From Branchiostoma floridae (Eukaryota; Chordata; Leptocardii; Amphioxiformes; Branchiostomatidae): 64,000 bases of DNA. Under the pieces are notes generated by a model, which saw nothing but the letters and a program-made list of their open reading frames with translations, ran no database searches and was not told the origin of the DNA. Positions within the stretch are counted from its first letter, which is position 1; each line of letters starts with the position of its first letter. The translations under genes were made by a program, and so were the position numbers. Positions 1 through 64,000 of this stretch are shown here, piece by piece. The DNA lies in NCBI RefSeq assembly GCF_000003815.2, contig NC_049992.1:9713538-9777537 (forward strand), in the 5' to 3' direction.

Positions 1-394
1 CATTATTAATAATGCAGCAGCGACATCTACCTGCAGTTCCAAGAAGAACTGGTCAATTTTGCTCTTCGAAATGTGACAGACGATGAACTTTGTTAACCTG
101 ATTGAAACATCTTATAAGCACGTTAGAGATCATCACCTCTGGTGACGTTGTCTACCTGACACGGGGGTGTTTTTGTTGCAAGTATGAAATTGATATCTAG
201 TGCTCGGTTGTAAAGAGCATAATTTACCTTCAACAATGTGAAACTCAAATTACTGACCTATAGCTGAAAGAGCTACAAACACTGGCTCAACATGAAATAC
301 AAATTCCGTCACTACACATTATCGACGCTTTGATTCATTTGCACGTTCTTAAATGATGCAGAATTGGAGTAATTATACAAACAGCAACACCTAC

Positions 395-661
395 CATTGA
401 CTCTAACTTCGAAAGAGCAAGAGCTTGCCATTCCACTACCATCAGTGAAGGTGTACTTTACAACAGTAGGTAGGCCAGTCGTGATGGGGAACTTGTGAGG
501 AGGTTTGATGCCAGCCGGCGTCACTGTCATCTTGGGCGGCTTCCCCGAGTTGTCCACAGCGGTAGGAACGGTCCAGTTGACCGTCAGGTAGTTCTGACCC
601 TCTTCTGTACCGTTCACGATGTCCGCTGGACACCCGATGACAAGTCGTGGCGACTGGTTAT
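395..661 (-). CDS. HYR domain exon of gene C
   Basis: This 267-nt phase 1-1 exon encodes an 89-residue HYR (hyalin repeat) domain: [14 protein letters not shown], then [44 protein letters not shown] domains are immunoglobulin-like folds that accompany CCPs in SVEP1 and hyalin. It matches the gene D exon at 53048-53314 almost residue for residue. The donor is a good GTAGGT at 394. A second HYR exon is expected just left of the window. Confidence 0.87.
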
Positions 662-3600
662 CTAAATTTTATATTTTGGAGATTAATAATGAAAAAAAGC
701 ATGACGCATGTTAATCTTTTAACAGATCAATCAATCCACTATCACTATCAGCAGGAAAAGAGATACTTCGTTATTAGTCATTAGGTCCAAGACTCGCGTT
801 TAAGTTGTGTGAGACCATTGCCACAACACTACCAAGCGGCAAACAAGGAGTAGTACAGTTCATTCAGACTCTTAGAAAGCTTAAAGGTAACTCAGAACGG
901 AAAAGTTGGGCAAGTAGATTTTTTTCACATATTCTGTCACGACAGAATCTGAAGAGAAACCGGCTCAGTTAGCAAGCGTTCTAAACTGCTTCCCTTCCAA
1001 GGGTTCAATGTGGTAGAACTGCTAGTTTTACCACATTGTTTCTAACTTACTACAGTGAAAACTCAAATACGCCAGCCCGTACCTATACATGTTGGTTGTT
1101 GGTTTGACCAACTGTCGTCTTCCAGACAGACTCTGTTGGGAGTTCCGTCCATCCTGTAGCCATCTTGGCAGGTGAACTGACAGGCTGTATCGAACTTCTG
1201 GGCCTTGCTAACACAGGTAGACGGACTCACGGTGGCGTTTACCACCATCGGTAAGGGGTCACACTTTTTAACTGGGAAAGACAAGGGACGAATACATGTA
1301 AAAAGTGCAACTGTGCCTTTAGTCAGTAAAAAAAATTAATTCTAATTTCAAATAAAAAAATCCATACGTAACTAACCAAAAAAGTACATCACTTTGATAA
1401 CATGTTCATAGTCAGGTCAAGTTTATTCACAACAATTGCATTAGTTACAATTTATGGCAAGTAACACGTATTGCTAGCAACTACCAACTATCTGCAATAT
1501 ATATGTATCATGTCGTTTAAGCCTAAAGTTGTAGGAAGGAAGCTTAAGGAGACCTCTCTTTCCGTTTTTCACCCTCGTAATGTGCTTGTTTTATCTACAA
1601 AAATCAGCAAACTTGTCATAAAATGCGGATTGTTAGACAACGAAGAAAGGAAAACCAAGAGGCTACTTGAATTGAAATGTGATCCTCTCATTAACGTACA
1701 CTCGTGTGTATATTGTTGGTGTCCGTATTATGATACATACCGAGACACTTTGCCTTCGAACCGTCCCACTTCCCCTCTTCTAAGCATCTCCGTACCTTGC
1801 TTCCCTACAGACGATTGGATTGAAGGAGAAGGAAAAATATTGATCCCGTAATCTCTGGGTCCCCTCTGTTGTCTCACGTTTGGCCTGGCCCTTGGTATTT
1901 GCCGTATTTCATATGATAAGTATGGAAATTGACAACAAAACACATATACGGTTGCAATACGTAGTACGTAGTTATGATATCCTTAGCATCTCAATCAGAA
2001 AGTAATATTAGCCATCATGTCTACTGTCCCGTTGAAATAAACATCCAAAGCCCACACAGTACAGCTACATGCACATTATGTGGATGCGTAAACATAATGT
2101 CTGTTCATATTCAAGAATATAATATAGTTGCTGAACAGATATTGGTAGATCGTAGGTTACGAGACCTCATCTACGCACCTGTAAGGTGTACCCTCGGTTA
2201 CAGGTGAATGTACAAGTAGTTTCATAAGGAAACGTTCCGGTTGCCTGTTGACCATCTGACATCACGCAGGTCCTCTGTCCGTCCGAAGGCTCAGGTAGAC
2301 CTGGGCACTCTATTCCTGTACAGCACATTCGTGGATTTCTTATATATTTCAGGGAATAGTGAGATGCACTTACTCAATATAATTTTTTTTCATCCTTGTT
2401 TTTCAAAAACACGAAGTATATTGTTATAACAAAATCCTTATGTTTTTATTAACTGTCCCTTTTTTTCTTTGATACGGAACAAGCAGACATCTTTTTGTGC
2501 AGATTTGGTGTTCCCAAAACGCTGATACAATCCTTTGATCTTTACTAATTCCGACAAATAAAGACATTTGACTACGCATTTAAACGTAGGATCATGACTG
2601 TCTATTGTATGTGTTTGGGGGTATTCCAGTATTTATACTTACGTTGACAGATGATAGGGTCTCCACTCCAAGTCCTGTTGGCGTGACAAGTTCTTTCTGG
2701 TGTTCCCCTCAACATCTTATGCCCATAGTTGCATCTAGGGAAAATACAACGCATGTACAATACAATACACGTACAAACCACAGTCCAATTCTACTTTGTG
2801 ATTGGTTCAGTTGTTACGTAAATGTGAGAGTTTACCAACGGCATGTCATAGGATTGATTTAATGACTCGCGGTGGCATAACGGCTGATTGGTGACCTGTA
2901 ATCACCGAATATACCACCGAATGAGCGAACTGTAGTGGTGACATAAAAGTACCAGAAGAAATTAAGACCGATATTTTTATGATACGTATACGTATACGTA
3001 TGTATCCATTAGTACTAAACTTTTGATAATTTGTTACTTGCTTTGAAATACCTACAAGACTATTCCAACCAGGGAGTATTTTAGCTCTCGATAATATGAT
3101 GGAAGGACGGTGTAATTTGACTCTTACTGAAATCGGCACGTCGTACGATACTCGTTGTTACAGTTCGCGGGCTGCATGGTTCCTCCGTCTGGAGACTCCA
3201 GTTTCGGGTCACAGCGGACAGCTGTTGGTAAAAAGTATAAGTAGGTTGATGAGTGAGAGGGGGGAAAGAATCAAGATTGACACAACTAGCACCGAAATGG
3301 AGTAGTTACGAGATTTTATTTAAGTCGGCGCATGTGAACGCAGCTTTTTTGGCAACGCCTCAGGGGCCAGGGATAGTGCGAAAGGGAAGTTCCAGTCGAT
3401 TCAGGGTTTGAGTTGTCTTTATGTTCACCTTAACCGTTGCCATGGCAATAACGTTTTTATTGCCGGTCTTGTTTCAAAAGCACTTGTTGAATAATCCTCA
3501 CGTTTGCATCCTGAGCCCCATGGGTTTCCTTCGTGCCCCTCGTTACAGACGCACTGGTTCGGACTGGTGGACGCCGTGCCTCTGGTGCTGCTCTTAGCCG

Positions 3601-6600
3601 GGCAGGTCCCCGGGCATCCCGACACGCTGGGCGCAAGGAGCTCCTTGTAGCGGCCTTTCGGACAAGCTGGAGGAATAACGACATTTGTGTAATTAATACA
3701 CAACCAGAGTTCCAAAATTCCCTCGTTCCCAAAATCAAGGACCGCTGCAAACAAACAAACACCATTTACGCTATGCTTATAGAACCACTCATGAATATTA
3801 GTAGTCATAGCATGCCCAGAACACGACAAATCAAACCTGGAAGCTCCACTGCAGTACCGTAGGAAGCCGCTTGGAGGCCCATTAACGAGTTTCACCTTTG
3901 TCTATCCAACACCTACCCGCCTAATAGATATCATGAATATCCATCCACAGCTTCTAGAGTTTTGATGCTCAAAACACACATACATTCACTTTTGGAACAG
4001 TCCATGTTTGCATGCATGGGATGGGAGTTGGTTGAAATATGCTGTATTTGCTGGCAAATGTCGCCTGTTCAGTAGTATTTACACAACACTATGCATTGCG
4101 TATTTGTCTTTAAAATGATGGAGTCGAATTAGCCTCGAAACATACGGGTGCACGGTGCTCCCCGGCCGGTTCCGTAGTAGCCTGGCTTGCAGGCGCACTC
4201 GTACACTCCGGTCTTCGACCCGCATGCGCATTTGGCGTTCGCCCCACAACCTGGGGACGAGCAGTCCGCTGACGTCACTCCATCAGTCTCGTACCTCTTA
4301 GAGTAGGGGTCTGTAATGTAGGCAAAGTACTATTGAAAACCTATATAGTATAGAGATATACGACTGTCCTAGCACAATAATATTGAGCGCAACGGATTCT
4401 GAACTGCCCTATTGCAGCTTTCGTATAATAGAATCTGTGCACATCACTGGCCATCACCCAGCAGAGACGGCTAATGGTATAGATTTCTCTGTTGAGTGAT
4501 GATTGATTGAAGTGCGCTGATGAATTTTTTTTCCGTAGACCTTTATTCCCAGTTCAAGTACATATTTCAATTCAGGTACAATGGGTAGATACATATTTCA
4601 ATGGATAGATACATATCAGTTCAAGCATAATGGGTCTGTACATATTTCAGGTCAAGTACAATGTGTACGTTCATATCTCAGTTCAAGTATACTGGGTTAC
4701 CTATTTCAGTTCAAGTACACTGGGTACATATATATTTTAGTTCAAATACAATGGATACATATACAAGCACAATGGATACACATATCAATAATAGAGATCG
4801 CACATGGTTTGAAAAATACGTATGATATTGTCATATTTGAGAAGTACAGGGTTATCGTTATATTTTGTCCAAGAAAGAAAGATTGCGTATTTAGCTAAAG
4901 TAATATAAGTGTTTGACGAGAGAAGTAAGTGTTTTAATGAAATTTCATCCTGGTTAACATATACAGCTATTCTATCCCAATATCCACTTAACCGTCCACA
5001 TTCAACAAACATATGTTCGTAGTCTTCGTCTTTGTTGCACAATTCACATACTGGACTGTAAATATCTCCAGATGCATTAACAATTCTCCATCTATTCAGT
5101 AGGACTTTACAGGGCAATATTCTATGTAGTATCTTAAAACTGAATTCTCTTAGCTTATTCGGTTTGATGTCAACAGTTTGTGATGTCCAAACTTTTCGCC
5201 AGTTCAGACCGGGACATACGGTGTCCCAATGCGCTGATGAATTATGGGAAAGATGGGATTAGGGCAGTCAAAAATCCGATGTGCTTACTTATCATGTAGG
5301 AAAAATGTTTAAGCTCTGTAACAACGCAGATGACATTTCTGGGAATTCATGGGAAACATTGCATATTCTACCAGCTGCAGTATCCAAGAGCGAATTAACA
5401 AAAAAGATCACATGACAATACATACCCCCTCGAATTCTTTTTGCGAGATCTTTGGCGTCCACAAAGTCCGAAGACAAGTACACGTGACTTGCGTCTGTGG
5501 CGCAATCGTGCAGTTGTTGCTTGTTAGGACTGTCGCCTTGAAAACGGACAACATAGTCAGTGCCTAGTTTCTCCAGGTAGGTTATTCAATGATTCAAGCA
5601 ATGAAGAGAGGATTCAATGGTTAACAAGACCACAATGCCAATGGTTAACAAGACCACAAATTCATAATAATCCATCCATAGCTTGATGAGTTATGCTAAA
5701 GCAAAACACTATGTGAACTAGAAGTGTAGAACTTTTAATTTGTTACCTTCACCAAGAAGGCAATGTTTGTGACTTTGTGGTTATGTGAAATCTGTTTTCG
5801 TTACATGAAAATGCTCTCTAAAACAGATAATTGGATTCCCAAAAGTATATCAAAGTTTCATGATCTCACCGACACCAATGCTGTAGATCTCTGCATTGTA
5901 GACAGATTTCAGGTTGTTGGCCCTGCCTACAGGATCTTTGTCCGGCTTGCCGTCTGTTAGGTAGACCACTACCTGATGAATGCAACATAGTCAAGTGGAC
6001 ATGTTATTTACTTCACAAGTTTTCTCTTCAAATTCAACATTTTAACATCATCATCAACATCACGGGCGAGTTGCCCGGACCAGGTTTACTCTCTCTTGTA
6101 TTGTGGAAAGAAGGTCATTGGATAAACTACACCCTTACACCAGATTGGTACACATAAGTCATCACTGGTATTGCTACGCGTACGGTTGGTATGATATGAT
6201 AGACAGTAGAATGTACATCAATTAGTCATGAGTATAACATGTATATATTTCTTGATAAACAATTTTATTTTTCCTTTCCGCAAACATCCCATAAATCTGC
6301 GGGTTAAAAGTACTATAATTCTGCAAACGTACGAAACTGCGTAGATTTTAGTCAATTGATGATATGTTAAAACACTAGCTTCGTAACGTTAGTTATCAAG
6401 TTCTCACTTGTTTAACAGGCTGATTATTTGCGAAAGCAGACTTTGGCCTCAGAAGTTCCTGTGCCAGGCGGAAGGCATCTTCTGCATTTGTCGATCCCCC
6501 TGTGTACTTCACCGTCTTCAGTTCCCTCAGGAACGAGCACTTGTTCTTGGGGTTCTTGATGTAGTCGATGTGCGTTCGGGCAGCATCGTCAAACGACACG

Positions 6601-7549
6601 ATGGCGACTCGCGAGGCCTGAGGGCTGATAGTCAGTTGGCTGAGAAAGTTCTCCACGAATGTGATCTCCGTCTGCGGTTATAGTAAGGTACGGAAGGTAG
6701 TTTGGTAATTAAGGAGGGGCGAAGGAAAAAGAAAAAAAGGAGTATCAACACCCGAGCCAAAGAGAATCTTTTTTTCAACATCACCTCATAATCAATGACT
6801 GAACGAACGACTTTGTTATGTTTGTGAAAAGACAATAGCGAAGTAGCTAAAATATCAAAAGAACGTAACTAACTACCGGACAGATAGGCCCAAAGTATGA
6901 TCATCAATCTTACTACTTTACCAAGTATCCATCGGTCAAAATCATCACAATCCTTTTAAGCTTTCTTTAATCAATAACAATAACGTTAATAACTTTGGTC
7001 AATATTTTAATTTCTAATCAGTAACAATAACAACTTTGGTCAAAATGCTTAATCTATGACTTTTAATCAATTACTCTAGACAAGAAAGAACCCCACTGTT
7101 CAGCAGGCTTGGTCACAAATAAGCCAATTTACCAAATTCTATTTTCTTTAGCAACATGATGTTGACGACAAAATTTTAAACTACAATACTGAAAGAGACC
7201 GCTAGAGGGCCATACAGGTACAGATCGGAACGAGAATCACAAAAAGAATCACGTTCGTTTATGACTTCAAAATTCCGTCTAATCATCTAGAAGCAAACAA
7301 TAATTGTTAACATGGTGAAAACATATCCACCTCATTGGCAAACGTAACGAGAAGACATACCTGAAAGTTGTTCTCTCCAACACTACCAGAACTGTCCAAC
7401 ATAAAGACGATGTCTGCCCGGCTGTCTTGATATTTGTTCACTTGGTTTTGAAAAGTCGACGCCACTTGGGCCAAATTTCGGGCGGAAACTTGTAGAAAGA
7501 TAGCCGACACCGCAAAGAGTACTATTTGGCTTGCTAACGGAGGGGCCAT
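395..7549 (-). CDS. Gene C: SVEP1/polydom-like secreted protein, 5' part (12 exons, runs off the left edge)
   Basis: Exons, read on the minus strand: 7549-7361, 6671-6408, 5972-5870, 5536-5426, 4310-4146, 3666-3502, 3221-3128, 2734-2643, 2315-2179, 1804-1741, 1271-1083, 661-395. All have AG/GT borders and compatible phases and sum to 613 codons plus one base. The start is the ATG at 7549, followed by a hydrophobic signal peptide (about residues 1-23). Domain order is vWA, EGF, Cys-rich EGF-like, three CCP/sushi, HYR, which is the N-terminal order of SVEP1/polydom. Each exon has a counterpart of equal or nearly equal length in gene D on the other strand. After the HYR exon a phase-1 donor at 394 leads off the window, so the C-terminus is unseen. 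Role inferred: extracellular matrix or adhesion protein. Confidence 0.85.
1083..3221 (-). CDS. Three CCP/sushi domains of gene C
   Basis: CCP1 is split between 3221-3128 (94 nt, ending phase 2) and 2734-2643 (92 nt). CCP2 is split between 2315-2179 (137 nt) and 1804-1741 (64 nt). CCP3 is one exon, 1271-1083 (189 nt), encoding [17 protein letters not shown] to NQQPTCIG. Each has the four-cysteine, conserved-tryptophan pattern ([35 protein letters not shown]). Exon lengths and split positions equal those of gene D. CCPs mediate protein-protein contacts in complement and matrix proteins. Confidence 0.85.
3502..4310 (-). CDS. EGF-like and Cys-rich EGF-like exons of gene C
   Basis: The exon at 4310-4146 (165 nt, phase 1-1) encodes an EGF-like domain with DCSSPGCGANAKCACGS and ending [12 protein letters not shown]. 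The exon at 3666-3502 (165 nt, phase 1-1) encodes a second Cys-rich module, [11 protein letters not shown] then [11 protein letters not shown] and [17 protein letters not shown]. Both are nearly identical in protein sequence to the gene D exons at 48324-48488 and 49090-49254. The close identity of the second exon suggests recent duplication or gene conversion. Confidence 0.85.
4527..5229 (-). mobile_element. 5'-truncated LINE with poly(A) tail and 14-bp target-site duplication
   Basis: On the minus strand an open frame from about 5229 to 4785 encodes the C-terminal end of a non-LTR reverse transcriptase. It has a zf-RVT-like zinc-binding motif, CELCNKDEDYEHMFVECG, preceded by FSFKILHRILPCKVLLNRW. 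The 3' UTR (about 4554-4784) contains degenerate ~33-bp repeats of CATATTTCAGTTCAAGTACA type, then an AATAAA-like signal and an A-rich tail (T-run near 4525-4532 on plus). The insertion is bounded on both sides by TGCGCTGATGAATT (4513-4526 and 5230-5243). It sits in an intron of gene C, between the last vWA exon and the EGF exon. Confidence 0.82.
5426..7549 (-). CDS. Signal peptide and von Willebrand factor A domain of gene C (4 exons)
   Basis: The exon at 7549-7361 encodes a signal peptide and then RADIVFMLDSSGSVG, whose DSSGS is the MIDAS DxSxS motif. The exon at 6671-6408 encodes the central part, with conserved [17 protein letters not shown] and TGGSTNAEDAF (MIDAS threonine). The exon at 5972-5870 encodes VVVYLTDGKP, whose LTDG supplies the third MIDAS aspartate. 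The exon at 5536-5426 ends with [10 protein letters not shown]. All metal-binding positions are present, so a ligand-binding vWA fold is expected. Phases run 0, 0, 1, 1. The third exon is two codons shorter than its gene D counterpart (103 against 109 bases). Confidence 0.88.
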
Positions 7550-8037
7550 ATTGGGCCTCGCTCACTTGTACAGGACAATGAAACAACGTCGCCTTCTGCA
7601 AAGAACAACAAGACCCTAACCTGTAAGGCGACGTGCAAATTACCACAGACTGTTTGTTGTGTGTCATTGAGACCCTGGGATTATAAACTGGCATTTGTCC
7701 AAAGCAAACATCACCAAGTGTACTGCTAAACAGCCACGTAAGCAAACAACAATGACTGGGTGTCAGCGTTCTGGAGCTGGCCGCGAGTCAACAGGAAACT
7801 ACTATCTTTGCGGGTTTTGTTTGAAAGCTGATGGTGCAGATTTGCATTTGATCTTTGGCAAGGAAGAAGCCGACGGTCCAATGTAGAGTACCCTCACATA
7901 AACTTAAGTATGAAACATGTTTTGCATCACGTCCTGAAGCGGGCCTTTGACCGCAGATAAATATGGGTCCAATGTTCAGGCCAGCCAAGTAAAGGCCGGG
8001 ATCAAATGGCCAAGAGGCCATCGTTGTCAGAGATAAA

Positions 8038-8399
8038 GATTGAAGACCTTTATTGTACATTTTTGCCCAACCGAGCTAAGTACAGGTCACAACAAAGACA
8101 AGGCATGCCTATAAAAGTATCACAGATCTAGTCTAACACAGAAGTTCGGCTTCTTCTCGATTCTTGGTAATGGTGAAAATGTCGGACTGCATGGTTTGGT
8201 AATGGTTTGTCAAAACGCATGAGTAATATGAATTTTTCAGTGCTACTTAAGTGAGGGAATCTACTTTCTATATAGCTAAATAAAGTATTTCTATCATTAA
8301 CATAGATATATAATATAATCAACAATGAAGTGCGCTTTATCTTCTACCGTGTTTGAGGTACCAAAATTGACGGACTCTTTGTTCTAGAGGAGTGCGGTT
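8038..8399 (-). mobile_element. Short 5'-truncated LINE 3' end with 14-bp target-site duplication
   Basis: The minus-strand reading ends in a reverse-transcriptase C-terminus (FPHLSSTEKFILLMRF, a stop, then a short UTR with TTTATTG on plus). It is related to the fragment at 50583-50900, which shares the plus-strand words CCTTTATTGTACAT and GCTAAGTACAGGT. The direct repeat TTGTCAGAGATAAA occurs at 8024-8037 and 8400-8413 and brackets the insertion exactly. Confidence 0.75.
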
Positions 8400-8569
8400 T
8401 TGTCAGAGATAAAAGCGTCTAGATAACGCTAGTCTTTGGAAAGGGGGGTGACCTGTTCAGCACGCACCTGATAATAAGACTTCGTCTCAGTATCGTTAAA
8501 TCTGAGTGACATGTTTTCCTTCTGTACATGTATTACATAGTACAGAATGTTGAAAGGGAACAAGGAAAC

Positions 8570-9811
8570 GATTGTGAAACTATAGACCAACAGCTGTGTC
8601 TGCAGGAAGTGCCAAATATCGTTTGGCATGGGGCTCAGCCAGATGGCAATAGTAGGCCTAGGGTCTGGGTAGAAAGACGGGAATGAAAATAAAGAAACGC
8701 CTGCCTGGGATCCTTTGTAAGGAAGTAGGCGACGTGGGGAAAGCTGTTGTCAGATAAATGTGATGATCTTGTACTGTTGTCGGGCCTGGACGGCTCGCCC
8801 TCACTCACGATTCGCCGTCAGGGCGTTTCGCCGCCACCCTGTACAACAGGCCTATAGCTTTTCCCCATACAACGTTCGTATGTAGCGCGGGGACAATGTA
8901 TATAGGCCAAAAAGGCTTACATGACACGTTTTAAGCGAAATTACGAGATGTAATGCATCTTCAATAGGATTCTTACACTATTTAACGATGCAATAGACTT
9001 AGCACAGTAAATTGATTTGGTAGAGTCCACTCCTCACACGCCCCCCTTCCTCAAAACCGTTCGACAACCTGCCATCCTTACTTCCCACAGAGGTACCATC
9101 ACTGAGATAAACACAGATTGTGAAACTATAGACCAACAGCTGTGTCTGCAGGAAGTGCCAAATATCGTTTGGCATGGGGCTCAGCCAGATGGCAATAGTA
9201 GGCCTAGGGTCTGGGTAGAAAGACGGGAATGAAAATAAAGAAACGCCTGCCTGGGATCCTTTGTAAGGAAGTAGGCGACGTGGGGAAAGCTGTTGTCAGA
9301 TAAATGTCATGATCTTGTACTGTTGTCGGGCCTGGACGGCTCGCCCTCACTCACGATTCGCCGTCAGGGCGTTTCGCCGTCACCCTGTACAACAGGCCTA
9401 TAGCTTTTCCCCATACAACGTTCGTATACAGCGCGGGGACATGTATATAGGCCAAAAAGGCTTACATGACACGTTTTAAGCGAAATTACGAGATGTAATG
9501 CATCTTCAATAGGATTCTTACACTATTTAACGATGCAATAGACTTAGCACAGTAAATTGATTTGGTAGAGTCCACTCCTCACACGCCCCCCTTCCTCAAA
9601 ACCGTTCGACAACCTGCCATCCTTACTTCCCACAGAGGTACCATCACTGAGATAAACACAGATTGTGAAACTATAGACCAACAGCTGTGTCTGCAGGAAG
9701 TGCCAAATATCGTTTGGCATGGGGCTCAGCCAGATAGCAATAGTAGGCCTAGGGTCTGGGTAGAAAGACGGGAATGAAAATAAAGAAACGCCTGCCTGGG
9801 ATCCTTTGTAG
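8570..9811 (+). repeat. 545-bp tandem duplication, two full copies and a partial third
   Basis: Copies begin at about 8570, 9116 and 9661, each with GATTGTGAAACTATAGACC and, 100 bases later, CCTAGGGTCTGGGTAGAAAG. Copies 1 and 2 run the full period through GACGGCTCGCCCTCACTCAC and GGTAGAGTCCACTCCTCACA. Copy 3 stops near 9811 after GGATCCTTTGTAGGG. Only scattered substitutions separate the copies, so the expansion is recent. Small identical ORFs in each copy are repeat shadows, not genes. Confidence 0.88.
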
Positions 9812-10067
9812 GGCAATGACCCCTAATTGACGGCTGCGCAGAAGGTCCCCGGTGAGTCCCCACAGGATTGATTTTTAAAAGTATCAGAAGATGTGTTTTT
9901 CTTTGGAAATGTTGGCATCTTGGAGCTGTATTCTACAGGTAAGGGTTGTAGGTTTTTTATTATGTCGAAAAAAACAGACTTTCAAGCCTGTTTTGGGTGC
10001 CTGGAACACTAGAAAGAAGTTTGTTATGTAGCTGTCAGATAGGGTCAAAGGTCACCGAGTTGCCGCC

Positions 10068-10310
10068 GGTGCAATGGCCTAATGGGTAGAGTGTTCGCCT
10101 TGCATTCGGAAGGTCGTGAGTTCGATCCCGGCCGAGTCATACCAAAGACTATAAAAATGGTACATGCTGCTTTCTCTGCTTAGCACTCAGCATTCGGGAA
10201 AGAGTATGGAAGTTGAACACACACCACTACCAGTGGACTAGCCCCCTGCTGTAGTGATTGCGTTGTGTGTGGCCCAGGGCTAACGAAACAGAGATGGGCA
10301 CCGCCCTATG
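10068..10310 (+). mobile_element. tRNA-Ala-derived SINE
   Basis: The segment begins with a tRNA-like head: A-box-like TGGCCTAATGGGTAGAG and B-box GAGTTCGATCC, with an anticodon-loop-like CTTGCAT around TGC (Ala). It is followed by an unrelated tail including GCTGCTTTCTCTGCTTAGCA and CCCCCTGCTGTAGTG. The same head and tail occur on the minus strand at 56880-57150 and, degraded, at 40615-40797. The shared tail identifies a SINE rather than a tRNA gene. Confidence 0.75.
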
Positions 10311-10389
10311 CGCCAGAAATGGGCACTGCCCTTGGCGCGGGAAGGGTTTAACTTTAACTAACTCACCGAGTTGCGTTTGGATGCAAGTC

Positions 10390-13300
10390 ACATGCACTGC
10401 ATGAAAAGAGGAATTTGCGGGGTGGAAACTGTGTTTCACGTGCCTGCAGATTCGAGTTTTCCGAGACTTTGCAGGACGTGTCGACCTGCTCACTCTTTCT
10501 GTGCAGGACCCGGCACGTCCTGCGAATTGTCGGAAGTGAACCACTTTCTCTGTGCAGGACGTGGCGGGGCCTGCGAATACCCGTGCAGGCAGTGTGAAAT
10601 CTACCGGTACGTCCTGCGCAGCCTGCACACCTGCCTCCGGACATAGGTGTTAGCTGCATAATTTAGCGGGCAATTATTACCTAATTATCGTTCCCGGTTT
10701 GGCAAACTTAGTGCGCGTGCGCGGTCCGGTGAGCACGTCAGCCTTGCGCTCATTATCATGCAAATCTACGTTTATACCTATCCTTGCCCCCCCCCCCTCT
10801 TTGGGTTACTAGTAGCGTCGTAAATTTGTTGTAGATATCGATATTTTTTACATTTGTAAGCTTAATGAAAGCTAAGTAAAGCTTCGTGGTGTTGTTGTGT
10901 GTAATACGTTCACGTGTAAGTGAAGGTATCTTTATTTAATGTAATGTAGTGCGTATTGTAATTCAAGTATCCTTTCTTTTTTTTCATGGCCAACTGTTGT
11001 AGTTAGATCTTTGTGACTGTACTAGTGTTCCGCAGTGAAAGACGCCATGTTTAGCCCCGGTTTCCATGCCTTGGTGTGATGCATTCACTCCTGTAGAATA
11101 GCTGGATTTCTGTATTCTTCGTCAAGTCCCATCCATGCAGATGTCTCAGGCCTCTAAGCCCTCTGCAAAACCACCAATTTGAACTCAGGACTAGACTTCC
11201 ATGGGAGGGGGCAGGGCTGAGAAGTTTCCTCGGGGTGCATCAGTCCTAGAGCCGGAGAGCTCGCCTGTACGGGCCCTAGTACCGCTGGTCTGGGCCATCC
11301 AATTTTCGTCCAGGGCAGCAATATTAGATCCGGGCTCACGATGTTCTTTTTCTTTGTGACCGTGCGATGTTCCTCAGTCTGGTCTCAGAAGCTTGCCCAA
11401 GCTCACAATGTGTCCCGTTCCATCAGATTCCCCGTCTCCTATAAATTTGACGTTGAGGCTGCAGGAAGAGCGTAGGTCCGTCTGCACACAATCAAAATCA
11501 GTGTCCAAATGATCAACTGAATTTGAATTCCGGACTGACGTTATTTGAAATAGAATCACGAGTGTTGATTGGTTCAAATCGCGCGTTGCGTGTGGGGAAA
11601 GAATGATTTGCATAGTCAGCAGACAAATTACCTTTTTAATGTGTATTACTATTGTTATTCAGCATAATTCGGAGACAAGCTCACCGGTCATTTCGTACTT
11701 GGACAATAGAGTCTAAGTCAACACCCCAAGAAGAGTATCCCAGTAATTGCATACAAATATAAATTACATACAAACACGCTTGCCAACGCAACAATTACGG
11801 CTAGAAATTGTACATTTACCACCGCCAAGAAAAATTGAATATGTTGAGTCAAATACAAAGGTAATTTCAGCTGGATGTTGTCGGAGGGCTAGTTCGTAAG
11901 TAACGGATCGTCAGAAAGGAGCCGGCTAGTGTCTGATTCCCCCGGAAAAAACAACTATTTACAAATTTGTACGCAAGGATAGTTATCTTGATAAGACCTC
12001 ATTGGTGTATGTAAGCAAAGAGGTTATAAAAATCAATATTATATAAAGAATTACTCTAACCTCCTTGATATAGGTAACTTGGACCTACACAGCCCAGTTC
12101 ATGACACATGTACTCCGAAGAAAATTTGAAAAGAAACACCATACCAGAAAACTTTCTCGCAGTCGAGCTAAATGCCAGGTGTATTCCGAACTTTCACTTG
12201 GTCCGGATGCTATGGGAACTAGGGCATAAAACCTTACGCGGGCTTAAGTCAGTGGATAAATAACAGTTACGTCCCTTCCATTATGAATAAGTACATTAAA
12301 AACGCGTTTACAAAACAAAAAATCCCCGTTTAGTCTTGTTTATTTTTGAAGCTTTTGATGCTCGTGTCTGCTTGGTGACTGCTTACTAAGACCGTTCAAT
12401 TATGAAACTTGAAATTTATCCAGCATTTTCCCACACATTTTGGGGTATTTGTATAGATGTTGTTTTAGTACGGTATTTGTCTATTTCGGCTAGCGCTGTT
12501 TAGCCCACCATTCAAAGACGGGACGCGTCGCCAGTTTTAAAAACCCTTTGTTATGTCCAGTTGACAACACATGGAAGTTTATGCAAGAGATCTTTTGTGT
12601 GCTACTGTAATTCCCCTCTAAAGTTCCGGAACTATGTGCAGAGTCTAACTTTTTCTGTTCCAGAGCAAGATAGAACAAAAACAAGCAAGTTAAAATCAAA
12701 ACGAAGCACGCTGGGCAGACATTGACAGAATACACATCTTATAACAATGTAACACTAGACTATCTTATGGATTTGAAGAAGACTTAAATGAAACTCTAAA
12801 TCGTAACCCTTTTCATCGAGAACAACTTTCGCTCTAATAGAATTTCGAAATATAGGTTGGACAGCTCGGGTTTCTCTATAACCCCATTGGTAGACCACAC
12901 ACGTTATCCCAAGAACCGCATTGCTTATCCTTCAAACTTTTACTGTGGCCTTGGGCCATATTATTGCCAGGGCCTCTGCATACAGGACAGGTTCTCTGCT
13001 GCCTCAGATTGTTACCTTACCGCTGACGTAAACTGTTAAAGTTAGCTTCGGTAATTTTTCTAAAAATTTAACTACATTCCGGAGTAAAGACTTCTATCAA
13101 AAATCGATGCAGACGAGTTTTAATTTCAGTTACATTCTTTTTGGAATCCATTAGTTGTGTTGTGTTAAACTGTCAAACAGTAGGTCACAGCGCTAGCAGT
13201 TAAAGATCATTCTCCTATAACTTCCGTACGTACAGTTCATACAGCATGGCTAGAAGTGCGTGAACTAAAGCTTATTGTTATCTACCCGGCGAGGCAACAC

Positions 13301-13490
13301 GCGGGCTGTGCGGGGCCTGCGAATTACCGCACAGCCGACTGTGCAGGAGAACGCAGGGTTTTAACGGTATGCACACGCTGAACCCGGAAAGTCCTTCCCA
13401 CTGCCTGCCTGCACCAAGTTTAACGGACGTGTACCTGCCTGGGAAGTACCGGAAATCTGTCTTTTCATGCAGTGATGTGTTCCAGTGGTC
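10390..13490. mobile_element. Possible ~3.1-kb element with long degenerate terminal inverted repeats
   Basis: The left arm contains GCACTGCATGAAAAGAGGAAT and GGCGGGGCCTGCGAATACC. The right arm, read in reverse, contains TCACTGCATGAAAAGACAGAT and GCGGTAATTCGCAGGCCCCG. Both arms are GC-rich with repeated GTGCAGGA words, unlike the AT-rich interior. No transposase reading frame is visible inside. Alternatively these could be two independent copies of one short GC-rich repeat in opposite orientation. Confidence 0.35.
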
Positions 13491-13649
13491 AGAAAGTTCC
13501 GAAAAGTTGAGAATAGATATTTTAGAAGCCGGGCTACCCTCTCAATGTTAGTTTTTCGAGAACGAAACATCAGGTAGGTGACTTTTGACAGCTTCTATTT
13601 GCCATTAAATGCATTATAAGGATAGGGAAAACATGATTGGTGGTCACTG

Positions 13650-13794
13650 CTCTGTAAGGAAGTAGGCGACGTGGGGAAAGCTGTTGTCAGATAAATGTGA
13701 TGATCTTGTACTGTTGTCGGGCCTGGACGGCTCGCCTCACTCACGATTCGCCGTCAGGGCGTTTCGCCGTCACCCTGTACAACAGGCCTATAGT
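13650..13794 (+). repeat. Dispersed copy of the 8.7-kb repeat
   Basis: GGAAGTAGGCGACGTGGGG and the following ~145 bases, ending CCTGTACAACAGGCCTATAG, match the internal part of the tandem repeat at 8570-9811. It ends just before a T-run near 13805-13819. This shows that the tandemly duplicated sequence is itself a dispersed element. Confidence 0.75.
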
Positions 13795-14884
13795 ATTAAA
13801 TCTTTTTTTTTTTTTTTGTTTCAACACGTATCAAAGATAAAGTGGTATCTCAGCATGCCTTACGACATTCAAGTTAATGCAGATTTTATAATTTAGATGT
13901 ACTAAAGTCATTGATAAAAGACGGCATAAGTATAGACAATCCACGACCCCGAGGGCGGTGTTTGCCCCCGGAGAAATAAACACATTTAAGCGGGCAAATA
14001 TAAGACATTTTTAATCAATAACTACAAAACTTTTCTTACTACACGTTGCAGCATGTAGCTAAGAGTATCAGACTCCGACAAGGGAACCAACGCGCATTCC
14101 ATTATTTAGACGTCATGCTGGAGAGGGATAGCCGGTCTAAGTACCATAGCAATCCAGTAGCCCAATAGATGCGTTCTATAGATATTTTATCGGACAAATT
14201 GTTGAAGATAATAACAAGGCACTTCAAGGTCGTACAGTAAATGTTGTGTATTTTGTCTTAAAATAAGACGACATTTACTTCAGTGTAATTCATCCATACC
14301 TTTTGTGCCAACTAATCGGCAAGCAAAGAAGGATTAAGAAAAGCACACAAGGTTTTATGGCTTGTTAAGAGTACGCAGATATATTTAGTACCTCTATTTA
14401 ATCTAATGCGTGTTTACCGATGACGACTCAAGTAAACCATACTCATCCATAATTCCAGTTGTCGAAAATGGCACAAATTTGTCGTATTCTTCTTCAGCGG
14501 TAAGCTTATACTCTAGGAATAGGATTTAAAGGTTGCCGGTCTAAGCCAACATTCCTGGCAATCGTCCTTCTTGTGACCACATCAGGTGGAGATCTCGATG
14601 CTTCTGACCCCCTCACGACGTCGTTCAGTTTGCGTCTGATTGAAAAACGGTTGAAGATTTTAATTCACATAACAGGGTGCCTGCTTAGACGTTAAGAAGT
14701 GATTGCAGCACCCTATGAACTATGCTTATATACTGCATATATCATATACAAGTGGTCGAGACTCGTCCAGATCTAATACCTGACATATCAGTTATGAAAC
14801 GTGCGATACATTCTATCAGACACAAATAATTTGTCTTCTGCAGAGCATATCGTAAATGGTTATAGCCTATTTGAAATATTAGGC

Positions 14885-14999
14885 TGAGAGAGAGAGGCAG
14901 AGGGCGAAGGAGGGGGAAGAGGGGGGAAGAAGCGGAGAGGGGAGAGAGAGAGAGACAGAGACACACAGAGAGACAGAGACAGACAGACAGACAGAGCAT
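14885..14999 (+). repeat. Purine-rich GA / ACAG simple repeat
   Basis: The stretch is almost pure purine (GAGA, GAGG, GGGG runs) and ends in (ACAG)n. It lies immediately after the donor of the PAN exon in gene B, within an intron or the 3' flank. A minus-strand ORF of serine/leucine repeats through it is a simple-sequence artefact. Confidence 0.85.
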
Positions 15000-15007
15000 G
15001 CACTAAC

Positions 15008-15244
15008 CTGAGACGCGCCGGTCGTACATGTCTCCAAACAACCAGCCCGATTTCACCTTTTCCGAGCAGTGCTTGTATTTCAAGGCACAAAAAGACGCGA
15101 TGTTGTACTGGAATGACAGGCATGTCGGATCTGCACAGCAAGCGTCTGCACAGAACTCGAGAGAGACGCCGAAGTGTGCAGTTATGTCCGATCCCAAACA
15201 ATCACTTCCAGGGTGGTAGTTAAACGTCGACAATCCACACGTCT
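15008..15244 (-). CDS. PAN/apple-like domain exon of gene B
   Basis: This 237-nt phase 1-1 exon encodes [18 protein letters not shown], then [31 protein letters not shown] and [10 protein letters not shown]. The spacing [14 protein letters not shown]...CALK resembles PAN/apple domains of plasminogen-like and lectin-like proteins. It has no counterpart in gene A within this window. It is the last confident exon of gene B. Confidence 0.78.
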
Positions 15245-18200
15245 CTGAAACACAAGAATAATTGATTTACTGAGAGGCATTAATATATTATCAGATAAAC
15301 AGTCTGATTGCGACTGTGACGCTAAATGTTTTAACTAAAAAGGGAAGGTACACACCCACGCATCTAGGTGGCGTTACATGCCCCCCTTCTCTCGCCTGCC
15401 ACTTGCCGTCGTCTCCGCAGACGAGCTGTTCGGTCCCGGTGTTCTGGTAACCTTGGTCACAGATGTAGGTGAGACGAGACTCGTACCTGTTGCCGTTGGT
15501 CATCTCAAACCTCCCGCGAGTAGGGTAAAACACATCTCCCCGCGGACATGTGATCTCTGGAGAATGATATAATATATATATAGACGGTCATTATGTCACA
15601 AAATAACATTATACATAATTGGATCCGGCATTTTTGATCCGCCCTCTTGAATTTTAATTATAATATTTCCAATTTGTGTTGGAAATTACAGTCTAACGCT
15701 TACCGATTTCGCAGGTTTCACCCTTCCATCCTTCGGGGCAGGAGCAGGTGTAGTCGTCGCCATTTTCCTCGCATATTCCATCATTCTGACATGGATTCAC
15801 GAAGCACGGCTTTCCTGTGGCATAAAGTAAACAAAATACCAAGGTTCTGTACACGATCATATTAATCACCTATCCTTATACTGACTTCTTCTGGGTAACA
15901 CTAACTACTTACAAATGTACATTGACCACTGCACTGTGGCGTCACAGTGGGAATTATGTTGTCCTAAACATGATTGAACATACCTACACAATGTTATCCC
16001 TGTATCTTTATCTATATAGCCGGTATAACCGCCCTTCGGCGAAACACACCAGCTTCCCAGGCACGTGGTATATTACACTGAACGACCCGTCACACTTAAC
16101 TTTTGCACATCTATCTGTAAGCGTTCTTTAAAATTATCCAGAGAAGATGCCCCTACTGTGCTTGGTGATAACAAATTTCACGATAGTTCTGGGAAAGTAC
16201 GAATTTTGAACACATCAATCCTATACTGTTAACTCTGGTACTTGAAGGCATGGCAGTTCTTGTTCTCTTTTTGATCTGGTATTAGATACTTATCAGTCGG
16301 TACGTACACAAATTTATTGGTCATTTTGTACATCATCCCTAGTCATGAGTGTGATAAATTGTATTAGCCCCTGTTTAAAAATCCTGACTAGGTCCGTCGT
16401 ACGCATTGCATGCCCTACTGCTGATAATGGAAATGCAAAACAACATGTTTTGTTGTATGTCAATAACTGACAGCTCACTTTTCTCGCAGTTGTCTCCATG
16501 CCAGTCCCCTGGACAGAAGCACCGATAGCCCGCGTCGTTACTGAAGCACTCCCCGCCATGTTGACATGGGTTAGAGTCGCACGGGTCGGTCTGGGCGGTA
16601 GTGGTGTTGACTTCAGGGGCAAGCGTAGTCACTCTACTCTCCCCATCTTCCAGTCCGCCTGCAGACTGTACTGGGATATCTGTATATTGGGACATTGGGA
16701 TATATATAAACATATATGAAATATACAATGATAAGAGAAAATGAATTAGGGATACTGGGCAAGTTGTGGTGTGCAGATATTCAACCCCTTAGCTCCTGTC
16801 TAAATATAAGAGTTATATGTGTGTGGTTTACTTTTTAAAGAAATTCAAAAACGAAATTAAAATAGAGTGTCTCCTCAGTAGACGAGCACCATCCCTGTCC
16901 TTGGTGCTAATCGTTATAGCACAGAAACATCACTATTCCTGATTCTAAAGGAATATCGCACTGAAAGCACTTCACTGCCAGTATCCCTGGCGCTGAAGGT
17001 ATATCACACTGAAATGGCATCCCTGTCCTTAGTGCTGAAGGTATATCACACTGAAATGGCACCCCTGTCCTTGGTGTTGAAGGTATATCACACTGAAATG
17101 GCATCCCTGTCCTTGGTGCTGAAGGTATATCACATTGAAATGGCATCCCTGTCCCTGGCGCCGAAGGTACATCACACTGAAATGGCATCCCTGTCCTTGG
17201 TGCTGAAGGTATATCACATTGAAACGGCATCCCTGTCCTTGGTGTTGAAGGTATATCACACTGAAATGGCATCCCTGTCCTTGGTGCTGAAGGTATATCA
17301 CATTGAAACGGCATCCCTGTCCTTGGTGCTGAAGGTATATCACACTGAAATGGCATCCCTGTCCTTGGTGCTGAAGGTATATCACATTGAAACGGCATCC
17401 CTGTCCTTGGTGTTGAAGGTATATCACACTGAAATGGCATCCCTGTCCTTGGTGCTGAAGGTATATCACATTGAAACGGCATCCCTGTCCTTGGTGTTGA
17501 AGGTATATCACACTGAAATGGCATCCCTGTCCTTGGTGCTGAAGGTATATCACATTGAAACGGCATCCCTGTCCTTGGTGCTGAAGGTATATCACACTGA
17601 AATGGCATCCCTGTCCTTGGTGCTGAAGGTATATCACATTGAAACGGCATCCCTGTCCTTGGTGTTGAAGGTATATCACACTGAAATGGCATCCCTGTCC
17701 TTGGTGCTGAAGGTATATCACATTGAAACGGCATCCCTGTCCTTGGTGCTGAAGGTATATCACACTGAAATGGCATCCCTGTCCCTGGCGCTGAAGGTAC
17801 ATCACACTGAAATGGCATCCCTGTCCTTGGTGCTGAAGGTATATCACACTGAAATGGCATCCCTGTCCTTGGTGCTGAAAGTACATTACATTGAAAACAC
17901 CATCCTAGGCCTCATCATAGATCGTTGCTAGGGTGTAACAAGTGCCGAGTTCATACTTACTAGTTTCACAGTATCTTCCTTCAAACCCAGAGGGGCAGTT
18001 ACAGTAATATCCATCCTCTCTATCATCGGCTAGGATGCACTGCGCATTGTTCTGACAGGAGGCGCTGTTACACGGGATCGTGCTGTTGTTGCCACCATCT
18101 TCTTCTGGGTCTGCTTAAAGTAATAAAGAAGGGTTCACCTCTTCTAAAGAGAAACGTAACCCAACCAAAAGTGCTAATAACATTGCTTAGTACATATTTT

Positions 18201-21200
18201 CACTCAGAGTAGCATCGGAATACCTGAACTAGTATAGCTGTACTTGACCATGAAGGAGTTTTACCTGGGTTCTCTATGTGAGTTACAATCCATTCCCGGA
18301 AGCGGTGAACACGTGTGTAGACTCCGTACTTCCCCTGCAGCACACAGCCGTCACCCCAGCTGACAATACCCAGAAGCACCCACCTGGGGTAAGGGCAGAA
18401 AATACCATATATGGAGTGTTTGCACTTTGCACTCACGTGATTGTGACGTAGTTCTCATCCAACATGTTGGTCAATTAAAAGTACATTTGTTCGAAAATTA
18501 AGACTGCAATAGTAGTTATCGTAGTCGTAGTAGTAGCAGTAGTAGTCGTAGTAGTAATAGTAGTCGTAGTCGTAGTCGTAGTAGTAGTGGTAGCAGCAGT
18601 AGTAGTAGTAGTAATGACGTTAACAACTAATTATATCCGTGCCATGTGTAAACACTTTTAGGTTTACAGTTCTTTTACAGGATTAAAGGCTGGTGTATTA
18701 CACCAAAGGCTGCTTATATCGGCTTAATAGATACAGATACAGATACAGACACAGAAAGGCGAGCCGTTACGGTAGTGAATCCAAATAGCAGCATAGGTTA
18801 TTAAAAAGCAGAGCGCTTTGTCTCAATCATTACGCTTCGATTTGGAGCTTAAAAAGAAGTACATGATACTGTAGAAAGGAAATCACACTTATAATTGGTA
18901 ATTTCTTTCCATATCTTATTTCAAATCTACCTTCCATTGTCATAAGAGGCGAAAGGTCCTCCGCTGTCTCCCTTGCACGTGTCCCTGCCTCCCGATGCAC
19001 GACCTGCACAGAACATGTTCTGGCTGATGTCCTCGGCGAACTGGGGGTGCGCTCGCCGGCACCGCTGTAGGGACACTACCGGAAGGCTCACCTGAAGGGG
19101 GGGGGGTGTTGCGGTATGGCTTTACATGAAAAAATTCATGATGAGTATGTACGTATCTCCATTAAAGTTTTGCTTATTGAAACGCTATGTCCCCACTGGT
19201 AGCAACGAGAAGGACAAACGCCGTGTTTAGTTCACTGCACCGAATAAATTCCACTAGTTTTCTTTTCGACAAGTACAGTAAGTTTCGGTGAATACGAGAA
19301 AGTAATCTGTACACGTCATGATGTCTAGAGTATTTAACGAAACCAGAAAGAGACCCTCATAAGAGTTGTTGAATAAGGTCCTCCATCTTCCATCGCTCCC
19401 CAGCCGGTCACGGTCCCGATCTGTCCCGAGCGGACGAGTCTCCTGGCGTCCAGGACTTCCGGAAGGCAGATGGGAAGTATGTGTTCTGTAAACGTCACTT
19501 CCGGTCCAGACAGCTTCAACAGAGCGATGTCCGACTCGTACGTTTCTCCATTGAAGTTTGGATGGACGATTATTTCTTCCACCATGTGGGAACTGTTAAA
19601 ACGGAAGTAGTAATACCAGCTGCATTACCTTAACCCTAGGAAAGACATTGGAATGTCAGAAATGGGAATCATTTTCAAAGCCTAATAAAGTATTACTCAA
19701 AGAGGCGGGGAAAGGGGCAGATGATCTACGCAAGCCTGACCTAGCCTCGTGTTCTCTCGCGAGACTAGGTCACTCTCCGTGAACAAAATGTGCTGTAAGA
19801 CATCGAAAATTTGGATACATATACCTTGCCTTTAAAAACTGTCACTGTTAGAAGAAAATTTGTAGTAACTCTATTCATACGTGACGGTGACTGGTGAACC
19901 TCTTCAACAATTAAAAGATACTATGATTATAAAGAGAGGAGCTCTGTCGTTGTACCTTTCCGTTTGTTCGAAGACACCCCTGGTTGTTGTGTGCCTTCCT
20001 AGTCGGACGATGAATTCGTCCTTCCTGACCCTTGATTCGCGGATGCAGTGCGCAGCCGTCATGACCCAACGACCGTTCAACAGGCTCCCCGAACAGAAAA
20101 ACCTAATGTATAAAGGACAGACATCAAAGTTAGGGCTGATCATAGGAAAGGTGCTAACCCATTTTTCAGTCTAGAAAATTTGGAAAGCTACCTGTCCCTT
20201 TAAACTCTCTCTCCAGATATTGGGCTAAAAGTTTCAACGAAAAGAAGGATTTTAAAAGATGTGTCCAGTGCGCAATGCAGCTCTGACGTCTGCCCTCAAC
20301 TGGCGGCGAAACCACGCAAGAGTCGATATCGTAATGTCAGACAAAACTGTTAAGTGTTAAGAAGATGCAGAAAATATGAAAAAGAATTTTTGAGTGACAC
20401 ACAAAGTGCATGACATATAACGTTAATTATATAACACCTGTTCCTGGCCGGTCGTATGTCCCACAGCATGGCCTGCCAAGGGAACGCTCCGCGGTCCGCC
20501 TCCGTCCCGCCTACTACAAACCCGTCCGGACCATGGGCGTGAAACGGCCTCCCGCATACTGGAATAAGGTCCATATCACATACTAATGGCATAGATAATC
20601 ACAAAGGGAAGGGCACCCGGAGAAGACTGAGATTTACGCTTTTTACTTCTGAGAAATTTTGTCTTGATCTTTGTAAACATCAGAGAACAAGGGTTAGGAA
20701 GACATATTCTTGACTTATTCTTCAAAGCATACGCAAGTAACAGCATGCAGATTTGATTAAAGGAAACTTGACCAACCGTTGTTAACATCGATGTCCACGT
20801 TCAAGACGGCATGTGCCTGAATACTCCTGTCCCCTTCTCCACTTCTTGCCGTGCAGGTGTACCGACCGCTGTCGGTGAGGCTCACGGCGGTAAACACCAG
20901 GTCGCCCCGATGCTGTAGGACTCGGTCGCCGTCGATGATCGTGTCGTTCGGCTGGTCGTCTTTGGTCCAGGAGATGTCAACTGCTCCCTCAGCAGAACAT
21001 AGGAAGATGTGACTTTCCCCAAACAGCACGGTCGCGTTGCTGGGCTTGTCGAGAAAGGCTATCACTGTATGGGAAAAAAAGAGTACTAACATTGAAGTGA
21101 CTTACGTCATGGCAAAAGTCATCGTTGATATTAATTTTTGTATTTACATATCTTAACTAGCTGAATGTCTAGAATAGATGCGTCCACACAAAAATTTCAC

Positions 21201-21978
21201 CATAAATTCCTCAGTGTACTTGACATACAAATACAAACATAAAAGTTCATGTGTCTTCATCATCTTCATCTTGGAATGCCCCCAAATAGCCCCGCAAGGG
21301 GCAACGTAGGGGGTGGGGGGTTGAGGTTCCGGGTTAGGGCGGGCAGGCCTTCCGCCTGGCACGGAAGGACCCAACGGTGGGTGCCAGGCAGGGGCATTCC
21401 ATTCAGGAATAGTTCTTAGGAGAAAAGGAAAATCTATAACTGTCTGTACCTGCGTAGATGGGCTGGTATTTGAAGTGGTGGCTTCCTCGGTACGCTATTG
21501 GGCATGTTTAAGTTAACTGTGTGTGTTAATACAATTATTTACAAGTTTATAGAAAAAGGTTCGGTCTTCTAGAAAAATGTTCGGTGTTATTTACAAATCT
21601 ATAAAAAAATGTCTCTGTAACTGACTACCGATTGTCTCTGTTTCGACATGATAGTTTTAACCACTAAACCAACTCACATCTTCTTCGTAAGTAGTTGATA
21701 CGAACCCGTTTCTAAAGTTATCCAAACATCGGCGGAGATTGTTTCTTCTCCCCTTTCCAACACACACGTGTATTTTCCCATGTTGCCTTCGGTCCCAACG
21801 ACCAGGAGGTCGTGGTTTGGCAAAACGAAAATCGAACCAGAAAATGGCGGCGTCAGGAGTTCGTCTTCCCTGTACCAGTTTTGCCTGGAGATGTTGCCAT
21901 TTTGTGCAGAACAACCAATCAGGACAGTCTCGCCAGGACGCAGCGTCTTATTGGACGGTCTTTCCTTGAAGGACAACG
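15008..21978 (-). CDS. Gene B: Ig-Ig-trypsin-EGF-EGF-EGF-CCP-PAN mosaic serine protease (12 exons, both ends open)
   Basis: Exons, read on minus: 21978-21706, 21064-20777, 20558-20438, 20102-19956, 19592-19355, 19091-18931, 18383-18265, 18110-17961, 16658-16479, 15814-15704, 15556-15356, 15244-15008. They are phase-compatible and total about 742 codons. The first exon needs a donor in phase 1, so at least one upstream exon is missing; I found none between 22 and 28 kb. Gene A may supply it. A minimal terminal exon (about 14635-14625, three residues then TGA) would fit in phase after the PAN exon but is speculative. Donors after both Ig exons (GTTCGT, GTTGGT) are weak. Role inferred: secreted serine protease with recognition domains. 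The three exons from 16658 down could instead belong to a separate A-like gene copy. Confidence 0.7.
15356..15556 (-). CDS. CCP/sushi domain of gene B, copy of a gene A exon
   Basis: This 201-nt phase 1-1 exon encodes [35 protein letters not shown] and [19 protein letters not shown]. It differs from gene A exon 36482-36282 by only a few codons (for example YPTR against EPTH). The CCP cysteine and tryptophan pattern is intact. It lies directly after the copied EGF pair and before the PAN exon. Confidence 0.86.
15704..16658 (-). CDS. Two EGF domain exons of gene B, copies of gene A exons
   Basis: The exon at 16658-16479 (180 nt) encodes a Thr-rich linker ([19 protein letters not shown]) and an EGF ([14 protein letters not shown] to [14 protein letters not shown]). 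The exon at 15814-15704 (111 nt) encodes [20 protein letters not shown] and [15 protein letters not shown]. Both are phase 1-1 and match gene A exons 40468-40289 and 39753-39643 with only a few substitutions, including at the splice sites. The intron between them contains a LINE tail. Confidence 0.85.
16001..16336 (-). mobile_element. LINE 3' end fragment (same family as 44250-44645)
   Basis: The minus reading gives [34 protein letters not shown] and FPRTIVK, typical of the C-terminal end of CR1/L2-type reverse transcriptases. The UTR contains GCCGAAGGGCGGTTATACCG (reverse of the plus sequence near 16020) and ends in a TATAGATA-like microsatellite. It has internal deletions relative to the 44-kb copy and is a dead fragment in an intron of gene B. 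Confidence 0.75.
16985..17890. repeat. 42-bp minisatellite, about 21 copies, with an 84-bp higher-order period
   Basis: The monomer is GGTATATCACACTGAAATGG followed by CATCCCTGTCCTTGGTGCTGAA. From about 17170 to 17770, monomers with CACACTGAAATGG alternate strictly with monomers with CACATTGAAACGG, giving an 84-bp dimeric unit; the outer copies are more diverged. Because 42 is divisible by three and the unit lacks stops in several frames, long ORFs of about 300 residues appear on both strands. The array sits in the intron between EGF exons 17961-18110 and 16479-16658 of gene B, so I treat it as non-coding. Confidence 0.92.
17961..18110 (-). CDS. EGF domain following the protease in gene B
   Basis: This 150-nt phase 1-1 exon encodes [30 protein letters not shown] and [16 protein letters not shown]. 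It has six cysteines in EGF spacing. It follows the last protease exon with correct phase and ends at a consensus GTAAGT donor. An N-glycosylation sequon (NNS) lies at its start. Confidence 0.85.
18265..20558 (-). CDS. Trypsin-like (S1/PA clan) serine protease domain of gene B (5 exons)
   Basis: 20558-20438 encodes [20 protein letters not shown], the N-terminus of the catalytic domain, then FPWQAMLW. 20102-19956 carries the histidine in MTAAHCI. 19592-19355 carries the aspartate in SDIALLKL and ends in [13 protein letters not shown]. 19091-18931 carries the serine in [10 protein letters not shown]. 18383-18265 encodes GIVSWGDGC and GVYTRVHRF. The triad is complete, and the Asp six residues before the active serine predicts trypsin-like Arg/Lys preference. 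Phases 1-2-2-0-2-1 chain without a break. Oddity: the residue before VVGG is Phe, not Arg/Lys, so standard tryptic zymogen activation is not evident. Confidence 0.9.
18508..18615. repeat. Imperfect GTA trinucleotide repeat
   Basis: The stretch is dominated by TAG/GTA triplets with TCG and CAG interruptions. It lies in an intron of gene B, between protease exons 18931-19091 and 18265-18383. Confidence 0.85.
19690..19790 (-). mobile_element. Short dispersed GC-rich element (second copy at 57909-58010)
   Basis: The reverse complement of 19690-19790 contains CCTAGTCTCGCGAGAGAACA, GTAGATCATCTGCCCC and CCCCGCCTCTTTGAG. The plus strand at 57909-58010 contains CTAGTCTCGCGAGAGCACGG, GTAGATCTTCTGCCCC and CCCGCCTCCTTGTGG. 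The core CTCGCGAG is itself palindromic. Both copies are intronic, in genes B and D. Confidence 0.65.
20777..21978 (-). CDS. Two immunoglobulin domains of gene B
   Basis: The exon at 21978-21706 encodes [21 protein letters not shown] with [16 protein letters not shown] and [15 protein letters not shown]. The exon at 21064-20777 encodes [30 protein letters not shown] and [19 protein letters not shown]. Both show the Ig cysteine pair, the central tryptophan and the D/G-x-G-x-Y-x-C signature. Each is a 1-1 exon (273 and 288 nt). They immediately precede the catalytic domain, an unusual partner for a trypsin-fold protease. Confidence 0.83.
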
Positions 21979-22075
21979 CTGAAAAACGGAAAAAAACACG
22001 ACCTCATATCTTTGCCAAATAATGTTGACCTTGACGACTGCGCCAGGCGAGGTCAGCGCCCAATTGCAACGCTCT

Positions 22076-22596
22076 TAAAGGGGCATTCCACTGCAGAAGG
22101 GGGCGTTATATTCCAACAGATAATGTATCAACGAATACATGATTAGCCGACCTTTTATGGAATTCCACTTGTGACCAATTAAGGCGAAGTGTGACTGTAA
22201 AACAATATGACACTCACTAAACCCATGCAGACTCTACCCATGTATTTCCTATACGTGTAGACACTTCCTTTATCGTGAATATTTTCGGCATAAATGAGGG
22301 GCGCTAAGATATCAAATAACACATATTAAGACGTGTTTTTCTTACCGCCCCTTTGTAACCTAACTAAAGTCAGTCGTTGCCATGCACATTGTATTCAGCC
22401 ATAGGCTCAGAATGATTAATTCAATTGGAGGGTACTTGGGGAGCTTTGTAGAAGACTGAATGCTTTTTGATGCGCGTGGGGCGCCGGGGCTAACGGGTAC
22501 TTTATCGTATAATGTTATGTAGCATAATTTTGTCACTTCCTACAATTAATATCTATTGGAAAATAACAGTCCCGTCTGAAGTGGAATGCCCCTTTA
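22076..22596. mobile_element. 520-bp element with ~45-bp terminal inverted repeats
   Basis: The left end TAAAGGGGCATTCCACTGCA and following GGGGGCGTTATATTCCAACA are mirrored at the right end, whose reverse complement reads TAAAGGGGCATTCCACTTCA and then GACTGTTATTTTCCAATAGA. The interior has no coding capacity, so it is probably a non-autonomous DNA transposon. A related short end (GGAATGCCCC / GGGGCATTCC) brackets 21273-21401. Confidence 0.72.
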
Positions 22597-22599
22597 GGC

Positions 22600-23985
22600 T
22601 TAGGTCACAATTCGAAAAAGGGGCCCTGCCGGGCAATTCACGGGCTGTTTTTGGCACTTTCGGGCGTGCCCCCTGCGTTGCCCTGTGGGACACCTCGCGG
22701 CTGCCGGGGTATTTTGAGGCCCGGCCGGGACCCTGGTTCAATTTAAGTCTGAGTTAAAATGAACCAGGGACCCGCTCGTACAACCACCCCGAGACCTAAT
22801 CGTGACAACACCGAGAGGGACCCCTCCGGTTGCCGGCAGTCTGTCGGAATAAATTCGTTACGTCAAAGACCAGGTTTACGGAATAAAAGTGTGTAATTCG
22901 TAACACCGGGTCAAATATGTGACGTCACAGATCACGTGAAAGGACAAAAGCCGTGAACTTACACGTATCACACAGTTCTCGTATTACAGTGGAGTTAAGT
23001 GCATAGCGCTATACCAAGGGAAAGGAGAAGAACAGGGGAAACAGCCCTTAGCCCACTAGGCAGGCGGAAGAATTCAGCAACAGAAACTTCTGCAGACAAG
23101 GGCTGAACAGAGGGGGATAGGACAACACACCACGCAACAGACCACATAATAGGCTGCATCACTGAGAAGCAGGACGAACAGATAGCCTCCTTCATAGAAA
23201 GCTTCTATGTTTTTTACGATATTACAACCCCAGACTATAGAAACAAGCTGAAGAAAGATGTTTGGCTGAAGAAGGACGTTTCCTCTGCAATTGGCCGACG
23301 GAACGCCAAACTTGCAGTCATTCGGACCCATAAGCCATTTTTTTTCGTTTTACAAATATAAAAATATAGGCCTCAACAGTTTGGCAAGTCATCCGCCGAC
23401 ATTAAAAATTCCAATAACATGTTTATTTAGTTTAGTTTAGAAACGTAACAGTGCCGCACGTCAGTGCGAGTGCGAGGAAAAGTTGGCGAAAAAAACCGTG
23501 CCGCAGTGAACGGACCCCGACGTACCGCACCAGTACTCCAAGTTCAATGATGTACTACCTTAAGTGAATGCAGGCAATGCTTGTTTTTATACCCCTTAAA
23601 GAGTGCCCACCAGGAGCCTGCCTGGTTCCCTGCCGTTGTTCGCAGGGCATGCGGCAGGGACCCTACAACTGCCCCACCGGGCTGTGAGAGACAAACGTTA
23701 CCCTGTCGGACCCCGCAGGGGTGACTACAGGACACCGTCAGAACATCTGACGGGTGTCTGCCGGAGACGAACCTAGGAAGGTGGAAATTTTTTAAAGAAA
23801 AATGACGGGGTGCCCGCCGGAACACTCCGGGACCCCCATGGGGCAGCGCGAAGGCAACGTTTGATTGTGACCACGACAGCCGGTAAACAGCCGGTGTCCG
23901 CCCGACTTCAGAGCCCGGCCGGGGCTACATCCCTGACGGGCACCGGGCCAATTGTGACCCTAGCCTTAACCAGCAAAGCCAAGGC
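22600..23985. mobile_element. Possible ~1.4-kb GC-rich element with short inverted ends
   Basis: The left end has TTAGGTCACAATT and the right end, reversed, has CTAGGGTCACAATTG. Both are followed inward by GC-rich sequence with GCCGGG words. No transposase is seen. The pairing is short and could be chance. Confidence 0.3.
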
Positions 23986-24308
23986 ACGACTCTTTCTTAC
24001 TGATTGTGAAAACAACGCCTTTATATGCATAAATTATACCACACAAACAAACAGACAGGCAGGCAGACAAACAGCTAAGAAAAAAATAACGTTCTTGGTA
24101 ATGTATACAATATCGCTTGACATTTGACAAATATAACTTTATGCGTCATTTTTAGCTTGGGCACTCTTCTTAGAATACTTACGTCCAGTTTCCCTCCTCA
24201 GTCTGTAATGTTCTCGACTTTCGCTCAAAAGAAGTCCAGGCACACTGCAGATATATAAAACAAAAACGACAGAAAACTTTCTCAATGTAACATGTAACAT
24301 ACATTCTC

Positions 24309-24508
24309 ATAATTCCACCAGGTTCCATTATACCGCCACCTCAAAAAACGTTGTTATAGGGGCCTTCTCAAGATTGTCTTCAACACCTAAATATCTGAAT
24401 TGTATAACATTTAAGATATTTAACATTCGGTGCTCAAGACAATCTTGGGAAGACCTTTATACTAACGTTTTTTGAGGTGGCGGTATAATGGCACCTGGTG
24501 GAATTATA
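24309..24508. mobile_element. 200-bp foldback element (MITE)
   Basis: The left arm AATTCCACCAGGTTCCATTA, GCCACCTCAAAAAACGTT and CTCAAGATTGTCTT is mirrored by the right arm, whose reverse complement is AATTCCACCAGGTGCCATTA, GCCACCTCAAAAAACGTT and CCCAAGATTGTCTT. The arms are about 75 bp with a handful of mismatches and a ~45-bp loop. Confidence 0.85.
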
Positions 24509-24780
24509 ATAGTCGATGTGAGGCACAAGAACACATAGAGTCTAAGTAGTTGGCCTTAGTCACAAATCATGGCAATGAGACGAATTCAGAATACATGGAC
24601 CTCAATTGTTTAAGATTTAAACCCATTTAATCATCAACATTTCCATCCTCTTTTCTAGTCGTTTCTGTTGCCAATAACTTAGAATTTCTTAGCGTTCTAA
24701 CATCTAGACTTTTAGATTTCTGGCTACTTGTATCTAACGTTTACTTTAAGCAGTTCACCAGCATTTAGTATTGATTATCA

Positions 24781-25017
24781 CGTAGGTCTTGCGGGTGATC
24801 TGTAAAAACGGTATACAGTATAAGTACTGTTGGTAACGTTAAATACAGCTACAACACGTCTTTCTGCAGTCCCAGATGGTTTTACAACACTGACAGCTCT
24901 AATGTTTCCAAACAGTTCAACATAACGTGCCTTGGACTGGTACCAAGTAAAATAGTCACTCAGATTACCCTTAATGTTTAGTTTCAAGGCTGTTATGTTC
25001 CAGATGTCACAGTCAGC
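24781..25017 (-). other. Coding-like fragment of unknown identity
   Basis: On minus an open frame begins after a possible AG at 25018 and reads ADCDIWNITALKLNIKG, then DYFTWYQSKARYVELFGN and AERRVVAVFNVTNSTY, ending in a stop near 24780. The composition (W, Y, C, N-glycosylation sequons) looks like a real extracellular protein more than random ORF. I recognise no family. The acceptor is pyrimidine-poor. It might be a decayed gene or transposon fragment, or an exon in the A-B spacer. Confidence 0.25.
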
Positions 25018-26390
25018 TAGGTAACTAGAATATGTGTACGTACATGTAGGAATGGGGAAATAACTAGGGAACTAGTGCGACTGTCACTTATGGCTTTCCA
25101 AACAAAAAGCAGATTATGACTGACCGATGGGCAGCTGTACAGACCATCTACTGTGTACGTACGACGTATGTGGCAACACATTTATGGCTCTTATGGTCGG
25201 TGTTTGCCTGAATAAGCGCCAATCGTCAGTCATGCGTTTCAAATCTAAACAAGAGTTTGGAGACCTTATCCCTCCATGAAATATTCTGATTATGCAAATG
25301 ACATATCTGAACAATTTATGCTTGTTTATGTACACCTTTCACTAAGTTACACAGGTCACAATGTTGACAGCCCAATCATTTACTACACATACTAAGAAGA
25401 ACTAGGACACTTTCACATGAATTATGCAAATTAGGGACTTTCACATGAATTAAATATATGCATAATTAGCATCTGCTTATCTTCCACCTGCCACAAACTA
25501 CATATGTACCATGTATTTGAGTCCTATATTGGAAAACACTGTAAATATGCAAATTAAGCCCAAATTTGCATGATTTGCACATCATTATGTAAACCTCTGC
25601 CACAGGTACCTGCATACCAAATATCATGGAAAACCATAATTCCTATGTTCCATTATGCTCCTTGGAAGATTTTGACAAAAACGCCCTGCAGTTTCAGAGC
25701 AAGCTGCTAGGAGGCCCAAACATACACCACTTCTTCATTACATCATAAGCTATCTGTCACCAAAAAAATCAAGACCATAGCATGTCCAGGTAAAAAGACA
25801 CAAAAAATTGAAGTTATGCTGCAGTACCAAGGGTAACTTTCGTAACTTGTATACAAAATCTTTACTTTGGTATTTCTAGATTTTTTACTCACTTACCTTG
25901 CAAATCCTGTCTTGAAGAAGGTCTGTGCTGTTACGTAAAGGACAAGAACTCTTGAAAGGAGATTAAAACTCATGACGCCATTAAATAGGGCCAAACGCAT
26001 GCAGAACCTACACAGAGCCCGTCTTGGTTGATGGAACGTGGGCCCAAAGCGCGACCCAAAGTCCTGGTAGTCCTGTTAGTTGGAAAAGACCCAGAAGTGG
26101 TGGCTCATGTAACTTACCCGGAAGCTCCTTAAGCAAAGCATTGGGTGTAAAGCGAACTTGTAAATCCCTCAAGACAAATGCTTCTCATGTTTTGGGAAGG
26201 AGTGACTTGTTTTGAACTTGGGGGAAGGGGGATGTGAAGAAGGAAACGTTTGCGGAACTGCAATGTAAAGAACAGCTGTTGCGTCTGCAGGAAGTGATTA
26301 AGAAGCAGCGTTCAGATGGAAATGATATAGGATGCAGGAATAGGGAAGTGAAGAGAAAGAAACGAGATAACATCAAATGAAATGAAATAT

Positions 26391-26587
26391 AACGCTAGTT
26401 TACCTTTATCCGCGGGTAACCTATATCCGTTGTATTTAAACAGGGCATTGTGGGATATCACGGCAACGGGCGGTGGTCTCAAACTGCAATATTTTGAAAC
26501 CCTCGTCCACCGACGTGATACACCTAAATACCGTGTGATAAATGCAACGGATATAGGTGACCCCACGGCTAAAAGTGAATTAGCGTT
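26391..26587. mobile_element. MITE family 2, copy 1 (second copy at 50139-50340)
   Basis: The arms AACGCTAGTTTACCTTTATC and CCTATATCCGTTGTATTTAA are mirrored by the right end, reverse AACGCTAATTCACTTTTAGC and CCTATATCCGTTGCATTTAT. It shares ends and the central GTTTGAAACC / CAAACTGCAA words with the 50-kb copy. It has no coding capacity. Confidence 0.8.
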
Positions 26588-27082
26588 ACTACTGACCTGA
26601 CTGCTGTATTGCCTATCAAGTGAAATGTTTATAATGACGTGGGGGAAGTGAAGAAATCTGTTGAACAAGTAAATGTGGTGATTGTGTACTATTGTAGGGC
26701 TCCTGGAATTCTATTAGCTGTTAGAGATAAACGTGATGACTAACTCATCTATTTGCCAGTTGTATACATGCATGTATCTGCCATATGGCATGTATCTAAA
26801 TCACTCAAGAATGTTATCAAGCTAGTAAAGAAATCTACATTCCTTATACAATGAACTAAACCATGTATCTGAAACTCCATCTGTCCTTACATTTACAACT
26901 GTTTTAAGAATCGAGAGGAAGTTGAACCTGTACATCCTAGCACACATTTGTAGTTGCATGTGAATGTAGCAAGATAAGACGTTCTTACCACACAAGTACT
27001 AGTAATTGCACAAAGATTATTTAGAAGTATCTAGAACTTGACCTGCACTTAGCTTTTGAGAGCAGAAACGTACAATAAAGGT

Positions 27083-27125
27083 ATTCATTCATTCTTTCAT
27101 TCATTCATTCATCCATTCATTCATT
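27083..27125. repeat. (ATTC)n microsatellite
   Basis: About ten ATTC units with two interruptions. It lies in the spacer between genes A and B. Confidence 0.9.
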
Positions 27126-27827
27126 ATCGGATTGTTGTGTAGAAATGGCAACACATCAAAATATGACATTGTAAGACATTGTAATATTTACGCAACAAGG
27201 AAACAGAACTTCCAACAGCCATCGCAAAGGAATTAATGAAGTAAACGTGTTTGAAAAGTAGACGACAACGGCCCAGGATTGACTATCAAATTTGTCGAGT
27301 TTATTACATTGTTTATTCTCTTCGTGGCTCAAAACAGTGCGGGAACTGTTTATTGATATCTCCATGTTCATCAGCGTTATTTTGTTCGAAATTATGGTTA
27401 TTACATTGGATATACCAGCAGATTACTTTTTTCCTGCAATGCAATGTTTTTTTTATAGACAATTAACTGTCATGTTAAAAGAATCGGCATATGTACACGA
27501 TGATATTCATTGTTCTTTCCATACATTTCTGGGTTACTAGCTATAATGTATCAATGTCTAAACTTTTTGTTCTAGTCTGTCGACGTGAAGTCATTTTGTA
27601 GTTTTAATATTTGCTATATCCTTCATGCATTTTTGTACGTAAATGAGTTCAACGACATTTCGTCTTCATTGCTTGTGTCTATTTCGCCGTGTCCTTCGCA
27701 ATCTGTGCTGTACTACTCCTCGTCCTCCTGCATGAAAGACAAAACAAAAACACCATGTTGATGATTTTGATAAATTCCACTTACATGTAGACAAGCTACA
27801 CATCAAAACTTAACGGTACACTTATTT

Positions 27828-27850
27828 CTTTTTATTTATTTATTAATCTT
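27828..27850 (-). terminator. Candidate polyadenylation signals for gene A
   Basis: On the minus strand the sequence reads two or three overlapping AATAAA hexamers (plus TTTTATTTATTTATT). It lies about 320 bases after the gene A stop codon at 28165. Position and strand fit a gene A 3' end. AT-rich chance occurrence is possible. Confidence 0.4.
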
Positions 27851-28164
27851 TCAGGGTAGTCCCTACAGTTTTGATAAAACTGTTTTCCAAGGGAAACTTA
27901 TATTCAAGTTTCCCAATATCAAACTCAAAGACATCACGTTCTGAGAATGCAAGTTACACATTTAACTTGCCAACAGGTATTTGGTAGAGCTTTGATCTTG
28001 ACCTACCAATTGTCTTTAGCTATTGGAAAATAAGTGTGTTTGCCTGATAAACAAATCATCTTTCACGTCTACAGACAATTAGTTGATATCAAGATTGTGC
28101 GAACGCACGTTTGTTAATTCATTAATGATCGAGAAAAACAAAGGAAGACCATTATAATGACAAT

Positions 28165-28974
28165 TTAGTCGGTGAGGAAACCTTGATGACGAACCTCTGC
28201 GATGCTGATGGTGACCTTCCTGTCATGGCTGCCTGCTATGTTTGTCGCCACACACTTGTAGAGACCCTCATCCTCAGCCCGCATCTCGGCAATGGTCAGC
28301 CTCACGATCTTGTGGTCCTCGTGATCATCCTCTCCTTCAACTTCTTCCAAGTCTAAGATGTCTGGAAAGAGCATGTGCTTATAAGACTAAGTATGCTGCA
28401 CTGGTTGGTCTAATAGATCCCTTGTACATGTTTTTAATAGTAATAAATTGCTTTCGTTGAGTTAATGCATAATTACTGTAACTACAATTGATAACCAAAA
28501 ACGTTATAAAGCTCCTGAGCAAGATGAAAAAGACATTTTTGTTGAAGAGATTGTTGTTATCATCTGTTTCAAAAGAAATCCATGGGCGCACTTCTATACA
28601 TTTGGTCCTACAATGTATGGTCAATCGGTTTGGCTGCATACCACTCAAGCTCATTGCTTTAAACTAACTCAAGAAAGAAGCATAGTCTTCCTTATTTTGC
28701 TTGTTGTACTACAAAACATGACAGAAAGGCTCAAAGCATTATTGCTTGTCGATCGTCCTCGTCAGAAACGTTCACGAACAACAGGACATGATCATGATTG
28801 GTCATTCAGAAAAGTGAATGTCGTATCATGTTAACGTTTTACCTTCGCTTCCATCTTTCACCCATGTTACGGAGGGGAGAGGCCGTCCCCTCGCATGGCA
28901 GTCCAGGGTCACCTTCTGCCCATCGTCAACTTGAACTTGTCTGAACAGCCCGTGAGACAGGACCCGCGGAGCAG
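28165..28974 (-). CDS. Immunoglobulin domain at the C-terminus of gene A (2 exons)
   Basis: The exon at 28974-28843 encodes VLSHGLFRQVQVDDGQKVTL, then DCHARGRPLPSVTWVKDG, an I-set-like first half with the Cys and Trp. The exon at 28361-28165 encodes an acidic insert (EEVEGEDDHEDH) and EDEGLYKCVATNIAGSHDRK, then reads to a TAA at 28165. The acidic insert between the half-domains is unusual. If the stop is used, the protein ends ten residues after the Ig fold. Confidence 0.8.
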
Positions 28975-29023
28975 CTAAGTTCAAACAAATCACAATGTTT
29001 TATCCATAGCCAACACCAATGTC

Positions 29024-29057
<34 letters not shown>

Positions 29058-32000
29058 GGGAGGATTAATTGATTGACTGAACACTTTACTAGCTTTCATA
29101 ACTGATGCAATATCAAACATTTTCATAGCTGATGTTATGTCTTATTATACATCTATTCATCTTATTTCTGTTTTCGTTCAGTAGTGTAGTACTCTCAGGC
29201 TATGTACTGCTATTTAGAGAGGCCTTGTGTAAGAACATACAAACAATGCAATACATACAAAGCAAAAACGGTCTCAAGAGATGAAAGACCAAAATCATAG
29301 CATCTAACCGTAGAATTATTATGGAAAGGTCACGGATTGTAACATAGAAATAAATCTGGTTAGCAACAAACAATTTTAATCAAATAAGAGGGCTACAATG
29401 ACCTGTGTGCAGACACAAACTTTGAGATGCCAAGTCAGAAGTTCAGGTGGTAACACCAAATTAATCTCATAAAGGTCGAACAAACTAGGCATGCTGTTCA
29501 AAACATTGTAAAGATTTAAATCATTGTAATGTAATTTTTGAATGTAACTTAAGTTCATCTGTGACGGTTGTCAACATTATGCTACATGTACAATCCTCTG
29601 GTCCTTCTCAATTTGAAATGACCCAAAGCCTAACAGAGACGGGAGCCGATACCGACTGCCAAGCACATTTGACTCTTTGCTGACGTCACACTTCCGTTCC
29701 GGATGTGTGACTAATAGGCTCTGGGTCATTTCAACTTGAGAAGGATCAGAGGACTGATCAAAAGCTTGTTGGTAAGCGCTTTATTTTGTCCACGAATATA
29801 TGGTGACATTAGTTTGCTGCAAACGTACCGACACAATCTTCCTCTGAGACAGTCCCATCGCTGGTGGTGTTGGTGTTCTTCGGGCACCACAGGCAGCTGG
29901 TTTGGCCAGCGAGCGGTTGGTAGAAGCCTTGTCGGCATGGCATGCACTCTGGTCCCAGCCCCGTGTCTGATGAAGTGCCCGGAGGACACATGCCTGAGAG
30001 AGGGACAAGAAAGATGGAATACGAGCTTAAATGACACTCGAGTTCCACACATAATTCGGTTGGCACTGCATGACATCATGGCACAATTCGTACTCAAATC
30101 CAAACCAGCGCTCCATTCCATCCAATAATAAAGCGTCAGTGCTACATGGAATGATTCTAGTAAAATTGACTGAGCAACACAATACCTAAAAGATAAGTTG
30201 GATATACATGGCCACTAACAGCTTCAATTTTAACATTGCTTATGACATTGTATAAGAATCTTGAGAAATTGACAGAATGGCATACGATTGAAGCACGACA
30301 CTGTACGTAACACATCTACCTCATGAGTCCTGTGCTGTGTGTCACCAAGAAATCTTTGCATCATATTGAAAAACATTATTGAAAAACATTATCAACAACA
30401 ACAACATAATCACCATAACAGTTTTCTTCTCTCTTGACTCCAGCTTCAGTGGTGTTAGTCCCGTTTGGGCAGTTGTTGCAAGAGACCTGGCCCGTCAGGT
30501 TTTGATAGGAACCGACCGGACAGTCCACACACTTCGGTCCGCCCGTGGTGACGGCCCAGGAGGTACCCGATGGGCAACTGACTGAAGAGGAGCGACAAAC
30601 CCGTAATTGTTAAGGCCCCCTTTTCACTAGATGGCAATCGTGCTGCGCTCTCACTGCAACCTAAATAGGATATGTGTAACTTTTACTTTCACAGTTTACA
30701 TATCATACAAAACGTAAAAGTATGACTGAGAAGACAACAAAACACAAAAAGGATAAAAGATTCGTTTCTTTTCTATACAATTCGTTGAGTGATATGTCAA
30801 ATTTTACGTCGCAGCGAGAGCGCCATCCTAGTGGAAAGGGGGTATTAGGGAACATTTCTACATTTGCTCATCTTTCCTGGTAATGTTTAATACCGACAAC
30901 ACCGCGTTGCGAATAACATCTTGTGAACTTCCTACCCATAGTGAGAATTCAATGACCTTTCCTGGATACTTGCCAGAAATGCAGTCCCGTATGTAACATT
31001 TCGTAGGAAGGACTGAAAAGTGTATTTCACATCTACAACATTTGATAGCATTTTAAATTCGGTGTTCTTGATCTTGATACAAAAATCAGAATGACATTCC
31101 TTACCACAAACTGTCTTGCCCCGCCTCTGCTTCGTCACCGATCCAGGTCGGCACATCTTCCCCAGAACGGCTGCAACTTGTTCGGAAACCTCTATATGAT
31201 TTGAAAATATGGATCAAAGCATATCAATAGTTACCACTTTATCGTGTTATTTTTCAACTAAATCAAGGATGGATGACGAAAAAAGCTTCCTCCTGTAGAC
31301 AATATGTCATAGAGGATGCAATGAAAATCATTTCTTTGCTATGATTTTGCAGGATGTTGCAAATGTCCTCTGGAAAAGAGAATCGGACGTAACTAACTGA
31401 CTAGCTGCGAAATACTTTTCCACCGTCTGCCTTCAATAAATGATATAATACCTGTATATATCAAGTTCAGTCTATCAGAAAAAGTACTTTGAAGACAGAA
31501 GTTAATAAGTTACATGTTTCTGTACAATACTAATGACATGTTGCTAGATAAACAACAGCTTGTATTTCAGGGCCATGCTTTCTGCTTCCTTTGCAACAAT
31601 GGTAGTCAGTGTTTTCATAACATCATCTCACCGACGCAGTCAGGAACCCTTGGCGTCGGTTTCCATTCGCCGGCCTGGTCACAGGTGTACATGTCGGCAG
31701 CATCCTCTTCGAACGGTGCAAATCCCGGGTCGCAGCTCAACTGGCAAAACTTCCCCAGAAACCAACTATCGCAGCTCAGATCGCCGTTGGCTGGTGGCAC
31801 AAGCTCTTTGCATTCCTTCTCTGTATGAATAATCGGTTTGTCATGGCAAGGAAGATTCATTGTTCATGGTTCATTCATTATCACTATTTCATCACCATTA
31901 GAAATACCAAAAAAAATTATTACACTTCACGACGAAATACATAAATAAAGAGTTACCGTTGCAAATGCCTGCTAGCTAGCTACATGTATCAAAACTATTA

Positions 32001-35000
32001 TATGCAGTGCTCCAGGGCAGGGACATCGTAACATAGGTCCATTAACTAGATCGTTGTTATTAAAATGAAAACTATTTGAAATCTGGTATCTCGAAAGAGC
32101 ATTGCGTTTCTTTGATAGGGACCTTGATAATACTTACTCTTTACATGGATAGTGAAGACACACTCAGCAAAATTGCGGTGCTCGTCGCCGGCGGTGTACT
32201 TGACGTAGTAGAACCCCCAAGTGAAGGGCCTTGAAAGCATTAAAAGCAATTAAAAGTTACGATACATACATACATTTTTATGTTTCTCATATATAGAAGT
32301 ATAGTCTGTACCTTTCCGTGTCAGCTATGGCCTATTACATAGAAACTAGATATCATGGAAAGGGATGTGATGATTGCTGGCCTTAACAACATTTTTTCAC
32401 GATTTCTTTCCAACTGATATCAGTACATGAAAGCATGATTGAGTTCAAAGGAATACTCACCTGTTTGGTTCCACGATGTGTGTAAGGCTCTTTATACCAA
32501 CGTTGTCTATAAACACGGGGTCATCCCAACTGACGACAGGGGCTCTCTCAGCAGTTTCAATCACTTGAGACTTGGGGCAGAACTGTACAGTTGGCGGCTC
32601 CGTGTCTGTCAGTGACAAAGAATGTATTTCCAAGACATACACCCAACACGAACACACTTTTAGTTGAACTGAATCAAAAATGAATTATAAAGGCCCGAAA
32701 TGTAAGCTAACTTTTTTCTACTATGAACGATGATTTAAGCTTGAGGCAAATTTTCAATTTTACTCAGGCAAATCATGAAAACATTGTTCGACAGTTTGTA
32801 TAAGAAAGCCACAAATCAAAAATCAGTGATGCACCACTATCTATTACCATCATTTTCAAGTGTATAAGGTGTCAATGTCACAATATGAAGGCGTTTCATT
32901 GCTATTTTGATTTGGTGCTGAATAAGTATATCTCTTTAAGCATATGTACTTAGAATATTGTTATTGATAAGTATCCTGTCTTTGTCCAATTCCATTTGTA
33001 TTGTCTCTTACAGTTTTTGCCAGCAGGGCTAGCCCTTCGTAGTAGCCACAGGCTAGTTGGGCAGCCCTGGCTGTGCGTGCTGAACAGCCAAACCAATAAA
33101 TAAACAAGCATATTATGTAATTTGATACTTACCAAGAACGCGGACCCTCAAGGTGCATGAAGCTGTTTCGTCGTTGTGCCCGTGGGCGGTGTAGACCACC
33201 TTGGTCTGCCCAATGGTGAAGTTGTTTTCACCCAGGACATAGTCCCCATCAATGGTGGTCTCGTAGTTGGACTGTGGTGACGTCAGGTTAACAACCACGT
33301 GACTCTTGCCTGGTCCTAGTTGAACGTTGACGTCATCAGGACAGATGACATATGGTTCTGGAAAGTCTGAAAACAAGACAGGGGTGGTCTATGAAATAAT
33401 GAATTCGTTAATATTTAATGATATGTATGACTATGACTTGTCCTGTGTCGTTGTGCATATTAAAAGACGCATGTGACATAGACTCGCAAAACATCGTTCA
33501 GATATACTTTAGTATAGTCAGTGACACATTTTTACCCATGGCTATACGAGTACTAGCTGTTGCATGAAAAAAAACAAAGACCAAGTTTAAAACCATTCTA
33601 GGGAGGCAATTTGAGTTTCACTTCTTGTCTTCAGGCAATGCAGTACTGGAATGGTAATGCCCGTTTTACTTTCAATTGATACTGTACTGTACTGATACAT
33701 TACTGTACAAATTGTTATGATTACTACAAATATGTATTGAAAAAGAGAGTGAATCCACCAATTAGATATTCTATTATAGATATTACCTTCAACACAAGTC
33801 CAGTCCTTGGGGCTCCAGTCTATGATGACGTCACCAGCTGAGCCGACATTAGTACATGTGGTGACTGCCTCCCCCTTCAGCCGGTAGTTGGTTCCACAGG
33901 ACACGGTGCACCGCTTCCCAAACCTCGCCTGTTCCCGGCAGCTCATAGGGTAGACCTGGGCATGGTCTGGCATCGTCAGCAGTGGACACTCCATTGCTAC
34001 AGAGAGAATATATTCTCAGACGTAAGTACAAAGATATGTCAGATAGGGTTAGTATTATTTAACAAAAATATCAACACTTTTTTTTAAAATGGCACATAAA
34101 CGAGTTGCAAACTATTAGGGGCTCCCCTGTCGTCCGACACATGAGGCAGTTACGTGGGCTAAGCAAGCTCACTTGTAGACTATCACCGCAGATAAATTTT
34201 TTTGTTAATCTATCTTAGACAAGACGAATAGTCTATCGATTTTGACAGCTGCATTGGTTACGTACAAGAAGCAATCTAATTTTTTGTGTGCTTTTTTTTT
34301 AACCTGCTACACGAAGGGCAATGCGCCATAAGGCAATGTTACTGATGACTGATAGTAGTTAGAAAGTAACCTTAAGTTAATCAATTCCATCTTCTCCTTC
34401 ATGACGTTCATTACAAATTACATTGTGGTTACTGTATTCATACGTGACTGATGAAGCTCTGAACCTCTTCAACAAAATTCCACTGTACTTACGTGAGCAT
34501 TCTATCCGTTTCTCCGACCATGACCCGGTTGTGCCACACTCCCTCACGATGTCCCCCTCCACGACTCGGCGAGCGGTGGGTTCCACTGGTTCGTACCCGT
34601 CCTCGCAGGTGTACCGGCACTTCGTCCCCTTCACCACGTCTCTGGTGGTACAGTCCGTGTCACTGCCCACAGCGGCCACCCTTCCGTGGGTGGGGTGGTA
34701 TAACCCTGTACAGTTGATTGCTGAAAGAAACAATGCGAAAACAGAGCTAGTATAGTGTCAAACAACCATGCATTTTAGAATGAATGTGGAGACAGAGCTA
34801 GTGTAACAACGTGCAATCTTAACTTGCAATCTCAACCTTTTTTTGTTTTGTCATCCCATTCATTTTCTTTTCAATCTTGTCTAGTCCTATCTGCTAGTTT
34901 GGGTGTGAGTGACTATATGAGCAAGGAGGTTGAAACGATATGAGCGATATTACTTATAAGTAGGTGAGAAAATGAATGAACGATTGGCTTTCTCTCTGTC

Positions 35001-38000
35001 CATGGGTGACTGTGAGTGATCAGTGTGTGAGTGACTGCGTGCGCGCGTCAGTGAATGAGTTATAAACTGTGTGTATGTGAGAAAGTGATCAGCCCATGTG
35101 TACAAGTCGTAAGCGTTGCAATGTAGTGTCCTCCCTGTCTGCTTGATAGCAACTACAATGAACAACAATAACGATATATGCATGTAAAATAGTGAATAGC
35201 TCATTGAAGAGCTACAAGTACACCTACGTCTGCAAGACTTCCCGTCCATCAGGTCAATCCGGTAGCCTTCAGGACAGGTACAATAGAACGAACTCTCCAC
35301 ATTGACGCAGCTGTGTTCACACTCGTTTGTGCTGTCGTCGGCACACTCGTCGATATCTGAACACAGGCAAAGAAGACGAGAGGGACACAATTCGTGAGGC
35401 ATGAGGAAAAATAACGGAATCTTAGCGGAAGCGTATTCTTCTGCTGGTAGAGCGTCATTTCCGGTACAGAGGCTAACTGCAGGAATGAGATAAAGGACCT
35501 TTATTCTGACCTTTTGATGACACAAGTGATATACGACACGTCACAGCTTATTTCTGGGTAAATCCGACTCGAAGAAGCGAAAGCAGTTGTGACATTGCCA
35601 AAAACATGTTGACTTGGGTCTTGGCACAACAACATTAGCAAGAATGGTTAGGTATGAAATATGTGATTACCTGTACAATGGTATCCATCCTCCTCCAGCT
35701 GGTAGCCATTCAGACAGGAACATTCGGACCCTCCCTCGAAGTTTGTGCAGGTGTGTTCGCACCCGCCATTGGCAAGGTCGCATTCGTTGACATCTGTGGG
35801 AAAGGCAGGGGCACTTGCATGGTTATAGCAAAACGCAAAACGGGAAAGAAAATATTTCAGTTGGGTTGCTTGACAATTTAGCTTCACTTAAATAAAATAA
35901 AAAACTTTGGTCAAATGCAAACGTGGTCAATTGTGACCGCCTCTTTGGTTGTCGTACACATCCGAAATCGTACTTTTGTTCTATCAGTTACCATTATAAG
36001 ACTTTCTTTATTACCAAAATTGACTTCTAGATTCTGATGTCCTTGATGCATCTAGATAAGAGGCCAGTCACACTCCTCGTAGAGGATTTTCTGTGGACCG
36101 TCAGGAATGTTCCGTACAAAATTCAGACCTTGCGGAAAAGGCAGCATTACACGTTGATCTTTGTTGGCAGCTTGTGACGGTCTGCTTGGAAATTCTAAGA
36201 CATCAATGTCTTACAATGGCCAACGACGAGTGCGACCGAGGTGTGAGTGGTTAGATGGAAACGGAAAGGTACAGTACTTACCCACGCATCTAGGTGGCGT
36301 TACATGCCCCCCTTCTCTCGCCTGCCACCTGCCATCGTCTCCGCAGACGAGCTGTTCGGTCCCGGTGTTCTGGTATCCTTGGTCACAGATGTAGGTAAGA
36401 CGGGACTCGTACCTGTTGCCGTTGGTCATCTCAAACCTCCCGTGAGTAGGCTCAAACACATCTCCCCGCGGACATGTGATCTCTGGAGAGTAACACGGTA
36501 TGTATAAACGCTTATATAATCGGTTGCCAACGTTTAGTAGACACGAGAATTTTAATCAGACGCGTTATTCTGTCGTGACAGCAGCAATTATCGTTTACGG
36601 TTTTTTTAAAGGGGGGGGCATTTTTGGGACAAGTCATCGTATTCACAGGATCTCTAGGGTTAGGCGCCCTGGGATAGAAGGTGCAGGTGTAGAAAACGAA
36701 CCAATATCTGCTTGAATTGAATGTTGACTGAAAGTGTACAGTAGTCATTAAGTTTCTATTCAAAGAATTAACAGAAATTGCGTTAGGTTACAAGCAGAAT
36801 TTAAGATACTAATGGAAGTATTAAGCACTGGAAATCTAACATGTTTTGATATGCGATAGAAATTAGGTAATACTACAAAGAAAGATGTTTTCATAGGACA
36901 TGTAATTCTAAATGTACTTACCCCTACATTTTTTCCTGTTTGCTGCTAGATTGTAGCCTCTCCTACAATAGCAGTTGTAGCTCCCTCGGTCATTCTGACA
37001 GTAGTGCTCACATCCTCCGTTACTGGATCCGCATTCGTTCACATCTTGGTAACACAGAAAAGATGTATGAACAATATATGTAAATTATATGAAACATGTA
37101 ACAATCCTGTATAAAATGTACTATTACATATGCTCGTTGGCACTTGTCGTCTTAATAGTTGGCCTGACAGCAGTCTCATCAGTCCTTGCCTGGCAGTGTT
37201 TCCGTCTCTCCTTCCGACCGCATCGCTAAATGCACTCAACTACAAAGCAATTGACATGTTAATTTAATTTGAATTCTTGCACGATACTACAAAACACAGT
37301 CTGAGTAAAGTTGAACTAGATATCAGTACTTTCCAACACTAAATTGAATTTTCGACAGTGCAACTCCAACCCCCATTCTACTGAATGAGAAATCTTTGCA
37401 ATCAAAAATTGGGGTAAGACTAATTTGATCGAATTTATGCTGAAAATTACAGTTTTCTTCATGATAATTTCTGTAAACACAGATAATCTTTTTAAGCTGA
37501 AATAAAACACGGTGCATGCAATGCAATCGAAAATACATCCGATAACTTTTCATATACAACTCTTGCAGAAGGACATTGTCATTGGGTACTACCGGGAATA
37601 TGTACATACCGACGCAACTATGGCCGTCTTTGTCCACCTCGTATCCCTCATTGCATGAACACTTGTAGCTGCCTGCGGTATTTTCACAATCGTATTCACA
37701 GGGTCCTTTGTTCCACGTCCAGTCGTCGCATTCGTCAATGTCTGCAACAGGGACAATAGCAAATTGAATGAACAAGAAAAACACTTAACCTCTGCCAATT
37801 GTATAAAACAAAGCACAGGTTCAGTATACAAATTGAAAGGACACAAATCCAATCTTGATATTTCATCACTAGATACTTCGTCTAAAAATAAGCATCAATA
37901 GTAGGACGCCCATGCCTAATGACTTTCAAGTAACATGGTTTTCAGGTCTGAGTTCCAAACTTTCGATTGCCAAGACTGATCATGTGTGAATTTCGCCTTA

Positions 38001-41000
38001 ATTGTACACGTCTTTATCAGAGTAGATAAGTTTTGAGAATTGCTGTACAAGTAATTTTGCGTCGGATGACATTGAGTATTGTTGAGCAATAAAGAAGTAC
38101 CTCTATGGCTGCTAGCGCCACCGTTCTGTGCGTCCAGGCGCTAAGGCATTTAGCAATAAAGAATTTCACTAAATACCTGTACAGGTCTTCTTGTTTCTGT
38201 CCAAGGTGAACCCAGCGCGGCATTCGCAACGGTAGCCTCCTTTGGTGTTTTTACAGGTGTGGTCACAGTCATGTATTCCCCTGCATTCGTTTATATCTGT
38301 TATGAGGATGAACGCAGAAATCAGCTTGTTTCTCATCGGGTTATTAAGAAAAATACACAATTTTCTTTAACTTTTCTGTGGCGTTTTTAGACATCAGCCA
38401 AAGGTATAATTTTGAAACAAATTTGAAGATTTGACATTGATCATTTTAACGACTTTGGCGAAAAAGTACATAGTTAAAAAGCAAAGCAAACAAATAATCA
38501 AGCATTACATTTTTTTCTAACACGTGTTTTCAATGAATACATATAAAGTTTATAATATTAGAATATTTGCCTACCAACACAAGTTGTTCCTTTACTCTCA
38601 TATCCCGTAGCACAGACACAGATAAAGGTTCCGGGCCGATTGTAGCACTTGTTCTTCCCTCCTCCGCATGGATTATTACGGCATTCATCGATATCTGAGT
38701 GAAATGAGAAAACAAAGGTTATCATGGTATTCATTCCGCATGGCATATATAACGTTATTCAAATCCCCCCACATATAACTCAGAGTGTGCTTTATCTGGC
38801 TAAACATGCATCGATTCCTGGATAGGTTTTATATTTCTTTGTATATTATATACCAATGCAAATAACAAACAGTAATAACTTTATGCATACACAGCCAAAC
38901 TTGAACTAGTGACACCCTGTGACCACCTGGCCATTGTAATCACTTTTTTTATGTTGCCTGGTATGACCAGCTTCCTTGAGCTCTGTCAAGTGACCATCAC
39001 CATTATAGTGACCTCTTTGCTTAAATCCCTTGAATGATCACTGTACTCAAGTTTAGCTATACTTTGATGAAAACAATAAAAATGAAGGCATAGCTTGCGA
39101 AAAGGTCCATAACGGTCTTCATCTTCTACTTACTTGTTTTGATATAAACGACATTCATGATGAAAATGAGGATTTCTGAAATGTACCTTACCCATCCCTT
39201 GATCAGGAAGACTTGATATTTACCTGCGTTGCATGTTCGACCAGTCCATCCGCTGGGACAGCTGCAGGAGAATGTCTCTGGATTGACGCGGTCCGGACTA
39301 CATATGCCTCTTTTACATGGATTCGGCTGGCATGGATCCACGACCTCTGTGGTGCAGAGACAAAGTGAACAAGACTGGCAACGTTATTGCCATGGCGACG
39401 ATTGATGGAACATAAGACAACTCAACCAAGGAATCGACTGGAAGTTCCTGTCATGAAGATTTTCCTGCTGGTTCTGCATTCTAGTTATAACGATTCTCAA
39501 CTGGTAATGTAGGATTTTATATGGCTTCACCGTGTTGTTGGAAATCAATCGGAACACAATTTGATTTTCATCTTATATGAAATGTATTCATAAAACAACC
39601 CCGACATCAGGTACTCGTAGCTAAGAATTACGTACTGCTTACCGATTTCGCACGTTTCGCCCTTCCATCCTTCGGGGCATGTGCAGGCGAAGTCTTCGCC
39701 ATTCTCTTCGCATATTCCATCATTCTGACATGGATTCACGACGCACGGCTTTCCTATGGCATAAAGTAGCACAAATGTCAACATCATTTAACATAGACAC
39801 TCCCCTTGCAGGTAGGACTTGCTAGTTCTGGGTGTCAAGGTTCTTTGTACACACAATAGCTAGCAATAAATTGAGGTAATCCTTATGATACATTGCTAAT
39901 GGTAATAATAACTACTTAATACGCTAGTCACTGCTAGGTGGCGCTGCAGAGAGAGAAACATGTGGTCCAAACATGTACATGATCATGATTTAGCTGGTAT
40001 CCCCCCTCATCATAGTCTGGGTGCCATCCTATTTCTAACGGGGCTCCTTAGAGTATTCTATACTCGCTACCCTAAAAATACTATTTATTTTTTTAGGGTA
40101 GCGAGTGCAAGGACCCCCGGTAGAAATCGGATAGTACTCAGGCTACCTTATCACGGTTCATGACTGCAGTAGACTCCATACGCTCTAATTGACAAATGGC
40201 ACCTTGGTTTGTCGTACGTATTGTACCACTATTCACAAAGGAAATGCAAAATGAATTATTTGTTGCATACAAGAGCCTCCCAACTCACTTTTCTCGCAGT
40301 TGTCTCCATGCCAGTCCTCTGGACAAAAGCACCGATAGCCCGCGTCGTTACTGAAGCACTCCCCACCATGTTGACATGGGTTAGAGTCGCACGGGTCGGT
40401 CTGGGCGGTAGTGGTGGTGACTTCAGGTGCAAGCGTAGCCACTCTACTCTCCCCATCATCCAATACGCCTGCAGAATGAAAAGGTGCATTTTCTGGATAC
40501 ACTTAAGATATCTTTTATCTATTCACTTTCAGTAAGTTTTATGAGTTCCTAACGCTTGCTATCCGATAGTTAAATCTAAAGAAGTTTAAATATTTGTCAC
40601 GCCTTACAATGTGTTGGGTTGTGTCAATCTCCGTTTACATAGCCCTTGGGCCACACAGGATATAGCGTGTACAATAGGGGCTAATCCACTGTGAGTGGTA
40701 TATTTTTTCCTGAGCGCCAAAGAGAGAAACCAATAGGTAACCATTTTTCAGTTTTCATGTGACCTGGCCGGGTTCTGAATCCTCAAAACACAAGGCGNNN
40801 NNNNNNNNNNNNNNNNNNNNNNNNNNNNNNNNNNNNNNNNNNNNNNNNNNNNNNNNNNNNNNNNNNNNNNNNNNNNNNNNNNNNNNNNNNNNNNNNNTCA
40901 AATAGTGCATTAAGAAATTTCTCTATACCTGGTCCCCTTGTAGTAGGATTGTTTGCGTCGTTCCTTGCTGCGGTGGTAGATTCTATCGGATGGAGAGAAA

Positions 41001-41623
41001 GAGGTTTTGTTTGCACCTGTGCCATGGCTTTGTGCATTGCTGTTCAATGAACGGAATATTCAAAACATGTGTAATTTCTATGTAGAAAATTCTGTATGTA
41101 TAACATGGAGGTCGTGTTTTTAAGCCTAGTATTAAAGACGTTTCCGGTGCCACTGGTTTTGCCGTACTATTGCCAAAGCATCAAAACATTGGTATGGATC
41201 ATTTCAATGTTGTATCTAGCACAACTTTGCAAATACATCGGGACAAAATAATCGTAGGTATAGCCGGACTGGCATGAGCACTGCTAGTTCAAATACGATT
41301 CGATTTATGTATTCGTCAGATCATAGTGTAAAACACGACAACCATTTTCACGGCACAATATTCGTGCACATGTTGACCATTTTCACGGCGTAATATTCGT
41401 GCACATTCACGAATATTACGCCGTGAAAATGGTTGTCGTATTTTACACTATGATCTGTTTGTATTATACATAACCAATTTAGCTAAGACAACGTTGTTTC
41501 AAACTCACAACAGCTAACTACTGTAATTGTAAAAGATGTTGAAGACTTACCTTGTCCTTCCACAACAACACTGTCGTATACTGCCAAAAACAAGATGGCC
41601 CAGATGATGGTCTTGGGCGCCAT
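28165..41623 (-). CDS. Gene A: secreted EGF/CCP/HYR/GCC2-GCC3/Ig mosaic protein (23 exons, apparently complete)
   Basis: Exons, read on minus: 41623-41551, 40982-40929, 40468-40289, 39753-39643, 39346-39224, 38694-38575, 38296-38177, 37741-37610, 37044-36922, 36482-36282, 35793-35671, 35356-35228, 34720-34493, 33996-33787, 33366-33133, 32605-32461, 32229-32138, 31820-31632, 31191-31105, 30581-30414, 29993-29829, 28974-28843, 28361-28165. Every junction is phase-compatible and the total is exactly 1112 codons including the stop. The start has a signal peptide. Order is EGF x3, cbEGF x4, CCP, cbEGF x2, CCP x2, HYR x2, CCP, linker, GCC2/GCC3 x2, Ig. The middle resembles SVEP1 without its vWA domain. 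A phase-1 GT at 28173-28172 could extend the last exon into gene B. Role inferred: extracellular matrix or humoral protein. Confidence 0.8.
29024..29057. repeat. (TTGA)n microsatellite
   Basis: Eight perfect TGAT units. It lies in the intron just after Ig exon 28974-28843 on the minus strand. Confidence 0.9.
29592..29755. mobile_element. 165-bp foldback element (MITE) in a gene A intron
   Basis: The left arm TCCTCTGGTCCTTCTCAATT and GAAATGACCCAAAGCCT is mirrored at the right, reverse TCCTCTGATCCTTCTCAAGT and GAAATGACCCAGAGCCT. The arms are about 40 bp with four or five mismatches. Confidence 0.82.
29829..30581 (-). CDS. Two GCC2/GCC3 (ephrin-receptor-like, Cys-rich) modules of gene A
   Basis: The exon at 30581-30414 encodes SCPSGTSWAVTTGGPKCVDC, PVGSYQNLTGQVSCNNCPNG and ends TTEAGVKREENCYG. 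The exon at 29993-29829 encodes MCPPGTSSDTGLGPECMPC, RQGFYQPLAGQTSCLWCPKN and TVSEEDC. Both are 1-1 exons with the C-P-x-G-x-Y-x(5-6)-G-x(2)-C-x(2)-C signature. The donor of the first, GTGATT, is weak but is the one that keeps phase. In gene D three such modules occupy the same place. Confidence 0.84.
31105..31191 (-). CDS. Short Cys-containing linker exon of gene A
   Basis: This 87-nt phase 1-1 exon encodes EVSEQVAAVLGKMCRPGSV and KQRRGKTVCG. It precedes the GCC2/GCC3 modules exactly as the last linker exon of gene D (57543-57714, ending [14 protein letters not shown]) precedes its own. It appears to be a reduced version of the longer gene D linker. Confidence 0.7.
31632..31820 (-). CDS. CCP/sushi domain after the HYR pair in gene A
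   Basis: This 189-nt phase 1-1 exon encodes ECKELVPPANGDLSCDSWFL, FCQLSCDPGFAPFEED and CDQAGEWKPTPRVPDC. It is homologous to gene D exon 54404-54604 ([17 protein letters not shown]). This position, after HYR domains, is as in SVEP1. Confidence 0.83.
32138..33366 (-). CDS. Two HYR domains of gene A
   Basis: The first is one exon, 33366-33133 (234 nt): PYVICPDDVNVQLGPGK, VVVNLTSPQ and DETASCTLRVRVLG. The second is split by a phase-2 intron into 32605-32461 (TVQFCPKSQVIETAERAPVV, VFIDNVG) and 32229-32138 (GFYYVKYTAGDEHRNFAEC, VFTIHVKS). This split differs from gene D, where each HYR is a single exon. Confidence 0.83.
33787..34720 (-). CDS. Two CCP/sushi domains of gene A
   Basis: The exon at 34720-34493 (228 nt) encodes INCTGLYHPTHGRVAAVG, CRYTCEDGYEPVEP and TTGSWSEKRIEC. 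The exon at 33996-33787 (210 nt) encodes MECPLLTMPDHAQVYPMSC, CTVSCGTNYRLKGEAV and WSPKDWTC. Both are phase 1-1 with the CCP cysteine/tryptophan pattern. Confidence 0.85.
35228..35793 (-). CDS. Two calcium-binding EGF domains of gene A
   Basis: The exon at 35793-35671 encodes DVNECDLANGGCEHTCTNF, then CSCLNGYQLEEDGYHC. The exon at 35356-35228 encodes DIDECADDSTNECEHSC and CTCPEGYRIDLMDGKSC. The D-x-D/N-E-C start with an aromatic near Cys4 marks cbEGF. Both are 1-1 exons. Confidence 0.87.
36282..36482 (-). CDS. CCP/sushi domain of gene A (parent or sister of the 15.4-kb copy)
   Basis: This 201-nt phase 1-1 exon encodes [35 protein letters not shown] and [19 protein letters not shown]. It is nearly identical to gene B exon 15556-15356 and interrupts the cbEGF series. 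The match continues through the splice sites. Confidence 0.87.
36922..38694 (-). CDS. Four EGF/cbEGF domain exons of gene A
   Basis: 38694-38575 encodes DIDECRNNPCGGGKNKCY and CVCATGYESKGTTC. 38296-38177 encodes DINECRGIHDCDHTC and CECRAGFTLDRNKKTC. 37741-37610 encodes DIDECDDWTWNKGPCEYDC and CSCNEGYEVDKDGHSC. 37044-36922 encodes DVNECGSSNGGCEHYCQND and CYCRRGYNLAANRKKC. All are phase 1-1, one domain per exon, with the calcium-binding consensus at the start of each. Confidence 0.88.
39224..40468 (-). CDS. Three non-calcium EGF domain exons of gene A
   Basis: 40468-40289 encodes a Thr-rich stretch and the [17 protein letters not shown] to [14 protein letters not shown]. 39753-39643 encodes [20 protein letters not shown] and [15 protein letters not shown]. 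39346-39224 encodes VVDPCQPNPCKRGICSPDR and CSCPSGWTGRTC. The first two have copies in gene B; the third does not. Confidence 0.87.
40615..40797 (-). mobile_element. Degraded SINE copy cut by the assembly gap
   Basis: Plus-strand words CCCTTGGGCCACACA, GGGGCTAATCCACTG and GACCTGGCCGGGTTCTGAAT match the minus-oriented SINE at 56880-57150 in the same order. Its tRNA-like head would lie in or near the run of Ns. Confidence 0.6.
40798..40897. other. Assembly gap (100 N)
   Basis: Exactly 100 Ns in intron 2 of gene A. Round length suggests a gap of unknown size. Apparent ORFs across it are meaningless. A further small exon could be hidden, though the flanking exons already join in phase. Confidence 0.98.
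40929..41623 (-). CDS. Signal-peptide exon and 54-nt mini-exon of gene A
   Basis: 41623-41551 starts with ATG and encodes MAPKTIIWAILFLAVYDSVV then VEGQ, a clear signal peptide, ending phase 1 at a GTAAGT donor. The 54-nt mini-exon 40982-40929 (STTAARNDANNPTTRGP) joins in phase 1-1 to the EGF exon at 40468. It has a good pyrimidine-rich acceptor (TTTCTCTCCATCCGATAG). The first intron contains a foldback element, and the second contains the assembly gap. Confidence 0.78.
41317..41457. mobile_element. 140-bp foldback element (MITE) in intron 1 of gene A
   Basis: The left arm CAGATCATAGTGTAAAACAC, GACAACCATTTTCACGGC and AATATTCGTG is mirrored at the right, reverse CAGATCATAGTGTAAAATAC, GACAACCATTTTCACGGC and GTAATATTCGTG. 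The inner word ACCATTTTCACGGC also occurs a second time in direct orientation near 41379, so one arm is partly duplicated. Confidence 0.87.
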
Positions 41624-42801
41624 GTTCGTTTAAAATGCCCGCACTGGACGTGTGATGCGATTGCCTCTCGTGGAGGGAACGCTACAACAATGCGCTGTCT
41701 GTCAGCACTTTACAAGCCCAGCCTCTTATCGGTTGAATCAACAGCACGATTTGACAGCGGTTTCCAAAACACTTGAGTTCTACTCTGATGATCCCAGGAT
41801 GTTTGTCAGCCACAAAAAATGTGCTAGATGTCAGAAAACAATCAGCAAATGTCCTGGCTAAGCAGAAACGCGACCCGAAGGGCTCACATCCGGTCACATC
41901 GCACGAAACTATTTCTGCTGATATGATAAATGAATACACTCCATGAATTTGCTATGTAAGATGTTTATAAATGAAGTCGTCCATCGACCTCTTGGTCTGA
42001 ACGTTGGACCCATAATCTTATTACGGTCAACAACCGAGGTCAATTAGTAATAAAAACATGTTTTTATTCCACTTGAGACAACCTGTCTATACAAAAGGAC
42101 AATGAGTGTTGTGGGGTAAAATAAAGGACAACGTACGCGCCTAACTCAGGTTTAAGAAATCCCTTGTCAACGATATCTCTATTTCCAAAACATGTTGAAA
42201 AACTAAGCCATGCTTGGCAAATGACCACAAAGTTAGCCACATTGTCAAATGCATTGAGTAAGTCTCTGGACACAAATCATCACAGTTTGCTGAACAGGCG
42301 CGACATTAAAACAACATGACAGAAAGATCTTCAAAACTAACATGAATTTCTTACTAAGCTGTGTGGCGACTACAGCCCCAAATCGGATGATCTCATGTGT
42401 ACACAAGTAACCCCGTATCCCCTCCCCCTGGACTACATCGATGAGTGCCATTGATTGTATTTCTTTCCACGAAGTCTGCCTATCTTTACATGATCAGTTG
42501 ACGCGACGCTAACTCAACAAAATCTCAACATAACAGAACACTTGAATATCATTTGCATATAGTGATTGTCCAACTTCTGAGTACACCAAAGGATGTTTGC
42601 ATTGGACAAACGCCATTTTATGATATCAGGCTCCCAAAAAAACCAAGGCAAACACTGATATCCCTGTGGTGATCTAGAAACCACATGTGAGGTTTTTTGA
42701 TTGTCAGCAAAGGCCCTTGGTTAGGGAGTAGGTGTTGCTTGTATGTAAGAGGCGTACCGTTTGTTGCTTGGTCCAACAGTGGTGTTTGTGCGCCTTCCAA
42801 C
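41624..42801. promoter_or_regulatory. Head-to-head intergenic region between genes A and D
   Basis: Gene A starts at 41623 on minus and gene D at 42802 on plus, leaving 1.18 kb that must hold both promoters. I see no convincing TATA box at a sensible distance from either ATG. Untranslated first exons cannot be excluded. Shared regulation is inference from arrangement only. Confidence 0.45.
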
Positions 42802-45800
42802 ATGGCTACGCACGTAGCTTCGCGACTTGCAGCACTTGCCCTCTTGGCAGTATTTCTCCGAGTGTCCGCCCAAAATGCAGCCCAAAGGGCATCTAGCTTG
42901 CAAAACCAAGTGAAGAAGTATCAAGACAGCCGGGCAGATATCGTGTTTTTGTTGGACAACTCCGGCAGCGTTGGACGATATAACTTTGAGGTATGCTTTT
43001 TCGTTATGTATGTACTGATTTGCCTAATGATTCTACATGAAAAAAATGGAAATCTGTATCACCAATGAAGTTAACTACTTCTTGGGCATAAGCACTCTAC
43101 GACGACGTTGAATAAGTTTCATCCATAACAAATATATGACGTTATCACAGTTTATCCGAACTACATATTAGGGGATTATCAATAACGGCGATTTATTAAT
43201 GCGCGATGAACTCAACGTATTTTCTAAATGTAAAAAAATGTGGCATTTTACTTTTGGCAACTAGTGTTTATCCCTATATCAACTATTAATTGATCTAAAA
43301 TCTATGGACACAATGTTTACACATGTAGATCCAGTGCAGTTACAGTCACACTGGACATTCTAATGAAATAGGCTTTTATAAACAAGGATTGCATCGCGTG
43401 CTATAGGCGTTAATTGACGGCATTATTTCTAACTCTTCACATTCTTGTTACATTTTTCACCCTTTAATTTGTAAATTAAAGTCACACCCTCTATGGCGCA
43501 ATGATGGTCTTGAAGACTGGACTGACAAAGAAATTTGTCATTTGCAAATGCAGCGTAACTATGTTACTATATCACTTGTTATTATAACCGTTTGTTGTTG
43601 GATTTTCCGGAGGTTTCGCAGAATGCGAATCATAAGGTAGATGGTGATTGTTATTTCCATGTGGTGAGAATTAGAATGTCAACTATTAACTTTAGTATGC
43701 CAATATACAAGTGACAGCCTGCCACAACCATTCATTCGTTCCCTGCGAGTCTAGGATTTCTTTAAAAAGCTTATGCTGTTGCTAAAAGAATGTGCTTCTT
43801 AATACTTACAATTAACATCAAACTAGTATATTTTGACTTAACGACATAAATGAAGAATATATTTTATGTTGTACAAGTATTATTGTAATATATTCTCTCT
43901 ATTCATCATACCCCTCTCTATTCCCCACCCCTAATCACCCTCCACACCTCCCTCCCTCCCTCTTTAACCTTCCCCCTAACCTAACCCCTCTCTTCCCACC
44001 TCCGTCCCTACCCACTTACCCACCTACCTAGTATCTACATACAATGTACCTATTATAGTAACCACCTAGTTACAGTACTGTCTATTTATGTAATATCGCC
44101 CCTCTATCACATTAATTCACTAGTAAGAGTACAGGTATTTTTGTGTCCATTAGTGAAACGTGAAATAGCACCCCTTTATCACATTAATTCGCTGGTAAGA
44201 GTTAAAAGATGGTGTCTACTTGAGAAAAATGTGATAGCACCCCTCTATCTATATCTGTATCTATATACTATTAGCCGGTATAACCGCCCTTCGGCCTAAC
44301 ACACTAACTTCGCAGGCACGCGGCGCGGCAGCAGCTGGTTATATATTACACTGAACGATCCGTCACACCTAACTTTTGCACATCTATATGCAAGCGTTCT
44401 TTAAAACTATCCAGAGAAGATGCCCCTACTGTATTTGGTGATAGACAACAAATTCCACTCTACGATAGTTCTGGGAAAATACGAGTTTTTGAACACATCA
44501 ATCCTAGCTTGATAACTCTGGTACTTGAAATCATGGCTGTTTCTTGTTCTTTTTTGAGCTGGTATTATATACTTATCAGTCGGTACGTCCACCAATTTAT
44601 TGGTCATTTTGTACATCATGCAAAGTCTGGACATTTTCCTAATTTCCCTCTATCACATTAATGCACTAATAAAGGCCACAGCAAGTAAATTTTATGGATG
44701 ATATTCTATGCAGAATGCAAAAATAATAAGATACTGTAAATGCATTAAAGTTCGCAGGGATTTAATTTCGCGGTTGCGGGAAAATGGACTTTTCGCGGTG
44801 GATTTAATTTCGCGGTAGCGCCATGCACTGTGATCTCTTACTGTTATGGAAAAATGTTCGCGGTGGTTTTAAATTCGCGGGGAAGCGGCCGCCGCGAAAA
44901 CCGCGAACATTAATCCACGGCGAAAGTTTCTGCATTTACAGTAGCACAAAAAAAACAAGATGGGTAAAGAAAACAAGATGGCTAAATTTTCAAAACAGGC
45001 ACCATAAACGTCGTAACAAGATTTGAAGTGACAAAACGTAGCATCATAACTAACAAGGAATTTATTCCTGTATCAAACTCGTGTTGTAAAAGTGATACTA
45101 GTATCACTTGCCAAGTTGGCAACTACATTCATTGCTTCCATGTTGGTTTCACTTTTACAACTATCCAACAAGTTTCACTTCTGCAACTATAGTCATGGCT
45201 ACCTCCCTAGTGTCACTTCTACAAGTATTGTCATTAGGCTACAATTTGACCATTCCAGAAGAGGAAAAGAAATTTTTTTTCTGAAATCATGCGAAAATGA
45301 ATAAGCACACTGATGTCATCCATAACGTACACTTGCTGTGGCCTAAGAGGTAAAAGATTGTGTCTATTAGTGGAAAATGTGATAGCACCCCTTTTTCAAA
45401 TTAATTCACCGTGTATATAGACAATTATCAAAATATCAGTTAAAAAAAGTTATCACAACTTTGCCAACTATCACGTTTTCTGTCCTACAGTACTATACAG
45501 GGCTACATAAATGTGATAGATAATCAAGTCTTGATTACCTACCAACAGGAGGTAGAGATCGCCTTCGTTGAGAACTTGTTGAGCCAGCTGACCATCAGTC
45601 CCCAGGCCTCGCGAGTCGCCGTCGTGTCGTTTGACGATGTTGCCCGAACGCACATCGACTACATCAAGTACCCCAAGAACAAGTGCTCGTTCCTGAGGGA
45701 GCTGAAGACGGTGAAGTACATTGGAGAGTGGACCAACACTGAGGATGCTTTCCGCTTAGCACAGGAGCTGTTGCGACCACCGTCTGCTTTCAAGAATGAG

Positions 45801-47932
45801 AGGCCTGTTAAGCAAGTAAGGACATCTTTGTTTTTAACTTTCAATTCCTTAAAAATGGGTATGCGTAATTAATTTTTCAAATTTGTGCAATTGTTTGCAA
45901 AAGGCATTTTGGTATAGGATACGATTTCTATAGAGTGAGTGTTTTGATATCAAACTAAAACCGAATGGTACCTAAGCCATTGGAAGAACATGGAAGTAAA
46001 ATGAGTTATTATATCCGTTGGTGCTTTGATATAGAAGACAATAATTGTGTGTTGTGTGTACCAGTTATCCAAACTTAATGCATTGTGTTTGTTACACTGT
46101 ACCTCTCTTCAGAACATTGTTTGGTGGCTTTGTGTGCCCGTGTGTGTTTATGCGTCGTGCGCTTGTGCATCTGTCTGTGTGGACAAGAGTTTACCATGTT
46201 TGTTACCATGGTTGGATTGTGGTAATATTGGGATATTGATAGGTTTTGCAATTCTAAAGATGCCCTTAGTTTATGGGCCTCCTAGTACCTTTCCATGGTA
46301 CTGCGGTGGAATTTCTGTTGTACATCTTCCAATCCGGACATACGATATTCTAATTTTTAGTAGTTAGTAGTCTTCGAAGCTGTAAGAAGTTGCAAGTATT
46401 TGGTCCCCTAGCAACTGGTTCTGTCAAATGCTGGAGATGTATTGTGAAGGCGCTCGTAGTGGAAACACTGTGTCACAGTGTGTGTGTATACCGTGGGGTC
46501 AAACATTATCAAACCTTTTACAGCTGTCTTGTTACAGGGACAACGGTTATTCTGCCATGGTGGTGTATCTACGCTTGTTCAGGGCCTGTATTATGTGCAG
46601 TGCCTTGTTGATTATGATCAGTTACTCCCATATTCCTCCATGTAGAAAAGGTACGGATAACCCTTAGTTCAAAGGATGGTTAGTCCGATAGAAACCAGTG
46701 CCTGTGTCAAGCCATCACCTGTCTAAAGCCAGGTGTGCTATGACGTTGGCTAACCTTTGACATCACACCCTAAGGAACTTGGCGTTTTCAAGAAGAAGCT
46801 GCTAGGGTACCAAACCATACAAGATCGGTTCCAAGGCGTACCCCGATAAATTGCACTGCAGTACCAAGGAAACCCGCTAGGAATCCCACAAGCAACGGAC
46901 TTGTTTAGACTTGTAAAACGTACACACATGAAATAATACAATCCAATGTATCATTGCAAATATACACGCACACGCTCGCCCATACACAGGAAAACACAGC
47001 TACCAAAAACACCTTCACTCAGATGAGATAGCTTTTATACACATTTCACAATTCTTCTCCACGTCAAATTTACCAACAGATAGGTACCATGAAAGCAAAC
47101 GCGTTTTCCTTGCATGTGTCGAGCTAGCTTGGATATCATCAAATGTTTGGTTTAACACCGCGAGTCAAGTTATCATGTTGAAAACTACAGTTTAGCTTTT
47201 CTTCAGAAACAATAGCATTATTTCCATAATCAATGAAATACTTAATATAGAACAGCAAATGTTAAAGAGAAATAATTAAGATAATTTACTGCAGTATAAG
47301 ACGTTTAAAATCTTGTTGTATGTAGGTAGTGATTCTTTTAACGGACGGTCGCCCGACTCGAGGTGGCGATCCTGTTGCACGGGCCAATAACCTCAAGTCT
47401 GTCTACAACGCAGAGATATTCAGCATTGGTATCGGTAAGTTAAGTATATACTTTTGTTAACTTTTGTCATAAACCTACTGATATATCCTTACCCATTAAT
47501 CATGAACTGCAAAGACGTATCAGGGGCAATGCTAGGCTGACCATGTTCATGTTCATTCATATTTACTGTTATAATTTACCATTGAGCGACCAAAACTTTC
47601 AGCTTGATACAAAGAAATAATATATCATATCATTGTCCAGTAAACTCGGTGCTGTACCATCATATTTGATTATAGAATATTGTGACTTGGACTCAATAAG
47701 GATAAGTTTATCAAGATTTATTAAAATCACATGCACAAAACTGTTGGAATTATCCCAATCCAAGAATATTGAACCAGAACTATTTTATGTAAGATGTTTG
47801 TTGGTGATGTCCATTTCCCAGGCGGCAACCTCAACAAGCAGCAGCTGGAGGATTGCGCCACAGACGCCCAACACTTGTACCTTTCTCCAAACTTTGTAGA
47901 CTTCAAGGATCTTGCAAAACGAATAAGGGGAG
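42802..47932 (+). CDS. Signal peptide and vWA domain of gene D (4 exons)
   Basis: 42802-42990 encodes a signal peptide ([19 protein letters not shown]) and [15 protein letters not shown], with MIDAS DxSxS as DNSGS. 45549-45815 encodes [19 protein letters not shown] and [12 protein letters not shown], where the MIDAS Thr is kept but the glycines of gene C's TGGST are changed to GEW. 47326-47434 encodes [18 protein letters not shown]. 47822-47932 ends [10 protein letters not shown]. Intron 1 (2.6 kb) is nearly four times that of gene C because of nested repeats. Confidence 0.9.
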
Positions 47933-50900
47933 GTATGTAATGTTATATTCACTACCTACCTAACTGGTCCCTTGACCTCCAGGTCCTTGGGAGGGGGGCA
48001 AGGTAGACATGAAGATAGAGAGCTGTCTCCAGGCCAAGGCAACGATAGTCCCATAGCCTTTATAAGGCCGTAGCCTTAGGGGAAGTTAATTGTTATTCAC
48101 TGTGTCCAGGGCAAGGTATAGGGAGGCGGGCCCAACCCTACCTTTCCACCGCCTTCTAACTCCTTAAATGAAGGGCACAAGATCGATAACACGACAGGAT
48201 TCGATCCCAGAACCCCTGGGCCAAAGACCCTGTAGTAACAACATAATATCCCACCTTGATCGATTGACCAAAATTATCTTTTCTAAATGACCTCCAACAT
48301 GATACTGTTATATTACCCTACAGACCCCTACGCAAAGCGGTACGTGACTGACGGAGTGACGTCTGGAGACTGCTCTTCACCAAGCTGCGGCTCCAACTCC
48401 GAATGCACGTGCGGGTCGGAGACCGGAGAGTACGAGTGCGCCTGCAAGCCAGGCTACTACGGAACAGGCAGAGGAGCACCGTGCACACGTATGTTTGGAG
48501 GCTAATTCAACTCCATCATTTTAAAGACATAAACGCAATGTATAATGGTATAGCGTTGTGTTGTGTAAATACGACTGGGCAGGCAACATTTGCGAGCAAA
48601 TGCAGCATATTTCCTATGGGCTACTACGGAAATGGCAGAGAGGCACCATGCACACGTATGTTTAGAGTCAACAAGTCAATTTAAGGTTTGAAGTTCGCAT
48701 GCGCAGTGTGATTCATTGTCGTTCATATATCTATTAAAGTTGGCAATTCTTTGGACAAATGAATTTTTGAATGACAACGTATTGCTGGAGGCCTTCAACT
48801 TTGATCTTGCCCACGTGCACAGCGCATCAAACTTCGCATGTGCGCGCACTGCATACAGTGAGCTAACATATTCAATACTTCTAAACTCGTACTTTTCATA
48901 TCCAGTCTGAAATGGTATTTTACAATGGAAAAAGGAAAGCAATGGTGAGTCGCATTGTATCATGTCACACTACATCAACATATCATCATAATACCTTCGT
49001 TTGTAAAGGTTATATAAAAAAAACTGAAATCTTCAACATGGCATGATTGTATATTTGATAATTACCCACAATTGTTGTCATTCCTCCAGCTTGTCCGAAG
49101 GGCCGCTACAAGGAGCTCCTGGCGCCCAGCGTGTCGGGATGCCCGGGGACCTGCCCGGCTAAGAGCAGCACCAGAGGCACGGCGTCCACCAGTCCGAACC
49201 AGTGCGTCTGTAACGAGGGGCACGAAGGAAACCCCTGGGACCCAGGATGCAAACGTAAGGAAGCAACATGGAAGGAATTAAAACTATCTCACTCAAAAAT
49301 ACACTGTACTGCATCGTCTAAACTACCTAGAAATTGATTGCACATATATATAAGACATTGAGGTGGAAGTTCGGGAGTGAATATACAGTCTTTTGCGGGC
49401 TAAATGACGATGCTTAGCAACATGGACCAAGTACAAAAGTTCCAGGATCGTTTATGTTGAGGTGGTTTGTTGTCAATTGTCATGACAGGTGTGCTAGGTA
49501 TATGGGTTGCCTTTCAAATCCAAGTTGATATTGGGACATACGAGACGTCATTGAATACTACGGCAGTGTGCAGCAGAATAGTGCCGAATTTTATTATGGC
49601 GTCATACGTAATGTCCATTACCCCCCTAATTGTCATATTGCCGATTCGGAAACTATCTCGGCATCCGCACCCAGTCTCCCTTGCTCAAATGCAATGAGAT
49701 ATATAACTAACGTTTTTAAACTTTTTATCAACAGCTGTCCGCTGTGACCCAAAACTGGAGTCTCCGGACGGAGGAACCATGCAGCCCGCAAACTGTAACA
49801 ACCAGTATCTGACGAAGTGCCAATTCCAGTAAGAGCCACTAACACGTTATATAGACAAACCTTGCTTTTTCTTGTCATGCCGATCAAAATACAAATTAAC
49901 TGAAATTTTGTGTCTGGCGTTGTGTTTATGTTAAGCAATGAAATGTTTCATAATGCAGCTAACGTAAGTAACTAAAGCAACGGAAGTTCATTTTCCTGTA
50001 AATATATGGTTTTGTTAAATATTCAACCAGTGCTGCCGCTAGTAACCTAGTATAGTGTAAGCGCATCGCTTGGGTATGGCACGTCTGTAGTTGCCGTTGG
50101 ATATTTTGATAATGTTCTCACTCTGATTTAGTAATGGAGGTAACTCTAGTTCTCCTTTATCCGCGGGGTAACCTATATCCGTTGCATTTAAAAACATGGT
50201 GTTTGAGAGTGTCAAACTGCAACAGTTATAAAACATTGCAGTTTGAAACCACCGTCCGTCGACATAACATATCCAGATACACTGTTTCAAAATGCAACGG
50301 ATATAGGTTATCCTACGAATAAAGGAGAACTAGCGTTACCACACTACCAACGATGAATGTACTGATCATACGTGCGTAGCTGGAATGGTAACATTACTCT
50401 AGAGACATTATAGTCGTGATGAATGTGTTAACTTTTTCATTTCATTTCTTTCCTAGATGCAGCTACGGGTACAAAATGTTGAGGGGAACACCGGAAAGGA
50501 CGTGTCACGCTAACAAGACGTGGAGCGGAGCCCCTATCATCTGCCAAAGTAGGTTAAGGTTGCCCTAGCTACTTTACTGAATGAAACACCTTTATTGTAC
50601 ATGCTCCAACAAGCTAAGTACAGGTTGTAGCGATATGGCACAATTTCATCCACAGACTACTATGTGCTGCTATGTACAGGTTCAACTTCTTCTCGCTTCT
50701 TAAGACAGTTGTAAACATAAGGGCAGATGTAATCAATGATACTAGTTGCATAAAGAATATGAATTTTTCCTTGCTATCTATATAACGGAAATTCAGAAAC
50801 ATATCTTGCATGCAATCGAAGAGGACGTTTCTTTCCTTGGTGTATAAAGTACAGCCCATAATAAAGTGATACTCATCCTCTATCTTATTTAGGTTGCAAT

Positions 50901-53900
50901 ATATTTAATGACAATGTCATCTTTGGATGCAGTGATATAGTGTTTTTCTTTGGACAGTCTCTTGTGATATTCGAATGGCGATGTACATGTAGCATTGATT
51001 GCGCTGAACATTGATTGGTGCATTTACCATTCCTTGTCAATACTCAGTTCAGTTCAATTCATCCATCCGGTGATACTATGTTAGGGAATAAAAAATGATA
51101 TCTGATGATGAACAAGCGCGGTGGTTGTTCGTTTGTGTTTTTTAAAAGAGTGGATCTTTTTTTTACCAATGCATGCACTAGCCGTGGAGCCTTGATCCAG
51201 GTAATTTTCTTTACAACGAAGATACGGAAGAGTATCCCTAGTATTGACAAGCAATGGTAAAGGCAGCGCTTACTGTAAATGCAGAAATGTTCGCGGTGGA
51301 TAATTGTTCATGGTTTTCGCGGTGACCACTTCACCGCGAACTTAAAACCACCGCGAACGTTTTTCTATTATTGTATTAGACTGCAGTCTATGGTGTATCC
51401 TACGCGAAAAGTCCTTTTGCCCGCTACCGCGAAATTAAATCCCCGCGAACTTAAACGCATTTACAGTATTTTCTTGTCGCGAACTTGTTTGGATCTGCAA
51501 AGTTTACCAACAATTCCAGCATTTTGTGTCCCCCGGCCTTTCACATATTTTGCCACAACGGAAAGATTTCTAAAATACTGAGTACATTATCCAGATAGCT
51601 CAGGGCAGTTATCCTGGGTTATTTCTTTTAATGCTTAATGTGATTTTTTTTGTCCTCCACAGAAATAGAGTGTCCGGGTCTGGCACTGCCCTCAGACGGA
51701 CAGAGGGCGTGTGTGACGTCAGATGGGCAACAGGCGACTGGGAGTTTTCCTTACGAAACGACTTGTACATTCACCTGTAACCAAGGGTACACCTTACAGG
51801 TACGCACCCGTTTTTTCAGGTGGTCAACATTGCACACAGACTGGCCAGCAATGCAGAGATAATAGTTACAAATGATAAGTATGTCTGTGACATCGGTATT
51901 ACAGTACAAGTGTTAGGAAACAGCACTAGTTGTGTCTATTAGGTTAATACCTCATATTCTTTTATGTAAATAAGGTACTGCGATCGGGTTAGCTTAATGG
52001 TCAACGTCTTTGTTTTGATCAAATATCTCAAAAAAATATCTTCAACTTGTCTACTCACTATGTATTTCCTTACTCCACATGTCAGGGAAGCAGTGTGCGG
52101 AAGTGCTTACAGGAAGGAAAGTGGGACGGCACGGAGGCAAAATGTCTCGGTATGTCACAATTCAGATGCTCAAATATTTCGGTAAATTCAAATTGTACAC
52201 TTCTCACAGTAGGGAAGGTTTTATCCTTTGTACTGAATCTGCTTCCATTGGGCAGAATTATGTCGATAGTCAAGTCTTTCACATGCATATGAATTAATAC
52301 CAAATATCCGAAAGAAGCTTAAGCTTTGGCCATATCAGTAGTTTCTGAAGAGACGATACTAGTAATTGTGTAGTATATTTCTGGGAGAGACAAAAAAAGA
52401 AATAAAGCGTTGCAGTTAAGGATGCTAAGCAATAACTAACAAAATAAAAGCGATAAACAAGTCTGTTTTATTTCATATATGCCTCTCTCTTTTCTGTCCC
52501 AGTTAAAAAGTGTGACCCCTTACCGATGGTGGTAAACGCCACCGTGAGTCCGTCTACCTGTGTGAGCGCGGCCCAGAAGTTCGATACAGCCTGTCAGTTC
52601 ACCTGCCAAGATGGATACAGGATGGACGGAACTCCCAACAGAGTCTGTCTGGAAGACGGCAGCTGGTCAAACCAGCAACCAACATGTATAGGTACGGAGT
52701 CTGGTATATATTATGTGGTTGTAAGAAATGTATAGGGAGTTACAACACTGTAGTGGAACATCATGTTCAAGTTCAAGGCTTGGGTGGCAGGTCGTACAGG
52801 ATGGTATGTACATGACATTGTATGAAGTAAGATGGCTAAGCCTGCTCCAATAGATGTCTCAGTTGAGCAAATGACAGTAATTGTAGCAGCATATGTATTC
52901 CTGTTGGTCTTTTTGATTAAATGAAAATAATTGTTATCAACAGACGTTACCGTTATTTTTAGTGTTAGACTCTTCATTGTACAAAATATTACCTGGTAAT
53001 CAACAATGCATGCATTGGTAATAAAAAAACACTCTTTTCAACCACAGATGAACAACCACCGCGCTTGGTCATCGGGTGTCCAACGGACATCGTGAACGGT
53101 ACAGAAGAGGGTCAGAACTACCTGACGGTCAACTGGACCGTTCCTGCCGCTGTGGACAACTCGGGGAAGCCGCCCAAGATGACCGTGACGCCGGCTGGCA
53201 TCAAACCCCCTCACAAGTTCCCCATCACGACTGGCCTACCTACTGTTGTAAAGTACACCTTCACTGATGACAACGGGATGGAAAACTCCTGTTCTTTTGA
53301 CGTAAAGGTTATAGGTGGGTGTTCTTTGTAGAAACCCATCACTTGTCCATGTGCTATAAAATCTATTAAACAACAAACTGTTGCATGCTCTGCTAGATTT
53401 GCATTCAGAACTCAAGTAAAGTATGGAAATGTTCCCAATCAGCAGTAAAGTACGACCCTTTATGTCATCAACACGACACTTAGAATGTTAGTGTCGAAAC
53501 CCTGTAAATTACCAGTTGAAACGTTTTTTTAGCTATTCCGAACTCTGAAATTTTCACCTAGCTTTTCCTTCAACTTCCAAAAGTGTTATTTCATAACATC
53601 TGTTACTGACATTCATTCTCTCAGGAATCGCGAATAGTTTCACTGCTACTTTTTATCCTGCCATGCCCAGTTATCTGTTGACAAAATATCACCACCAAAG
53701 AGAAGGCTTTAACAGCTGACACCCGCTTCCAACTTTTATAAGCAGTTTCAATCTGTATTTTATTCTTCCCCTGTCTCCGCAGACACTGAGGATCCTAAGC
53801 TCACCCAACATTGCTCCAATATCAAGATGGAAACAAAGGACGAGTCAGTGAACGTAAACTGGACAGAACCGGTCTTCACCGACAACTCCAAACAAGCCGT

Positions 53901-56900
53901 GAGAGTGAACTGTGACAAGGACAGCGGGCAACGCTTCTACTGGGGAACGACTTGGGTCACGTGTACGGCACGTGATATCAATGACAACATGGCCGAGTGT
54001 CGTTTTTACGTGACCGTCAGCCGTAAGACAACATTTTTCTGCAAATAGGTTCACATCATATGATTGAAAAGATTATTGTAGTTCCTGTTTTAATGATAAA
54101 GCACCATGCCTTTTCCCGATGTAAATGCCTAGTTTACGTCTGTTTAAGTATATATTTCCATGTGTATGTGAACTAAGTAATGCTGCTAAGCAAACGATAG
54201 TAAATGTATGAAACTAGGTTTAAGGGTAGAATACGAATAAACAAAAAAAGTCTTCAGATAGATTAACAAAGGTTTGTCGATTAACAGTTAAGATTCAATA
54301 AAGACATGAATTTACATGTTAGATTACACAATGGTTTGTCGATTAAGGGTTAAGACTAAATCAGATAAAGATATAAATTCATACGTTCTTTTATGTATTT
54401 CAGCCACAAGGTGCCCCCACCAAGATCCACCAATCAACGGCGCTCTCTCATGCGACCGTTGGCTTTACGGCCAGTTCTGCAGCGTACAGTGCGAGGAAAG
54501 ATTTGATTTCTACACCGAACCCGCCCGCATGTATGTCTGTGGTTCGTCTGGGCAATGGAGAACAGACCCCCCCGGCAAAGAGACCAAATGGCCAGATTGC
54601 TCACGTATGTATCATCTGTATTCTACTAAATTTAGATTAGGCCATGTCCATTTGATAATATGAATGACAGCAAAGAAAATTTGACCAACATATGAGTGCT
54701 TTTTACTATGAAATTTAGTGGTCAGGAAGGTTAAGCAAATTTGCTAGTACACAGAATTGCTATACTAAACAATATTCTTCATTTTTGTCCTTTCACATCT
54801 TCTTTAACCTTTGAATATTCTATGACATCCGCGTAAGTTTCCTTAATTTATCTACGGCATATATTTGCTCATTTTGCCGCTGCTTTGTACAATTTACAGT
54901 TTTTTGGGCAAACGGCCGAAAATTGATACGCGCTAGGATGTCATGCATATAATCAAGTCAACATGGCCTTATAGAGTAAACGTCCAAGTTAGATGATTTC
55001 GCCATGTGCTGAAAGAGACACACAAGGCTAAACCACATTTTTGTCGTCTTCAGTGAAGCGAATTCCAGGATACTCCAAAGGAATCGAGTTCCAGTACTAC
55101 GTCGGTGACTGTGAGGATGAGGAGACCCAGAAGCAGATCAAACAAAACTTTATCGACCTCTTCAACAGCACGGTTTTCGGGAGGTTTGGTGGGTGTGTGG
55201 GTGAGTCAAAACCATGATTACAAATACTAGTAACCCAAATAATTCATCTGCAGGTAGCAACATTGGTGTGGATGTCATAGGATTATTTGTCATATGTTTA
55301 TTGGGTGCCATTACAAAAATGAATATTGTGAAGAGATTTATCTTGCCCTGACTGATAATGTATATGCCGTGTGTGTGTGTGTGTGTGTGTTTGTGTTTGT
55401 ACCTGCAAGCGTTGCCTGAACGTGCATTTTGGATACAATGTCTTCGTTTTCAACAGGAAACGTCAATTGTAGTGTGGACAACGTGGCTGTGTTCTGTGGG
55501 GAGAAGGACGAAGACATCGTGGTGGACTGGAATCCAGAGGAAGACGGAGGACTGGATGGTCCTTCCAGGAAGAGACGGTCGGTGAAGAGACGCGGTAGAC
55601 TTATCACCATCCGTCTTTTCATCAAGGCACAGTACAAGGTGCGTATCTGAAGCACCTATATATGTGGGTGGAGAAAGCTGCTTGTCAGATCCTCTGTGGT
55701 GTCCCAACAGTCAAATAATTAGACTACATGACATGAGAGCCATAAGTCTGTTATAAGACGATTGCCACATTATGCAACTATATTTCTCTTTTGTTTTACT
55801 TCTAATAGAAGATGCAATTAGGGATGAAATTTGAAGTTGCTGGATAATATACTCTTTACACAACCACTGTTTTATTTAAATGAAGCCGATGGAAATAAAG
55901 CAGTGGCTGTGTGAAATGAGTCCCTTTATTCATTGACGAATCAATCTGATGAGACTATTAACAAGTGTCTTCTCTGGATAGTTTTAAAGAACGCCTGCAT
56001 ATAGATGTGCAAAAGTTAGGTGTTACGGGTCATTCAGTGTAATATAACCAGCTGCTGCCGCATCGAATGCATGCGAAGCTAGTGTGTTACGCCGAAGGGC
56101 GGTTATACCGGCTATACAGAAATAGATACAGAATAAAAGGCACTCAAAAACGTATAAAAGAACTCGCTATTGTAAAGCTTGTTAATTCAATGATAAATTT
56201 AATCTTTTGACTCACTTTTCACAGAACGCAGATCCTGTACAGGGAGAGACAACGGAGGTTAAGAAGAAAATGAGACAACTGAAGGATGACATGAATGAAA
56301 TTGTGAAGGCGGCGAAGGAAGATGTTCGGGTAGGTTGAACGTCCCCTCTTTGTCCTCTTCTTGTTGACAATCAACTCCTGTTGACCATTAACTTTTAATC
56401 AAATATACTATTGAGTGAATCTATTTACAGAAGTTCATTATCCATGTAAATACAGGCTGTAGTCCTGTGTTTGAAAAAATCATTTGCAGAACACTTTGTG
56501 ACGTTTCACGAATGCTCCTCGACGGAGAACATCCTGTTGGGTTCAACGTTTTCCTTTGGCACCTCTAGAGGTGCGTCTGACAGGACAGAGAATACTGTGA
56601 CGTCAGATGTGCCTTAGGCAGAAGATGAATTGTGTGAGATAACGGTGTACAAATTAACATATAAAGGTCGTATAAAACGTCAAAAAGTGCTATGAAAAAT
56701 TTAACGTTTTCAGCAATGGGAGTACAACCTGTACTTAAATCATGAAGTACTTGAAATGACTAAACTGGCAACTGCAATGTTGGGTTCAAAATGTTGGTAT
56801 ACTTGTGACTGATCATTAATACCCCCTTCACATGTAGCGAGAATCGATAGGACGACGAGTCTAAGCTAAAGTTGTCCGTACATCTGTGCAGATGCTTAGG

Positions 56901-59900
56901 GTGGCGCCCATCTCCATTTCGAGTAGCCCTTGGGCCACACATGTGCAAGCCACTACAGCAGGGGGCTGATCCGCTGGTAGTGATGTGTGTTTAACTTCCA
57001 TAACTTCCACTCTTTCTCATTAGTGCCGAGTGCTAAGCAGAGAAAGCAGCATGTACCATTTTTAAAGTAGGTATGACTTGGCCGGGGATCGAACTCACGA
57101 CCTACCGCATGCAAGGCGAACACTCTACCCACTCGGCCATTGCACTTAGTACCTGATGCCGACGCATAAATGGCAGAAACCCTTCCCGTCAGGGTCATGC
57201 CTCTTCGTAACTTAGAGCTCGCAGACTCGTCGTCCGGTCGATTTTCGCCTAATGTGAGGGGGATATAAGGACGTGGTCTCATATGTCGTGCGATCGACGT
57301 ACGATCGCTAACTTCGGGCACTTTGGGGGACAAAATCGTCTCCTGCAAAGACGTCTCCTACAAAGTTCAACTGTCTTGGTACTCAAAACGCTGTTTTGGA
57401 TTCCATGTCGGTAGTTGGTTTTGTCTCGGCCTGCCTGGAAATCCTATGGCATCAAAATCGTTCGATGATTGCACGACCTTTGCGACCGCGCCCTAACACT
57501 CCTTTGTCTCTATTCTACTGACGTGTACAACGTTGTTACCAGACAGGGCAGCTGAGTGACATGTCAGTGATGGCTGGCGGAAGGCGGAGGGGCCAGATGC
57601 TGGCCCTTGCCAGGGTGAGTGGGTCAGACGGAGAGGACATTGGAATAACAGACCTGGACACGGAGGCGGTTCTCAGCTGTGACAGAGGAAAGGTTCTGGA
57701 GGAAAATCTCTGTGGTAAGTTGGACGTGATGAGGAAATAGTAGTCCGAGTTAACTTTTTATGTATATAGATGGCACCATAATAATATCAACATGGGAAGT
57801 CTAACATTATAGCTGTCAAGACATCAACCTGCCCAGTTACTACATGTACAATATTCTTCCATCAGTGACAGTTTTAGATACATACCTCCAAATATCAGAT
57901 ATTTTTACATCTTGTTCACGGAGCGAACTAGTCTCGCGAGAGCACGGGACTAGGTCCGAGACTTGTGTAGATCTTCTGCCCCGAACCCCGCCTCCTTGTG
58001 GAGTAGGGGTAGGTAGGACTTGAGCAGCACCAAGCCCAGCTCCAACCTGCCCATCTTTAATGAGTTGGTCAAGAAGATGGTAATGGACAATAAAGGATCC
58101 TAACGGTTCGGTTTAAGAGAGTTAGTTACTGTTGTTGATTTGTGATTTCTCTACCATCTCATACATATAGTACGTGAGTACTGGCAATCTGTCCAGAACT
58201 CCATTGTCATGATCTTAGAACGTCATATTGTGAGGACGCGTATGGCGATCCATCAACACACATAATGTTGTTCCCTGACTTATCATTAGGAAAACATGAC
58301 AATAATTGACAGGAATGTGTGTGACAAAGGCCACTTACATTACTATATTTTAATGCTTCTCTATCCAGTTGACTGCCCTGTTGGTACATACTACACCGAC
58401 GTCAGTGGCGAGGCCACATGTGACGTCTGTCCGGTGGGCTCCTATCAGGACGAAGAAGGACAGACCGAGTGTATCCAGTGTGAACCTGGATTCTTCACTG
58501 CAGGCAACAACAGCAAGAACGCTACAGACTGCAGGAGTAAGACCAATATCTCATTACATCAAAGAGATAGAATGTTTCAGTTGTTTGTGTTCCTGATTGT
58601 TAAAAGACGTTTCCGGACTCGACTGTTTTATGCAATGTCACCTTGACTTTACAAATACATTCAATTTGATAGTTTTGTTTACCATGAATGAGAGTCTTGT
58701 CAGTGCAGCAATGATATCTATCAAATCAGATATTCAACAATTCACGCTATAAACGTTTTTCTAAATACTGTATAGGAAACCGAAGTAACTTTCAATTATG
58801 TTCATGAATCTTTGGCGCCTTCGTCACGAATACTTTCATCCTGACTGTCTGTCACAACTTCCTACAGGCCAGTGTCAGCCGGGGACGATTTCAGACACGG
58901 GATTAGAGTCCTGCATGTTCTGCCCAAAGGGCACGTATCAGAACCAACAGGGAGCCACTGAGTGTATCCCGTGTGAGGAGGGCACAACAACAGGAGATGT
59001 AGGCACTGTGGACAGGGAGGACTGCAGCAGTAAGAACCACATATTTCGCTAGAACATTCAGTTGATTGGATTTGTCATTTGTAAGATGGCTGTGAGGCTG
59101 AACATGTACGGACTGAAGTCGACCACTGGGTCCTGTACCCATACATTTTCATTAGTATGTTTATACAATACAAAATGTTTGTGTTTATAATAGCGACATT
59201 ATTGTTTGCAGGGTTGTGCGTACCTGGTAGCTACTCCCGGACCGGTACAGACCCGTGTGACCTGTGTCCAGTCGGGACGTTCCAATCCGCACATGGTCAA
59301 ACCGAATGTTTGTCATGTCCACTGGGCACGGGTACAGATGCCGTGGGGTCGGAGGCCTCAAGCGACTGTGTTGGTGAGTACGTTTCTATGTTAGACCTGA
59401 ATTTTATGCGTTATCTGTACAATCATCATCTACTCCAATAGTAGCCCGCTGACAAGTTGTAAACAGTTCTCGTGTCGACCATTGTCTCAATTTGCATACC
59501 AATGTCTGAACGTGTTTTGCTTATGTCTTAGGGATACATTTCATGTTGTTGCAAATGTGCACTAGAAATGGTGAAAGAGCTTATCAAATATTGTAAATGC
59601 AATGTAACACAACTGGATAAGATTAGTTGTTGCGACATTGTCACTACGGTAGTCTCAAAGTCGAGAAAGAAATATTTGTAACACAACTCAGACAACAGAG
59701 ATTATTTGCAGCTACATTGTCAGACGTTTAATCAATCAAGTAAGCTTACCTGTCCTGTGTTCTCTTGATAAGAAACGGTATCCGTTGAACCGAGACGATC
59801 GAAAGACAACCGGTAAAAACATTGCCTTTGTGTCGTCATCTTCTCCAGAGCTTGACTACTGCCAGTCCTCGCCTTGCCAAAATGGCGGATCGTGCACCAT

Positions 59901-62900
59901 GCAGGGGTCAGAGTTCATCTGCTTGTGTCCAGCTGGGTTTGAAGGTGACATGTGTGACGTCAATGTGGATGAGTGCGCGTCGATGCCATGTTACTCCTTA
60001 GCCACCTGTTTGGATAGAGGTATGATCCATAGTAATAAGCTTCCGAATTTCACAGTTTGCTTCATCATAACGTTCTAGATGTGCCCATGTGATAACGTAC
60101 ATGGCTCTAGCTTCAATGGGAACAATGATATCAAAAGGAACCCGTTATTTCACTAAGCGTTATCGTTATCTTTTCGTGTTATTTGACTCTTTTGTACATC
60201 ACGACAGTTGCCGGGTATGAGTGCGTTTGCGCTTCCGGTTGGACTGGTGAACGGTGTGACGTCAACATCGATGAGTGTGCGCCTTCGCCGTGTTTGAATG
60301 GAGCAACTTGCGTTGATGAGGTATTTGTACATACTAGACTCATACCATCAATAAATGGTGATAATAGCACACAGATATTACTGTCTTAAATGTTTTAGAT
60401 GTGGTCAATCTTAGTGCGTTCAATTACGACAATGATGGAACACTTTCGCCTTCGAAAGGGAGAGAAACCATAATATTTAACGAAAAGGGGCGTGATTTTG
60501 GGCTTGATAACAGGGAAATGGTACAGTATTACACACGGCTAATGATACTTAAAGTAAGAGTGTAAGAAACGGATGTATCCCCTTGACAGGACAACGACTT
60601 CCTGTGCCTGTGCGCGGATGGATACAGCGGTGCGTTCTGTGAAGTCAACATTGACGATTGTAGTGACAGCCCGTGTAACGACACCGCTGTGTGTGTGGAT
60701 CTGGTGGACAGTTTCCAGTGCCTCTGTCAGGACGGCTACACTGGCAAGTACTGCGAGGTCGACATCAACGACTGTGAGGCACAACCCTGTCAGAATGGCG
60801 GAAAGTGAGCATATTTCAAAAATCATTTTAGGGTGAGAGGTACATGAAATAAAGCATGGCCCTTCAACATAGGTATGTAAGGGTAGGTTTTCAAGTTGGA
60901 TGCATTCCTGGGGGTTACAATATTAATACCTATCTTTCATTGAAGCACCAGCCGTCACAGTGTTGTGAAGAGTTCCCATTTTGACGTAGTTCCGCCTTTT
61001 GCCAGGTGCACGGATGAGGTTGGAAGGTACACCTGCCAGTGCACACCTGGGTTTGTCGGCTACAACTGTGAACTGAATGTCAACGAGTGCGCGTCAAACC
61101 CCTGTCTGAACCGTGCGTACTGTGAGGACAAGATCAACTCATATCAGTGTCACTGTGCACCGGGGTTCGGAGGGACACACTGTGAAGACGGTAAGCATGT
61201 TTCGATTTGATTTGGAGTGTGGTAATGACATAATTGCTATGTTGACACATTTCGTTTATTGTTTTCCATAGAGCTAAAGATGAGGTAAATGGTCAGTCCA
61301 GTAGGGGGACTTCTTTGGCACTAGATTACGTCTTTTTATTTTGAGTTGACTTTTCTGGAAGAATGAAATACCAGTGATTTAGATAAATTCCGTTCTGGTA
61401 AGATGTCCTTCCAACATGACTTGATGAAAGCCACGTTTGTTCCTCTCTCTCCCTCAGAGCTTTCTGCAGATTTTGACCTGAAATTCCCCAAGGGAATGTT
61501 GTCCGAGTTCACCTCTGGTAAAATAGATCGAGATCTTCCGGCTGTGACAGTTGCCTTCTGGATGAAGATGGCTCAGGACAAGAAGGGCCACAAATACGTC
61601 TTCTCCTACGCAGCAGAAGAAGTGAGTAAATCCTGCATGCTTAATTGCTATCAATATTAGTGCATGAGTCCTTAGATGTGGTTGCTACAACGATACCGGT
61701 ATTTGGCGGCTAACAAATGTGCAAAAAAAAATGCATTCCTATGTAGACCTGTATTTTTCTCACTTCTATCTGGTCTTCAATATCTATCAATGCCTTTAGT
61801 AGAAGGCTGTATAAAAGCAAATTGTGCTTTTTGCCTAATAGTCACAAAAGATATGTGAATAAAATAATAGAAATATCTATCAATTTTACCGAAGGACAAG
61901 TAATGTACTGATTCAAACCACGTAATGCTTTAGCTCTGATTTGGTTTCAATGATGTTTCGCATTAGAATGGCGTGGTCCAAGACAACGCTCTTGTTATTG
62001 AGGTGGACAACTTTAACGAGTTCCTGTTCATGATCAACGGAGAGAAGATCACGACCACCGCTTCAGTAGAGGACGAGGCGTGGCACCATTACGCTTTTAC
62101 GTGGTCTTTGGGTAAGTGTGTATCGGTTTCGTTTTTTGTCGTAACTCCTCTTAGTTCTCAGCATACACATGAGCCAAGTTCCCAACTTTATCCCGATCTT
62201 AGATCATTTTCAAGTCAGAATTAATTGATGCTACTACTGTTAAAAGTGTTAACTATAGCTACTACTTGAAACACCACATGTGTTGACCAAATTCCCACCG
62301 TAGCAGGCTACCATGTTTATTACCATCGCGGCAAACTGGTTAATGTTGTTCGAGACACCAAAGCACAACAGAAAGTGATTAAAGCATATCTCAAGAATCT
62401 CAATAACAAATTTACAAACAGAAGACGTTATCTACATGGTATCTTGTACAAAAGGGAACAAGTCATCAGTGACTTGTAAGACGCACTTCTTCCGCCAAAT
62501 ACTGAGTTACAATCACGCTGCGCGTGCATGTCTCGGTCAGTTTTGCAGTGCCCCGCTGGTTATCAACTGTTCAGAGACGTCTGCTACAAGGTGTTCGACA
62601 GTGAAAAGGACTACTTCGCGTCGAAAGCTGTGTGTGAAGAGGATGGTGGCACTCTGGCAATGCCGCGGGACCAGTCTGTTAACAGTTTCCTGATCAAGCT
62701 AAGGTCTTCACTAAACCGGAACGTTAGGTACTGGATAGGACTAACGGATAGAGAGAAGGAGGGAACGTGGAGTTGGACTGATGGAAGACCACTGGGCCCC
62801 TTCTCCAGTTGGGCAGACGGGGAGCCGAATAATGCCGGGAACGAAGACTGCGTTGTTTACGCCGCTCACCCATCAGTACGGGACAGGTGGAACGACGTGC

Positions 62901-63750
62901 CATGCTCTCTCCGCTACAGATTCATCTGCCAAAAACCTGCTACGGGTGAGATGACCACTTCATAAACGTCATGTGTCCAGTATTTTGTACTACCTTGGAA
63001 TATCCATAAAAGAAAGCAGGTGTCAAATAATGTAAGCCAATAAGCTATTGATGTGGCTATAAACTAAGCTAATCAGAGCAGCATTTTGATAAACAAAGTT
63101 TACCCCCATCGTTCTGTTCAACCTGGTTCACAAGCAAAACCCACAGCTAGCTATAGATGTATATGTTTTCCTTCGAATAGTATTTTCAAAAAAATTTTGA
63201 AGATATGTTTTTAGATTCATTCCTACTCTAACAGTCACCTTGTCAACAAAGTTTGCTGAGCACGATAACAATACCCATAGCTGCACGGACCAGCTTGACG
63301 ACGACAGTGAAATAAGGGCTACAGAATGACCAATGTCTCCCCCAGTTCTACAGTGTCCTGCCGGATATCAACCCTTTAGAGGTGCATGCTATAAGGCTTA
63401 CGACACTGAGAAGGACTACGCCGAGTCAGAGGCAGTCTGTACGTCAGCCGGCGGGACCTTGGCCATGCCGCAGGACAGTTCACTCAACACCTTCCTCATT
63501 ACACTGAAAAATGCACTGAATCCTGGAGTCCGATATTGGATCGGCCTTAGCGATAAAGCAAAGGAAGGAGCTTGGCGATGGAGTAACAACAGGCCCATAG
63601 GAGACTTCTCAAGTTGGGCTGAGGGGGAACCGAACAACGCAGGGAACGAAGATTGTGCGGTTTACGCTGCTCACCCCTCAATAAAGGACAAGTGGAACGA
63701 CGTCCCGTGTACGCTTCGCTACCGGTTTATCTGCCAAGTACCGGCAACTG
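42802..63750 (+). CDS. Gene D: SVEP1/polydom-like protein with C-type lectin domains (29 exons, runs off the right edge)
   Basis: Exons: 42802-42990, 45549-45815, 47326-47434, 47822-47932, 48324-48488, 49090-49254, 49735-49828, 50457-50548, 51663-51799, 52086-52149, 52503-52691, 53048-53314, 53783-54022, 54404-54604, 55054-55200, 55457-55638, 56225-56329, 57543-57714, 58369-58536, 58868-59029, 59212-59373, 59849-60019, 60208-60320, 60590-60804, 61006-61190, 61458-61621, 61967-62111, 62541-62945, 63346-63750. All phases chain and sum to 1730 codons plus one base. Order: signal peptide, vWA, EGF, Cys-rich EGF-like, CCP x3, HYR x2, CCP, linker, GCC2/GCC3 x3, EGF array, half pentraxin, CTLD x2. 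The N-terminal two-thirds follows SVEP1, and the CTLD tail does not. Role inferred: secreted matrix or immune-type lectin. Confidence 0.88.
44250..44645 (-). mobile_element. 5'-truncated LINE 3' end with 9-bp target-site duplication
   Basis: The minus reading gives [20 protein letters not shown], then [16 protein letters not shown] and [11 protein letters not shown], the conserved C-terminus of CR1/L2-like LINE reverse transcriptases. The tail ends in a GATATAGATA-type microsatellite. Related fragments lie at 16001-16336 (minus) and about 55975-56135 (plus). Confidence 0.82.
44673..45344. mobile_element. ~670-bp DNA transposon-like element with 14-bp TIRs
   Basis: The ends AGGCCACAGCAAGT and ACTTGCTGTGGCCT are perfect inverted repeats. 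The flanks rejoin the surrounding tandem repeat (CACTAATAA / AAGAGGTAAAAG), showing an insertion. The interior lacks a transposase. Superfamily not assigned. Confidence 0.65.
44732..44943. mobile_element. MITE family 1, copy 1 (TACTGTAAATGCA ends)
   Basis: It begins TACTGTAAATGCA and ends TGCATTTACAGTA. The interior is made of repeated, mutually inverted words such as TTTAATTTCGCGGT, CGCGGTGG and CCGCGAACATTAA. It is non-coding. Copy 2 is at 51271-51468. Confidence 0.88.
48324..49254 (+). CDS. EGF-like and Cys-rich EGF-like exons of gene D
   Basis: 48324-48488 (165 nt) encodes [19 protein letters not shown], then [17 protein letters not shown] and [12 protein letters not shown]. 49090-49254 (165 nt) encodes [19 protein letters not shown] and [17 protein letters not shown]. 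Both are phase 1-1 and are the direct counterparts of gene C exons. Confidence 0.87.
48616..48654 (+). pseudogene. Duplicated 3' fragment of the EGF exon
   Basis: The 3' end of exon 48324-48488, about 38 coding bases plus its GTATGTTT donor, is repeated 166 bases downstream. It keeps the reading [12 protein letters not shown] before the donor. No in-phase acceptor precedes it, so it looks like a partial tandem duplicate rather than an alternative exon. Confidence 0.75.
49735..52691 (+). CDS. Three CCP/sushi domains of gene D
   Basis: CCP1 is 49735-49828 plus 50457-50548 ([20 protein letters not shown] to [12 protein letters not shown]). CCP2 is 51663-51799 plus 52086-52149 ([17 protein letters not shown] to [12 protein letters not shown]). 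CCP3 is 52503-52691 ([19 protein letters not shown] to [11 protein letters not shown]). Splits are at the same codons as in gene C. Introns here hold two MITEs and a LINE tail. Confidence 0.88.
50139..50340. mobile_element. MITE family 2, copy 2
   Basis: The ends GGTAACTCTAGTTCTCCTTT and, reversed, GGTAACGCTAGTTCTCCTTT pair over about 45 bp, including CCTATATCCGTTGCATTT. It is the same family as 26391-26587. It lies in the intron that splits CCP1 of gene D. Confidence 0.85.
50583..50900 (-). mobile_element. LINE 3' end fragment in a gene D intron
   Basis: The minus reading includes [20 protein letters not shown], then [10 protein letters not shown] and [11 protein letters not shown], typical of the zinc-binding C-terminus of LINE reverse transcriptases, followed by a stop and a short UTR with an AATAAAGG-type end. 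It is related to 8038-8399. Confidence 0.78.
51271..51468. mobile_element. MITE family 1, copy 2
   Basis: Begins TACTGTAAATGCA and ends TGCATTTACAGTA-like (CGCATTTACAGTA), with interior CGCGGTGG, CCGCGAAC and CGCGAAATTAAAT words as in copy 1. It lies in the intron before CCP2 of gene D. Confidence 0.87.
53048..54022 (+). CDS. Two HYR domains of gene D
   Basis: 53048-53314 (267 nt) encodes [31 protein letters not shown] and [19 protein letters not shown]. 53783-54022 (240 nt) encodes [30 protein letters not shown] and [19 protein letters not shown]. Both are phase 1-1. The first is nearly identical to gene C exon 661-395. Confidence 0.87.
54404..54604 (+). CDS. CCP/sushi domain after the HYR pair in gene D
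   Basis: This 201-nt phase 1-1 exon encodes [37 protein letters not shown] and [19 protein letters not shown]. It is the counterpart of gene A exon 31820-31632. Confidence 0.85.
55054..57714 (+). CDS. ~200-residue linker region of gene D (4 exons) with basic cleavage-like site
   Basis: 55054-55200 encodes [20 protein letters not shown] and [18 protein letters not shown]. 55457-55638 encodes [25 protein letters not shown] and the basic run [11 protein letters not shown]. 56225-56329 encodes a charged helix ([20 protein letters not shown]). 57543-57714 encodes a basic GGRRRG segment and ends [14 protein letters not shown]. No standard domain is obvious, but this place between CCP and GCC2/GCC3 is occupied by a conserved unnamed region in SVEP1. 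RKRR and VKRR fit the furin consensus. Confidence 0.8.
55368..55400. repeat. (GT)n microsatellite
   Basis: About eleven GT units followed by TTGTGTTTGT, in the intron before exon 55457. Confidence 0.9.
55975..56135 (+). mobile_element. LINE 3' tail fragment
   Basis: Plus-strand GGATAGTTTTAAAGAACGCC, TGCAAAAGTTAGGTGTTACG and GAAGGGCGGTTATACCGGCT match the reversed tails at 16001 and 44250. It ends in an ATAGATACAGAA microsatellite. It lies in the intron between linker exons 55638 and 56225. Confidence 0.75.
56880..57150 (-). mobile_element. tRNA-Ala-derived SINE, minus orientation
   Basis: The minus strand from 57150 reads GTGCAATGGCCGAGTGGGTA, GTTCGCCTTGCATGCGGTAG and GAGTTCGATCCCCGGCC: A box, anticodon arm with TGC, and B box. 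It is followed by a tail shared with 10068-10310. It is the best preserved head of the three copies. It lies in the intron before exon 57543. Confidence 0.8.
57909..58010 (+). mobile_element. Short dispersed GC-rich element, second copy
   Basis: Shares CTAGTCTCGCGAGAG, GTAGATC-TCTGCCCC and CCCCGCCTC words with the reverse strand of 19690-19790 over about 100 bases. Non-coding. Confidence 0.65.
58369..59373 (+). CDS. Three GCC2/GCC3 (ephrin-receptor-like) modules of gene D
   Basis: 58369-58536 encodes [37 protein letters not shown]. 58868-59029 encodes [35 protein letters not shown]. 59212-59373 encodes [35 protein letters not shown]. All are phase 1-1 exons of 162-168 nt with the CPxGxYxxxxGxxxCxxC pattern. 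Gene A has two. Confidence 0.88.
59849..61190 (+). CDS. EGF/cbEGF array of gene D (4 exons, about six domains)
   Basis: 59849-60019 holds EGF1 ([13 protein letters not shown]) and the start of a cbEGF ([10 protein letters not shown]). 60208-60320 completes it ([14 protein letters not shown]) and begins [10 protein letters not shown]. 60590-60804 completes that and adds [16 protein letters not shown] and [15 protein letters not shown]. 61006-61190 completes the last and adds [16 protein letters not shown] to [14 protein letters not shown]. Introns fall inside domains with mixed phases (1-1, 1-0, 0-2, 2-1), unlike the one-domain-per-exon EGFs of gene A. Confidence 0.87.
61458..62111 (+). CDS. 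N-terminal half of a pentraxin-like (LamG-fold) domain in gene D
   Basis: 61458-61621 encodes [38 protein letters not shown] and YVFSYAAEE. 61967-62111 encodes [34 protein letters not shown] and [13 protein letters not shown]. This matches the SVEP1 pentraxin through the WHH...TW strand. The second half (about 100 residues with calcium ligands and the closing cysteines) is not found. The next in-phase exon is a C-type lectin. Confidence 0.8.
62541..62945 (+). CDS. C-type lectin domain 1 of gene D
   Basis: This single 405-nt phase 1-1 exon encodes a full [45 protein letters not shown], then [21 protein letters not shown] and [11 protein letters not shown] and WND are the calcium and sugar ligands, and EPN predicts mannose-type specificity. 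It follows the pentraxin half exon in phase. Confidence 0.92.
63346..63750 (+). CDS. C-type lectin domain 2 of gene D
   Basis: A tandem copy of the preceding exon with the same 405-nt length and phases: [66 protein letters not shown] and WND are intact. Ends at a GTGAG donor, so more exons follow beyond the window. Spacing between the two copies is 805 bases. Confidence 0.92.
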
Positions 63751-64000
63751 GTGAGACGCAAAGGCTTCTGGCTGGCTTGCATCGTGTAGATTGTTGCACT
63801 GTTCCCTTCTTCAACACAGGGATGCCCATTGATACTAGAATATCGTGAATGTGTTTTCGAAATAGAGTCGAAACAAATGTTATTGTTGTTAAGATTATAG
63901 CAACGTATTAGGCCGAAGTATACTTTCACTAAATATAGTGCAAACAAAACAAACAGATCATAAGGTTATGCACATTTGGAATGGCCACTCTGTCATCAAT

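Follow-up and report, generated by a model that had tools for sequence, protein, structure and literature searches.

A segment of the Branchiostoma floridae genome raises the question of whether a gene resembling SVEP1 abandons its pentraxin domain halfway in favor of tandem C-type lectin domains (CTLDs), as proposed in a preliminary description of this DNA, or carries the lectin domains within a pentraxin that is resumed farther downstream. Exon shuffling usually puts domains side by side, whereas here a symmetrical module appears to have entered an intron of a folded domain, at an insertion-tolerant loop. A close paralogue on the same contig has an empty site, and the two genes lend themselves to a clean comparison of how nested domains originate. 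The segment, referred to below as the window, is a stretch of 64,000 nucleotides (C14:9713538-9777537) of the 513,431,437-base assembly of 431 contigs that also served as the base for genome searches. Positions are counted from its first base, and the numbering is continued past its end for features termed window-extended.

The gene in question, gene D, was spliced from the window as a 29-exon model on the plus strand (42802-63750) that is open over 1736 amino acids with no stop. Exons 1-25 (42802..61190, split, plus strand) supply, in stop-free form and with Pfam matches above cut-off, the N terminus, a vWA domain, three Sushi, two HYR, the ephrin-receptor-like (GCC2) repeats, and six EGF domains; the Pfam order for the model as a whole is VWA, Sushi x3, HYR x2, Ephrin_rec_like x4, EGF x6, Pentaxin, and Lectin_C x2. 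The part of the SVEP1/polydom domain order that runs from vWA through CCP, HYR, GCC2/ephrin-like, and EGF to pentraxin is thus reproduced in gene D, with a pentraxin that is complete but interrupted. Two exons on the plus strand contribute its beginning: LGa (61458..61621), entered in phase 1 and left in phase 0, with a gene A counterpart at C14:9706972, and LGb (61967..62111), which ends in phase 1 and completes the first half of the domain. Together they match positions 4-93 of the 194 in the Pentaxin profile, at 31.6 bits within the whole protein and 37.1 bits as two exons alone. The rebuilt model, its exact exons, and the Pfam matches bear out the earlier account of an SVEP1-type gene that runs in frame from half a pentraxin into one CTLD and then another, and the domain search of the translated model that had been proposed as a check returned the partial Pentaxin match followed by the two Lectin_C matches.

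The CTLD exons, CT1 (62541..62945) and CT2 (63346..63750), lie on the plus strand, are each 405 nt long with 1-1 phase, and contain RWNDVPC and KWNDVPC, respectively; an intron of 429 nt (62112..62540, plus strand) precedes CT1, and pentraxin exons follow CT2 outside the window. Lectin_C (PF00059) scores 144.2 bits over two stretches of the gene D protein, against a cut-off of 22.6. The EPN motif and WNDVPC, read from the sequence, are present in both exons and presumably mark mannose-type binding at a Ca/sugar site, and the cysteines, read likewise, fit the pattern of a long-form CTLD. Exon boundaries and the EPN/WND motifs agree with the earlier statement that the next in-phase exons are both EPN-type CTLDs joined at phase-1 junctions. 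The two are 71% identical in protein sequence, with a Ka of 0.19 and saturated synonymous sites. Phase compatibility alone is weak evidence that such exons belong to the gene, since phase 1 is shared by 19 of the gene D model's 28 introns, both that flank CT1 included. The coding evidence is stronger because CT1 and CT2 are free of stops, both retain EPN and WND, and their replacement rates are low in comparison with relatives.

The missing half of the pentraxin is found 388 bases past CT2 in the same assembly, at window-extended 64139-64313 and 64703-64854, with GT-AG splice sites bounding it. The first of these exons, which offers a phase-1 acceptor after CT2, reads GSAEEQWTFYVDGKRVAGG...GQDQD...GELSR, running to GQDQDEILGGFDSKESFKGELSR; the second follows GELSR and begins LNVWDHALTEAQ.../LNVWDHALTEAQISVMSRHC... 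In translation, the path from LGb through CT1 and CT2 to the second half is open with no stop, as is the direct junction from LGb to the second half, and, judging by phase, inclusion of a single CTLD also keeps the frame. When the region is spliced with the CTLDs, Pfam reports Pentaxin as two pieces around two Lectin_C domains (87.0 bits); when they are left out, it reports one Pentaxin stretch of 99.9 bits at positions 4-181 of 194, a near full-length PF00354. Provided that splicing retains the CTLD exons, the contiguity of PF00354 is broken in gene D by two CTLDs between LGb and the 64139 exon. The interval 40898-81216 (window-extended) is without any N, and a run of Ns follows at 81217-81645, so that no assembly gap lies across the CTLD insertion. 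The second half looks constrained, as its exons are 89% and 92% identical to those of the paralogous gene A with Ka/Ks of 0.17 and 0.18, and the pentraxin exons of both halves have Ka/Ks of 0.14-0.18 by exon.

Because the second half follows CT2 and is entered in phase 1, the CTLDs are placed inside the pentraxin domain, and the impression of a swap is explained by a window that ends before the second half. With good probability, gene D encodes a multidomain, SVEP1-like and probably secreted protein whose pentraxin domain has two EPN-type CTLDs inserted in tandem; on its predicted exon structure, the arrangement is a domain within a domain, not a swap. The preliminary description had allowed that LGb might instead be spliced to a second half elsewhere. 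Such a half is indeed present downstream, but the CTLD exons stay in frame between the two halves.

The intron before CT1 contains an open frame (62303-62476, plus strand) that resembles, in the phase required, the start of a second pentraxin half and is possibly a relic of exon duplication. As a candidate third pentraxin exon, it was rejected as probably due to chance: it hits a stop, and the true second half is at 64139. Adding it changes the Pentaxin score from 37.1 to 38.0 bits (+0.9) and that of Laminin_G_3 from 38.4 to 41.3 bits (+2.9), and the match with solved pentraxins gains nothing from it, ending where LGb ends.

A route to the nested arrangement can be proposed in which a 1-1 phase CTLD exon module entered a pre-existing phase-1 intron through exon shuffling. 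The insertion point would correspond to the turn between the strand ending LGb and the strand QWTFYVDGK, neighbouring strands of the pentraxin sandwich; its location in a hairpin is assumed from pentraxin structures. The match with neuronal pentraxins sets the end of LGb at their TWTT, and the query beyond that point is intron sequence. In known structures, the ends of a CTLD lie close together, and therefore a pentraxin folding from its two halves could close around the CTLDs. With the CTLD exons spliced into gene D transcripts, constitutively or as cassettes, the gene would give a matrix or plasma protein displaying additional Ca-dependent, mannose-type sugar binding, with a probable role in mucosal or humoral defence.

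Paralogues provide the corresponding empty site. Gene A, an inverted paralogue of gene D, starts at 7549 and runs leftward on the minus strand (399..7549 within the window). Its pentraxin (~C14:9706972-9705420, outside the window and at a distance of ~69 kb from the gene D pentraxin) is uninterrupted, with LGb passing to the second half across a 280-nt intron (C14:9706320-9706041), and it scores 99.8 bits with Pentaxin and is 90% identical to the gene D pentraxin. Comparison of CT1 with the gene A region by tblastn gave no match at E up to 1, and the gene A intron contains no CTLD remnant. A third SVEP1-type pentraxin at C12:17387111, identical to that of gene D at 93 of 205 aligned positions and accompanied on both sides by EGF-like sequence (read by eye), contains a 404-nt intron, likewise phase 1, at the gene D insertion position and no CTLD within 3.2 kb. 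Thus, both of these pentraxins carry the intron without a CTLD. Across the genome, all 75 pentraxin candidates were scored, yielding 44 matches, and 30 loci with 1.5 kb on either side, plus one further region, were examined. At the insertion position, 26 of the 30 loci are intronless, and an exon starts at or near it in gene D, gene A, the C12 pentraxin, and a locus at C14:3507555 (L046), where the start seems to be close but slightly displaced. No second nested case was found among the 31 regions, four of which contain CTLDs: gene D, L058, where a single exon carries the pentraxin and then the CTLD, and L044 and L047, where it lies ~1 kb off on the 3' side. With this phase-1 intron present but free of CTLDs in both paralogues, the simplest history suggested by these comparisons is that the SVEP1-type phase-1 intron is older and that the CTLD exons were gained in gene D.

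Potential sources for such a module are plentiful in this genome, which has a very large CTLD repertoire: a genome search gave 1349 first-look candidates, and all of the 150 that were scored passed. Among those 150 of 1349, the nearest relative of CT1 outside gene D is at C2:11012159 (73% amino acid identity), followed by C12:21717113 (61%). In DNA, the C2 relative is 78% identical to CT1 across the exon together with 13 and 22 flanking bases, and the two have common exon ends and similar surroundings of acceptor and donor. The shared exon ends and splice flanks therefore fit 1-1 phase exon shuffling, for which the locus also provides symmetrical 1-1 exons situated in a phase-1 intron with relatives elsewhere in the genome. 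Between CT1 and the C2 copy, Ka is 0.15 and Ks 1.02; on the Ka/Ks of this pair and of CT1/CT2, the CTLD module is an old, constrained, 1-1 phase exon. Shuffling of this type is reported as extreme in lancelets in PMC4284660, according to which two lancelet species differ by thousands of exon rearrangements and the 1-1 phase share is 40% among shuffled exons and 51% among domain exons, versus about 28%. The C2 gene at 11.01 Mb contains a WSC-like domain in addition to the CTLD, and gene D has one as well (see below). A common donor for both was considered and is not supported: with the gene D domain ranking first, the WSC-like domain of the C2 gene is only the 43rd of the 150 scored among 210 candidates.

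If the CTLDs are nested, CT1 and CT2 may further be alternative cassette exons by which splicing switches the recognition head, a sub-case that we consider a realistic possibility while not favoring it. The frame is kept with none or with two CTLDs (translated both ways), the phases permit one, and without CTLDs the gene D pentraxin is close in score to its gene A counterpart, 99.9 versus 99.8 bits. The CT1 acceptor is weak, which also counts against the nested reading, being pyrimidine-poor (10/17) and among the weakest 8 of the 30 acceptors compared, a set that includes 47800, which is not a true acceptor position. However, exons whose skipping would break the frame, for example 64703 (152 nt), can have weak acceptors too. 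Because the CTLD exons are skippable in phase, a splice switch between an intact and a lectin-bearing pentraxin is possible. The fuller proposal of a splice-switchable lectin pair, in which skipping would give an intact pentraxin and inclusion one whose surface hairpin bears a pair of mannose-type lectins, is more tentative and should be viewed with some doubt. If true, one gene would give rise to two recognition molecules, with sister gene A as an uninterrupted natural control, and the A/D pair also bears on whether splicing lets a host domain survive insertion.

Another history, which we judge rather unlikely, would have the CTLDs enter before the A/D duplication and later be deleted from gene A. 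CT1 and CT2 are saturated with respect to each other at synonymous sites, and several A/D exons reach a Ks near 1. Such a sequence of events is possible because CT1 and CT2 are mutually old and the Ks of A/D exons ranges from 0.03 to 1.46, but the gene A intron is without any CTLD remnant, and one gain plus one loss would be needed because the C12 pentraxin also lacks CTLDs (within 3.2 kb). Attempts to order these events are complicated by the uneven divergence of the two genes. In a test of 35 of the 36 listed exons (1791 codons, with 47800 left out), the heterogeneity statistic for Ks was 116.9, versus a maximum of 55.3 in 2000 permutation shuffles, and, around the pentraxin, only exons align between A and D, so that insertion breakpoints could not be located from their introns. 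The spread in Ks together with the non-aligning introns would be explained by exon-limited gene conversion between the inverted copies, which the sequences suggest and by which the date of the duplication is spoiled. As the A/D exons differ so strongly in Ks, the insertion cannot be dated in this way either.

It is improbable that CT1 and CT2 instead constitute a small separate lectin gene nested on the same strand in a gene D intron, with gene D making a normal pentraxin. Same-strand nesting is possible, CTLDs are abundant in the genome (150 scored of 1349 first-look candidates), and the three introns contain six ATG frames of at least 15 codons, one of which, at 62313, has a hydrophobic start. 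That frame nonetheless stops after 21 codons, and neither the 400 nt that separate CT1 from CT2 nor the 388 nt after CT2 contain AATAAA or ATTAAA, the sole such signal in the three introns being upstream of CT1 at 62378. Moreover, CT1 and CT2 both have phase-1 splice sites at both ends and, for that reason, would by themselves be without start and stop. The swap of the preliminary description, in which the gene D pentraxin would stop after its first half, continue as a CTLD protein, and leave the downstream half unused, accords with the exon order within the window and with the weak first donor of that half (AG|gtttgt), but is highly improbable given an apparently constrained second half 388 nt past CT2 with GT-AG sites and matching phase, and half a pentraxin sandwich would not be expected to fold.

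Returning to the nested reading, the divergence of the two sister genes appears to extend beyond the pentraxin. In gene D, the pentraxin is followed by EGF/EGF_CA, a WSC-like domain (21.1 bits, under the Pfam cut-off of 27.8), a SUEL lectin domain (78.9 bits), and three Sushi domains (69.9-71.2 kb). No further Sushi was seen to 92.4 kb by eye among open reading frames preselected for length, number of cysteines, and a small set of motifs, an interval that includes the Ns at 81217-81645. The long CCP array said earlier to be missing after the pentraxin is thus replaced by only three Sushi domains, and because this array, a hallmark of vertebrate SVEP1, was not found, gene D is described here as SVEP1-like rather than as a strict SVEP1. 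The gene A region gives no WSC-like or SUEL match better than E 0.23. Judging from these gene models, the sisters A and D seem to have drifted apart via domain gain or loss at several places, and one SVEP1-like gene has gathered several lectin modules (two CTLDs and SUEL) that are not found in its sister.

Several other observations concern these flanks. In the interval corresponding to the WSC-like and SUEL exons of gene D, gene A has a reverse-transcriptase-like frame of 492 codons, recognized by eye (C14:9702783-9701308, minus strand). Downstream of the gene A EGF exons is an ApeC domain (81.8 bits; C14:9697883-9697572, minus strand), for which the gene D side, compared as far as 93 kb, gave no match. 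The gene D domain that resembles WSC (C14:9781518-9781799, window-extended 67981-68262) spans ~94 residues and has at least 150 matches in the genome, some partial, among the 150 scored of 210 candidates; these are often clustered on C4 and C16, suggestive of a large, poorly modelled family.

The window holds further features of interest. On its minus strand, 40502-18203 encodes a second SVEP1-like core of EGF, EGF_CA, Sushi, two HYR, Sushi, and two GCC2 domains, identified by visual reading and by a tblastn search using gene D. This core appears to continue through a pair of Ig domains to a trypsin domain (Trypsin 132.3 bits, from pieces joined by hand), making it a candidate matrix-protease hybrid, and further EGF/Sushi exons at 18114-15294 have the appearance of another tandem copy coming next. 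A 42-bp minisatellite of 21.7 copies at 16984-17896 is open in at least two minus-strand frames. Within the LGa-LGb intron, a short dispersed repeat (61795-61867) has at least 35 other matches on 16 contigs, 80-92% identical, among the 40 of 113 candidates that were scored. Scans of the window with Rfam (at the gathering threshold) and for tRNAs found nothing.

Comparison with known systems shows which elements of this locus have precedents. PMC10281526 gives the domains of vertebrate polydom/SVEP1 as vWA, ephrin-like, HYR, EGF, pentraxin, and CCPs. Gene D shares all of these types; unlike polydom/SVEP1, it has CTLDs inside the pentraxin and then EGF/EGF_CA, WSC-like, SUEL, and three Sushi domains in place of the long CCP array. 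The CTLDs themselves resemble those of the mannose receptor family, DC-SIGN, and collectin-11 in profile and sequence matches and in their EPN and WND motifs, but the architecture of the host protein is unrelated. Within this genome, pentraxin and CTLD have also been brought together at L058 (C2:10521900-10523400), where one exon frame of 404 codons contains the end of a pentraxin and then a CTLD, an independent combination; the exon at C2:10522467-10523198 is like gene D in having both domains in one frame and unlike it in that the CTLD lies past the pentraxin end and is not nested. Published CTLDs inside a pentraxin or in SVEP1 were not found in the literature searched by title and start of abstract, a coverage outside which most subscription journals fall. 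The closest parallels are the exon-shuffled immune genes of lancelets, in which, as far as the available parts of PMC4284660, PMC2575513, and PMC12373286 describe them, 1-1 domain exons are added to existing genes and tandem CTLDs occur as modules for carbohydrate recognition, as in gene D. Among these, ApeC proteins with two consecutive CTLDs are described in PMC12373286. These genes join domains in a row, whereas the module in gene D interrupts another domain. This kind of exon shuffling in lancelets is thus already known, and the new aspect is the nesting, together with a paralogue that retains the empty site.
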